DNA of 64,000 nucleotides from Hemileia vastatrix. Taxonomy: Eukaryota > Basidiomycota > Pucciniomycetes > Pucciniales > Zaghouaniaceae. A model generated the notes under the pieces. That model was not told the origin of the DNA and did not search any database. It saw nothing but the letters and a program-made list of their open reading frames with translations. Where the stretch lies: the NCBI GenBank assembly GCA_030280995.1, contig JASXTE010000012.1, forward strand, positions 12,684,001-12,748,000. Reading direction: 5' to 3'. The translations under genes were made by a program, and so were the position numbers. Shown here one piece after another: positions 1 through 64,000 of the stretch. The first letter of the stretch is position 1, and each line of letters opens with the position of its first letter.

Positions 1-750
1 GCAGGCAATTTGTTTTTGAGAAATCATAGAGTAATCTATAAAGTAACCTGCAAGGAACCATATTTTTAGTATTTGAGCTTTGTACAGGTGAAATTCCCAA
101 AAGTGATTTTAAATAATTAGGAAATCTCATTAACTAGTAACTCATTCAACAGAGACTTCAAATGGTAAGCACTTTACAATACCCAAATACCTCATTTAAA
201 CTAAAAAACTTGGAAAATTATAAATAGTATTTTTGCCTAATTCCACAGGTGTAACTAATTGCTTGTTTGAATTGCTTATCTTATTTGGAAGACAAATTTA
301 AATTTAATAATCCTCCTCACTCTTATCATTTTCCATCATAAGCTACTCTGCTTTTAATCTTTGAATATTGATAGATACTTATTGGAAGGATAAATTTGAA
401 TAAACATATCAAAATGGTAAAGCATCATTTATGCATATAGCTTTATCAGTAGAAATATTTTCAATTTTCTTGAAGAAGAAGAACAGATTTGATCAAAAGT
501 CAGGTTGATTTTTGAAACCCTATGCAGCCAAAAAACCAGTGCTGCAATTCATGAGGAATATGAAATTTACCAAATAATTATAGGAATATATTATATAATT
601 TTAATAAAACCTTACAACATCAAAATTTGGTCTAGGTTCTATAATTTTTATATTATTGAAGCTAGTGGAAATAAGCATAGAGAAATGTGTTTTCACTAAT
701 CCATGAAAATTTATAATTTTTGGCACTAATAGATTTAATATTCCATAAAA
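1..750. other. AT-rich flank without a gene
   Basis: I see no coding signal, RNA gene or repeat boundary here. The one short open frame (505-699) has no recognisable composition. It is the left flank of transposon H1, whose target duplication AAT lies at 751-753. Confidence 0.6.
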
Positions 751-1055
751 AATAGGGGGTATCAATGTTGACCAATAAACAATTAAATTAATTTCAGATA
801 AAAATAATTATACCCCAGTTATCTTCTGCAATTATTTTTGCTAATAATTGGGTTATTAGACCTTTTACCCGTCTATTTTCACCACTATCCAACATTTTTA
901 TCCTCAAATTTTCATAGCCACATCTTGGACAACTTTCTGTGTGTGACAGCCTCCCTACCTTGCGCGCACTCCCATCCTTTCTATTCATTTCCATTCAAAA
1001 CCCCTCCCCATCTCATCCGTTTTTTCTTCTCCTTTTCATCTTCAAATATTTCAAC

Positions 1056-2816
1056 ATGCCTTGTCATCATAGATCTTCTCAAAGACAGCCTTCCCCCAGT
1101 TATCCTTCAAATCCCATTACTCCCTCTTTCCCCCACTCAGCTGAGAAATCAATGACTTTTCAACTAAGAAAATATGATCATCTCATACTTATTAGGGGGT
1201 ATCAACGTTCAGGGATCTGCAATTAGGGATCAGGAATTTTTATTCCCCGGATCAGAAATTGTTAATTGTGGAAGATTTTTATCCACTGGCCCCGCGGCTA
1301 GTGGATAAGGAATCCATGATAATGCATTATCCCGCCTCTTATACCCCAATTTCCATTCCTAATTCCTGATCCCAAACTCATCACATCCATGATTGATTTG
1401 TATGCAAGTGACATGACATATAATTGCAGATGTTATGAATGAAAGTAGGCCAAGATGTGGTTATGAAAAATTTAGTATAAAAATGTTGGACAAGAGGTGA
1501 ACATTGACATGTAAAGTGTCTAATAACCCAATTATTAGCAAAAATAATTGTGGAAGATAATTGGGGTATAAGGATTTTTATCCGCAATTAATTTAATTGT
1601 GGATTGCTGAACATTGATACCCCCTATTAACTGGCTGAAAATAAAAACTAATTATGATTCTTGTTTTGGTAGCGAGAATGCAATTTAAGTAGGGCAGCCA
1701 CCTGCATCAAAAATCAATGGCTATCTTCAAATGGCCAATGAATTACAAAATAAGACAAAGGGAAGGATTGATCTTTTGACTAAAAAGATGCCTGAACAAT
1801 TCAAGCATTACTGAGCCAAATACAAGAAGGTAAAGACTCTTTCATCTTCTACTGGTTTTGGTATTGCCAACATTGATATCAGTAAGGGAATAAAATCCAT
1901 AGATGATAAAATTGAATATCTATGTCCATAATTTAAAGAGATGGATGCTATTTTTGGGGAGAAAGCTGATGTTAATCCTGCCAACATGTTGGATGGTGAA
2001 GACTCTATCTCCAAACATGATGTCAAAACAAATCTTTTCCTATCCTCTTCCTACACTCAAGCCTCCCCTGTTCAAAATTCAACAAATCTAGATAGCTTTT
2101 CGATAGATCCTTATGGTGATATAAACCAATGTGATCCCACTACAGTAAGCTTTTATTTCTTGTCTAGTTGTTTTATTTTTTTATTTCTAGAAAGGCTAAT
2201 GAACAAACCCAGGATCCTTAAGCAAGTTAGTCTGAAGCTAGCATCAATTATGAAGATGAAAAATTTACCTCCAAAAAAAATCAAAGACCATCAACTAATT
2301 TGAATTTCAACAGTCATAGAATGGAAAACAGGGATAGTTTTTCCCAAACCCCTTTTTCTTCTATTGATGATTTTCTGGAGAAACGTGATTCTGGTAAGTG
2401 AAAGCATACCTCTTAATAATTAAGTGAGATTTTCTTTTCTTTTGTCAATATTCCTTTTCACTCTAGGTAAAGTTGAAGTTGCAAGAGATACTCTCAGCTT
2501 TCAAAATAAAAAATACAAGCTCTCTTTAAAAAGGTATGATAGGGTACAAGACTTAAAGGGGAAGAAATTCAAGATTTCTTTACAGAGGGATGGGAGGGTA
2601 CAAGACTTAGAGGAGAAGAAATTTGAGCTTTCTTTAAAGAGGGATGAGAGGGCACATGACTTGGAGGTGAATAAATTCAAGATAAAGAAAGAGGAGAAGG
2701 ATCTTGAGTACAATTTCCTATTGGATCAAATGAAACTCAAGTATCAACTTGAAGATGGTTCAAAAAAGAAAGATTTCTTGAAAGAATGTGTTAAAGCTAA
2801 TAAGTCTATTGAGTAA
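1056..2816 (+). pseudogene. SANT/Myb-like coiled-coil protein of transposon H1, broken
   Basis: The frame starts with MPCHHRSSQRQPSPS at 1056, has a Ser/Pro-rich leader, and then a helical DNA-binding-like domain (DHLILI, NWLKIKTN, NGYLQMANELQNKT, FKHY, KYKK), which is best preserved in the H3 copy. An intron (about 2144-2190) separates it from an acidic exon, and the last exon (2470-2816) is a coiled coil with repeated blocks of the LKRDERAHDLE type. Harbinger elements usually encode a second, Myb/SANT-like protein that helps the transposase bind DNA; that role is inferred. The reading frame is broken by the nested element at 1194-1625 and by stops such as FKHY followed by TGA and LCP followed by TAA. 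The family name is a moderate-confidence call from the pattern, not from a search. Confidence 0.6.
1194..1625 (-). mobile_element. Nested 432-bp internally deleted derivative of H
   Basis: Starts AGGGGGTATCAACGTTCAGG and ends with GATACCCCCT, flanked by ATT at 1191-1193 and 1626-1628. About 240 bp at its left match the transposase end of H2 (17998-18240) and about 190 bp at its right match the SANT end of H (reverse complement of 754-950). It is therefore both ends of H joined by internal deletion, a MITE-like passenger. It interrupts the H1 SANT gene between codons that are contiguous in H2 and H3 (LILI and NWLK). Confidence 0.8.
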
Positions 2817-3171
2817 ATTGAATGCTTAATTAAAATGTTTGATAACTATTTTTTTATTTTTTTACAAATTTTTCTTGATAGAATGCATTAAAATTAATAA
2901 TAAATCCTCAGCACACACTCCTCACAGAGATTTGAAAAATTTTATTGCAATATTTTAGATTATTTGTTTGTTTGGTTAAATTAAATTAATTTTATTTCTT
3001 TTTGGTGATAATTTCATATGTGCTGACCTTTTAAAGGTCTTGATTCTAGATGATTTTTTTTTGCAAAAATTTGAAAAATTCATACATTTTTTCTTCTTTA
3101 CATTCAAATCATTAAATTTACTTTTCTAAATACAGCTAAGTCAACAAAACTCTACATCTTTTTTAAAAAAT

Positions 3172-3310
3172 TGGCAGTACCCTCCCCTGCATATTATTGA
3201 AGCAAGGGGTGTTTATCACAAAATTTTTTCTAAGTCATCAATTTCACATGTCAGATTTGAAAATTCAGCAATACCCTTCCCTAAATTTTATTGAAGTAAG
3301 GGGTGAAAAT
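3172..3310 (+). repeat. Two direct copies of a C-rich/G-rich motif between the convergent genes of H1
   Basis: Blocks of the form ACCCTCCCCTGCAT...ATTGAAGCAAGGGGTG occur at about 3178 and again at about 3270, roughly 91 bp apart. The C-rich and G-rich halves of each block can pair. Equivalent pairs lie at 37995-38110 in H3 and a single copy at about 26625-26650 in H2, always between the 3' ends of the SANT-like and Tet-like genes. A shared terminator or polyadenylation region is possible but unproven. Confidence 0.45.
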
Positions 3311-3535
3311 CACCAAAATTTAATAAAATTACATAAATTAATATATAAACAACTAATATATATCAATTTCCCTGGTTTTAAAGTAATGAAAATTCCTCTA
3401 GTCATAATGTGGATACATCTAGAAACAAATTTTTGGGACTTTCCACTAGTGTATGCTAAGGAACCTCATGAAACAAATTAATGTTGTCATGATTCCCATT
3501 TATACAACTCAAGGTCATTGGGCCATTACTTTACT

Positions 3536-4794
3536 TTAAGAATTTGAAATATAAAATTTATTTATAAAAAATTTATGAAAAAATAAAAAATATTTGATGA
3601 CTCTACTCATCCCCATACTTTTTTGATCTACATAAAGTTTTATTAAATTTATAACTTTTACCTTATTGATCTGTTGGATTAGTTTTTCACTAATTTGGAA
3701 GGAGCAGCCAAAATGAGTAAAGTCCTGAAAAGATTCCAAACCAGGGGGAACTTTTGTTGTTTGGTGATTATCCTTAGAAGAGTTCCAACTAGTTTTGATG
3801 ATTCCAGTTCCCAATCCAAAATTGATTATACAGTTGTGATCCAGTAAGTATAACCCATGATCTTTTGTTTTAGCTGGGGAAGGAATAGGTTGTCCAGTTA
3901 CTGGACTGATATATGAGAAAATTCCAAAAGTAAGATAATTGGCATCATTCATATTGATATGAATCTTATTTGGAATCCTGAATGAGTTATAATAACATTC
4001 GAAAATTCAAGATATTGGTTGCTGATTTCTACCCATTTGGAGTCACACCAGTTTGGTATTCCAACTTTGGTGGCAAGTTGATGATTCTTTTCAAAAGCTT
4101 TATTACAGAGTTTTTTGAGGCAAAGAGCAATAAAAGTATTGAAAGAAGGTAAGGTGTCCCATAAGCAAAAATCATCATCTTTTTCAGCTTTAGATAAATT
4201 TTTAAGTAAAGACTAAATGCCTATCGAAATAAAATTAGTGACATGATTTTAAGAAAGAAACATATATTATCAGACATACCAAGAGAATAGCTTTTAACAA
4301 ATCCTGGTCTCCAATCAAATCCAATCATAATACCACCCAACAAATTTGTATTCCTTAATGGTAAACAAACCAAAGCTATTTGACATAGTGTTATTATGAG
4401 ATCAGATAGTTGATTAAAGGTTTCATCTTTTGAACCATTAAAAGAATGATTTTCATAAATAAATTGAGGTTTAAAAGAATTACTGATAACTTCTTTAATT
4501 TCATCATCTCCTGATACGTTTAAATATTTTAAATCTTCTGGTAACTTTTTTGGATAAGAATTTTTTTGATCCACTCTAGTTTTATAGTATTGGATACTTC
4601 ATATATGGCCAAACAAGCAATCCAAATGAATTTTCTTTTTTAAATTTCTTTTATTCTGCTGACTTTGAACATCATTATTTTTTTTTTGATATTTTGGATG
4701 ATGATTGAAATGAAGTTAAATTTAAAAAAGATGATAAAGAGGATAAAGAGGATGATGATAGAGAAGTAAGAGGTGATTCTGACAAAATAGACAT
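3536..4794 (-). pseudogene. Tet-like 2OG-Fe(II) oxygenase of transposon H1, broken
   Basis: Read on the minus strand, the frame begins with a Ser-rich segment (MSILSESPLTSLSSSS at 4794). It then shows LGGIMIGFDWRPGF, which corresponds to the GGAMYACGWR block of rust Tet-like oxygenases. After an intron (about 4210-4280) comes a helical exon (PNWCDSKWVEIS). The catalytic barrel follows: GFQ/NKIHIN...YLTFGIFSYISPVTGQP, INFGLGTGIIKTSWNSSKDNHQTT and FTHFGCSFQISEKL. The family oxidises a substrate, in TET/JBP relatives a modified base, using Fe(II) and 2-oxoglutarate. Here the HxD iron motif reads HIN, and a one-base shift lies next to it (about 3958), so this copy cannot be a working enzyme. It is convergent with the SANT-like gene, as in H2 and H3. 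Confidence 0.7.
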
Positions 4795-4866
4795 TTTTTT
4801 CTCTGAACAAAAACAAATTTGTGTCAAAAACCTAAAAAATAAAAATGGCAAAAAAATAAAACTCAC

Positions 4867-5330
4867 AAAATTTACTTTGTTTATTCAACCTTAAGAATTT
4901 AATTGATAAAAATCAATCTAAATAATTGTTTTTTGAAAAGAAATCAGTCACTAAAACTGTCCTTGAAAAAAAATTGAAACAAAAATAAAATAAAATAAAA
5001 TAAAAACAAACATAAGTAAAATTATTTCCCAAAAAAAATGAATTTTAAAGTTATTTGGTGTTAGATATTCCAACTTAAGTCCTTGAAAAAAAATGATAAG
5101 AATGAATTATAATAAAAATCTAAACCAAAAAAAAATTTTGTATCCAAAAAATTATTCCCAAAAATAAAAATAAAAATTTTAAACACACCAAATTTATTTT
5201 TGATTCAGCTTGAACTGTAAAAAAATTTTTTTTTATAATATTCTTTAAAAAAAAAAAAAATACAAAATAATGTTAATAAAAATAATAAAAATTTTCTTTT
5301 ACATACTCACATATTACCCCTCCTTGTCTT
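4867..5330. other. Upstream region of the Tet-like gene in H1
   Basis: A- and T-run-rich DNA with no gene. The segment 5210-5340 reappears in reverse complement in H4 at about 60380-60490, so it is an integral part of the H transposon, presumably the promoter side of the Tet-like gene. Confidence 0.5.
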
Positions 5331-5925
5331 CCTCTTTTACCTCTTTTTGGTGTCCTCAACTCCCCCCCTTTACCCCCTTTTACCCCCTTTAGGCTGCCTC
5401 ACAATACTCCCCCCCCCTCTCCCCTCCCCCTCTCCCCTCCACTGCTTCCCCCCCTCTCCCCCTCTCCCCTCCACTGCTTCCCCCTCTCCCCCTCTCCCCT
5501 CCACTGCTTCCCCTGCTCCCCCCCTCCCCTCTTTTCTTGCCTCCTCCCCCCTCCCCTCTTTCCTTGCCTCCTCCCCCTTTTTATACCTAAATAAATTGCT
5601 AAGAAATTTGTTTAGCTAATAGGTAGCAGGTGGAAGTGACGTGAGAGGGGAGGGGGGAGGGGGGGAAAGGAAGAAGGGAGTAGGGGGTAGGGGGGAAGTA
5701 TGGGAGGGGAGAGGGGGGGAGTTGAGAGGTGGCTTAATAGGGGAAAAAGGGAGTAAAGGGGAGGGAAAAAAGGGCCTAAAGAGGGAAAAGGTGGTGCTAG
5801 AGAGAGGGAAAAGAGCACCTAAAGGGGGGGAAAGGGGAGTTTGCGGCAGTCAAGAAGGGGGGAAAGGAGGAAAAAAGAGCAGGACAAGAGAGAAAAGAGG
5901 GAGAGAAAAAAAAAAAATTAGTTTA
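5330..5925. repeat. Pyrimidine tract followed by purine tract inside H1
   Basis: From 5330 to 5580 the + strand is almost all C and T, with repeated units around CCCCTCTCCCCTCCACTGCTTC. From 5640 to 5920 it is almost all G and A. The two arms are roughly complementary and could fold back, or form purine/pyrimidine triplex DNA. Open frames here (Pro/Leu- or Gly/Glu-rich) are composition artefacts. Matching tracts are at 22780-23190 (H2) and 60196-60400 (H4), always between the transposase and the Tet-like gene. Confidence 0.8.
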
Positions 5926-6295
5926 ACCTTGAAAAAAAATAATTGAAGAACTTACAAAAAAACAAAAACAAAAACAAAAACACCATGATTAGCATATAAA
6001 AATTCAATAAAAATGAAAAAATGACTTACCTGGTGAGATGAGTTAAAAAAATGTAACCAAAAAATTTGAGGGATGTTTGAGGAGAGGAGGAAAAGGATAT
6101 GAGTGAAGAATGAAAAAAGAAGCACTAATGAAATATGCAATTTCATGTTGAGCTGGTGAAAGAAATCCAATGAGCCATCCAAAAAAGAGATATTCACCAT
6201 AAATTCAAAAAAAATGAATATGAAACAAACAAAAATACCAAGCCAAGTGAATAAAGTATACAAAGTGGACATTTGGAGAGTATGAAATCAAAAAA

Positions 6296-7552
6296 TTAAA
6301 AGGGTTTTGTGCCAATATGGTGAAGGGTGATTGGCATAATGACAGAGCATATTTCGGTTGAATGAATGTTTTGTGATTCAAGGGAGGGGAGAGCCGGCGC
6401 TGGTTCAGGATCCTCTTCTTCATAAATATCACTCCAATCATCCTTTAAGTCAGATAGGATATTGTGGAGTATAACGCAAGTCATTATCCAATGATTTGCA
6501 GTTTGGATTTCCATTTTTTTTGAAGTTGGATTCTGAGCTCACGGAGACTAGAAAATCTTCCTTTTAAAATCTCAATAGAATGTTCAATCCATACTCTTGA
6601 TTGGGCAAGGTGATAACTTAAGGTGGTTTTGGGGTCATTTTTTAAAAATTCACCACAGAAAAAAGGTATAATGTTCTTTACACTTGCATATGATGAGTCT
6701 GCAAGGAGGTACTGAGATTTGTAAAAGTATGAGCTAGGACTTTAAGAAATCCTCATTCTTTGGAAGACAGAAGAGTCAAGAAATGAGCCAGGCAGCCAAT
6801 ATGAAAAGCAATCAACTTTTTGTTGACATCAAAGACAAGTTGAATGGCAATAGAGTATCTACAAAGAAGATTAAAAGCTTGTTTATGAAAGATGTGAAAT
6901 TGGAGAACATTTTGAAGAAAACTTTTTTTGGGATCAAAATAATGGTTTCCATCATCAGCAGGCTTTTGAATCAAATGTATAGTTGTACCATCAACAGAAC
7001 CTACACATCCAGGGAAACCTTCATCTTGCATTATATGAGAGTATTCAAGTCGCTGTTGTGGAGTTGGCCAAGCAAGTGTTTGAGACTTGAGAAAAAGGAT
7101 AGCAATCATGCAGCACTTGGTGTATAGCATGATGGTACCATATCCTATGGTAAAGATATTATCTAAACATCTTACAGCAGCACCATTTCTATTTGAACCA
7201 AAGGGACATAGTGTGACAGCAAGTTGAAAGGCAGGATCATGCTGTTTATGGAAATTATTATGGAAGATAGGATGATTGGAGATGAGTTGAGAAATTTTGA
7301 GAAAAGAATCAGGAGAAGTTCCAAAAGTTGTGTGAACTTTAAATGAGGAATTTTGAGAATGGAGTGGAGATCATATCTGGGATCATGATAAATATTTGGC
7401 CCCCTTGGGATAACGCAACACTTTTTGGAAGGAAAAGACATATAAGCTAAAGTGTCTGCCAAACCAAAGTCAGAATCAGAGTCAGTGGCTAAAGCTAAAG
7501 TGATAGCATTCATAGCTGAGTGAAGTTGCTTCGTAGTAGAGAGGTGCTTCAT
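6296..7552 (-). pseudogene. PIF/Harbinger DDE transposase of H1, broken
   Basis: Starting at the ATG at 7550-7552 (MKHLSTTKQLHS, then an acidic DSDSDFGLADTLAY), the frame carries IPRGPNIYHDPRYDLHSIL, then LAWPTPQQRLE and the first catalytic block GCVGSVDGTTI. After an intron come YSIAIQLVFDVNKKLIAFHIG and a decayed middle. It ends with WIMTCVILHNIL, the C-terminal signature of DDE_Tnp_4 transposases, and an acidic tail. The enzyme would cut and rejoin the element ends. Frameshifts near 7290 and 6750 and stops between 6540 and 6750 break it. H2 keeps the middle better (LADSAY and EHAIGILKGRF), which allows the DDE triad to be recognised. Confidence 0.85.
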
Positions 7553-7825
7553 TATTGTTGGTAGAAGGTTTAGGTGATGAGTGGAAAGTGGGAATTCACC
7601 ACCAAATGAGCAGATGGGGTGTGTAGATAGAAAAAAAATGTTATGTTTTTTTCCACCATAATTAAGTATCATAGAGTGATGAGATACATAAGGATGGAAT
7701 CCACAATTATATGACATGTGACTTGCTTTAAAATCAATCATGGATGTGATGAGTTTGCGATCAGGAATTAAGAAGAGAAATTGGTGTATAAGAGGCAGGA
7801 TAATGCATTATCATGGATTCATTAT

Positions 7826-7862
7826 CCACTTGCCCTGGGGCTAGTGGATAAGAATCTTCTGC
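7826..7862. repeat. Subterminal hairpin at the transposase end of H1
   Basis: The sequence TTATCCACTTGCCC followed by GGGGCTAGTGGATAA can form a stem. The same palindrome occurs about 90-110 bp from the terminus in the nested derivative (1283-1313), H2 (18088-18118) and H4 (58808-58838). It may be a transposase recognition site; this role is inference. Confidence 0.6.
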
Positions 7863-7939
7863 AATAAATAATGTCTGATCCCAGGAAAAAAAATTCCTGA
7901 TCCCTAATTGAAGATCCCTGAACATTTATACCCCCTAAT

Positions 7940-8929
7940 ATGTCTATAAGTTGCACATCCATTGAAATTAAAAAAGTTTCTGCAAATTTGAAATTTCAAA
8001 GAAATGAAATCCCCCCATATTTATAGCACCAATCAAATTTACATTACTGAAGAACATAGTCAGGTAAGTTTTTTGGAATTATTTTTCACATATATGAATT
8101 TTTTTTATAATGAATAACATAATTGGGATTAAATTTTCTGTTCATCTAGATTAATTTATCTCACATTCTAGAAGGTGTCTCCCCCCAACTGAACTTCTAT
8201 ACTCAAGGAAATAATATGGACCTTCTAGCAGGTGCCAATTTTTTTTCTCAAAATAAAAACTAAGTGTAAATAATATATCAAAAGAAAATAATATTTAAAA
8301 ACTTGAATACATTTTCATATCTGAAAGTTATATGTCAATGTATTTATTCAGGATGAAAAAAAATCTTCATCCACAATTAACATGAAAAAATGTTCTTCCA
8401 GAGGTGAAATTAAAGGTGCTACTTCATTCAGCCTGAATAGTTACAAACCCTTATTCAAAAATATTTTTAATAAAATTTTGGTTTCCTTTCAGTGTCATAG
8501 TATTAAGATTTTACATTATCTAAAGAAATCTATTTATCCCATGTAGATTGGAAAGATTTTTATCCATGATGTACCAGAAGTTGAAGAAATAAACTTAATA
8601 TAATTTAATGAAATTATTTAAATACTAATAGATTTAAATAAAATTATGATATTTTTCAAATTCTCAAATTTATTTTTTCCATTCTTTTGAAATCCCAGAA
8701 ATATTTATTTATGAAATATATCATGTCACCCTATAACAAAGTCATCATGAATAATAAAACACATGTTTAGTGTATGAAAGTGTGATTTTAAAAAATGTAG
8801 ATTAAAATTTTACAAAAGTATTTCTTTAAAATAAAAATGAAATAAAATAAAAAAAAACAGAAAAAAAAAGGATTATTTTTGTCTAGCTCCATAAATACTT
8901 ACATTTTGACCCTTTTTTATCCTGTGTAA
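7940..8929. other. AT-rich DNA, no gene seen
   Basis: Flank to the right of H1. A/T runs dominate and I recognise no open frame, RNA or repeat family. A short string CTTCTAGCAGGTGCCAA near 8223 recurs near 37771, hinting at an old dispersed repeat. Confidence 0.5.
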
Positions 8930-8997
8930 TTTTTTCATTAGCCCTTTTTTCACCCCCTGGGGCCCCCACTAGGCCCAACTGGGGGCTAAGAAAGGGC
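8930..8997. repeat. GC-rich imperfect palindrome
   Basis: AGCCCTTTTTTCACCCCC...GGGGGCTAAGAAAGGGCT forms a stem of about 20 bp around a core rich in GGGCCC. It stands out from its AT-rich surroundings. No terminal repeats or target duplication were seen. Confidence 0.55.
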
Positions 8998-9589
8998 TGA
9001 CAATGTGCCAACTTTGTCTTATTAATAATTTCTAAGTTTTATCAAAGGAGACTGACATCCTTCCTACAGTTTTGACTATCTTGATGTGTTCATGAAATAA
9101 ATTTTTTTGTCAAATTTAGTACTCATTGTTGCTTTTTCCTTCCCATGATACCCCATAATCATATAGGTTTTTTTCATTTTTAATTTATGAAGCACATACT
9201 TGCACATTATTCAATAAGAATTATATAAAGAAGTTATTTTGGAGCAAAAGTTACTATAACCTATAGTTTTCATAAATTTTTTATCATTCCTCAAAATTTC
9301 ATGTCATAAAAAAATGGATGCTGTTTGCCTTCTTCTGATGTAACTTTTTTTTTAAAAAAAATTATTATTAATGTTTAGACGCTTTTTATAAATTTTATAA
9401 TCTAGTTAAATTTTATGGAATTTTTGGGAATTTTTTCTAAAAAAAGTAAGTTTTTTGATGTCTTTTGAATGATTTTGTGATCTTGTGAATTTTTTGTGAA
9501 TATTTTCAAGTTTTGGGGGAAATTTATGGGCCTAATGTTATTTTTGGCATTGTTTTGATTTTCTTTGATTGTATTAATGCTTGAATAGG

Positions 9590-9870
9590 AATCAAGTCAT
9601 GTGACAAAAAGACACAGCATCTTTTCAATCACATGACTTGATTCCAATTCCTCTAGTGCAAGTTGCCAGATGGACCACAAATTTTCACAGAATTATATTT
9701 CTCATGGTCCATCTAACAACTTGCACTGAGGAATTGGATTCCAGCCTTGTGCTTGAAAAGACACAGCATCTTTTTGGAATGTGACTTCAATCACAATTCA
9801 AGTCATGTGCTTGAAAAGACACTGTGTCTTTTTGGCACATGACTTCAAGTTCAATTCAAGCATTAAAACA
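9590..9870. repeat. Nested palindrome (foldback sequence)
   Basis: The arms 9640-9678 and 9704-9742 are near-perfect inverted repeats (GATTCCAATTCCTCTAGTGC and its complement). They are enclosed by further inverted copies of CAAGTCATGTG...AAAGACACAGCATCTTTT. It may be a short foldback element; its outer limits are unclear because both sides run into T- or A-rich low-complexity DNA. Confidence 0.65.
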
Positions 9871-10340
9871 GTGAGAAAAATTCAAAAAAATGCAAAAAAA
9901 CCAAAAACATCAAAAGAAACATATAAAAAATGTAAAAAATTCAAAAAATTCAGAAAATCTCAAAAAAAATCAAAAAACACCAAAAAAAAATTCAGAAAAT
10001 CCTGAAAAAATTCAAAAAAAATACAAAAAACAGTCAAAAAATTCAAAAAAATTCAAAAAAAATTCAAAAAATACAAAAAAATTCAGAAAACTTCAGAAAA
10101 CTTCAAAAAACTTCAGAAAAAAATTTTAAAAAAAAAATGCAAAGAGCTCAAAAAAAATTCTTAAAATTCAAAAAAATTTAAAAAAATTAAATGAAGTGCT
10201 ATTAAATTCCAAAAAATTCATAAAAATTATTTAAAGGCCAAAAAAAATCTAAAAAAATCTAACAATGCTAAAAATTCTAAGAATTCTGAATTTCAATAGA
10301 AAATAAAGAAATAATTTTAACAATCAGCAGAAATTAAAAA
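9870..10340 (+). repeat. A-rich low-complexity tract of TTCAAAAAA units
   Basis: Short units such as AAAATTCAAAAAA repeat irregularly. The Lys/Asn-rich frames that run through it are not believable proteins. The T-rich tract at 9360-9550 is its approximate mirror on the other side of the palindrome. Confidence 0.75.
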
Positions 10341-12230
10341 AAAGCTTAATAAATTTTAAAAATTGAATAAAAAATTTGATACAAGTGAAAAAATTCAGGA
10401 AATTTCTCCAAAAATATATAAAATAGAAAATAAGATAAATATTTCTTTTTTTAAAGGGTTTTGGTATTCATATATTTTTTTACTAGAAAATTATTGACTC
10501 ATACCAACTCCTGTATTATTTTTTTAAGGAAAATTGATGCATATATGATAAAAATTTTGATCCTTGATTCATGAGTCAACCATTATTCTAAAAAATAGGG
10601 CCACTGGAGTTACTACTGAGGTTACTCTTGGGATAGTCTGAGGGACAAAAAAATGAGTTGCCTACATGTCGTCTTATATTTTACCCTGTGAAAATAACCC
10701 ACATTTAGAATATCACATCAACCATAGTTCTAATAGCATGTTGATCAACTTAAAGTTAAAAGTATAAGTGCATAACTGAATTAATCAACTAATTGAGATT
10801 TTGTAATTTAGATAGAGTGCAGTTGAATAAGTGAGTTGGGATTGAGAATACAAAGGACATTCAGTTGCTAGAGGAATGTTGCTTCTGCACTTTGCGTATG
10901 TGTTTAGTTGAGATAATTATGCCCTGAAATGTGGACATAGTGAGCTAATTTTGCTTTGAGTGTCATTTTTAGCATGACATTAGAGCATTCCATATTTTTT
11001 GAGGGAGTCCATTTGTCAGCCTAGGTATCCCAAGGAGTGAGTAACTCTTATGTTTAAAATAAGATAACTTTATTTGCATTAAGCTTATAAGTTAAAATTA
11101 AGGTTATAATACTTATATATATGGTTATAATGCATATATATATGGTTATAATGCATATATATATGGTTATAATGCATATATATATAATTATTACACTATT
11201 ACATGACTTATAGTAGTTTAACTAGATTATAAATAGCCCTATAGTACTTATTAAGGTTTTAATGGAGTAATAATATACTTATCTTAAGTGATATTAAGTG
11301 ATTATAGACATACATAAGCTTATATGTATACATAAACCTCATATTTAGTGAAATATGTAGTTATATTATGTACATATAGGTCTATAAGTGTGTTTAAACC
11401 TCTAAATAACCTATAAACTTTATTTTTTTGCTTATTTTAGGTCATATGGACATATTCAGTGGACTCACAATGCCTAAACAAGCATATACACCTTTTTCAG
11501 GCACATATGTCCAGTTTGGACAACTTAGTCTGCTTCCTTTGATGGATTTTCATGGATTTATGGGTTGGGATATGATTACTGAGATAATATGGATGCTTGA
11601 GGATGCTATTGAGGGCTTGGACAGTTGATTTGGTTCCTTTATATGCTTTGGGTTCCATTTTATTCCTTTTGGATGAGTTATTTTACCTGTTTCTTTATGG
11701 TATCCACTTTTATCTGTTTTCTCTATTTATGGTATGGGTTTATGATATCATTAATTGTGATGGAAGGTCCTTAATGGAGATCTAGGTGTTGAAAATGCTT
11801 GAAGTGGAATCCATGAGGAGGTGATGAGCCCTCACAGTCCTATAATAGCCGGGGATAGCAGTGACATCATCTGGATTGAAGGTCTGTGCACTCCAGTGGA
11901 TTTTGGTAAAAATAAGGGAGGAGTTGGCGGGTTATTGGACATCACTTACTACCTAAAACTAAAATAAAAATTATAAAATAATTATTATCATATAAAAATA
12001 TTTTTTAAAGCCCTTATAAATTGATATTATCTTTATATTAGCCATAACTATATTTTATTAGTCTATTTTCCACCACTAATGCACACTAAAATCCAAGTAT
12101 TGTGAGTTTATATTGAGAATAACTATTTTATTAATCTTCCCCTGAGGTTTAATCACTTAATTATTTATAAATAAGTAATTTGACCATAAATATTTACTAT
12201 TATATCATACTTAAACACTAGCATACACTG
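10341..12230. other. Intergenic DNA with a 21-bp tandem repeat
   Basis: No gene is supported. Four units of GGTTATAATGCATATATATA-type sequence with a 21-bp period start at 11102, 11123, 11144 and 11165. Short hydrophobic frames at 11428-11785 match nothing I know. The region may be old retroelement LTR, since a gag fragment follows directly. Confidence 0.5.
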
Positions 12231-12234
12231 ACAC

Positions 12235-13190
12235 CATTCCTGAAGTGAAACATGAGTTCTCCTTCTCCCCATGTTGTGATGTAGCTGGTGTGGCCCTGGA
12301 ATTCTGAAACTTACTCAGAAACTGAGTGTTTCTGGTGTGATTGGTTTAGTTCATTTTCTGAGGTTTTTACCACATTGGGATTACTAAAGGCTAGCTCAAA
12401 TGCTGCCATGAACTGGACAAAATTTATTGCTGACTTATCACTTTCAAGGAGCTCCTTGGTGAATGGCATCACCCAGTGTGTCACCTCATCTGTGAGGTAA
12501 AATATTTTAAACCCAATTTCCAATTGCTCATCTGGGAATTTATGACCATTGAGCAGGAAATAGATCTTTACCTGCAATGAATACTGATCTTCCTGGGGGT
12601 CTTGTTCTACATTGAGGATTTATGGGACCACAATTTTTGTGCCTTTGACAAGTGGAACTTGTGTGGCAGGTAGTACCTATGCTTCAGATTCAGCAGTTTC
12701 TAACTGCTTCTCTGTGGCCGCAATATGAGGGATTTTCCACCACTAGATGTTCCATGATTTTGGAGCTCTGTTCCTGAAATTGTGCCATTTTCTCTTGCAT
12801 TGTGGTGAGGAGTGTTGCATTGGGCCAGCTTGAGGTGTTAATGGTTCTCCTTTAGTGCTCTGGTTATAGATCAGACAAAATATTAAGAACTAAGAGGGCG
12901 GAATAATATTAGCTCTAAAACTTGCCTACAACAGGGCTGACTATGCTGAAGACAGAAGTGAGACTAACCCAGACTGAATATATTGGGGCTTCTAACAGTG
13001 AGGGTTACAACTATGGAAACTAAGAAGTAACTGAATTACTAAATAAGTTTTCCAATAAGGAGAACCCCACAGCACTTGCCCTATAGAACTCCCTTATGAA
13101 ATATCACTCTCTCCCATGTATTTAAATGCAAATTACTTATAGAGCTCCTCCTCCTCCTCACCTCCCAACTCAAATCCTAACTGGAGGAGA
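12235..13190 (-). mobile_element. R0: Ty3/gypsy fragment, leader and gag (reverse)
   Basis: Read on the minus strand this matches 38990-39840 (R4) over the leader, the gag start (ATMQEKMAQFQEQ), and the gag core HWVMPFTKELLESD...FVQFMAAFELAF and SEFQGHTSYITT...LMFHFRNG. The gag start codon position reads ATT instead of ATG and several stops are present. The copy stops at about 12235 inside gag, so protease and pol are missing. Gag would form the particle of the retrotransposon. Confidence 0.7.
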
Positions 13191-14990
13191 CTTTAGTTTT
13201 TCTTTAAAAATTTTATTATAATTACTGTTCCAGTCAAGGGAATCTACCACCATGTTAGTAATAAATAAGTATATAATTGCATTTCACTTGGTCATTTCAT
13301 TATGAATTTCAATATTCAACTGCCCTATGCAGTATCTTTTACTAATCACCACATTTAGTTAATATTTAACCCTGGAACTTTGGCAGTCATTACATAAATC
13401 TCAACTGCTAGTTTTTTATACATTTCATTTAATTTTCTCAATGAATAACTTGGAACAAAAAAATAAGAGTATATTATTTCTTATGTTTGTTTAGAGAGAA
13501 CTTTTTCTAGTGATTTCTTGGTATATTTTATTAATTGAGGCTGGGAATGTGCATCAAGTAGTGTAAAATGGTGAAAATTAATAAAATTTGGTGATGAGTA
13601 GTGAGTGTAGTGACTTGAAAAGATAATCTTTGAAATGGTGGTGGAACCAGGGGCAAAATTAAGTATCTTGATGATAAATGCAAAATTAAAAAAAATTTCA
13701 GGGAGAGGTGCAAGTTAATGATGTGAAGTAAGTATCTGTAAGTATATATACTTACTTGTACCCAATACTTACTGAAATAAATAGCTAATGTGACATATAA
13801 ATGACATGGTTCTGGAATATGCATCAAATTAATAGTTAAGTATGCATGGAGTGGGTTGTTACCAATTCAGTAGTAGATGCACTAATATAATAATTGATAT
13901 TTATATTTTGTGATATCATGGGCCATTTCAGTCACCACTGCTGAGCACTGACTCAACCCAAGCTAATCTTGGAACATACTCAGAATTTTCTTTGGAGAAC
14001 AGCTCAACATTTTATTAGGCCATACATTAGAAATTCAACTGGTTATAGTACCTTACACTTGAGATGGCACATTCACCTCACTATCACTCTGTTCCAAAAA
14101 ACTGAAGGACTAAATTCTGAGGCTCTAGAACATGAATCAGAGCTACTAGTTGGATCCAAATCAAAACTTCACATTAATAACTTGAATTTTGCCTCATCAC
14201 TTTGGTAATGCTTAAGCTTTCTCAAAGTGGAAATAAATTTTCCATTTTGAGTGATTATAAGTTGGTGAATTCAAAAATATTTTGAACATTTTGAAGAAAG
14301 ACAAGAAAGAATTTGAGATTTATTTTGACTTTTTATAAGTATAATTAGATTGAAATTGAGGTAAATGACAAGTTGAACAAGGAGAAAATGAGGGAAGGAG
14401 GATAAAGGTAGATGGAAAGCCAGTTGGCTTCAAATTTAATCAACTTAGGTATCAGACAAAAAATAACAATCAGTGATTCATTTTGAAAGTTCTGCATGGT
14501 TTATGCACTGAAACTCAAAAGATTGGTGGCATTTGAAAATGTTTGTTGTGTTTGAATTGGTATTTGAAGTGGCATTCCCAGTTTTATGCAAATATAATTC
14601 AAACCCCCATAGCAGAAAGATATTAATTCTTTCAACATAAGATAAACATGAAAAATCTGACCTATTTACAATGGAAAAGTTTGAGCTGATGCTTCTGGCT
14701 AATTTTGAAAAGAAGCTTGCACAGCATTGACACAACCTTTTAATGGAAGAATCATCTGTTTGCATGTGGTGTCATTAAGCCAGATATTTTCATTGTAAAT
14801 GCAAAATTACCATTACAAATATACAATTTGAAGTTATGGGGAGAGGGGGGAATTAAATATAATCAGAAAACTTGAGGTTTTAATCACAATTATTAGCCAA
14901 CCATTACAAAGTAAAAACAATTATTCAGTTAAAAATCTAAGTAGTTTTTTAATTTCCTCATGAGATTAACCATTTTTTATACATTCTGTT
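13191..14990. other. AT-rich DNA without recognisable genes
   Basis: Open frames at 13531-13827 (-), 13969-14208 (+) and 14478-14765 (-) have no family resemblance I can name and no supporting exon structure. A TA-rich symmetrical motif GTAAGTATATATACTTAC lies at about 13738-13755. Confidence 0.5.
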
Positions 14991-14999
14991 ATGAATTAT

Positions 15000-15560
15000 T
15001 TTTTTAAAAAAAATCATCTTCCTTTTCAAATTCACATTTTTCCCTTTCTCTTTGAAATTCATGGTCTTTCATTTTATCTGAGCAAAGATGAGCTCTTTCT
15101 ATCTCTTCTTCCTCAAATTTTGCATTTTCAATGTCTGATGGATGCAGAAATATTTTTTCTCTAATTCTAAGGCCTGTTGATTTTTCATTAGTTTATGAAC
15201 AACCTTCATCTTCTCAAATTTAAAAGAATCTTTTGCAATAGAAGATCTTACTAACTAAAAAATAAATAAATATTTTATTGAAGAAGATATATAGTGAAAT
15301 ATTCTTACTAAGTTCTTTTTTTTCAAAATAATTCTCTAGGGAGCCAAGAGAGCTGGTTGAAGTATTTCCATATTTTCAGAAATGGTTCAATTTCAGTGAA
15401 GTTGAAGATTAACACTTTAGTTTTGAAATTGAACTTGAGGGTTTGGGAATTTCATTTAAAATATCTTTAAATGCAGGGCTCTCCTGGCTGAGATCATTAT
15501 ATTTTTTTAAAATTTTAGTTTGAAAAGCAGACTAGAAAAGGAGTAATTTAGCAAAAAAAT
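15000..15560 (-). pseudogene. Possible coiled-coil (SANT-gene tail-like) remnant
   Basis: On the minus strand a short charged stretch (ENAKFEEEEIERAH, MKDHEFQREREKCEFEKEDD) ends at about 15000. It is preceded by a Ser/Lys-rich segment at 15330-15560. The composition resembles the last exons of the H-element SANT-like gene, but there is no clear sequence match, and the DNA-binding-like domain is absent. It could equally be chance low-complexity sequence. Confidence 0.25.
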
Positions 15561-15644
15561 TGTTAAAAATTTAAAATTAAACATACATGAAGCATTTGGG
15601 ACTATGAGGACTTAGATAAGCTCCAAAAGAAGTTTCCACAAAAT

Positions 15645-15845
15645 AGGGGGTATCAAAGTTAGAAATTTGTAATTATTTAAAAGGCATTTCACAACACAAA
15701 TAGAAAGCCACAAACTTGACATTAATTCTCAGTAAAATGGTGTTTTTTGGGGAAACATATGGCATATTTTAAAAAATAATCATGGTTTATTTGGTGGAAA
15801 AAAGAGGTATTTTGAAATTGAAGATTTCTAACTTTTATACCCCCT
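15645..15845. mobile_element. 201-bp MITE with AGGGGG termini
   Basis: The left end is AGGGGGTATCAAAGTTAGAA and the reverse complement of the right end is AGGGGGTATAAAAGTTAGAA. AAT flanks both sides (15642-15644 and 15846-15848). It has no coding capacity. It shares terminal bases and duplication type with H, so H transposase is the likely source of mobility. Confidence 0.8.
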
Positions 15846-16166
15846 AATAATGATTCAAAAAAATTCAAGTGAGTTGAATAAAAAAGGGGTTGTCAGTTTT
15901 GGAAAATCCACACTTACAAATCTGCACTTATCTAAGTGCAAATTTCCAAAACACACTAGGCCCAAAACTGGTGGATTTTAAAAGTGAAATAAGTCACTTA
16001 TTTCACTCAAATTTGCACTTTCTCAACCAAAAGTGCCAATTTCACCATAAAGTCCCATTTCACTGATTTTTCAGAATCATCCCATTCATATGCAGCACTC
16101 CACAGTATAACACTTTATAACTCAAAACATTGTACAAGATTTACATTTTTATACCATATAAGAGTC

Positions 16167-17413
16167 ATGCCTTCCTTGCTCTCAAATTGTGATAAATTAC
16201 ATCAAGCAATGACTTTCATAGCTCTTGATCTGCTCTTGGACTCTGATTCTGATCTTGTAGAAGATTTAATTTTTTTAATCAAAAATGGCCAGGAAACATT
16301 ACCTTCCTCCACAAAATCCCCAAGTACTTCATACCCCTAAGTACACCATCCAGATGCTTCTTAACCTATCTGAGCCCAGTTTCAAACAGTTTTTTAGGAC
16401 TTTCCAGAAATATTTCCATTAATTGCTTGAGCTTATTCAGGATCACCTCATTTTTCACAATAATTCCAAAAAACAACAATGTGATCCTTTAATTTAATTG
16501 GCTGTCACAATATGTCAGTTGAGTGCCAATGGTAATGGAGCTGCCTTGAAATGTTTGGAAAATGTCTTTGATTTAGGGTATTGTTCTGTTAACCCTTATA
16601 CAAAACAATGCATCACTGCTATCAACTCCTTTGAATCACAAATTCTCACCTGGAAAAGAAAAGAAGAGCAACTTGAATCATCACAGCTTATGCAAGGAGA
16701 GGGTTTCCCAGGATCTATTGGCTTTGTTGATGGTACAACCATTCCTTTGAGTTAGAGACCTGCTCTAGGTGAAAACATTTACTTTGACCGAAAAAAGAGG
16801 TAGCTTATTTTTTAATTCATGTCATTTTTTTCATGCTAACAAAAACATCTATATCTCTCTACAGATATTCATTTCCCAATCAGCTTATATGTGATGTCAA
16901 AAAATAATTGAAATCTTTCTTTGAAGGCTATCCTGTATCATGTCATGATTTTTACCTCTTCCAAAGAATGAAAGTTTCAAAAGAACCTGAAAAATTCATT
17001 GATGAAGATCAGTATCTTCTTTAAGATTCTTCTTATGTGAGTAGAAAGGATATACTTCCAGCTTTCTGGGGACAGCTTTAGAAGATATCCAAAAGTCCAA
17101 GTTCAAAAATCATTTGGCAAAGCCAAGAGTCTGTATTGAACATTCTATTGAAATCTTGAAAGATTTCTTTGCTATTAGAAGGGAATTAAGAAGTCCTGTT
17201 AAAAATAAATCCAAATAGGAGGCAGTTATCAACTGTATTCTTTGTTGCACTATACTTCATAACCTATTTGCTGACCTCAAAGATCAATTGTTAGAGCTTT
17301 ATGAAGATGAAGAACTCAAAACACCTCCCACCATATCCAACACTTCTATTTTTCAAACAACTTGTGTGAGGGAAAAAATTCTTCCAATAACACTAGCACA
17401 TTGGGAGATTTAG
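16167..17413 (+). pseudogene. DDE transposase of the second Harbinger-like family, broken
   Basis: Begins MPSLLSNCDKLHQAMTFIAL and an acidic DSDSDL, parallel to the H transposase start. It continues through ANGNGAALKCLENVFDLGYC to EGFPGSIGFVDGTTIPLS, the first catalytic Asp block. After an intron (about 16799-16863) come YSFPNQLICDVKK, SCHDFYLFQRM, CIEHSIEILKDFFAI with the expected Glu, and CTILHNLFADLKDQ. It ends at 17413 after LAHWEI. Several in-frame stops (16411, 16493, 16753, 16907) silence it. It is clearly diverged from the H1, H2 and H4 transposases, which fits its different terminal repeats. Confidence 0.8.
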
Positions 17414-17994
17414 CTTAAATTTTTTCTTAAGTTTTTAAAAAATTTATTAAACTTACTTTTCACTTTGATATTCTCCATCAGATTATCTACTATCACTCAA
17501 CTTCTTTCTTTTTTTCTTCTTTTGGATCCCTGTGAAAGTTTTTTAACATATCTCTTATACTCTTTAAAATATATATCTTTATTCTTAAAAGAAAGGATTT
17601 GAGTAAATAATTTATTTTAATCTGTTCATTTTAAATGTTGAATTTTTTTATATGCATATAAAATTCATTTTCCAACCAAATTACAAGAAAAAGGCAATAC
17701 TCTCCCTTAAAATTTACTATGGGAGGGGGACAGGATTACCAAATTTTAATTTTAATTTCATAAATTAATAAGTAAACAAATAAAAAAAATATAATCACTA
17801 AACTAAAAGTAAAGGCATTCAGAATACTACCTGCCAATGAGTTCTGATGTTACCAAAGTTAAAGAATTCATTTGACATGGAATTGTATTTTGAACTCATT
17901 AAATCAATTAATTGTTTGAATTATTACCTTAATACAGCTGCAATTCCCAATGGCTCATTACTTGAATTTGATAATTATCTTTAATGAATTATTA
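17414..17994. other. AT-rich 3' region of H6 before the H2 insertion
   Basis: No gene. A C-rich/G-rich block GGCAATACTCTCCCTT...GGGAGGGGGACAGG at 17692-17728 resembles the intergenic blocks of H (3172-3310). Confidence 0.4.
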
Positions 17995-18518
17995 ATTAGG
18001 GGGTATTGATGTTCAGGGATCAGCAATTAGGGATCAAGTTTTTTTTTTACCAGGATAAGACATTATTAATTGTGGAAGATTCTTATCCACTAGCCCCAGT
18101 GCTAGTGGATAAGGATTGCACAATAATGCATAATCCCACCTCTTATTCCCCTATTTCTGTTCCTAATTCCTGATCACAAACTCATCACTTCCATGATTGA
18201 TTTGCAAGCAATTCACATGACATATAATTGCAGATGCCATCCTTATGTGTCTCTTCACTCTATGCCACTTGATTTTGGTGGCAAAAACATAACATTTTTT
18301 TCTATCTACACACCCCACCTGCTTATTTGGTGGCAAATTCCCACTTCCCACTTCCCACTCATCACCTAAACCTTCTACCAACAATAATGAAGCACCTCTC
18401 TACTAGGAAGCAACTTCACTCAGCTATGACTTTTATCACTTTAGCTTTAGCCGCTGACTCTGATTCTGACTCTGGTTTGGAAGACACTTTAGCTTATATC
18501 ACAGTGGGAAAAAAGTGT

Positions 18519-18536
18519 GCACTAGACGTCTAGTGC
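18519..18536. repeat. Perfect 18-bp palindrome at the foldback left end
   Basis: GCACTAGACGTCTAGTGC lies 19 bp inside the terminus. It recurs at 21102-21119 near the right end and, with one change (GACATC), at 20703-20720 near the internal end. A symmetric protein-binding site is plausible. Confidence 0.75.
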
Positions 18537-20339
18537 TTTTTTCCATCCCTTGTTGTGATTTGGCTTGCGACTTCAGTCTATGTCACTGAATGACTGTGTT
18601 CTATCTCATTGCTCCCACCCCCCTACCTTACATCCCCTTCCTGAATTTCCACTCTATTCTTACAACTCTCCTCAATTACTACTAGAATAAGGAGGGACAA
18701 TGTGCATCATTTGAGTCACTTGCTGAATAGTCTAGAGGCACTGAAAAACAGGTTACTGAAGCAGTGAAGAGTTTCCATGTGCATACCAAAGAAAAGAAGC
18801 AGAAGTAGACAAAAAGGAAATGTAAGAGCTAAGTGGTGCAGTAATAAATGCAGTGACAGTCACTCACCATAATGGTGATTTGTACAACTGGAGTTGAAGC
18901 TGGTGTAAAGGAGAATAGGGCTCAAACAATATCAGCTTGACTTAAGACTCTACTGTGTTAGCTTAGTGGTGAAAGCTATACTCAGTATTTTTCTCACTGC
19001 TTTTCCAAATTTTTTTTCCCCAATTCTATACTCAAAAGTGAAAATTTGTGAAGGAGAATAAACGATTATGCTTGCCAGTCTTAATTATGCAATATGAATA
19101 TCAATATTGAATATCCTCTTTATTGATCCGGTTGATATAATATTTTCAACAACAAATTAAGAATTAAGTAAGCACAACTTTGTCATTGTAATAGATAGAT
19201 AAGTCAATATGGCTGTTGCAAATCAAATGAGCTATTCAGGTTTATAATCAAAGTGAAAATGGCCAAGTTGTAGCCATTTCAACCTAACATGTGATTCTCA
19301 CTAAGAAATTCCACATCTCACTCAAATTTTAAGTAACCATAATCATTTATAGATATATAAAGTTTAGTATAGTAATCGCAAGCCTAACATGTTAGGCTGA
19401 AATGGCTATAACATAGCCAATTTTACTTATATACTAAATCTGAATAGCTCATTGGATTCGGAATCACTATATTAACATTTCTATATCTTGAAACTATTAT
19501 TTTAGCTAAAAATTTGAGTGGCATATAGTACTTAGTGAAAATAACATGTTAAGTTGAAATGGGTATAACATTGCCAATTTTACTTACATTCCAAATCTGA
19601 ATAGCTCATTGGATTCGGAATCATCATATTAACCTTTCTATATCTTGAAATTATTATTGTTTTTAAAAATTTGAGTGAGATATAGCACTTCTTAGTGAAA
19701 ATCACATGTTAGGTTGAAATGGCTACAACTTGGCCATTTTCATTTCGATTGTAAACCTGAATAGCTCATTGGATTTGCAACAGCCATATTGACTTATCTA
19801 TCTATTGCAATGACAAAGTTGTGCTTACTTAATTCTTAATTTGTTGTTGAAAATATTATATCAACCGGATCAATAAAGAGGATATTCAATATTGATATTC
19901 ATATTGCATAATTAAGACTGGCAAGCATAATCGTTTATTCTCCTTCACAAATTTTCACTTTTGAGTATAGAATTGGGGAAAAAAAATTTGGAAAAGCAGT
20001 GAGAAAAATACTGAGTATAGCTTTCACCACTAAGCTAACACAGTAGAGTCTTAAGTCAAGCTGATATTGTTTGAGCCCTATTCTCCTTTACACCAGCTTC
20101 AACTCCAGTTGTACAAATCACCATTATGGTGAGTGACTGTCACTGCATTTATTACTGCACCACTTAGCTCTTACATTTCCTTTTTGTCTACTTCTGCTTC
20201 TTTTCTTTGGTATGCACATGGAAACTCTTCACTGCTTCAGTAACCTGTTTTTCAGTGCCTCTAGACTATTCAGCAAGCAACTAGGATGATGCGCATTGCC
20301 CCTCCTTAGTCTAGTAGTAATTGAGGAGAGTTGTAAGAA

Positions 20340-20895
20340 TAGAGTGGAAATACAGGAAGGGGACATATAACAATAGATAGTGGAAGAGAAATATAACAAT
20401 AGAAAGTGGAAGGGAAATATAACAATAGAAAGTGGAAGAGGAAGATAATAAGGGAAAGTGAAAGTTAAATATAAAGATAGAAAGTGGAAGGGGAGGATAA
20501 CAGCGGAAAGTGGAGATATAAAGAATGGAAAAGAGTGGAGAAATAAGGAATTATTAGATTGGGAAAAAGGAAATGTTGTCTCAGGAGAAGAGAGAGAGAA
20601 TAAAAAGGGGAGGTAGGAGATAAACAAATGTTAGGTGAGGGAGTACACAAATGGAATCACTACTGGAATCCTCATTAGAATCATTTTATGAAGCAAAAAA
20701 AAGCACTAGACATCTAGTGCACTCTTTTTTCCCACTGTGATAACAAGGTAAAGTGGAAGGGGAGGATAACGAGGTAAAGTGGAGGGGGAGGATAATGAGG
20801 TAAAGTGGAAGTGAAGGGTAATAAGGTAAAGTGGAAGTGGAGGGTAACAAGGTAAAATGGAGGGGGAGGATAATGAGGAAAGTGAGAAGGGGATA
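20340..20895. repeat. Purine-rich minisatellites in the foldback right arm
   Basis: Units of about 25 bp (ATATAACAATAGAAAGTGGA) repeat at 20355-20530, and units of 26 bp (GATAACGAGGTAAAGTGGAG) repeat five to six times at 20739-20895. The left arm lacks an equal tract, so these expanded after the arms formed. Confidence 0.7.
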
Positions 20896-22649
20896 TCAAC
20901 CAGGGAATGGGGAAATATCACAAATGGGGAGGAGAAGGGACATAAGGAGAGATTAGATTACAAGATGGGAGGAGATGCATGCAGAGGAGAAAGATATAAT
21001 AGTCAGGGGAGCTGAGAGATAAGAGAATTTCAGGGGAGGGAGTACAAAGATAGAATCACAAAAAGAATCCTTCATGGAATCATCTAAGGAAGCAAAAAAA
21101 AGCACTAGACGTCTAGTGCATACTTTTTTCCAGCTGTGTATGTCTTTTCTTTCCAAAAAGTGTTACATCATTCCAAGGGGGCCAAATCTTTATCATGATC
21201 CCAGATATGATCTTGCCTCAATTCTTGAAATTTCTCATTTAAACTTCACACAACTTTTTCAAACTTCTCCTGATTCTTATTTCAAACTTTCTCAACTCAT
21301 CTCTGATCATCCTATCTTCCATAATAATTCCCATAACAAACAGTGTAATCATGCCTTTAACTTGCTGTTGCACTATTTTGCTTTGGTTCAAATTAAAATG
21401 GTGTTGCTGTAAGATGTTTAGATAATCTCTTTAGCATAGGATATGGTAACGTCATATTATACAACAAGTGATGCATGATTACTATCCTTTCTCTCAAGTC
21501 TCAAAAACTTGCTTGGCCAACTCCACAACAGCGACTTGAATTCTCTCAAGTAATGCAAGCTGACTGTTTCCCTTGCTTTGTAGGTTTTGTTGATGGTACA
21601 ACTATACCATTGAGCTAAAAGCCTGCTTATGATGGAAACCATTATTTTGATTGCAAAAAAAGGTTTCTTCAAAATGTTCTCAAGTTTCTCTTCATGAAAT
21701 ACCTTTTTATCTTCTTTCAAGATACTCTATCACTGTTCAACTTGTTTGTGATATCAATAAAAATTTTATTGATTTTCATAGTGGCTGCCCTGGCTCATGT
21801 CATGACTCTTCTGTGCTCCAAAGAATGAAGATTTCTCAAAATCCTGACCAATACTTTGAAAAATCTCAGTACCTTCTTGCAGACTCAGCATATACAAGTG
21901 GAAAGTACATTATACCTGCTTTCCATGGTGCAACATTAAAAAATTACTCAAAAACCACCTTTAATTATCACCTTTCCCAATCAAGAGTACAGATTGAACA
22001 TGCTATTGGGATTTTAAAGGGAAGATTTTTTAGTCTCCAGGAACTCAGAATCCAATTTCAAAAAAAATGGAACTCTAAACTGCAAATCATTGGATAATGA
22101 TTTTTGTTATACTCCACAATATCCTAGCTAATTTAAAGGATGAGTGGAATGATATTTATGAAGACAAGGATTCTGAACCTGTGCTATCTCTCCCCTCCCT
22201 TGAATCACAAAATATTCTTTGCACTGGCATACACTCTGTCATTATGCCAATCACCCTCCGACATTTTTAAACACAACACTTTTAATTTTTTTTCATACTC
22301 TCCAAATGTTTAACTTGTATGCTTAATTCACTTGGGTCGGTGTTTTTTTTGCATATTCATTTTTTTTGAATTTATGGTGAAAATCTCTTTTTTGGATGTC
22401 TGATTTGTTTTCATTCTCCAGCTCAACATGAAAGCGCATTTTTTCAGCAATTGCATAATTTTTCACTGTTTCTTTTTTTCTTTCATCCCTCATATCCATT
22501 TCCTCCTCTTCTCAAACATCCCTCAAACAATTTGGTTTCACATATTCTATCATCTCATCTCTCCAGGTAAGTCATTTTATTCATATTTTTGATTTTTTGT
22601 TTGCTAATTATTTTTATTTTTGTTTATTTTTATTTTTATTTTTTTTTCT

Positions 22650-22650
<1 letters not shown>

Positions 22651-22687
<37 letters not shown>

Positions 22688-23190
22688 TAAGTGGTTCTTC
22701 TGTTGGTTTTCAAGGTTAAATTAACACTTTGTTTTTGTTCTATCTCTCCCTATTTTCTCTTTTTTTCTCCTTCATCCCCTCTTTATCCCTCCTAGGCCTA
22801 GGCTTTATCCCACCTTTTCTCCCTCCTTGGTATCCTCATTCTCCCCTTTTCCCCCTCCTTGGCCTCCTTAATCCCCCTTTTTCTCCCTTTGGTGTTCTCA
22901 AAACCCCCCTTTTTTCCCCTCTTAGGTGTCCTCAAGACCCCCCTCTTTCTTTTCCCCCCTTAGGCTCCCTCAGGCACTCCCTTTTCCTCCCTTTGGTCAC
23001 CTGAAAACCCCTCCTCCTCACCTATCACAGGCCCTAATGGGGTGTTGCAGACACCAAAGGGAGCAAAAGGGGGGATCTGGAGGACACCAAAGGGGGTAAA
23101 AGGGGGGATTTGAGGATACCAAAGGGGAAAAGAGATGGATTTTGAGGATGCCAATGGGGAAAAAAATGGGGATTGAGGAGACCAAAAAAA
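22651..23190. repeat. T-run, then pyrimidine and purine tracts inside H2
   Basis: A run of 36 T (22651-22686) precedes a C/T-rich minisatellite (22780-23030, units like CCCCCTTTTTCTCCCTTTGG) and a G/A-rich complement (23035-23190, GGACACCAAAGGGGGTAAAA). Position and symmetry match 5330-5925 in H1. Apparent Pro/Leu-rich frames here are artefacts. Confidence 0.8.
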
Positions 23191-23572
23191 GGATAATAGT
23201 GGGGAGGTATTGATGACATCAAAATAGGGAAATCAAGGGTTTAAGGTAGAATGAAATTGAAAATTAATTATTAATTTTTCTCTCTTATTTTTTTGTTATT
23301 TTTTATTTTTTTATATTTCAAAAAATATTGATTTGAAAATATCAACAAAATAAAATGTCAAAGTCCTCATCACTCTCATCACTCTCATCCTTTTTATCAC
23401 TTTCATCACTCTCATTATTATCATCATATTTGAAACCTTTTTCAGAAATGAAGCCTAAAATTTCTAATAAGAAGAGAAAATCTTATCAAAAACAAAGTTT
23501 AATTTGAAAGAAACAATTTTTTAAAGCCTTCATTGGTTCTTTGGAAAATCTGTCTCACTTCAAAACTACAAT

Positions 23573-25346
23573 AGGGGGTGTCAGTTCTAGCAAATCCGCA
23601 CTTAACTTAAGTGCAGATTTCAAACCAAATCAGCACTTAAATTTTTTAAAAAAGTCACTTATTTCAAAAATGGGTGTCAGTTATGACCTCAAATCAGCAC
23701 TTTTTTCCCGTTTTTTTTCACAAACACATGTTGGCCACAAAACATCCCTTCCTTTCTTACCCCATCCCTGTCACATGTGACACACTGTGCCCCCAGTGTC
23801 ATTGAATTACATGAGTACTTGTTTTGCATTAGCTTAGTAGAAATCAATGAATTCAACTACCAAAACTTATATTCAATCTTATATCTTAAAAAGGAAAAGA
23901 ATATATGACAGGATGTTGCAGCATACACATGATATCTTCAAATTAAGAAAAGCTTCTATAGAACCCCATTACATTCACCTTATAAATGCACAGTGACAGC
24001 TGATAATGGATAGATAATGTGTTGAGGTGTGGGCAATAAAGATTAAGAGGAATAGCAAGGGATTGAGAGTGCTATGAAAACATATCATTGTTATCATTTC
24101 CAGAAGCTCCAGAGCCAGGACCTCCACCTGGTTGCCCAGAGCTTTGAGGAGGGCGACCTGCTCCACCCATTAAACTAGCTGCCATTTATCTGGCTGCAGG
24201 ATTATTCATGAGCTACCACATTATGTGCAGATATAAGTTGCAAATCAGCAAAAAGTAATAATCAAAGAAGAGAATATAGTCAGAGAGGAAGTTAGAAACA
24301 TTTTTGGGAAGGAAATATAAAATAACACACCTGAGAAATATCTGGAAGGCCTCCTTGTCCAGATTGAAGGCTATTAATCATTTGCTGAACCATAGGATTT
24401 TGCATCATCCAGTCTAAACCACCGTTAGCCATCAATCCCTGCGCCCTAAACAGAGAAAGGAAGATAGAGAAACATAAGTTAAATATGCCATAGTAAGACA
24501 AAGTGAAATATCACATACATTTGAGCCATCATAGGATTATTCATGAGGCTGGCTAAGTTAGGACCACCAGGCCCACTGAAATTGGGCATCCCAGAAGCTG
24601 AGTCAGATGAATAATCAAGTTGATCCCCAGTGGAGAAGGAAGAATTGCCAGAAGTAGTCTTTGAGCGAGCGGTGGCTAAAGAAGACTTGATAGTGGAATT
24701 CTAGTAATAAAAAATAAAAAATAAAAAACAATTTTTTTATTGAAAAAAAGATAGTACTGATCAGTAAGGGTTGCAAAACTAAAAATAAAAAACGAAGAAA
24801 AAAGGAAAGAGTTGAAGATGGGATCAAAGGATAGATACATTTGGATCCAACTCTAAAGCTTTTTCGTAGGCTTCAACGCTTTGATCAAACTGGTCATTAC
24901 TAAAATAAGCGTGACCCAATCGAGAGTAAGCCTTAGCAAAAGTAGGGTCGATTTCACTTGCTTTGAGAGCATCGTCAATCACCAGCTGGTGTTGACTAGT
25001 TTGAGAATAAGCAGCAGCGCGATTAGAGTAGTAAACGGGATTTGAAGGATTGATATTTATAGCGAGGGAATATTTTTCAATGGCCTGAGTATAAGATTTA
25101 GCAGCCATGAGAGAGTTTCCCTCAGACTTAAGTGTTATGCTGTGGAGTTCTGTGTATGAATGGGATGATGCTGACAAATTAGTGAAATGGGACTTGATGG
25201 TGAAATCAGCACTTTTTGTTGAGAAAGTGCGGATTTGAGTGAAATAAGTGACTTTTTTCACTTTTGAAATCCACCAGTATTGGGGCTAGTGTGTTTTGGA
25301 AATCCGCACTTAGATAAGTGCGGATTTTCCAGAACTGACACCCCCT
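23573..25346. mobile_element. Pack-type element: family-2 termini enclosing a captured SGT2 fragment
   Basis: The left end AGGGGGTGTCAGTTCTAGCA and the right end (reverse complement AGGGGGTGTCAGTTCTGGAA) share their first 16 bases and are flanked by AAT (23570-23572 and 25347-25349). The right subterminal 220 bp match H6 at 15895-16130, and the left subterminal 210 bp match 29930-30141. The interior is not transposon sequence but a host gene fragment with introns. It sits inside the Tet-like gene of H2, where copies H1 and H3 are continuous. Gene capture at the DNA level by a Harbinger-like element best explains this. Confidence 0.85.
24072..25261 (-). pseudogene. SGT2: Captured SGT2 (small glutamine-rich TPR co-chaperone) fragment, chimeric 5' end
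   Basis: SGT2 binds Hsp70/Hsp90 and hands tail-anchored proteins to the GET pathway. Four exons can be read on the minus strand: 25261-24839, 24700-24519, 24445-24331 and 24212-24072. All have GT-AG introns and consistent phase. Exon 1 holds three TPR units (SEGNSLMAAKSYTQAIEKYS, NPSNPVYYSNRAAAYSQ, AYSRLGHAYFSNDQFDQSVE). Later exons carry the NNPMMAQM, LMANGGLDWMMQNPMVQQMI and LMNNPAAR segments and a Gly-rich tail. The N-terminal dimerisation domain is absent: homology starts at KSEGN, and the preceding 43 codons come from the transposon end. One stop (TAA at 24186-24188, where glutamine is expected) would remove the last 37 residues. Confidence 0.85.
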
Positions 25347-26339
25347 AATATGTAAAAAAAAAGAAGGTCCCAATTCATTACCAGAAAATATCAAGTACTT
25401 AACTGCTAGTGGAAAGGACATTGTGGTTGCAATTATTAGTAATTGATATAAACCTCAATTTATTATACAGTTTCATTCATTTGATGGTACTCAAGATGAG
25501 GTGTTTAATAAATTATCAGATGTCATTACTACTTTATATCAGATGGCATTAGTTTTACAACCTTTACAAAATCAAAAGAAGTGTGGAGGAATTATTATAG
25601 GACTTGGTTGGAGACCTGGCTATGAAAAGGGTGCCTTACTTTGTAAGTCTTTTTTTTCATAAATTCTTAAGAAACCCTATTTTCTTACTTTTCTCTCCAG
25701 GTATTTATTCTTTACTCCAGAATCTCAGTGAAAAAGAAATGAAGGAAGATTTAGAAAGATGGAAAAGCTTAAGATTATTCAATTCTTTCTTGGCCAATCA
25801 ATTAAAAAAATTATGTATTAAGGCATTTAAATCTAATCATAAACTGGCTAAGAAATCTGGAGTTCCCAATTGGATGGACGTGGAATGGGTTCAACTCAGT
25901 AACAATTATATACTTTCTTCTAATTTTATCATCACCTATGGAGTATTTCACAATCATATTCACATAGACAAAACCAATTCTAATATGCTTACTTATGACC
26001 TTTTCTGTTATATTGATCCTATTACTAGTTACCAATCCCTTCACCTGCTAAAATCAAAGGCCATGGACTATTCTTTTGGGATTATAAATGTATCATGGAC
26101 TTTAGTTTTGGAAATGAGATTATGGAATAAATTTGGAATTCTTCACAAGATAATCATCAAACTACTTAGGCACCTCCTGGATTGGAATCTTCCAAAAAGT
26201 TTACTCATTTTGGATGTTTTTTTTCAGATTAATCAAATTTTGATAAATTGGGTAAGTAAGGTAATGGGTGAAGGGTCAATATCTACTAACACATTAGGGA
26301 GGGGTTCTAAATACAGTAAGTAAAGGATTTCCAAATTTT

Positions 26340-26730
26340 TATTTTTTTTCTTAAATTTTTAATTTTATCAGTTATTAATGATAATCAATCAAATTAAGTA
26401 TTCTACCATTGAGCCCTTGTGCTGTATAAAGGTGTTCATGACAAGAATTATATTCTATGAATGAGTTCATAATACCATTCTTGTCATATGTTTTCAATGA
26501 ATTTGCTCATGAAATCATTGACAGATAGTATTTGGGATTCCTTTACTTGGTTTATTATCTTTTTTAATTAATTTACTTGATTATTTATGAAATAAAATGA
26601 AAACTTGGTAATTCTTACCCCCTTCTAGAGTAAATTTCAAGGGGGGTATTGACAAATTTTCAAATAATATGAGTAAATTTTTTGACTTGAAATAAATTTG
26701 GAATGAAATATGAACAAAAAAATAAAAAGA
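26340..26730. other. Spacer between convergent Tet-like and SANT-like genes of H2
   Basis: No gene. It holds the shared intergenic block (CTAGAGTAAATTTCAAGGGG near 26630). Tandem copies of the SANT-gene end begin immediately to the right. Confidence 0.5.
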
Positions 26731-26734
26731 ACTA

Positions 26735-27030
26735 GTCATCAAACATTTTGATTAAGCAGTCAATTTCCTCAACAGAGTTATTAGCCTTTATGCAATTTAT
26801 CAAGAAAACTTTCAAATAAAATTGGGATGAAATATGAACGCAAAAAATAAAAAAACTAGACATCAAATATATTAAGCAGTCAATTTCTCTAACAGATTTA
26901 TTAGCTTTAATGCATTCTATCAAGAAAACTTTCTAAACAAAATAAAAAAAACTAGTTATCAAACATTCTCATTAAGCGTTCAATTTCATCAATAGATTTA
27001 TTAGCTTTAACACATTCTTTCAAGAAATCT
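26735..27030 (-). repeat. Three tandem copies of the SANT-like gene's last segment
   Basis: The coding end ECVKANKSIDEIERLMRMFDN at about 26952-27015 is followed downstream by two diverged copies (CIKANNSVEEIDCLI at about 26865-26910 and ECIKANKSVREIDCLI at about 26745-26800). The spacing is roughly 120 bp. H1 shows one partial extra copy after 2816. Confidence 0.65.
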
Positions 27031-28564
27031 TTCTTTTTTGAACCATCTTCAAGTTGATACTTGAGTTTCATTTGATCCAATAGGAAATTGTACTCAAGAG
27101 TCTTCTCCTCTTTCTTTATCTTGAATTTCTTCACCTCCAAGTCATGTGCCCTCTCATCCCTCTTTAAAGAAAGATTAAATTTCTTCTCCTCCAAGTCTTG
27201 TACCCTCCCATCCTTCTGTGAAGAAAGCTCAAATTTCTTCTCCTCCAAGTCTTTTTCCCTATCATCCCTTTGTAAAGAGAGCTTGTATTGTTTCTTTTGA
27301 AAGTCGAGAGTATCTCTTGCAACTTCAACTTTACCTAGAGTGAAAAGGAATATTAACAAAAGAAAATACAAGCTCACTTAATTATTAAGAGGTATGCTAT
27401 CACTTACCAGATTCACATTTCTCCAGAAAATCATCCACCACACAATATGGGGGGCAGACTTGCTAGCAAGTCCGCAACCTTGGATCCAAACTCACCACAG
27501 ATTGAATACACCTTAAGCTATTGACAAAGGAAACATACAATCAGGGATGAACACCACTCAGCAGAACAGTTTTAGGTGGTTTTTCAAGTAGAGTTCAGTA
27601 TGAGTTCAGTCTGATTTCTATCTAAGTTTGATCTGAGTTCATGTTGGGAACTTTCTATCAAGTCCATCCCCTATGTTGTGTAGTGACCAATGGAATAAAA
27701 AGGGGTTTGGGAAAAACTATCTCTTTTTTGCTTTCTTTGACTGTTTAAATTCAAAGTAGTTGATGGTCTTTGCTTTTTTTGGAGGTAATGTTTTCCTCTT
27801 CATCATTTATGATAGCTTCAGACTAACTTTCTTGAGGATCCTGGGTTTGTTCATTAGCCTTTTTAGAAATAAAAAAAATAAAACAACTAGGAAAGAAATA
27901 AAATCTTACTGGAGTGGGATAACGTTGGTTTATATCACCATAAGGATCTATTGGAAATCTATCTAGATTTATTGAATTTAGAGCAGGGGAGGCTTGAGTG
28001 CAGGAAGAGGATGGAAAAAGATTTCTTTTGACATCATGTTTGGAGATAGCATCTTCACCATCCAACATGTTGGCAGGATTAACCTCAGCTTGCTCTCCAA
28101 AACTAGCATCCATTTCTTTAAAGTATGGATATAGAGATTCAAGTTTATCATCTATGGATTTTATGCCCTTACTGATATCAATTTCAGAAATACCAAAACC
28201 AGTAGAAGATGAAAGAGTCTTTGTCTTCTTGTATTTGGCTCAGTAATGCTTGAATTGTTCAGACATCTGCCTAGGCAAAAGATCAATCCTTCTTCTTGTC
28301 TTATTTTGTAATTCATTTTTCATTAGAAGATAGCCATTGATGTTTGATGCAGGGGGCTGTCCTACTTAAATTGCATTCTCACTACCAAAACAAGAATCAT
28401 AATTAGTTTTTTATTTTCAGCCAGTTGATAAGTATGAGATGATCATCTTTTTTTAGTTGAAAAGTCATTGATTTCTCAGCCAAGCAGGGGAAAGAGGGAG
28501 TAATGGAATTTGAAGAACAACTGGGGGAAGGCTTACTTTGAGAAGATCTATGATGATGAGGCAT
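26952..28564 (-). pseudogene. SANT/Myb-like coiled-coil protein of H2
   Basis: Starts MPHHHRSSQSKPSPS at 28564, then AEKSMTFQLKKDDHLILINWLK, NGYLLMKNELQNKT, MSEQFKHY, SSSTGFGISEIDISKGIKSIDDKLESL and a long middle (NPANMLDGEDAISKHDVKRN). An intron separates EQTQDPQES. The final open exon (27343-26952) is an almost uninterrupted coiled coil (LQRDDREKDLEEKKFELSSQ and repeats) ending RLMRMFDN. It was presumably the DNA-binding partner of the H transposase. Stops around 28400 (after WLKIKN) and after FKHY, plus a frameshift, break the first exon. Confidence 0.6.
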
Positions 28565-28871
28565 GTTGAGATATTTGAAGATGAAAAGAAGAAGAAAAAA
28601 ACAGATGAGATGGGGAGGGGTTTTGAATGGAAATGAATGGACAGGATGGGAGTGCGGGGCAAGGTAAGGAGTCTGGCAAATCCAGAAAGTTTCCCAAGAT
28701 GTGGTTATAAAAAATTGAGGATAAAAATGTTGGATAGAGGTGAACATTGACACGTAAAAGGTCTAATAACCCAATTATTAGCAAAAATAATTGCGGAAGA
28801 TAATTAGGGTATAATGATTTCTATCTGCAATTAATTTAATTGGGGATTGGTCAACATTTATACCCCCTATT

Positions 28872-30141
28872 ATATATTTATGAAAATAAAATGAATTTTT
28901 GAAAATCCTTTATTGACCATATTTAGCCTCTCTCCCTAATGATTTACTTTTCATTGATTGTGGCAAAAAGTTTCTGGAGAAAAAAAATAAAACCCAAAAA
29001 AAATTAGTAAAGCACTCAGAAGCATCTCAGAAACATTTCTGAAGAAATTCTGAAACAAAAAAAGAACTAAAAAAAAAACCTATGGAAAATGCTTGGAAAC
29101 AATTTGGAAACTTTCTGGAACTTTTTAAGAAGTGATTAGAGAGAGAAAAAAAAACAGAACAAAAAATGGTCAGTAAAACACTCAGAAATATCTCAAAAAA
29201 AATTTCCAAAGCAAAAAAAAAAAACAAAAACAAAAAAAAAAAAAAACAAAAAAAAAAAAAAAAGCTTATTGAAAATGCTTGGAAAAAGTTTGGAAACATT
29301 CTGGAACTGTTTTCAAAGCAATTAGAAAGAGAAAAAAACATGTCAGTAAAACACTTTGAAACATCTCAGAAATGTTTCCAAGACAAAAAAAAACTTACAG
29401 AAAACACTCAGAAACAGTTTGGAAACATTCTTGAACTGTTTCCAAAGCAATTAGAAAGAGAAACAAAAGGGTCAGTTAAATGCTCAGAAATTTTTCCAAA
29501 GCATTTCTGAGGCAAAAAAAAAAAAAAAAAACTTACAGAAAACTCTTGAAAACAGTTCAGAAATGTTCTGGAACTGTTTCCAAAGCAATTAGAAACAGAA
29601 AAAAAAGAAGAAAAAGAAGGTCAGATTAGAAAGCATCAGGGTGAAGGAATAAAAAGATGAGAAGCATGAGAAAAGTATGAAACTGGTAAGAAGAATAAAA
29701 AAACACAGCTTAATGAAAGGGCAGAATAACAAGTAAAGAGAAAGATAGTTGGGGGAATTTGAAAGGAGAACTGCATCATGAAAGTGCTATGAATACATTA
29801 TGAAATGCAATCTGAAATGTGTTATGATATGCATTCTGAGATGAAATATGAAGATGTGTGTATTGAAAACAGAAATTTTCATGGAAAATGCAAAATGACT
29901 GTTACAAATATGTGTGCTGAGGAATGATGAGGGAAAGGAAGTCAGTGTGTCACATGTGACAGGGATGTTGTGGTCAACATGTGATTGTGAAAAAAAAAAT
30001 CAGAAAAAAAAGTGCTGATTTGAGGTCATAACTGACACCCATTTTTGAAATAAGTGACTTTTTTTTGCAAAATATAAATGCTGATTTGCTTTAAAATCCA
30101 CACTTAAGTTAAGGGTGGATTTGCCAGACCTGACACACCCT
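28872..30141. repeat. Right part of H6: tandem repeats and family-2 end
   Basis: Units starting TCAGTAAAACACTCAGAAA recur at about 29006, 29167, 29340 and 29470, with 130-175 bp spacing; each unit contains GGAACTGTTTCCAAAGCAAT. The last 210 bp (29930-30141) match the left end of the SGT2-bearing element. Phe- or Lys-rich frames here are artefacts of A runs. Confidence 0.65.
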
Positions 30142-30144
30142 ATT

Positions 30145-31020
30145 GTTAATGAATAATGAAATGTGATATTTCAGTATCAAGTTGTGTTGGAAAAGTAGAA
30201 AAAGGTCAGGAAGAAAAAAGTTAGTGAAGGATGAAATGTGATATTTGACTATAAAATGATGATGAAAAAATAGCAAGATGAGTAATAAGTTAGCAAATGA
30301 TGAAGTGTGATATATTAGTATAAAATGATAATGCAAAAAGGGCAAGTAAGATGAAAAATGGAGAAAATTCACAAAGTAAAATAAAGATATATATTGCAGT
30401 AACTTGTGTAAGTGACAATGAAAGTAGCTAAAAAGTAACTGGGAGATAAGGGATGAATTCTGGTCAAATGCCGGTTAACTGATGATCAAGTACTGGAAAA
30501 TATCTGCATGTGTGCTGATTGTGCTCCAGACTTGCATGAAGGTCACCCCTTGATTTTTCTTGGTGATTGGGGTAGGAAAAAAGATACAGGGTTTCTAAGT
30601 TGATGAGATGTTGTGCTACAAATATGTCACCTAGTAGGAGCACCCAGTCCATGATGCAGTATTGGATTAGTTACGTGGAATTTTACAATGTGTTCTCAAA
30701 CTTTCCAGATGATGTCAAGATATGATTCTCCCTGATTACATCTGAATACTCTTTTGCAGATAGCATATGCAAGAGATAAGAGATATGCGTAGCTTGGTAG
30801 TTTACATGAGAAATCATCAGTCAAAGTGAAGGGAAGTCTACCATATTTGGGTTGTTAGTAATCTGGGTGTAGGGTTATCCTTTTACACATTTTTATCTGG
30901 CTGGAAAAAAAGTGCAAATGACAACAGGTGTGATAAAGGCTGATTAACAATATAAATCTTTCAAATAAATTTTTAATTATATCTAGGCTTATGAGAAAGT
31001 GCACATACTTTTAATATGGC
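30145..31020. other. Unrecognised DNA with a short minisatellite
   Basis: Three units beginning ATGAAATGTGATAT lie at 30156, 30231 and 30300. The rest (30400-31020) is less AT-rich but has no supported gene. Confidence 0.45.
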
Positions 31021-31026
31021 CATTTT

Positions 31027-31322
31027 AGGGTGTCGAAGCTGGAAATTTTGTGAGTACAAATCTACACTTAATTTTAATCAAATCCACACTCAGATAAGTA
31101 TAAATTTCTGTGACATACTTCTTCCCCCAAGTCACTTATTCACTCAATTCAGCACTTTTTTAACCAAAAATGCTGGACTCACAATAATCAAACATGACTG
31201 ATATATAGTCAGCTTTGAGACTCATTTTTGAAATAAGTAATTTATTTGCAAAATTTAAATGACAATTTGGTCTGAAACCCATGCTTATGTTGATTGCAAA
31301 TTTTCTAATTTTGACACCTCCT
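31027..31322. mobile_element. 296-bp non-autonomous element of family 2
   Basis: The left end AGGGTGTCGAAGCTGG and the right end (reverse complement AGGAGGTGTCAAAATTAG) are degraded versions of the family-2 terminus. Internal blocks (AAGTCACTTATT, CTCAATTCAGCACTTTTT, AACCAAAAATGCTG) match the subterminal region at 15895-16040. Flanks are TTT and ATT. It ends 67 bp from the stop of the secreted protein gene. Confidence 0.65.
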
Positions 31323-31388
31323 ATTGTGTATTTTCAATATAGCTTAAATAGAGCAAAAGTCGGCCTAAACAGATTTAAGAGTTTTAGT

Positions 31389-31724
31389 TTAGTGGCATTT
31401 ATATATAAATGACTGGATCTTTTCACGATTAACACAGAGAGTACTGTTTATACTTTTGGTGGGGCGAAGAAAATAGGTGCAGTTTGGGTCACTGTGTCCT
31501 TGCAAATAGCAGCTAAACATACCCTCTGGCTCTACTGCGAAGAACATAGATTTGCCAACTTTTCCAGTCGGGATGCATTCAGATTTGACAGTAATGTTTG
31601 TGCAAAACGATTCGTGGATTATCTCATCTCCCGTACATCCCGATTCAGAATAAACTGTTATAGATCCCTCTTCGGAAAGACCAAGCAATAGCAGTAAAAA
31701 ATAGACTAAAATGGGTTCCTTCAT
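31389..31724 (-). CDS. Small secreted cysteine-rich protein (candidate effector)
   Basis: A single-exon protein of 111 residues. The first 20-25 residues (MKEPILVYFLLLLLGLSEEG) form a clear signal peptide, with a likely cleavage near residue 20. The mature part of about 90 residues holds seven cysteines (ESGCTG, ESFCTN, KSECIP, FSCYL, PNCTYF, TLCVN, YKCH) and three Asn-X-Ser/Thr sites. I do not recognise a family. Small, Cys-rich secreted proteins are the usual profile of rust effectors, so that role is a hypothesis from length and composition. It is divergent from the histone deacetylase gene, with 675 bp between the start codons. Its frame is intact in a region where nearly everything else is broken, which supports a real gene. 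A short upstream exon cannot be excluded. Confidence 0.65.
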   Translation of the reverse strand: MKEPILVYFLLLLLGLSEEGSITVYSESGCTGDEIIHESFCTNITVKSECIPTGKVGKSMFFAVEPEGMFSCYLQGHSDPNCTYFLRPTKSINSTLCVNREKIQSFIYKCH

Positions 31725-32399
31725 AGCTTTTTAAATTATCAAAACCAAAAATAAAATAAAATAAAAAATAAATTATTATTATTATGAATAATAAAAGAGA
31801 CGTGTAAGGATAAAATTTGAAATATCTCTAAATGGATCTCTGATAATAAAATGAGCACTATGTTACCTTGAAATGTAGCCGATGATGATCGAGAAAATGG
31901 AAAGCTTCAAATACCTGAGGGATAATAGTTTTGCGTATGCCGGATTTTTTATTTACCTTCTTAGAAATGATTAGAAAGAATTCAGAGAGGAGACAATAAA
32001 AGAAAGTTAAACATATTTCTTTACCAAGGTTTCCAAGCTAAAAAAGATGAGATTGCTTAGTTAGCCTGTGACCAGGTTTTATACCTTTTCGCGCCTTCCT
32101 ATCATTACTTTTTTTTTTTTACAAAATAGTTCCTAAGCATCACGCGTTAGGGAATACATAGTATGTATTACTGCATGAAAATATTTTTGAGTTGCTGAAG
32201 TCCAGTAAATTCCAGAAATCGCCACGTTTTTTCAATACATTCTACGATATAAGTAATAGATGGGAGGCTTCAAAGGGAACCCACCTTTCTATTTTGTCGC
32301 AGATGGAAGGGTGGAAAAGCGTTGGTTAAGCACATAGTCACTAAGTGCTCAGCAGGTTTTTGGGTTTTGAGTTGCGTGCGCGCGTTGACGGAGAAAATC
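31725..32399. promoter_or_regulatory. Shared intergenic region between the divergent secreted-protein and HDAC genes
   Basis: No open frame. It is richer in G and C than its surroundings and holds no transposon signature I can detect. By position it must contain the 5' regions of both genes. TA-rich motifs at 31775-31795 are the nearest to the secreted-protein start. Confidence 0.5.
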
Positions 32400-34842
32400 A
32401 TGCCCAGAGTGTCTTATTTCTTTGATGGTCAGTAAACTCGACTTCAATCGATCCTGCCCTTCACACTCAGTCCTCATTCCTACTTTCAGATGACGTCGGT
32501 GCCTATGCTTATGCGGTAAAGACTCTGTCCATCAATCCACAAGCTCTGGGCTTGGCTGACGTCATCCCCTCCCGCTCTACAGCCTCACCATCCCATGAAA
32601 CCCCATCGCATTAAGATGGCTCATAACCTCGTCCTCAATGCTGGGCTTCAGAATAAAATGGACATGCTGGTCTGCTTCCATCTTTCAATCCCTTTCTTCT
32701 CCCCAACTCACATCGTCTCACCACTCTCCTTGCCCCATCCAACAGACTGCCAAACGTGCTACAAAAGAAGAAATGACCAAGTTTCACACTGACGAATATA
32801 TCAGTCACATTGCTCAGGTTAACAATGAAGATCCCGATACTTTGGTCACCGGAAGAGATAAATCTGGGGATCGTTGTTAGTAGGCGATGGTTGATTTTCT
32901 CTATTTGGGATCCATCATGTTGATTATTCACGGCGCCCCACCTTGATAATTATAATCAAACTAGTTTTGGTGGGTGATGACTGCCCTGGTTTCGAAGGAT
33001 TGTTTGAGTTTTGTTCCATCTCTGCAGGCGGTTCTATCGGTAAGTTGATTTTATATATCCATGTAGTTCCATTGCCATTGTCTGTTCATCATTTGAAGAT
33101 GTCTTTATTGGGTTCCTATATCTACGTTTAGCTGCTGCTCAGAGAATCAATGCTGGTCAGGCTGACATTGCCATCAATTGGGCCGGAGGCCTGCATCACG
33201 CTAAAAAACGTGAGGCCAGTGGATTTTGTTACGTTAACGACATTGTTTTGGGTATCTTAGAGCTTCTCAGGTTTTTTTTTTCAGTTGTTCAAAATTGGGC
33301 ATGTAACAGTTTTCTCATCATCAATTCTTCATATCGATACTAGGTTTCATTCGCGAGTTTTGTATATTGATATTGATATTCATCATGGTGACGGTGTTGA
33401 GGAAGCCTTTTACACCACTGATCGAGTCATGACATGCTCTTTTCATAAATTTGGAGATTTCTTCCCTGGTACTGGACATGTGGGTGATCGGGGAATTGGT
33501 AAAGGTAGAGGATATGCTGTTAATATACCTCTCAAAACTGGGATCAATGATGAATGCTATCGAAATATTTTTCGTCCTGTCAGTTCTTTACGCTATTTAC
33601 CCCCCTCCCCCGAAAATCATGATGTTTATCAATTTGCTTTCCTTTCCCTGATCATTCCTGATTTGCAAAATTTGTAGGTTGTCAACTCAATTATGGAATG
33701 GTACCGGCCAGGGGCAGTTGTCTTACAATGTGGAGCTGACTCTTTGGCGGAGGATAAGCTTGGAAGCTTCAATTTGTCGATGAATGGTGAATTTCATATT
33801 TTCTTATTCAGCGAAACAGGATAATAAGTATCTTTTCCAACTGATTCTTAATTTCTATGGTTTAGGACATGCTGACTGTCTCAGACATGTTAAATCATTT
33901 AACGTGCCTCTAATTGTCTTGGGTGGCGGTGGTTACACTATCAGGAACGTAGCTAAAACATGGGCCTTTGAAACCTCAGTTTGTGTGGGGGAAGAAATGG
34001 TCACCAATGATCTCCCTTACAATGAATATATGGAATATTTTGGCCCAACTTTCAAAATGGACGTGCCCTCAAACAATGTCGAAAACCAAAATACTCGAGA
34101 ATATTTAAATGACATCTTGTTAGTTTTTTTGTATAGTTGTCCAATTTCCAATTTCGAACTCTTCACAAATGATTTAAATATTTTCTAAATCAGGGCCTCT
34201 GTAACGGATAACCTGCGCGACTTGCCTTTTGCGCCAAGTGTTCATTTACGGCCTTTATCAGCTTTGCCAGATTCGGGTCCAAATTTAGATGATGACAATG
34301 GGGACTCTAGTGACTCATTAGATCAACAGGAATCTCCCAACGCAAATGCGGACGTTCAGCCTGAGTCCAATCAAGCTACCACTTCAAATAGGCCAGGTAG
34401 ACCTTCTCGCTCCCGGGCATTCCCTCCTCACTTGCGTGGTTCACCTAAAGTTGTGTCATCGGAAACCATGTCGGCTGAAAGTGCTGCTAATGGATCTAAT
34501 TTGATGAATAATTCTTTTCAGCAAAATTTAAGCAGTGAGAGGCCGAAACGGACATTTTTCCGAACTTCCATGTATGTTCATCCTAGTAAAACTGTCCCAA
34601 TGAATTCTGAAAAAGTACGCTACAACATTGGCCCCTATGGGCGCCTTGGAAAATGGTCCAAGCAGCGAAACGAACGAAGTGCAATTCCAGTTTTTCGTGA
34701 TGATAGAATGTCTTTGAGTTCGGAACGTGAAGTAGTCGCTCATCAGTCATTTGAAGATAAATGTTCAAGCTGGCGGCTTAATGGTGGATATCCTCGAGTT
34801 GAAGAAGTGGTGAAAAGCTGGAGGCCAAAGAGTCATACATAA
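32400..34842 (+). CDS. RPD3: Class I (Rpd3-type) histone deacetylase, ten exons
   Basis: Exons 32400-32427, 32490-32515, 32583-32669, 32746-32875, 32965-33039, 33132-33270, 33344-33578, 33678-33786, 33866-34118 and 34194-34842 join in frame with GT-AG introns to give 576 residues. The enzyme removes acetyl groups from histone tails in nuclear co-repressor complexes. The catalytic features are present: the His pair 137-138 ([15 protein letters not shown]), zinc ligands Asp173 and His175 ([16 protein letters not shown]), Asp261 ([16 protein letters not shown]) and the transition-state Tyr300 ([15 protein letters not shown]). [12 protein letters not shown] and [13 protein letters not shown] are also class I hallmarks. 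The last about 200 residues are a Ser/Pro/Arg-rich tail without catalytic motifs. Start choice: [17 protein letters not shown] aligns with the family start. Which class I paralogue (Rpd3 or Hos2 type) is less certain. Confidence 0.92.
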
Positions 34843-35640
34843 CTGCGATTCACCATTTTCTTTATTAGGTTATGATGAAGATTGAATATGTTTGCAAAAC
34901 ATCTCGCCAAGGACACGATTAAATGAGTCGGAAATAGATTATTAGTGCTGTATCTCAGTTTGAAGTTGCAAAAATATTAAGAACATTGAGCGAATAGTCG
35001 TGCTACCATGAATTCGTTGAATGATTCTTCAGCAAAACCAGAAAAGGGTGGATAGCTAGCAAAGCTCCTTGTCACCTCATGTGATGATTGGAAACTATTG
35101 ATAAAGAAAAAATGATTCATCTAGTCATTTCCAGCTGTAAAACTAAAAATTGTGTATCTAGCTCATTTCTTTCTTACCACAGGTAAAACACTAACCAGAT
35201 CTTGGATCCAAAATCATCCAAACAATCTCCTATTGATCATTTGGTATTATTAATAGCCAGAATTTGCATTGTATGTACCTGTGTAGATGTAATAAATTAC
35301 ATGGCAGGAAGTGTAAGATGAGGAGAGGCTGTCAATTTTTTTTTACAGGTTTTCAAAGCAAGTAAAATATGTATATGTACAGCTACTTTGAAAATGATTG
35401 GTGCAGCTTTCCACAGTCCAAATCAACTTACCCAGTATTTTCCTTCATTATTCTATCCCACTAGCCTGTTGTGGCTGCCAAAAATGCTGAGTATTTTGAG
35501 CAAAATTTTGAAAAAGCTGCACTAACCTTTTTAAATTTAGCTGTACATATATATATATATATATATATATTTATACTTGTGTGGGAGTGAGTGTGGGAAT
35601 GAGTGTGCAGCCCAGAATATCCAATTAGATTTTTTGTAAA
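34843..35640. other. HDAC downstream region with an inverted repeat and TA run
   Basis: GTAATAAATTACAT near 35288 could serve as a polyadenylation signal. An inverted repeat runs from 35371 (GTATATGTACAGCTA...TTGGTGCAGCTTT) to 35550 (AAAGCTGCACTAACC...TAGCTGTACATAT), with arms of about 40 bp, probably a small MITE. A TA dinucleotide run (about 35546-35570) and AAT triplets (35640-35653) follow. Confidence 0.55.
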
Positions 35641-35972
35641 TAATAATAATAATAGGGAGTATCAACATTAAGGCATCTGCAATTAAATTAATTGCAGATA
35701 AAAATCCTTATACCTCAATTATCTTTGACAAATATTTTTGAAAATAATTGGGTAATTAGACATTTTACATGTCAAAGTTCACCTCTTATCTGACATTTTT
35801 CTCTTCAATTTTTCATAACCACATACATCTTGGACAACTTTCTGGATATGCTAGTCTCCCTACCTTACTGCCCCACCCTCATTACATTCTGCCTATTCCT
35901 TCTATCTGTTCAGATCTCTCCCCATCTGATCTGCTCCTTTCTGCTCCTTTTCATCAAAAAAAATATCTTAAC

Positions 35973-36080
35973 TTGCCTTGGTGTCACATATCTTCTCAAA
36001 GGCAGCTTTCTTCCACTTGTTCTTCAAATCCAACTACACCCTCTTCCCCCTGCTCAGCTAAGAAATCAAACACATGTCAA

Positions 36081-36145
<65 letters not shown>

Positions 36146-37455
36146 GATGATGATGATAATGATGATGATGATGATGATCACCTCATACTTATCAACTGGC
36201 TAAAAACTAAAACTAATGTTGATTCTTATTTTAGTAGTGAGAATGCGACTCAAGTAGTAGGGCCCCTTGCATTAAATGTTGATGGCTATCTTCTAATGGC
36301 CAATGAATTAAGAAATAAGACAAAATGGAGGATTGATCATTTTCCAAAACAGATGTCTGAATGTTTCAAGCACTATCAAGAAAAATACAAGAAGGCTAAG
36401 AATGTTTCATCTTCCACTGGTGTTGGTATTACTGACATTGATATCAGTAAGGGCATTAAATCTATAGATGATAAACTTGATTCTTTATGTCCTTACGATA
36501 AAGAGATGGATTCTATATTTGAAGAGTGAGCTGATGTTAATCCTGAAAACATGTTGGATGGAGAAGATGCTATCTCCAAACATGATATCAAGAGAAATCT
36601 TTTTGAATCCTTTTCCTCCACTCAAGCATCCCCTGATTTGAATTTGACCAATTAAGATATCTTTGCTATAAATCCTTATGGTGATAAAAACTAACCCATT
36701 CTAACTCCAGTGAGTTTTTTTTTTCTTGTATCTAGTTTATTTATTTATTTTTTATTTACTTCTTTTTTTTCTTATTTCTAAAAAGGCTGATGAACAAACC
36801 CAGGAGCCAAATCAAGTGACTCTGAAGCTAGCAACAATGATGTTGATGATGATGATGATGATGAAAAAAATATACCAAATTCCTCCAACAAAAAGCAAAG
36901 AATTTCAACTGCTCTAAAATTTCACCAGTAAATGAAAAAAAAATAAGATAGTACTTCTCAAACCCCTATTTCTTCTATCAAAGATTTTTTTTTTTTTTTT
37001 TTTTTTAAGAGAAATGTGATGCTGATAAGTGATAGGATACCTCTTAAAAATTTTGTCTACTTTTTATTTTTTATTATTAGTTTTTTTTTTTTGTTAATAT
37101 TTCTTAACACTCTAGGTAAAGTTGAACTTGCATGAGAGACTCTTAAATCAAAAAAAAAAAAAAACAATATGACCTCTCTTTACAGAGGAATGATAGGACA
37201 CAAGACTTGAAAAAGAGGAAATATGAGCTCTCTTCACAGAGGGATGATAGGGAACAAGACTCTCTAAGTATTGAAAAATAAAAGAAAGAGGAGAAATTTC
37301 TTGAGTAAAATTTCCTATTGCATCAGATAAAACTCAATTATCAACTTGAAGATGGCTCCAAAAAAGTAAAAAATAAAAAAGGTTTTATGATAGAATGTGT
37401 TAAAGCTAATAAATCTTTTGAAGAAATTGAGCACTTCATGAAAATGGTTGATGAC
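35973..37455 (+). pseudogene. SANT/Myb-like protein of H3, best-preserved DNA-binding-like domain
   Basis: The start codon seen in H1 and H2 is TTG here (35973). The segment 36180-36529 is open and gives the clearest view of the domain: HLILINWLKTKTNVDSYF, ENATQVVGPLALNVDGYLLM, LRNKTKWRIDHFPKQMSECF, KHYQEKYKKAKNVSSSTGVG and IDDKLDSLCPYDKEMDSIFE. Codons that are stops in H1 and H2 (ENAI-stop, FKHY-stop) read ENATQ and FKHYQ here, showing that the stops replaced glutamine. The coiled-coil exon (37120-37455) is decayed. A homopolymer insertion lies before the domain. Confidence 0.6.
36084..36179 (+). repeat. Run of 58 A followed by GAT triplets inside the SANT-like frame
   Basis: Where H1 and H2 read CAACTAAGAAAATATGATCAT, H3 has about 58 A and then (GAT)n. 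In frame this would add about 20 Lys and a dozen Asp. It is a microsatellite expansion within a dead gene. Confidence 0.85.
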
Positions 37456-38429
37456 TATTTTTTTTTTGTGATTTCTTTCCCACTTCAATTGTTCATAATT
37501 TTTTGTTCATAAAAGTATTTCATCATTTCCCATATTTCATTACTCTATCCACCATTAGTTGAATATTACTATCAAGATTCTCATATATTTTTAATGTAAC
37601 AAGTTCATTTTTAAATTGTCCTAATGGCTAATTTGACACACTTTTTTTTTTATTTCTTTGTGTTTTAATATCAGATTTTTCAAAATTACAACTCAAATCC
37701 ATAAATTTGAATTTTCAAAATAGAGCTCACCACAAAAAAAAAAAAAAAAAAAAAAAAAAACCCCGGAATCTTCTAGCAGGTGCCAAACCCTAAACCCATT
37801 TGTGACTCAAGAATAACTCATATTTGATTCCAAGAGAGCTGGCATACTCAGTGTATTGGTGTGTAGTTTTCTCAAAAGAATTACAGCAGAGCTATAACTC
37901 AATCATATCAAAGATATAGATTAGCACCTGCTTTCAGGTCCCCTCATTTCTCTTCTGGTGGCTAAGTCGAAAAAAATATATATCTGTTTTAAACATTTTG
38001 GTAATACCCCCACCTCCCTGTATTTTATTGAAGTAAGGTGTGGATATCAACAATTTTGCATTTCTGATTTGAAAATTTTGCAATACCCTCCCCTGAATTT
38101 TTTTGAATAAAAGTGTGGGCATCTCCAAGATTTAATATACCTACATAAATTAATATATAAATAAACAAATAATATATGTCAAATTCCCTAGTTTAAAATT
38201 AATGTTACTTCCTCAAGCCAAAATGCAGATCAAGTCCAGAAACAGAAGTTTTGGACTTTCCACAGGTATAAGCTAGAGGAACCCCATTAAAAAAATTAAT
38301 GTTTATATGATTAGCTGTTATACAAAACAAGTTCATTAGCCCATCACTTTAGTTTATTGAATTGAAATATCAGAATTTATTAAAAATCTATAAAATAATA
38401 ATAAATATTTAGTGACTCTAATAATCCCC

Positions 38430-38983
38430 ATACTTTTTCAATCTACTTGAATTTTTATTAAATTTATTACCTTTTCTTTTTTTTTTACCTTGTTTATTTG
38501 TTGAAATAAATTTTGACTTATTTGAAACATGCAGCAAACATGTGTGAAGTCATGAAAAGATTTCAAACCTGGAGGTGCTTTCATTATTTGGTGATTATTG
38601 TGAGAAGAGTTCCAAACAGATTCAATGATAAAATTACCTAAACTAAAATTGATTATAAACTTATGATCCAGTAAATTTAAGCTATGACCTTTGATTTTAG
38701 AAGGTTAACATATAGGTTGTCCATTAATAGGATCAATATATGAGAATAATCCAAAAGTAAGATAATTTGCATCATTTGTACCTGTATTTATTTTGTCATT
38801 AAATCCTGAATGAGTAATTATAACATTGTAAAATAAAAGATATTCATTTCTAAGTTTTCCCATTTTAAATCACAACAATTTGGTATTCCTACTCTTGTAG
38901 CATTTTCATGATTCTTTTCAAAGGCTTTATTACATAGTTTTTTAAGTCAAAAAGTCAAAAATGAATTAAAAGAAGGTAATGTT
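38430..38983 (-). pseudogene. Tet-like 2OG-Fe(II) oxygenase of H3, 3' part only
   Basis: On the minus strand the match to H1 covers NDANYLTFGLFSYIDPINGQ, HSLNLLDHKFIINFSLG, VWNSSHNNHQIMKAPPGL and FTHVCCMFQISQNL. The exon upstream is cut at 38983 by R4. A stop follows GQPIC (38704-38706). The HxD region is lost (NDKINTGTNDAN). The copy helps to define which blocks of the family are conserved across H elements. Confidence 0.65.
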
Positions 38984-40980
38984 GTTATTTGGGTTGAGAG
39001 GCAAGGAGAAGAAGTGCTATGGGTACTATGCATAGTAATAGACGGGAGAAAGGGATATTGCATAAGAGGGGTTTATGGGGCAAGCACTGTGGGGCATTCC
39101 TCATTTGACAACTTATATAGTAATCCAGTTACTTCTTTGTCTAAAAATGTTATAACCCTCACTGCTGGTATATCCAACATATTCAGTCTATTTATTCTCA
39201 CTTCTTTATCAGAATAGTCAGTCCTTGTTTTAGGCTAGTGTCAGTGCTAGTTGTAGTAGTCCACCCTCTTAGGCCTTAACATTTTGTCTAATCTATAACC
39301 ATTGAACTAAAAAAGAATCATGAACCCTTTAGGTCAACCCAATGCAGCACTCCTTGCTACAATGCAAGAGAAGATGGCACAATTACAAGAACAAAATTCC
39401 AGACTCATGGAATGTCTAGTGGAGGAAAAGCCCTCATATTTCAGCCCCAGAAATCTTTGATGAAAAATGAGGTCCCTGGGCATATCAGTATAAATTGCAG
39501 GTAAGCCTCTATGTCCTGCTGAAAATTCAGTGATTCCCGGATGAATAATCAAAAAATGGGTTTGCAATATTTTACCTCACAGATGAGGCAGCATGCTGGG
39601 CAAGGCCATACACCAATGAGATCCTTGAAAATACCAATTCATTAACAACTTTTAACCAGCTCATGGCATCATTTTACTTAGTCTTTGGTGGCCCTGAATT
39701 GGAAACAGCCTTGGAGCGTCCTATAAATCAGTTATGGCAGAAAAACTTAACCATTGAGTATGTGTCAGAATTCTGGGGCCTTTCCAGTTACATTACAACA
39801 AGGAGAGAATAAGCACTCATGTTTCACTTCAGGAATGGGCTCTCGCCAAGAATCAAAAATACCCTAATCAGTAATTTTCATCCAACCTCCCTCCAAGTAT
39901 TTATGGAGCTGGCCATTTAAATTAATAATGAGTTGAAAAATCAGTGCATGGATGGTGGGAGTGGTGCTTGTCACTGGTGCAACTATGCCCCATCAAGTGG
40001 GTCCAGTACTCAAGGCCCACATGCCATAAATATTGACACAAAAAATGAACAAGGCACTGGTGGGAGGAGAAGGTTTTCAGATAAAGAGTACCAAAGGCAC
40101 ATGAGCAAATGTTTTTGTCTTAGATGTGGAGGTACTGGTCACTTTGTAAGGGAGTGTAGAGGGAAGATCAGGGCTAGTAAAGTGGAAGATATTAAAGAAA
40201 ATGTGCAGGTAAAAGAAAGTGCTCAATAGTGAAGGATCTGCCCTCCTCAAGAAGATTAGAGGGAAAGGATAAGGTATATTTAGAAAAATAATTATTAGCA
40301 TGTAAGCCACTTGAAGTAAATGATAATCAAATTATATTCAACTTGCCTTTAATGACACTTGATGCCACAACAAACATATGAGCCCTGATGGACTGTGGGG
40401 CCACAGACTATTTTACTTCCAATAATTTTTTAAAGAGGAATAAAATGAAGAAATAAAAATTGGATAACCCCAGGTGTTTAATTATGTTTGATGGGTTGCC
40501 AGGTGGGGGAGGAGAAGTAAGAGAAAAGTTTTTTTGCGGATTCTGGTGCAATGGAAGAGAGTCTCAGTGTAAGGCATATGCAAAAAACCTGAAAGACCAG
40601 TATGAAATGGTGCTGGTGATGACATGTCTGGAACATTACAGCCCGCACATTGAATTGAAGGAAAAGAATGTTCCAATTGGAAGGAGAGGGGACACTGGTA
40701 CTAAATTATTGGCCCCCTTGCTAATCCTAGAACTTCTTCTGATGTTTTTTTATCATCATTAGACTTGCTTCCAGAACTGATGCTTTCTCTTGGCTCTAAG
40801 CAGCAGGCTGGGGATGGTTCACCAGGGGGGAGCATCAGAGAAGACCAGGGAGGGAATAAAGAATTCCAAGAGGAGGGGAAGGTGCAACAAAGATAGGGAA
40901 AGGAAGAAGATGGAAAGGTGGATGGAGAAGAAAAAAGAATTGGCCCCCTGGCCCCCTCAGGGGTCAAGGGCACCTCCCAG
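38984..40980 (+). mobile_element. R4: Ty3/gypsy leader, gag and start of protease
   Basis: The leader (38990-39310) matches R0 in reverse. A gag frame and a degenerate protease region (LMDCGATDYFT at about 40387) follow, then a Lys/Glu-rich stretch. The next LTR (of the R1-R3 family) begins directly at 40981, so pol is missing. TGTTGTTATT at about 38984 could be an LTR start but has no partner in the window. Confidence 0.6.
39320..40229 (+). pseudogene. Gag of gypsy element R4
   Basis: Begins MNPLGQPNAALLATMQEKMA at 39320 and shows the gag core (TFNQLMASFYLVFGGPELET, SEFWGLSSYITT, LMFHFRNGLSPRIKN). It ends with a zinc knuckle CLRCGGTGHFVREC (CX2CX4HX4C) at about 40118-40160, which binds the RNA genome. 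Stops after SPRNL, TRRE and MELAI break it. Unlike the R1-R3 gag, this family has a compact knuckle near the end. Confidence 0.75.
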
Positions 40981-42087
40981 TGTGGAAGTCTAAAGTTTAG
41001 TATAGTACTAATGTTTATTAAAAGATGATTAATGGAGATGGTTATTGAGTTTGGAAATGCCAATCCAATTTTATAATGGTTATATTTAAGAAAATGAGTA
41101 TATAAAAGGGTAATTTTACAAGTCAAGATTAAATGAATAATTGATTGACAGGAAATGTAAGTATAGGCCTAAAAAGTGCATGGAAATTAAAGGAAGGAGT
41201 CTCAAGAACCTTAGGAAATTTTTATGGAATTTTTACAATTTTTCTTTTTTTTTAATAATTATAAAAAATATTTTTGATTATTTTTGATTTGTCATAATTT
41301 ACTTAACTTTGATAATTTCTTACTGGGTGAATAGGGCTGCGCAGATTACAAAAATTAGAATGGATTATAAAGGAGAATTAGTTCTATTGTCTTTAATATT
41401 TCTAGATTTTTAATGGTATTTTAAGATTCTAATTGAGTCCAGAAGTCCTTACAAGCTCTGGAATGCTCTGTACAAGCTCCATACAAACTTGGGTGATCTC
41501 TGGACAAGCTCTGGGATTCTCTGGCTGGGGAAAATAGGGCATGTGACATAATATGCATATAAAGCCTTTAGAATAGAAATTAGAGATCATCATAGAATAT
41601 CTAACAGCTTGTATCTCAACAAAAACATTGCATATTAACAACCACATTATTATATACATAACATATTATAAAATTGAAACACCCTTATAAATATAACACT
41701 TTTACATAAAATTTTATAAAATTCACTCATCAACACATTTATTAACTTATAGGGTACAATTTTAAAGGCCTCATCACCAGAGATCTATATTTAACAGCTA
41801 AATCTTATAAAATAAAAGCTTCATAAAAACATATCATTTGATCATTTAAATAACATTTCTAAATACAGCTTCACTGTTGTGGTTCTTATCCTCATTATAA
41901 AGAACACTGATTCTACATCTCAATACGGTTATTAACAAATATTTTATTGGCCATTTCATAACAAGTAGAGGTTATAGATTAGTTAATTGAGAACTCTTAT
42001 TTTACTTAAAGGGACAGGAATTTCTTTGGTTTATCCAACTCCCTTGGATTCTGCTTACAGAAAGGCAACTGTAAGAGTCTTTCTACA
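40981..42087 (+). repeat. LTR 1 of the R1-R3 gypsy family
   Basis: Starts TGTGGAAGTCTAAAG and ends GAGTCTTTCTACA, 1107 bp, clearly related to the LTRs at 43746 and 54007. It contains a TATA-like segment (CATATAAAGCC near 41550) which may be the promoter. Confidence 0.8.
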
Positions 42088-42108
42088 TTGGTGGCGCCCA
42101 AAGTGGGG
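42088..42108 (+). promoter_or_regulatory. Primer-binding region after LTR 1
   Basis: TTGGTGGCGCCCAAAGTGGG directly follows the CA end of the LTR, as expected for a tRNA-primed retrotransposon. Downstream of LTR 2 it reads TTGTGGCTCCCAATGTGGGG; downstream of LTR 3 it is destroyed. Confidence 0.55.
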
Positions 42109-42224
42109 TTTGAATTTTCTAGCTTTTAATCAATCTTACTTGGTGTCTTGAATTGCTTAGCCTTAAAGAGACTTATTAAACAAAAACTTATATTATTTTA
42201 ATGGGTTTATCTAATACTTTTGGG

Positions 42225-43663
42225 ATGTCCTCTGCTACTGGATCTGGTGATTCTCTTCCTGTTAATGCTTTGGTCAGGATTTTATCTTGGGATGGGCCCA
42301 AGTTTAATGGGGAAGAAGTTAATAGTTTTTGAATTGTTATGATGCTGCTGCTGCTGTTGTTAGGGCTTTGCATTTTGACATGGTGAAGCAGATTAGGTTC
42401 TTTATTGTGGACAGAGAGGTGGAAACAGAGGTCATTGCTATGGATAGTTATAAAAGATGGGACTGGTTTAAATTTCCAAAGGATATGGTTGATAGATGGG
42501 GAGTCAGGTATACTATGGTGGACCTAAACAAGATTGTTTGTGACTGGAAAGCAAAGGGTAGAGTTTCAACTATGGTGGACTTCAAAAAGTTATGTAGGCA
42601 GTTTGATGAAGTGGTGGAATATTTGATTCTGGCGAAGGAAATAGGACATGAAAATCAAGAAAAGGATTTATTTTGGTCATAATTTAGCAGGGAAATCAGA
42701 ATGGATGTGTTGAAGGAGATTTCTAGAAAAAACTTGATGAAGGATTTACCAAATGGAGAACTGAAACTGCCAGCTTTAGAGGTCATCAAAGTAAAAATTC
42801 AGGTGTATTTAAAATTAATGGCTTTGGACAAGTATCAGGAGTCCTGCACTCAATATGTTAGCAAGGTTAGTGAAGTTTTGTCTGGAAATAATGACATTAT
42901 GGTCAAGGCTCAAGAGGAAAAGAAGGCTCATTTGGGTCAGCTTGTTTCTAAGGTTGATGGGGATGTTGATAATAAAATGGTAGCTCATTTAGCTGAATTA
43001 ACTAAGCAGCTCAAAATATTTGTTCAAGAAGCTCAAAAGGCCAATAGAGAGCCTGTGGCTTCAACATCTACTTCTTCTTCTTATCAATCAAGAGGTTATG
43101 AGAGGAGGACTTATGGAAATAATGGCAATGGAAACTGGTTCAATGGTGGTAGAAATGGTAATGTTAATGGTGGAAATGGTTATAGAGTTGGTTATGCAGA
43201 ACCTAGGGTGTGATTCTACTGTAATAGGAGGGGGTTCAAGGCAGAAGACTGTTATTTTTTGGATAGGAACTTTCAGGATGGTAGAGTAAAATCTGATAGA
43301 AAAGTTTTCAAATTCCCCAATGGACCTTTAATCAAAACCTCTGACAGGCAAGCACCCTCAGATTTAGTAAGAAGTAATTTGATGGCTGAAAGGAGGGCCA
43401 GATTTGAAGAATTAACTGATGATGATGATGATAATATTACAGATGTTAAAAAGAATGGTGGTACCAATGGTGAAAAAATAGATAAGGGTGACAAAAAGGA
43501 GGTTGGCAAGGCCACTTTTACAACATCATTTGGTGGATTAGAGTTGGGAATGGTTGCTAAAGTGGATGGAAACTGTATTATTGGTGAATATGATGTTGAT
43601 TCTTCCAAAATAGCAGCTGCTACTAAAGCTAAAATTAAAATTCAAAGCCAACTTAGGGATTAA
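42225..43663 (+). pseudogene. Gag of R1
   Basis: Start MSSATGSGDSLPVNALVRIL at 42225 is shared with R2. The capsid-like part (HFDMVKQIRFFI, WDWFKFPKDMVDRWG, MVDFKKLCRQFDEVVEYLIL) is followed by a second open stretch (42701-43213) with a Gly/Asn-rich tail. A zinc knuckle has lost its first Cys: the frame reads stop-FYCNRRGFKAEDCYFLD. The C-terminal segment (KVFKFPNGPLIKT...RARFEELTDDDDDN) is open to 43663. Stops after EVNSF and LFWS split the protein. It resembles gag of basidiomycete gypsy elements. Confidence 0.75.
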
Positions 43664-43745
43664 ATGTGCAAGGCTGAAATAAAATAGATTCAGAAGATAC
43701 CTTATACCAAAGACAAAATATACAAAATGCAGAATGGAATGGTGG

Positions 43746-44845
43746 TGTGGCAGTCTAAATCTTAGTATGGCACTCAAGTATATTATAATTAATTTCTGGG
43801 GAATGATTGTTGAGATTGGAAAGGCCTATCTAATTTAAAAAATGGTTATAATAAATAAATTGAGTATTAAAAGTGGTTTAAAAGCGTTAATTTTACAAGT
43901 CAAGATTTAATGAATAATTACCAGACAGTAAATGCAAGTATAGGTTAAAAAGTGCATGGAAATTAAAGTCAGGAGTATCAAGTACATTTAAGAATTTTTG
44001 TGGAATTTTTAATTTTTTTTCTACTATTTTTAATAATTTTATAAAGTATTTTTGATTATTTTTGATTTTTGATAATTTGATTAGCTTTCATAATTTATTA
44101 CTAGGTGAATAAGGCTACACAGGCTACAAAAATAAGAATGGAATATAAAGGAGAATTAGCTATATCATCTTTATTTTTCTATATTTTTATTGGTATTTTT
44201 AAGGTTCTAATTGAGTCCAGAAGTCCTACAAGCTCCAGACAAGCTCTGGAATGCTCCAGTTAGGGAAAGCAGGGCACATGACATCCTATGCATATAAAGC
44301 CTGTAGACTCAAAATTATCTACAATCTAACAAATTTTATCTTACCAATAATATCAAGGTATCTAACATCATTCAACAACCAACCAAAAACATATATTCAT
44401 AACAATCATTTATTATTTCATAACAAATTATAAAATTGTAATACCCTTATAAATATAACACTTTTAAATAACAATTTGTTAATTTCACTCATCATCATAG
44501 ATATTAGCTGATAGGGTACCATTATAAAGGTCTAAACACCAGGTATCTGACTTTAACAACTAAATTACATAAAAAAAACTTCATAAAAATATTTTATTCA
44601 ATTATATATATAAATTTTCTAAATTCAAGTTCACTGTTGTTTTTTCAATCTCATTATAAAGAACACAAATTCTACATCTCAACACCATTAATAATAAATA
44701 GATTATTGGTCATTTCATATCAAGTAGAGGTTATAGCTTAGTTAATTGTGAACTCTTTATTACTTGAAGGGACAGGGTTTTCTTCTGTTTTTCCAACTCC
44801 CTTGGATTCTTCTTACAGCAAGGTAACTGTAAGAGTCTTTATACA
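43746..44845 (+). repeat. LTR 2 of the R1-R3 gypsy family
   Basis: TGTGGCAGTCTAAATCTTAG to GAGTCTTTATACA, 1100 bp. It serves as 3' LTR of R1 and 5' LTR of R2. The flanking base pattern TG...CA and the purine-rich stretch before it fit an LTR. Confidence 0.85.
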
Positions 44846-44982
44846 TTTGTGGCTCCCAATGTGGGGTTCAAATTTTCTGCCTTTTAATAAATCTTACTTG
44901 GTATCTGAACTATTTTAGCCTGCAAGAGGCTTATCTAACAAATACTTATATTATTTTAACTGTTTAATCTTATGAATTTGGG

Positions 44983-45900
44983 ATGTCTTCTGCTATTGGA
45001 TCTGGTGTTTTGGCTACTGGTGTACCTATTAGGGAGTCAGTAAGGATTGTATCTTGGGATGGGCCAAAGTTTTCTGGTAAAGATTTGGAGGGATTTTAAT
45101 TTAGGTATGAAACTGCTTCTGGATTGGATGGAGCTTTATCTTTGGATATGGTGAAGCAGATTAGGTTTTTATGGGAGACAGAGAGGTGGAAGAAGAAGTT
45201 ATTTCTATAGATGGCTACAAATATCAAAATTGGGAGAAGCTAAAGGTGGAGATGATTATGAGGTGGTTAATGCTTTATTCATTCAAGGATCTCAAGAATA
45301 TTTCTAGGAGATGGGAATCTAAAGGTGGTGTCAGCTCTCTTAGTCAGTATTATCAGTTTATGGTCAAATTTAAGGTGGTTATGGAATATCTGTTGTATTG
45401 TGATATTATATATCATGAAGATGAAGTAAAGTAAAATTTTTGGAATGCTTTGGGGGATAAGATTTAAGAGGTTGTTTGGGAATTTCTTTTAAATGCTAAT
45501 TTAATGAAGACCAGTAGAGCTGGAGAAGGTAGGATTCCAACTATGTAGTTGGTAATGAAGGCTGTTTTGGATTATCTAGATTTCCTGACTTATATTTAAT
45601 TGGACCCTGAAGGAGATTCTTTGATGGATTAAGAGGTAAACAATGATGGTTTAGAAGAGTTATTTACTGTTTAAATTTTGGATTAAGCTATTCCTGAAGA
45701 TTTTGGTCAACCTGAATAAAAAGTTTTGGAAGATGAATTTTTTGGGGAATTAGTGGTTACTGAAGATGATAAAGTTATTATCATTGATGAAGAATATTTG
45801 GATTTTATGAAAAATCTTGGGATGGTTGATTTGGTGTTGGATACTGAGGATTATTTCCCTCAGTTTTTTACTTTAGAAGCAGAGTCTTTCTGAAAAGAAA
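44983..45900 (+). pseudogene. Gag of R2
   Basis: Starts MSSAIGSGVLATGVPIRE at 44983, continues with RILSWDGPKFSGKDL and LSLDMVKQIRF, and then shifts frame several times (45171-45434 is the longest open part). It is more decayed than the R1 gag. Acidic stretches near 45700-45860 are C-terminal remains. Confidence 0.65.
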
Positions 45901-45924
45901 AGCTGAATATAGCTAATAGATCTT

Positions 45925-48900
45925 CAATAATGAAAGCAGTAGGAAATGAAGATAGGTATATGGCTAATGGATCTGGAATAGTGAAAGAAGCTGGTGATGG
46001 AGCTAGGTTTATGGTAGTTGAAGATTTTATTATGGGGGTGAATTTGGAAATGTGGGTTCCCAAGAGGTGCCCAGGGCCAAGGATGTTAAAAATAAAGTTC
46101 AGTATGAAGGGCCAGTAGTGGCTTATCAAGAGGATATGATGGATAATGTTTTTCCTGCATTAATTAATAATACAGAGGCTTTGATTAATGGGGTGAATAA
46201 CTTGGATTCACCTAAAATTTTTAAAAAGTTGGTTTATTTTCTGTGTCCTTTGGTAGGATAATACCTGGTGGTTTGTTTTTGGGGATTTATGAATTGGTGG
46301 AAACACCCTTGGGGAAAATTTATGGATTTCAATCAAGGGATCTCAAGAATTTAATTCCTCCAAAATGAGGATATACTACCTTTAAATCAGCTGAATTTTC
46401 TTTATCAGTTATTTGGATTATTTTTGTATTATTTATTCCCTTCAATATTTTTATGATTACCCTCATTTTTTGGGGTAGAAAGTGCTGATTGCTCTAATGT
46501 TGCAATCTCTCCTCATGAAGAGATCCTTGATTGCAATAGGTAAGCTCACTAGGATATAATTCAAGTGGATTCTCAATTATTCTCTGTATATATTTCATTG
46601 GAATGTCCTTATGTGTTGGATTTTTCTATATGTTTATTATCTTTATCAAATTATTCTATAAAATTTAAAAATGGATCAAAGGGAAACATGGGATATATTA
46701 TGCTGGTTAAAAATTGGAAAGATAATTTGGTAAATTATGGTGGTATTATTGGAGGATTATTTTATGGCCTCCAGCATGAGGATAAAATGCATAATAAGAG
46801 CCTTCAGAAAGAGAATAAACTGCAACTATCATATCAAAATCAACAAAAAAATCATAGTATAATTAAATCACAAAAAAATAATATTTGTGATGATTCTATT
46901 TCTTTCCTCCAGCAAGAGGTTAAACTTCAAAATTTTTCTACTGGTGATTTTATGGTGGAATATGAAAGGGAAGAGGTGTTGGAAAATTATGTGATAAATT
47001 AGACAAAGAAAAAGGGGTATTAGAGATAAAAATAAAATTTTTGAAAATAAAAATTCTGATTCTGGTTCTGAAGATGAAGAAAATTTTAATGCCAAATTAC
47101 ATAATGGAAAAACTATAATGGATAAAGTATCTCAATTAAAAGTAGACATTGGCATGGCAAAGTATTTAAATGTAGCAAAAAAAATTAGGCCCATTCACAA
47201 ACCTTTGTTAGATATATTAAATCCGCCTTTGAGAAGACCAATTCTATCAAGAGATCCATATGACTGTCCTTTAATCAAGAGCCTGCCTGAATTTCCTGAA
47301 ACTTCTAGGATCACTTTCAAGAGATTAGAGGTTGGTAATTTTGGACCTGAAGGATGGCTTACAGGTGAAGAAAAAAGGTTGTTGTTGGATGTAATTGTTA
47401 AGAGGGAGAATGCCATTGAATTTGTAGAGGAGGAGAGAGGTGTGTTAAAGCATTCTTATGGGGAGCCCTAAAAGATTCCAGGGGTTTGCCATGAATCATG
47501 GCAACAGAACCAATACATATACCCACAGCTTCTAAAGAAGATTATATTGAAGTAATTAGAGAAAGAATTTGAACTGTATTATACAAACAATCATCATCAA
47601 GATATTCAAGTTCATTATTCTGTATTAAAAAACCTAATGGCAAGCATAGGGTAGTTCATTATTCAAGAGAACTTAATAGGGTTACAATAAAAGATGCAGT
47701 AATACCACCTGGTTCAGAGGAGTTTGTAGAGATGCTTTCAGGGAGAGTGTGTTATGGTTTAGGAGATATAATGGGGGGATATGATTAAAGAGAGTTGCAT
47801 TAGAACTCAAAACCACTTACAACTTTTGATATGCCACTTGGACAATTACAGCTATCAAGATTATCTCAAGGAGCAACAAATTCAGTTGCTGTTTACCAAG
47901 CTCAGATGGCATGGACTCTACAGGACAGAATTCCACAATATGCTGGTATATTTATTTATGATGGTGGAATAAAAGGACCTTCAACTGATTATGGTAATGA
48001 AGTATTGAAGGAGAATCCAGGAATACAAAAATTTATCTGGGAATATGATGTAATTCTAAAGAAGCTTCTGTTTAGGATAGAAGAGGCTGGTTTAAAGATT
48101 TCAGGTTACAAATTTTCTTGTTGTGCTCCAGCTTTGTAAATCTTAGGTTATGTGTTATGTAGAGAGTGTAGGATTATGTCAAAGAAGAAAGTAAATAAAA
48201 TTCAGTCCTGGCCAATAACCAAGAATATGACAAAATTCAGAGGGTTTTTAGGTGTGTGTGTTTACATTAGAATGTTTATCAAGGACTTTTCTTCATTGGT
48301 TGCTCCTTTGAGATGGTTGACTAGGAAGGATTCTGAATGGGAGTGGGATTAAGAGTGTGAAAAGGCTTTTATTAGGTTAAAAAAGGTAGTTGGGGAAGAT
48401 ATTATCTTGCATAAGTTAGATTATGGGAAAGATGCAGGCCGGATCTATTTAGCAGTGGATTCAAGTCAAATTACTGCTAGGGAGTTTTCTGTCTCAAATG
48501 TATAAAGCTGGTTATATTAGACCATTCAGGTATGAATCTGTGATTTTTACTGAGATGGAAGCAAGATATTCTCAAATGAAATTAGAGCTTTGTGGTGTGG
48601 CAAAAGTCCTAAAGAAAATTCAAAATATTTTATGGGGCCAACACTTTGAATTGCAAGTTGATGCAAATTTTTTGATTCAAATGATCAATTACCCTACTTT
48701 ACCAAATGCCCCTGTGACTAGATGGGTAGCTTATATTTAGTATTTTTTTGATTTAGTACACAAGCCTGGAAAGACTTTACCATGCCTGATGGCTTATCAA
48801 GAAGACCACCAACTGATAAGAGAATTCTAACTGAGAGGAATTTGATGATGATATAACTGTAATCAGGGCAAGTAAAAAAGGTGGTGAAGACTTTCCTTAC

Positions 48901-50688
48901 CTCCCCCATGCGGTTAAACTGGCAGGATTAATATCTGTGGATAGAGTTGATAATTACCTCTACCAAGAGGATAAACTGGAAAATAGTAAAAATATGGTAA
49001 ATTATGTGCTTGGGGAGTTTGATGATGGTGTAGATCAATTGGATAAAAAAGAGGTTGAAGATGTTGTGTATATAGATGAGGATGGTGAAATAGTGTGTGA
49101 TAGTAAGAATTTGGTGAATGGTGTATATTCTGGAGTTTTAGAAAATTTGGTTAAAGAGAGGTTGGGTGTTATAAATTAGGCTAAAAAGAGGTTGGAAAAA
49201 GATGAAGTTTTTGATTCTAAAAAGGGTAAAAAAAGGGGAATAAGAAAATGTGGTTTCTAAAAGGTTGGAAGGTTCAAAGATAGAAATTTCAAAAATCTTT
49301 TATGATTAAAGGCAAAGTCAAGGTTTAAATTTATTGGCTCATTCATGTGCAGGTGATTTAGTAGATAGGGAAGTGCCTATTGAAATAATATTAATAGATT
49401 TTCAAGATGATTTCTGGGGACAGACTGGATTTTATTATAAAATGAATAAATATTTATTAATGCTAAAAAGGCCAGATAATAGTGATAATGATGAATGGGT
49501 GGCTATCAAAAGGAAGTCACTGGCATTTTATTTCTCTGGAAGAAGATCTATGACGAGGAGGTATTAAAATCCTCAAGTATTTATTACACAAAAGAAAGGG
49601 CAAAAATTGGTTATGAAATCACTGCATGAAGATCTTGGGAATAGAGGAATTGGTGAAACTTATAGAAAAGTTGTTGATCAATTTTGGTGGCCTTGTATGA
49701 AGCTGACTGTTACAAATGGGTTAAATCATGCAAATTATGTCAAAGAAGAAATTACTTAAAGCCAAAAGAACCTGGACATGCAACTGGTGAAAATACTATT
49801 TTTGGTAGGGTTAGTTTGGATGCTGTTCATATAAAAGAGGGGAGATATAAATATTTGATTGTAGCCAGAGATAATTTATCTGATTGGGTATAGGAAGCGC
49901 CTCTTATTAATTTTAATTCCAGAAATGTGACAGGTTTTTTACTGAAAAATAGGGTATATAGGTATGGAGTGATGAATTTGGTGACTTTTGATGGAGGTCC
50001 TGAATTTGGGACAGAGTTTAGAGAGGCTATATAAAAAGTTGGATCAAATGTTAGGGTAGCAACCTCATGTTATCCTGAAGCTTAAGGAATGGTAGAAAGA
50101 GGGAATCAAGTTATCAAGGATGCTTTGGTTGAAATTTGTGGAGAAATTGCTGAAGAGTGGAGGCACTATTTACCATTAGTTTTATTTGCTGAAAGAATCA
50201 ATGCCAAAAGGACAACTGGCTATTCATCATTAAAACTAGTTTTTGGTCAGAAAGATATTTTACCAGTTTACTTAGAGGCTGAATAATATCTTGAAGTAGA
50301 TTGGGACACAGTCAAAGCTAATGAAGAATTAATATGTGCAAGAATGGTTTAGTTTGAAAATAAAGAAGAAACTCTAGAAAATGCATACTCAAAATTGATA
50401 AATATTAGAAATCAGTTAGTCAGATATTGGGATAAGTGTTTGGCTGATAGGTTACAGAATCCTTTTAAAACTGGAGATATGGTCTTGGTGTATAATAGGA
50501 GTTTGAAAATTCAGCGGGGAAGAATGTTTTCAGATAGGTGGAATGGACCATACAGAGTTAGAGGAAAGTTATCTGGAAGTTCATATGTGTTAGAAGAGTT
50601 GGATGAAGTGGTTTTGAAAAAGAGGGTAGCTGCCAATCAAGTTAAGTGGTGTAGACAATCCTATAGTACTAGCTATAGGCCTTGACAA
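45925..50688 (+). pseudogene. Pol of R2: protease region, reverse transcriptase, RNase H, integrase
   Basis: Recognisable blocks are the linker to RT (SRDPYDCPLIKSLP, FGPEGWLTGEEKRLLLDVIV), RT remains (IPQYAGIFIYDGG at about 47930, GLKISGYKFSCCAPAL), KIQSWPITKNMTKFRGFLGV, APLRWLTRKDSEWEW, RNase H (FTEMEARYSQMKLELCGVAK), the integrase zinc finger (WVKSCKLCQRRNYLKP), the integrase core Asp-Asp-Glu (SLDAVHIKEGRYKYL, VTFDGGPEFGTEFREAI, GMVERGNQVIKDALVE) and a C-terminal domain (FKTGDMVLVYNRSLK, DRWNGPYRVRGKLSGSSYVL). Integrase is nearly whole, broken by single stops at 49889, 50032, 50082, 50284 and 50350, most of which fall where glutamine is expected. Confidence 0.8.
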
Positions 50689-50756
50689 AGGGAGTTGGAG
50701 AAAACCCAGAGAGAAAATCCTCTGTCCCTTTAGAAAAAAATAAAGGGAGATTTAGC

Positions 50757-53140
50757 TGCTACAGTAAATTGGTTCCTGTTGCTAAAACCCCTTTTCCAAC
50801 ACACTTGACTGCCTGATCAGCCAAGAAAGTAGTCTCCAGACAGACTACCAAACCAAAGAGCTGAAATGTAGACCAATGATGATACTTGATGTAGGTTTCA
50901 AATTCACACCAGAGACAGAAATAATACTTGATATAGCTTGAAAGACTATACAAGAGAAACCAGTTGCCAAGTTAAGTTAAATGAAGAACTCACCTTGCAA
51001 CAAACACAGCCAATTGTGGCTAAAAAACAATGAAAACTGAGTGAGGAACAAGGATATCACCTCCGGATGGTTGTATGATAATTAAAGTTGCCCCAAACTG
51101 TCTTATTCACTATGTACACACAGACCACTGTCTAAAAGCCCATGCACACCAACAAATTTGGCGTTCTTGAGCGCCAAATTGCATAAAAACCCTCTAGAAA
51201 CACTTCCCAGCCTTCTAGCATCAAGGCGGGCTGTCTGCCCAACGTCAGGAGGCCCGCCTAAGACAGCCTGACCACCCTGAAGCCAGAAAACTACCAAAAA
51301 CCTGCAAAAATACCCAAAATACTTAGTAAAATCTACTACAACTACTAAAACCTTTAAAACACATAATTAGGCTATAACAACATTGGGACATAAAATGTAG
51401 AGAAAAATTAGCTCATTCTAATGGTACTAAGAACCTATACCTAAGACTTAAGCTTAGACTGTAAAACGTGAAAAACAAAATTAAACAGCTATCTTTTTAA
51501 ATGAAAAATGAGAAATAATCCCTTAAATACTTAAAATCTGAAAAATGTCATCAAAACATAAAATATAGAGAAAAACAGGGGCTATCCAATGGTAGCTTCC
51601 ACATCCCCGCAGTTTTAATATTCGCCAAATAATTCCAGAAAAACACCCAATTACTAAACAATGCCATTTAAGACATATCAAAACAATGCCAAATAGACCA
51701 ACAAAAGGCTCTTCCAATGTTGGAAGACCACAGCAGTTCTATCCTAGGGGCACCAGGTGTGCCTAAATACAACTCTAAAATGAGGATAAACTACCTACTA
51801 TTGTTTATGAAGACTTCCTCCAAAATGAGGATAAACTATTCTATTATTGCTTAAAGAAGATTTACCCTTCAAGAGAGTATAAAATAAAACTATAATTGAA
51901 ACTATCAATCATTAAATTCAAATATTAAAACTTTACGGTGAAGAATTGTGTTGGAATGTAATTATTTTTGGTATAAGTGTTCACAGAGGAACCTTCTATA
52001 TTTAATATTGGTAAGTCCAGGAGTAATTGATGGGCTGCCTGCTTTATACACAATTACCCCACAATGTTCACTACCATAGTTTTCCTGTTTCTAGTTAAAT
52101 CCTGGCTTTGTTTTTGTTATATAGGAAGTCTACTAAGACTATAAACTGGACCAACATAAAATCAATTGATTACCCTCATTAAAAGCTGAATTCAAGGATT
52201 TTTATTATTATTTTATTTTTGATTTATGAAATTTAATTTTTAAATTTTATATGTTAGAATTTTATTTTATTTTCATTTTGAATTTATTAAAGATAATTGT
52301 TTTAGAGATAATAATTGCTGGTGGTCTCCAATAATTTTTGCGAATTGGATGGAGCCCACCCAGTGATAATTTCTATTTTTGACATTATATTTTTCAAATT
52401 TTTCAAAATCATTTATTTTTATTTTCTATTTATTTTCTTGTGAATTCCCCATCAAGGTGCACTTAGATGTGGGTATGATGTCAGGGGTACGGCTCATCAA
52501 ATGGCTGGGGGGCATCTTTTAAATGTTTATTATTATTATTATTAAATTTATGGACATTTTTTATATATAAATTTTTTATTAAGAATTTCATAGCATCTTT
52601 AAAAAAAATATAATAATAATAATAATAATAATAAAAATCTTAACTTTAAATTTTCTTTTTAATTTTTTTTATATTCTTTATTGCTATTTTATACAGGGAA
52701 CAGGGTCTAATGGAGTATGATATCTGTTGGATTCTATCTTAAGACATTCTGTCATCCTCCAAGACTTTAAACTGGCTAATATTCAAGAATATTTCAAGAC
52801 TTTGTTTTTACATTTTTGAATCTTTTAGTCCTTCAAGACTTTAAACTGAATACTTATGAAGAATATGAAATCTACCAGATCTGTTAGTCCATCAAGACTT
52901 AAAACTGAATTTTAAAGAAGAAACCTACAAGAAAATATGAATGACAAAATAATTGGTCCACTATGACCTAAAACTGGAAATGAAATATAGTATTTGGTCC
53001 TCTAATACCTTAAACTGGAAAAAAACATAAAAAGTTCAATCATTGGTCCCCTATGACCTTAAACTGGCAAATTACTTTCACTTTGGTCCACCAAGACTAT
53101 AAACTGGCAATTGTTTAAAAGTTTAGATCTTGAGGATATT
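50757..53140. repeat. X2: repeat DNA inserted in R2, related to the X1 repeat
   Basis: Block 51170-51735 is the reverse complement of 63430-64000 over hundreds of bases (for example CCAATGTTGGAAGACCACA). Around 52026, AATTGATGGGCTG...CACAATTACCCCA matches 62535 on the same strand. The two blocks thus have opposite relative orientation to those in X1. The coding part seen in X1 is missing. The class of X is unknown. Confidence 0.6.
52753..53106 (+). repeat. Array of seven copies of a 21-bp motif
   Basis: Motif GTCCAYCAAGACTTTAAACT followed by G occurs at 52754, 52828, 52887, 52956, 52997, 53046 and 53086, with unlike spacers of about 19-53 bp; a further copy is at 52128. Starts are exact to within a base or two. 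The same motif is arrayed at 62320-62721. Confidence 0.8.
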
Positions 53141-54006
53141 AGGAGGGAATTTTAGTCTAGGAGGATTTTTAATTCAGTCATTTTAATTTATCACTGGTTC
53201 ATCAGTACTCAAACTGGAACTCACTCATTTGGACTAATCAGTTGTTAATGAAAATAGTGCAACTAACTTTAGGAAATGGAGATGCCATCAAATGAACTTA
53301 TTTAGGATTAAAGAAAGATGGAGATTTTAAAAAAAATTAAAATAAGGTGCTAAGAATGTCTGTAAAATTATGATAAATATTAAAATTAGGAGAATTTTTT
53401 AAAGAATTGGAAAAGTATTTGAATGCTGTGATGCTGAATCATAGAAGAAGGATAAGATTTGGATCTAGTGGTTCTCTTTAGTAGACTATTTAGGTGGAAG
53501 CTTGGAGGACCTTATGTAGAGAATAGAATCATAGTATTTGACTCAGGGGGAAGCTCAATGGGAATTGAATCAAACATATTTGGCTCATTAAGGAGGCCCT
53601 CTCTCTCACACTGTGAAGAAAAATGGACACTGGTAGAGGAAAGTCTGAAGGGATTCAAACCTTGCTTTCAGTAGTGGAATGATCAAAAGGCAAATATGGT
53701 CTATAAAAAGATTTTTATGTAAAAATATGTCAGTCATATGATGAATATAAAAGAATTAAAATCAACCAGACAATAAAAGTTATCAGCACCAAAATGAATT
53801 AAAGAATCAAAGTATTAAAATTTTAAAGAGGAGACAATCAATATACATAATCACTTTGTATATTTCAACTACATTATCAAAAAACTTTACAATAGTAACC
53901 TTCACTTCATAATGTCTTCATGTCGAAGAGGATGAAGAGTAGATGAATATATGATCAATCAATTATGCAACTTAAAGAATGGGGAAATTCTTCATTGGAT
54001 GGAGGA
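53141..54006. other. 3' untranslated region of R2
   Basis: Lies between X2 and LTR 3. The frame at 53459-53674 has no recognised domain. A purine-rich stretch (AAAGAATGGGGAAATTC, then GGATGGAGGA) directly before LTR 3 is a plausible polypurine tract. Confidence 0.4.
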
Positions 54007-55112
54007 TGTGGCAGTCTAAAGTCTAGTATGGCACTCAAGTATATTATAATGGATTTTTGGGGAATAATTTTTTGAGATTGGAAAGGCCAATCTAATTTAA
54101 AAAATGGTTATAATAAATAAATTGAGTACTTAAAGTGGTTTAAAAGGGTTAATTTTACAAATCAAGATTTAAAAAATAATTACTGGACAAGAAATAAAAA
54201 GTATTGATTTAAAAGTGCATTTAAATTAAATTCAGGAGTCTCAAGAGCCTTTGGGAATTTTTTTTGGAATTTTTACTATTTTTCTACTATTTATAATTTT
54301 ATAAGGTATATTTGATTATTTTTGATTTTCGATAATTTACTGAACTTTAATAATTTTTTACTAAGTGAATAGGGCTTCACAGGCTATGAAAATACAAATG
54401 GAAGAAAAAAGAGAATCACATCTATCATCTGTAATTTTTCTAGATTATTTGTTGGTATCTTAAAGGTTCTAATTGAGTCCGGAAGTCTGTACTAGCTCCG
54501 GACAAGCTCTGGAATTATCCAGTTAGGGAAAGCAGGGCATGTGACATACTATGCATATAAAGCTTGTATACTTGTAATTATCTACAAGATAACAACTTTT
54601 ATCCTAACAATAATGTCAAGGTATCTAACATCATTCAACAGCCAATCAACAACATATGTTAATAACAATCATTTATTATTTCATAACAAATTATAAAATT
54701 GTGATACCATTATAAATATAACACTTTTAAATAACAATTTATTAATTTCACTCATCATCATAAATATTAACTTATAGGGTACCATTATAAAGGTCTCAAC
54801 ACCAGGGATCTTATTTTAACATATAAATCACATAAAAATAAAATCTTCATAAAAATATATTATTCAATCATTTATATAACTTATCTAAATACAACTTCAC
54901 TGTTGTATTTTTCAACCTCATTATAAAAAACCCAGATTATAAATCTCAAAACCTTTAATAATAAATAGATTATTGGTCATTTCATATCAAGTAGAGGTTT
55001 TAAATTATTTAATTGTGAACTTTTTATTACTTAAAGGGAATGGGTTTTCTTTGATTTATCCAACTCCCTTGGATTCTGCTTACAGCAAGGTGAATGTAAG
55101 AGTATTTCTACA
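54007..55112 (+). repeat. LTR 3 of the R1-R3 gypsy family
   Basis: TGTGGCAGTCTAAAGTCTAG to GAGTATTTCTACA, 1106 bp, closest to LTR 2. It closes R2 and opens R3. Confidence 0.85.
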
Positions 55113-55118
55113 GTGGAT

Positions 55119-58100
55119 ATGGGGCCTCCCAGTTATGGTAAATTTGATTTATGTGTTGAGCCTATTCCTGTAGAAGAAGAATCTGATTCTGTGAAAGATT
55201 TACCAATAGTGTCTCTTCCCAGACCAAGTTTTTCTGGTCCTACTCCTAAGGAAGGGGTAAGGAGAACCAGTGATGGATCTGGATTAGTGAAAGAAACTGG
55301 TGATGGAGTTAGGGTTATGGTAAATGAAGATGATATTATGGGGGGTCAAGATGGAAATGTGTGTCCTCAAGAGGTTCCCAGGGCTAAGGTTATTGAAACT
55401 AAAGTTCAATATGAAAGGCCAATAGTGTCTGGTCAAAAAAACGCTATTGAGATGGTTTTGGGTATAGTGAATCAACTCCAGATTCCTCTATCATTAGGCA
55501 AATTATTTACAATTAGTCCTGCCCTTTCAGAAAATCAAAAGAAGTATTTAAAAAGGAGATGTTTATCTTTTGGAGAAGTGGAGTATATATGTGATAATGC
55601 TGAAAAGTTTGGAGAGGAGGTGGAAACTCATTTTTCTGCTCCTCTAGGGTATTTAATTGTGAAGTTAAATGGTAAAGAGGTAAATACCCTGGTGGATTCT
55701 GGGTCACAAATTAATTTAATTTCTTTAGAGAAAGAAACTATTATAATCTTGCCAATTAAAGCTGGCACTGGTGGAAACTAAGGGGGAATAGGCAGACATG
55801 TGACTGAACTCATGGGGACAGCTGAAAATGTCAAGCTAAGTGTAGGTGGATCTTTTGGTAGGATGCATTTTTATGTGGCCAGAGGGGCTGTGATAACAGT
55901 TCTTGGGGGGCCATTTTTGATGAACTTTGAAGCACAAACAGGTTATTAGAGTGGTATGGGAATTGGTTTGGAAATAACTAGTGATGATATGAGGCAGTTT
56001 CATATGCAGTTAGCAACTCCAGGAGATGATGATTGGGAGAAAAGGCCTGGCATCACTACCATGTTTCAGTGTTAAATTTTCATAAAGAAGAGATGAATAA
56101 GAAGGTCAGAATCTGGTGAATTTATTAGGAAAGATAGGTATGAAGACCCTCATTTTTCAGGGTAGTTGGTGCTTATTTCTCTAATGTTGCAATCTCTCCT
56201 CAAGAAGAGATCTTGGATTGCAATAGGTAAGCTCACTTTGAGATAATTCAAGTGTATTCTCAATTATTTTCTGTTGATTATCATTGGAATGTCATTATGT
56301 GTGGATTTCTCTATATGTTTATTATCTTTATCCAATTATTCTATTAAATTTAAAAATGGTTCCAAGGGAAAAATGGGAATTATTATGTTGGATAAAAGAT
56401 GGAAAGGGAATTTGGTTAATTATGGTGGTATTAGTGACAGAATAGTTTATGGCCTACAGCAAGAGGATAAACTGCAATTATCACATCAAAATCAAAATCA
56501 AAATCATAGCATAATCAACTTTCAAAAAATTAATATTTGTGATGATTCTATTTCTTTCCTCTAGCAAGAGCTTAAACTGCCAACTTTATTTACAGGGGAT
56601 TTTATGATGAAAAATGAAGAGAAAAAAGATGTTGGAAAATTAGATTTTAAATTAGACAAAACTAAAAGGGGTGAAAGTGAAAATATTAAAAATAAAAATA
56701 TATTTCAACTTATTCTGTTTCTGATTCTGGTTCTGAAATTCAAAAAAATATTTGTATGATAAATGATATAATGGCAAAAATATAATGGATCAAGTATCTC
56801 AAGTTAAAGTCAACATCAATGTAGAAATTATAAAAAGGTAGCAAATAAGATTAGACAAATCAATTAACCTCTTCCAGCCAAATTAAATCTGCTTTTGAGA
56901 ATACCAATATTATCAAGAGATCCATATGACTGTCCTTTAGTCAAGAATCCACCATAATTTTCTTAAACTTCCAGGATCACTTTAAAGAGATTAGAGGGTT
57001 TTAATTTTGGACCTGAAGAATGGCTGTCAGGTGAAGAAAAAAGGTTATTTTTGTATGTAATGGTTAAGAGGGAGAAGGCCATTACATTTGTTGAATAGTA
57101 GAGAGGACTGTTAAAGCATTCTTATGGGGAGCCCTACAAGATTACAGTTGCTTTCCATGAACCATGGCAACAGAAATCTATTCCAATACCTGTTGCTTTA
57201 AAAGAAGATTATATTGAAGTCATTAGAGAAAATTTTTTAACTGAATTATACAAGCAATCATCATCAATTTATTCAAGTCCAGTATTCTGTATTAAAAAAC
57301 CTAATGGCAAGCTTAGGGTAGCTCATGATTTAAGAGAAGAATTAAATAGGGGTATGATAAAAGATGCAGGAATACCACCTAGCACGGAGGAGTTTGTAGA
57401 GATGTTTTTAGGGAGAGTGTGTTATGTTTTGGGTGATATAATGGGGGGATATGAAGAAAGAGAGTTGCTCCCAGACTCTAGACCTCTCACAAGTTTTGAT
57501 ACACCACTTAGACAATAACAGTTAACAAGAATACCTCAAGGAGCAGCAAATTCAGTTGCTATTAATCAAGCTCAGATGGCGACAAATCTACAAGATGAAA
57601 TTCCACAATATGCTGGTATATATATAGATAATGTTAAAATAAAAGTAACTTCAACAGATTATGGTAATGAAGTATTGAAGGAGAATCTAGGGATACAAAA
57701 GTTTATCTTGGAATATGCTGTTATTTTAGAGAGTATTTTGTTTAGGATTGAAGAGGCTGGTTTAACTATATCAGGTTCCAGATTTTTCTGTTGTGTGCCA
57801 GATTTAGAAATCTTAGGTCATGTGGTATGTAGAGAGGGTAGGATTATGTCAAAAAAGAAGGTGAAAAAAGCTCATTTGTGGCCAAGACCCAAGAATACAA
57901 CCAAAGTTATAGGGTCTTTAGGTATATGTGTTTATGTCAGAATGTTTATTAACAACTTTTTTTTATTGGCTGCTCCTTTGAGATGGTTGACTGGGAAGGA
58001 TTCTGACTGGGAGTGGTATGAAGAGTGTGACGAGGCATTTATCAGGTTGAAGAAGGTAGTTGGAGAAGAAGTTATTCTGCACAAGTTAGATTATGGGAAA

Positions 58101-58415
58101 TATGCAGACCAGATTTATTTAGCAGTGGATTCAGGTCATATTTCTGCTGGGGTGGTTCTGTCTCAAATGGATAAATCTGGTTATATAAGAACAGTCAAGT
58201 ATGAATCTGTGGTGTTTACTGAGATGGAGTCAAGATATTCTCAACCAAAATTGGAACTTTGTGGTGTGGCAAAAATCTTAAAGAAACTTCAAAATATTTT
58301 GTGGGGAAAAAACTTTAAATTTCAAGTTGATGCTAAATCTTTAATTCAAAAGATCAATTCCCCTAGTTTACAGAATGTGCCCATGACTAGATGGGTAGCT
58401 TTTATTCAAAAATAA
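55119..58415 (+). pseudogene. Partial pol of R3: protease, reverse transcriptase, RNase H
   Basis: An open part (55113-55781) carries the aspartic protease active-site block VNTLVDSGSQINLIS, followed out of phase by VITVLGGPFLMNF. The connection to RT is decayed (56274-57500). A long open part (57576-58415) holds IPQYAGIYIDNVKIK with RT remains, SRFFCCVPDLEILGHVVCRE, KNTTKVIGSLGICVYVRMFI, APLRWLTGKDSDWEWY, DQIYLAVDSGHISAGVVLSQ, RYSQPKLELCGVAK and QVDAKSLIQKINSPSLQ, i.e. the RT thumb/connection and RNase H. It then ends abruptly. The polyprotein would copy RNA into DNA; here it is dead. Confidence 0.75.
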
Positions 58416-58418
58416 CCA

Positions 58419-58719
58419 AAAAGCTAAGAAAAAAATATTTTAGCTTACCCAATATCTTTACTGTAATATATTAAGTAACAGAAAAAACTTGTTGAGTACT
58501 TTCATTTACTAATATTTTTTCATTGCCATTACTATATGAATTTTCATGAAATTATATATCTTAATTTTGATGGAACTTAGATTGAACTCACAATGAGATC
58601 CGGTTTCTAACTGTTGTTCAAGTTAACTTAAACTGTGAGAGAATCTATAAAATTTTAAAAGTTTTATTAAATATTTTTAAGTTTAAGTATATGTATATTT
58701 TTATATCAAAAATATTTAT
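58419..58719. other. Short AT-rich spacer between R3 and H4
   Basis: No gene or repeat recognised. TSD base triplet ATT for H4 lies at 58720-58722. Confidence 0.5.
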
Positions 58720-59100
58720 ATTAGGGGGTATCAAAGTTGAGGGATCCTCAACTAGGGATCAGGAATTTTTTTTCCAGGATCAGAAATTATTAATTGCAGA
58801 AGATTTTTATCCACGTTCCCCAAGGCTAGTGGATAAGAAATCCACAATAAGGCATTATCCCACCTCTTATACCCCAATTTCCATTCCTAATTCCTGATCC
58901 TAAACTCATCACATCCATGATGGATGTTTAAGAAATTAACATGACTTATAATTGCTGATGCCATCCTTGAGTCTTTCCTCACTCTATGCTACTTAATTTT
59001 GGTGGCAAACACTTAAATTTTTTGTCTATCTACACACCCCAACTGAACATTTGGCATGAATTCCCACTTCCCTCATCACCTAAGCCTTTGACCAACAACT

Positions 59101-60180
59101 ATGAAACACCTCTCTACTAGGCAGATACTTCACTCAACTATGAATGCTATTGCTTTAATTTAGGTTCTTCATTTTAATTCTGACTCTGATTTGAAAGATT
59201 CTTTAGCCTATTTGTTTTTTTTTTCCAAAAAGCATTACATAAACCCAAGGGGACCAAGTTTTCATCATGATCCCAGATATGATCTCCACTACATTCTCAA
59301 AATTCCTCAACTAAACTTCTCCCAATTATTTCTTCAAACTTTATCAACTCATCTCTAAACATTCTATCTTTCATAACAATTCTCAAAATAAACAGCGTGA
59401 TCCTGCTATTCAACTTGCTGTTGCACTATTTTGCTTGTCTCAAATGGAAATGGTGCTGCTGTATGACGTTTGGAAAATCTCTTTACCATAGGATATGAGA
59501 CAGTGATATTATACACAAAGCACTGTATGATTGCTATCCTTTCCCTCAATTCTCAAACACTTGCTTGGCCAACTCCACAGCAGCAACTTGAATCCTCTCA
59601 AGTAATGCAAGCCAAAGGTTTCATTGGTTGTGTAGTTTTTGTTGATGGCACAACTATACCTTTGAGTCAAATGCCTGCTCATGATGGCAACCATTATTTT
59701 GATCAAAAAAAAGTTTTCTCCAAAATGTTCTCCAATTTCATATATTTCATAAACTAGCTTTTTAACTTCTTTTTGGAAACTCTATTTCCATTCAAATTGT
59801 CTGTGACATCAACAAAAAGTTTATTTCTTTTCAAAGTGGCTTCCCTGGCTCATGTTATGACTCTTCTGTCCTTCAAAGAATGAAGATTTCTCAAAGTCCT
59901 GACTCATACTTTGACAAATCTCAGTACTTCCTTTCAGAATCAGCATATGCAAGTGGAAAGCACATTATACCTACTTTCCATGGTTCAGTTTTAGAAAATG
60001 ATCCAAAAACCACCTTTAATCATCAACTTTCCCAATCAAGAGGACAGATTAAACATGCTATTGGTATTTTAAAAGAAAGATTTTCTAGTCTCCGGGAGCT
60101 CAGAATCTAATTTCAAAAAAAATTGGAGATAAAAACTGCAAATTATTGGATCATGACTTGCATTATACTCCACAATATTC
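59101..60180 (+). pseudogene. PIF/Harbinger transposase of H4, broken
   Basis: Begins MKHLSTRQILHSTMNAIAL, passes through INPRGPSFHHDPRYDLHYIL, NGNGAAV and FTIGYETVILYTKHCMIAIL, and shows CVVFVDGTTIPLSQMPAHDG with the first Asp. After the intron (about 59712-59770) exon 2 is open at 59880-60110: MKISQSPDSYFDKSQYFLSE, SAYASGKHIIPTFHG, QLSQSRGQIKHAIGILKERF. The catalytic Glu of H2 (IEHAIG) is Lys here, and the second Asp (LADSAY) is Glu (LSESAY), so the triad is lost twice. It ends WIMTCIILHNIL and then joins the purine tract directly, lacking the acidic tail. Confidence 0.8.
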
Positions 60181-60195
60181 TAACTGATTTGAAGT

Positions 60196-60400
60196 GGTGG
60201 AGGAAATGAGGGGAGGGGAGAGGGGATGAGGGGGGCAAGTGTTGTGAGCCAGCTTAAAGGGGGGAAATAGGTGCCTAAAGGGGAGAAAAGGTGCCTCAAG
60301 TGGGGAAAAGGGGGGTAAGGGGGTTTTAAGGGGATCGAGAAGGGGGAGGGGGGGCTTGAAGACACCAAAATGAGGTAAATGAGGCAGACAAGGAGGGGTA
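60196..60400 (+). repeat. Purine-rich tract of H4
   Basis: G/A-rich DNA with units like GTGCCTAAAGGGGAGAAAAG, equivalent to 5640-5920 (H1) and 23035-23190 (H2). Only the purine half is present. Confidence 0.75.
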
Positions 60401-60539
60401 ATATAGGAGTCTGTAAAAGAAAATTTACATTATTTTATTTTTTTATTTTTCCATTTTTTACAGAATATTATAAGAAAAAAAAATTTATTATTATGTTTTT
60501 AATCTTTTGCAGGAGCTCATTTTCTGGATGATGAAGTTT

Positions 60540-62166
60540 CTGGAGGCTGGTCCGGATTATGATGTCGTTTTTGTTTTTTTGTTGGGGTTGTGGGAAGCAC
60601 TGTGTTCTTTGAAGTGCATCCTGCTGGAGAGATTATATGGATTATAATGGGCAGGAATGGGTTTGGATGGAAGTTTAGAAAAGGAAGAGGAAGAGGCAGG
60701 AATGGATTGTTCAAAGGTGTGCTTAATGATCCTAGACATCTTCCAGTGGTCGTCCAATAGTTGTTTCCTCAAGGTTTTCTCAAAGTCATTTAAAGGTCCA
60801 TGGAGGGCAAAGGCTTTCAGCATGTTTGAACACATGGTGCTGAGGTGTTGTTTCATTTCTCCATAATCCAGGGTCAAAGAAGTTTCTAGAGGTTGGCCAA
60901 CTCCAATAGTAGATTCAGGAGGAGGGGTGCCAACTAGACAAGAAGAATTGGATCAGTAATTATTTTTTGTTGAAGAAATTGGATGAATTAATGTGGTACT
61001 TACAGATTGGAAGCTCCTCAAATTTGTAAGCGGCAGTAATTATTTTTTGTTGAAGAAATTGGATGAATTAATGTGGTACTTACAGATTGGAAGCTCCTCA
61101 AATTTGTAAGCGTCCGGAATTTAGACTTCTGAAGATTTTGGAATGGTGATAGTGGGTGGATCAATCAGGGAAAGATATGGATTCTCTTGGTCTTCTTCTG
61201 AAAGGTTTTGAGAAGGTGAACTAGGAGGCTGATGTTCCTGGGGCCTAGTTGGAGTATCAGGCCTGTTGTTGCTGTTGTTAATATTTCTGCTTGATTCAGT
61301 TGGATGAGGTGCTGGTGATGGAGTACCAGGGTTGTTACAAGATGGGGCAGGAGAGGGTTATCTGGAAGCGGATTAATCTCTTCTGGATGATGCTTTTGAA
61401 GGAATGGAACTGTCAGAAGAATAGTTGGCAGACAGAGGAGATGTGTAGTTTTGTTGCCTTAACTGGGGGCAAAGTTTTTGCTTTAGTGCGGTCTTGGGTG
61501 CTCTGGTTTCTTCCTGGGGTCCGCTGGCAGGTCTCCTAGAAGTTTGGGAAATTTGGGAGTTTTTGGACCTTGGAAAGGTTGGCTGCACTGCTTTGGGAGC
61601 AGTGGGAGGTGGTTGCGTGGAGTTGTTTTTGTTGATTGGAGGAATTTGGCTGTTTTATGGTTGTTTTTGGAGGTTTTTAGCCTGATTTTCACTGTCTAGT
61701 GAGGCAGGCGGGCCACCTGACTCGGCCGGGCCGTTTGGACGCGGTCTAGAAGCCTAGGAGCTGATTTTGAAGCTTTTGGTGCTAATTTAGCAGAGATAAA
61801 AGCTGTTTCTTGGGAAGGTAAAGCAGGCCTTTTTGGGAGAGTTCTGGAAACTGAGTTCCGGGATCTTCTGTATGGTGCTGAGGATAAAGATGAAGAAGCT
61901 GGACCAAGCTCTGGGCATCTGGTAGGGGATCTGGAGAGTTATTTATGAGAAGGTGAAGGAGGAGGAATAGGGTAGTTGGCATCTCTTTCACATTTCTTCT
62001 TTTTGGAGTAGCAAGAATCACAGGCCCTGTTGTAGAATTTGGCTTCAGGAGTTGGAAGAGTGAATGTGAAAGGTCTGCACATGTGGATGCACTGTTTGTA
62101 GGCATAGTCCTTGGGAGCCGTGAAGCAAGGAAGATTGGAGGGTTCAACATCAGGGGATCCAGCCAT
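60540..62166 (-). pseudogene. Repeat-encoded Cys-motif protein of X1
   Basis: Starts MAGSPDVEPSNLPCFTAPKD at 62166 and has a Cys pattern (QCIHMC, then RACDSCYSKKKKCERD), reminiscent of a small zinc-binding module. A Pro/Ser-rich middle follows, broken by several stops and frameshifts (61370-61940). At the end, after an intron whose donor region is tandemly duplicated (60954-61112), comes a helical segment (MTLDYGEMKQHLSTMCSNML, NDFEKTLRKQLLDDHWKMSR) ending near 60540. I do not recognise the family; it could be a gag-like or DNA-binding protein of the element. Confidence 0.4.
60954..61112. repeat. Perfect 80-bp tandem duplication
   Basis: The unit starting CAGTAATTATTTTTTGTTGA is present twice, at 60954 and 61034, with no visible difference. 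On the minus strand each unit holds a likely splice donor (CTGTAAGTACC) and the adjoining exon end. Confidence 0.9.
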
Positions 62167-62319
62167 GATCTGTGGTGAGAAAAGATGATGGAAAGAGATA
62201 AGAAGGAGATTTTTGTCAGTGATGGGTAGATGATGAAGTGAAGGTGGAAGTTCAGCAGGTTGGCTGTAGGTTTATTCTGTATGAAATTGGCTGCGTCTAT
62301 TTTATGCCAAATTCTGTTA

Positions 62320-62721
62320 GTCCATCAAGATTTTAAACTGAAAATTCTATGGTTTCAAGATTAGTCCATCAAGACTTTAAACTGAACACTGTTTTAGTCC
62401 CCCAAGACTTTAAACTGAGGATTGTTTGATGGTGTAGTCCCCCAAGACTATAAACTGAGGAATGGGTTTGAAAGATTGGCGGAGGGTATCCACAGGGGGA
62501 GCCTCGGAATTTAGAAAAGGAAAGTTTGGGGGCAATTGATGGGCTGGTAGTTCTATTCACAATTACCCCAGAATGTTAGTTTTTTTTCTGTGTCTTAATG
62601 TGGTTGAAATCTGGTTCTGGGTTTATGATTTAGGTTTTTGAGTCCCCCAAGACTTTAAACTGAGGGTTTTTGAGTCCCCCAAGACTATAAAATGAGGATG
62701 GTCCCCCAAGACTTAAAACTG
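62320..62721 (+). repeat. Array of seven copies of the 21-bp motif in X1
   Basis: Motif GTCCCCCAAGACTTTAAACT or GTCCATCAAGACTTTAAACT at 62320, 62364, 62398, 62438, 62643, 62674 and 62701, separated by unlike spacers; the block 62480-62640 without motifs holds the AATTGATGGGCTG segment shared with X2. Confidence 0.8.
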
Positions 62722-63005
62722 AGGTTTGTTTGTGGCTACATCCTATAGAGGGTGTGGTCAATTTTCTTTTCTGAATCAAGCTCAAGTACTAGTGGAATTA
62801 CAGAGGGAATCAAGAGATGAAATGATGTGTTCAGAATTAGCCTTGAACTGGTGAATAAGGTGTCTTCTGTTCTCAATGTCCTGTGGATCTCTAGCAGGAG
62901 TGGATTGGAAGTAGTTTAGCAGAAGGTATTTCTGTTGAGATGTGTGTTGTTGGAACTTGGCCTTAATTGTGGGCAAGTGGTTTGGTGTGGTTGGTTCAAT
63001 GGATC

Positions 63006-63530
63006 CTAACTTTCAGAAGATGAAGGAACTGAGAATTCATCAGTTTTATAAAGTGGAAAGAAGAAATGGAAGTTTTTACCATCAGATGAACCAGCGATGG
63101 TGGAACTTGTTGTTTTAGTGGTTTTGGCACTCTTCTGGGAAGGGTGTAGCTTTTTGATTAATCTGGGAATTAAGATGGATGGCCCAGATATTTTGGTGCT
63201 GGTAGAAGATGGACCAGGTTGAGGTGGAGGTAAGGCTGTTGCAGAAGATAATGGACCATGTCTGTAGCAGGTCTTCTTTCTGTATTGGCAGAAATCACAG
63301 GACGTTCTGTATGGATGGACAGGAGGTGTGATAGTGCAGATTAGATTATTGTCAATGCAGTATTGGCAAGGACTCATTTCAGAGGTAGATTTGACAAGAA
63401 GGTTGAACATGGTGGTTTGATGAAGAAATAATGTGGACATTCTGAATTGGAGGGAAGATGTGGTCTTCCAACATTGGCAGGGGCCTTTGTTGTGTTGTTT
63501 GGCGCTGTTTGTGCATGTCTTAATTGGCAT
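63006..63530 (-). CDS. Cys-motif hypothetical protein of X1
   Basis: An open frame of 174 residues on the minus strand. The likely start is one of the internal Met codons (MSTLFLHQTTMFNLL). It shows SPCQYCIDNNLICTITPP and then SCDFCQYRKKTCYRHGP, i.e. CX2CX6C followed by CX2CX5C, the same arrangement as at 62030-62100. A Pro/Ser/Thr-rich region and a basic stretch (IPRLIKKLHPSQKSAKTT) follow, and it ends SVPSSSES. It is probably encoded by the repeat rather than a host gene. It might bind nucleic acid through the Cys module; that is inference. Confidence 0.4.
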   Translation of the reverse strand: MPIKTCTNSAKQHNKGPCQCWKTTSSLQFRMSTLFLHQTTMFNLLVKSTSEMSPCQYCIDNNLICTITPPVHPYRTSCDFCQYRKKTCYRHGPLSSATALPPPQPGPSSTSTKISGPSILIPRLIKKLHPSQKSAKTTKTTSSTIAGSSDGKNFHFFFPLYKTDEFSVPSSSES

Positions 63531-64000
63531 CTGTTGGAGAATTGGGTGTTTTTCTGGTTTTATTCCATGAATATTGGGTCTGCAGGTATGTGGGTACTAA
63601 CATTGGATAGCCCTGGTTTTTCTATATATTTCATGTCTTGATAATATTTTTCATATTCTAAGTTTGAAGGGGTCATTTCCTCATTCTTCAGTTACAAAAG
63701 ATAGTTGTTTCATTTTGTTTTTAGTGTTTTACAGGCTAACCTTAAGTCTTAGGGTTAATTGCTTAGTACCATTAGATAGGGCTAATTTAGCTCTATATTT
63801 CATGTCACAATGTTATTATAGCGTAATTCTGTGTTTTAAGGGTTTTAGTAGTTGTAGTAAATTTTTCTAAGTAGATTAGGTGTTTTTATTGTTTTTCTGG
63901 CTTCAGGGATGCCGGGCCACTTCAGGTGGCACCTCCAACTTTGGGTGGCCCGCCTGCCTCTGTTTTAGAAAGTTGGGGAGCGCTTCTGGAGGGTTTTTAT
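63531..64000. other. Non-coding flank of X1 shared with X2
   Basis: Reverse-complement match to 51170-51620. It holds a GC-rich segment (GGCCCGCCTGCCTCTG near 63945). No gene is supported. Confidence 0.5.

What the first reader, a model, noticed from the sequence alone, without database searches (positions are those of the whole stretch)
754..7936. A Harbinger-class transposon that carries a Tet-like 2OG-Fe(II) oxygenase and a SANT-like protein
H1 is bounded by inverted AGGGGG termini and AAT duplications and encloses three unlike genes. In basidiomycetes TET/JBP-type oxygenases are known to ride on KDZ transposons; here the partner is a DDE_Tnp_4-type transposase. A transposon carrying its own putative base-modifying or chromatin-modifying enzyme could protect itself from host silencing, and would explain the expansion of Tet-like genes in rusts.
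Basis: partly seen in the sequence, partly recalled or inferred. Interest (0 to 1): 0.88.

Follow-up and report, generated by a model that had tools for sequence, protein, structure and literature searches.

The report
Harbinger transposon carrying swappable Tet-like gene
In the coffee leaf rust fungus an abundant Harbinger-type jumping gene carries its own Tet-like DNA-oxidising enzyme gene next to its transposase; such elements were already known from other rusts, but here the enzyme gene appears to have been exchanged between otherwise similar elements, as if it were a replaceable part.

Summary
H1 (754-7936) has AGGGGGTAT...ATACCCCCT ends, AAT on both sides and three genes: DDE_Tnp_4 transposase, PF20515 Tet-like oxygenase, and a third gene with a weak Myb/SANT-like match in one relative. 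The genome is Hemileia vastatrix Race I (scaffold length matches). H1 is decayed, but the unit is real: a second full-length copy (H2) lies in the window, and 11 of 15 sampled loci with an open transposase frame have the oxygenase in place (3 misses uninformative, 1 secondary loss). Tet-carrying Harbingers ("PHISTA", TA duplications, Puccinia and Austropuccinia) were published in December 2025 (PMC12730594), so the headline is not new. What differs: six empty sites show a 3-bp duplication; the host genus is new; and the oxygenase has its own history. Three oxygenase types (61-68% DNA identity between types) occupy one place; the oxygenase data reject the H1+H2 clade that both other genes support (AU p 0.00025). 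H1 against six related copies gives oxygenase dN/dS 0.11-0.16, and CpG-specific decay suggests the elements were methylated. That the enzyme lifts silencing is inferred; no cytosine methyltransferase exon was found on chromosome-scale contigs.

The parts
754..7936 (+). H1, full-length but decayed copy of the Tet-carrying Harbinger (X end left, Y end right)
   Evidence: ends and AAT/AAT; second full copy H2
751..753 (.). left target-site duplication AAT
7937..7939 (.). right target-site duplication AAT
754..937 (+). X-type end (shared with the mini-element and H2)
7704..7936 (-). Y-type end (shared with the mini-element and H2)
1056..2816 (+). gene 1 (third protein): N-terminal exon, whose open relative in L064 has a weak Myb/SANT-like match, and C-terminal coiled-coil-like exon 2424-2816; interrupted at 1194. 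Start inferred from L064.
1194..1625 (-). nested mini-element (Y end + X end only, reversed), ATT at 1191-1193 and 1626-1628; six empty sites in other copies
3536..4800 (-). Tet-like 2OG-Fe(II) oxygenase (type A), pieces 4221-4598, 3952-4212, 3539-4006; 5' end beyond 4598 inferred from L026; HxD motif reads HIN in this copy
   Evidence: PF20515
5330..5900 (.). C/T- and G/A-rich spacer on the 5' side of the oxygenase gene; one border of the exchanged block is inferred to lie in this spacer
6296..7807 (-). DDE_Tnp_4 (PIF/Harbinger) transposase in broken frames
17998..28868 (-). H2, second full-length copy (ATT/ATT) with the same three genes, oxygenase type B (25433-26240), DDE piece 21651-22094
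35654..38985 (+). H3, truncated copy: gene 1 and 3' part of a type A oxygenase
58723..60490 (-). H4, truncated copy: Y end and transposase, no oxygenase match found

Best explanation
H1 is a dead member of an abundant PIF/Harbinger-type transposon lineage of Hemileia vastatrix whose usual layout is: Y end - transposase - Tet-like oxygenase - gene 1 (convergent) - X end. The DDE transposase (probably with gene 1 as its DNA-binding partner) cuts at AGGGGG ends and duplicates 3 bp (AWT). The Tet-like enzyme is a working part of the element, most likely oxidising 5-methylcytosine on element DNA and so keeping it expressed in a host that methylates CpG in transposons. The oxygenase gene is a module of its own: it has been replaced by recombination between related elements, with boundaries in the repetitive spacers on either side. 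Shown here: anatomy, 3-bp duplication, association in many copies, purifying selection over long time, separate history of the oxygenase, CpG-specific decay. Inferred: substrate, cis-acting anti-silencing, partner role of gene 1, and the recombination route.
For: PF20515 and DDE_Tnp_4 over cut-off in H1, in H2 and in genomic copies. Two full copies in one window. 11 of 15 sampled loci with an open transposase frame have the oxygenase in place; my estimate of chance is about 3% per 2-kb slice, from 10,849 loose candidates in 748 Mb. Gene 1 exon within 1.5 kb of the oxygenase in 15 of the 30 best oxygenase loci, in opposite orientation in all 15 (7 of the 15 matches are short or weak). Six empty sites fit a 3-bp duplication with no gap at the insertion point. 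H1 against six type A copies, oxygenase: dN 0.10-0.14, dS 0.86-1.01, w 0.11-0.16; H1 against genomic copies, transposase 0.48-0.64 and gene 1 0.35-0.40. Type A and C oxygenases are 61-67% identical while, leaving out H1 and H3, gene 1 C-exons are 81-90% and transposases (L065 against L061-L063) 91-92%; identity changes in the spacer repeats; H1+H2 clade: transposase 97/97, gene 1 100/99, oxygenase rejects it, AU p 0.00025. CG columns 62% transitions against 20% (GC) and 26% (CC) in the transposase alignment. Puccinia graminis prefers CG methylation, strongly associated with young transposons (PMC8444563, passages).
Against: No enzymatic or methylation data for this fungus. PF00145 methyltransferase exons were found only on four small scaffolds, none on chromosome-scale contigs; three of the four loci differ in GC from the genome and may not be rust. 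The elements lost CpG in spite of carrying the enzyme. The HxD position reads N in 6 of 42 loci, H1 among them, so an apparently damaged enzyme can spread. The closest type A pairs give w 0.32-1.30, H1-H3 0.24, and H1-H2 transposase 1.08. No sequence match to a solved structure. Type B rests on H2 alone. In one search two further clades that I tried are rejected by the oxygenase and also by other genes, so they add nothing; and the H1+H2 clade was named after I had seen the identities.
Confidence: 0.6

Rival explanations
1. Passenger: the oxygenase was captured once and hitchhikes without serving the element.
For: Function is untested; L064 has open gene 1 exons and a transposase frame open for 393 residues without it; HxN copies exist; close pairs show little constraint.
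Against: Lowest dN/dS of the three genes between H1 and genomic copies; present in 11 of 15 sampled loci; different types, yet at one place.
Confidence: 0.15
2. The oxygenase works on something other than 5mC (6mA, thymine or RNA) or helps transposition itself, not silencing.
For: Kojima 2025 states that another activity cannot be excluded for PU-type enzymes, and that CcTET, close to the AG type, also acts on 6mA. Methyltransferase exons were not found on chromosome-scale contigs. RNA is my own addition.
Against: CpG-specific decay of these elements points to 5mC in the host; very low 6mA is stated for Puccinia graminis (legend passage).
Confidence: 0.2
3. No replacement of the oxygenase: older lineages carried different oxygenases, and gene conversion later homogenised transposase and gene 1.
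For: The oxygenase dS (about 0.86-1.01 for H1 against six type A copies) is far above the transposase dS (0.24-0.31 for H1 against L061-L065), which either direction explains.
Against: Homogenisation would have to stop at the spacers flanking the oxygenase. It would still be a form of modular exchange.
Confidence: 0.25
4. Artefact: the oxygenase is a chance nested insertion or an assembly error in this window.
For: The region is full of nested insertions.
Against: Same layout in H2 and in loci on other contigs.
Confidence: 0.01

Closest known systems
PHISTA, Tet-carrying Harbinger families of Puccinia and Austropuccinia (Kojima 2025, PMC12730594; outline, parts 1-4 of 7, figure legends and found passages seen; parts 5-7 and supplements not)
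   Same: Harbinger transposase, Tet/JBP oxygenase and a third protein inside one element in rust fungi; proposed anti-silencing role; Tet genes reported to move between transposon superfamilies.
   Different: PHISTA is defined by TA duplications, with a third protein without Myb/SANT; here the duplication is 3 bp by empty sites and the third protein has a weak Myb/SANT-like match. Hemileia has no occurrence in that text. Exchange of the oxygenase between copies of one lineage in one genome is not described in what I saw.
Nuwa / canonical PIF-Harbinger
   Same: 3-bp duplication and, possibly, a Myb/SANT-like second protein (features as given in PMC12730594).
   Different: Nuwa families encode two proteins, transposase and Myb/SANT protein, and no oxygenase is named among them.
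KDZ (Kyakuja-Dileera-Zisupton) and hAT7, IS3EU, EnSpm, ESTA, Helitron carriers of Tet/JBP genes (PMC12730594)
   Same: Fungal DNA transposons that carry a Tet/JBP oxygenase.
   Different: Other transposases; TSD lengths given for them are 8, 7, 6, 3 and 2 bp (Dileera, hAT7, IS3EU, EnSpm, ESTA).
Puccinia striiformis DDE_Tnp4 proteins (PSTG_15328, PSHT_12080, PSHT_15882, Pst134EB_012415)
   Same: 48-60% identical over 62-87% of an H1 transposase piece.
   Different: Their genomic context was not available, so whether they lie in PHISTA elements was not tested.

Membership tests
PIF/Harbinger superfamily | DDE_Tnp_4-type transposase | tested here: met
   PF13359 over cut-off in pieces of H1, H2, H4 and in L062, L064, L065
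PIF/Harbinger superfamily | terminal inverted repeats and 3-bp target duplication | tested here: met
   AAT or ATT on both sides of H1, H2, the mini-element, L062, L064, L065; six empty sites of seven sequences tried, the seventh not aligning there; AAT or ATT outside 29 of 31 ends matching a set pattern in L031-L065, two ends being counted twice because loci overlap, so 27 of 29
PIF/Harbinger superfamily | second protein with Myb/SANT domain | tested here: inconclusive
   Myb_DNA-bind_4 E 0.0076 and 0.0016, under the cut-off, in L064 only; none in the pieces of H1, H2, H3 and L061 given; profile search of solved structures gave no Myb chain; H3 structure model pLDDT 54.5
PHISTA | TA target duplication | tested here: not met
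   Six empty sites align with no gap at the insertion point under a 3-bp duplication; a TA reading would leave three extra bases. Tested for the mini-element; for the full copies it rests on the repeats at their ends, from which alone TA could also be read.
PHISTA | carries a Tet/JBP gene and a third protein | tested here: met
PHISTA | third protein without Myb/SANT | tested here: inconclusive
PHISTA | transposase position in the PHISTA branch | not tested
Tet-like 2OG-Fe(II) oxygenases (PF20515; PU type) | match to the family profile | tested here: met
   H1 pieces 6.2e-8 and 1.9e-6, H2 9.1e-12, L062 7.4e-25, L026 9.1e-34; an H3 piece only 0.013, under the cut-off. Assignment to the published PU clusters was not tested.
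Tet-like 2OG-Fe(II) oxygenases (PF20515; PU type) | HxD..H iron-binding triad | tested here: met
   29 of 41 fully readable loci (44 examined: 2 lack the region, L073 lacks the last part); H1 itself reads HxN. 30 of the 44 were picked by similarity to the Pfam model. Which H is the distal one is recalled, and in H2 it is read across a frame change.
Tet-like 2OG-Fe(II) oxygenases (PF20515; PU type) | oxidation of 5mC | not testable with these tools
   needs an enzyme assay
KDZ transposons | KDZ-type transposase | tested here: not met
   the element's transposase matches DDE_Tnp_4 instead

The most novel reading that the evidence does not exclude
The Tet-like gene is an exchangeable anti-silencing cassette: one Harbinger chassis in Hemileia holds at least three alternative oxygenases (types A, B, C) at the same site, swapped by recombination through the flanking repeat-rich spacers, perhaps because each lets the element escape a different host or sibling control. 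The lineage would be a natural arms-race series with many replicates in one genome.
Probability: 0.35. Interest if true: 0.85.

Novelty: new variant of a known kind. Interest (0 to 1): 0.6.

Why it matters
If the reading holds, one 748-Mb genome offers many natural copies in which related transposons carry different Tet-like enzymes, apparently intact or damaged, or none, so the proposal that transposons use Tet enzymes against DNA methylation could be tested from methylation maps alone. It also suggests that the duplication size and third gene of Tet-carrying Harbingers are not uniform, and it gives a concrete reason for the abundance of Tet-like genes in this rust.

Tried and rejected
A TA (2-bp) duplication was considered because TA flanks the GGGGG core at nearly all ends; rejected by six empty sites. 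Faster evolution of the oxygenase as the cause of the discordance: rejected, since L061, L062 and L063, with 94-96% identical transposases, have 93% identical oxygenases, while L065 with a 91-92% transposase has a 62% oxygenase.

A link between a damaged triad and CpG loss: within type A, 11 copies with D (one of them, L069, reads CxD) have CpG o/e 0.24-0.69 and 5 HIN copies 0.07-0.20 (p 0.00046 if copies were independent). I do not claim it: four of the five HIN copies look related by descent (my reading), 8 of the 11 D copies were picked by similarity to the Pfam model, the copies chosen by transposase alone (3 against 4) give p 0.057, and outside these copies it fails (L009, HLN, 0.41, against 0.00-0.44 in L002, L012, L023, L024; ten further HxD loci 0.07-0.37).

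Protein searches with the H2 oxygenase region and with the H3 gene 1 exon found no relative at E 0.001. Structure prediction of the gene 1 domain was too poor for a fold search, so none was run. Oxygenase against solved structures gave nothing. Of the four sampled loci without oxygenase, the L068 and L075 slices match L063 DNA that holds an integrase-like retrotransposon frame (my reading), and L072 matched none of the four copies tried, so these three say nothing either way.
Full report
What the window is. The window lies in a 747.6-Mb assembly of 791 contigs. Contig C26 is 71,415,227 bases long, exactly the largest scaffold of the published Hemileia vastatrix Race I assembly (PMC10652848, part 1 of 2 of its text read); GC is 33.6% in the window against 33.78% published. 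I take the organism to be the coffee leaf rust.

Anatomy. H1 runs from 754 to 7936 between AAT repeats. Its ends share only about 16 bp; inside, the X end (left) and Y end (right) differ. Transposase and oxygenase lie on the minus strand, gene 1 on the plus strand, so gene 1 and the oxygenase converge. Pfam finds PF13359 and PF20515 over their cut-offs. A mini-element, 1194-1625, made of a Y and an X end in reverse, interrupts gene 1. H2 (17998-28868) is a second complete copy with ATT repeats; H3 and H4 are truncated. H1 is damaged in several places: interrupted gene 1, HIN in place of HxD, changed frames.

Is the oxygenase a regular part? A search for the H2 transposase scored 150 hits of 9,147 first-look candidates; one for PF20515 scored 150 of 10,849, all over cut-off. 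The first-look numbers are loose and count exons. Of the 150 transposase hits, 28 have an open frame of 377 residues or more and no stop (my count); I fetched surroundings of 15 of these (5 of 10 kb, 10 of 2 kb). Eleven of 15 have the oxygenase in place (L061, L062, L063, L065; L066, L067, L069, L070, L071, L073, L074; in some only part of it). Of the four others, the L068 and L075 slices match retrotransposon-like DNA of L063 and L072 matched none of four copies tried. L064 (ends at 2430 and 9051, AAT on both sides) has open gene 1 exons and a transposase frame open for 393 residues (455 in L061, L062, L063), but another insert of about 2 kb where the oxygenase stands in others; its close relative L063 (95.6% and 92.8% in the adjoining stretches) keeps the oxygenase, so I read the loss as secondary. 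Starting from the oxygenase instead, 15 of the 30 best PF20515 loci have the gene 1 C-terminal exon within the 1.5-kb flank, in opposite orientation in all 15; I count eight of these matches as strong and seven as short or weak.

Target duplication. The full copies H1, H2, L062, L064 and L065 and the mini-element show AAT or ATT on both sides. Because TA also flanks the GGGGG core, a TA duplication could be read from the ends. The mini-element in gene 1 settles it: H2, H3, L061, L062, L064 and L065 hold the unoccupied site, and all six align with no gap at the insertion point to the H1 flanks with one ATT removed; a seventh sequence, a further partial copy in L062, did not align there. Of 31 ends matching a set pattern in L031-L065, 29 are preceded by AAT or ATT; two ends are counted twice (L042 lies in L061, L049 in L064), so 27 of 29.

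The oxygenase has its own history. DNA identities: L061, L062, L063, L066, L070 and L074 have oxygenases 92-96% identical (type A, with L019 and L020; H1 is 78-83% and H3 73-75% identical to these). L065, L001, L004, L008, L011, L014, L016 and L029 form type C (90-95%). H2 is type B (64-68% to all others in these matrices), and no genome search for relatives of it was answered. A and C are 61-67% identical. Yet gene 1 C-exon identity between A and C carriers is 81-90% if H1 and H3 are left out (73-79% with these two), and the transposase of L065 is 91-92% identical to those of L061-L063. H1 and H2 have gene 1 at 91-93%, transposase at 86%, oxygenase at 65%. Trees (7-8 copies): transposase (97/97) and gene 1 (100/99) join H1 and H2; the oxygenase data reject that clade (AU p 0.00025). 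I named the clade after seeing the identities. Two other clades, L065 with L061 and L062, and L065 with L061-L063, are rejected by the oxygenase (p 2.5e-5 and 0.0037) but also by the transposase (0.0018 and 1e-199), and the first by gene 1 too (0.0002), so they are no evidence of conflict. Alignment of A and C loci shows identity near 55-71% through the oxygenase, rising to 82-92% at and in gene 1, with the change inside the short repeats between the two genes; in the pair L020-L008 part of gene 1 stays at 57-76%. The other border lies in the spacer towards the transposase and is less clear.

Selection. H1 against six type A copies: dN 0.10-0.14, dS 0.86-1.01, ratio 0.11-0.16 for the oxygenase over 190-196 codons (H1-H3: 0.24). 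H1 against L061-L065: transposase 0.48-0.64 (H1-H2: 1.08); H1 against L061, L062, L064, L065: gene 1 0.35-0.40 (H1-H2: 0.78). The closest pairs among type A give 0.32-1.30, as expected if inserted copies decay freely, so constraint is seen only over longer time. Stop and frame-broken codons were left out, which favours constraint somewhat.

Host methylation. CpG observed/expected is 0.15 in the window, 0.13 in H1, 0.15 in H2, 0.22 in L062 and 0.39 in L064. In transposase alignments, columns with a CG in any copy read TG, CA or TA in 62% of cells, against 20% single transitions at GC and 26% at CC columns; gene 1 56% against 26% and 16%; oxygenase 45% against 18% and 28% (23, 11 and 12 CG columns). 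This is what methyl-cytosine decay would leave. Against it: PF00145 was found only on scaffolds C74, C228, C350 and C561 (43-159 kb); three of the four loci have GC 0.45-0.49 and all four CpG o/e 0.74-0.93, unlike this window, so they may be contaminants; none of the 8 matches lies on a chromosome-scale contig. The search works exon by exon and may miss genes with many introns. DNMT5 and, but for one species, DNMT1 are reported from 12 Pucciniomycotina genomes; Hemileia does not occur in that text (PMC12210899, passages).

Third protein. Kojima reports no Myb/SANT domain in the third protein of PHISTA. Here one open copy, L064, matches Myb_DNA-bind_4 at 0.0016-0.0076, the only family listed for it, but below the cut-off. 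Pieces of H1, H2, H3 and L061 gave no such match. I leave the SANT label as likely but unproven.

Novelty. Among the listed hits of my paper searches (capped lists) I saw one paper on Tet-carrying transposons of rusts, PMC12730594 (outline, parts 1-4 of 7, figure legends and found passages seen). It describes Tet-carrying Harbingers, movement of Tet genes between superfamilies, and the anti-silencing idea. The older report it builds on (Iyer et al., recalled) is not held. In these searches I saw no description of such elements in Hemileia, of 3-bp duplications in Tet-carrying Harbingers, or of oxygenase exchange within one Harbinger lineage; supplements could not be read.

Noticed in passing
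window 23573-25346 (minus), nested in H2: 1.8-kb element with AGGGGGTGTCAG ends and ATT on both sides that carries a TPR gene, seemingly with introns, resembling the Sgt2/SGTA co-chaperone (Pfam TPR_1 4.4e-23; 3sz7 Hsc70 cochaperone SGT 1.4e-25 among many TPR chains): perhaps a host gene captured by a sister Harbinger family.
   Followed up: partly
window 15890-17400: Stretch resembling the end of that AGGGGGTGTCAG family (by eye) beside remains of a DDE transposase, next to a 200-bp mini-element 15645-15845 (AAT/AAT).
   Followed up: partly
L064:4579-6567 and window about 27437-27690: Another insert family with GGACTTGCTAGCAAGTCC-like ends, found where L064 lacks its oxygenase and in gene 1 of H2 (by eye).
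   Followed up: no
type A oxygenases H1, L061, L062, L066, L070; also L009: HxN instead of HxD in the iron-binding motif; four of these lie beside open transposase frames.
   Followed up: partly
G000 scaffolds C74, C350, C561, C228 (L076, L078, L077, L079): The only cytosine methyltransferase matches lie on small scaffolds, three of the loci with GC 0.45-0.49: possible contamination of the assembly.
   Followed up: partly
whole window: Strong CpG depletion, observed/expected 0.15.
   Followed up: partly
window 38985-40500: H3 is cut off by retrotransposon-like sequence with gag-like frames (my reading).
   Followed up: no
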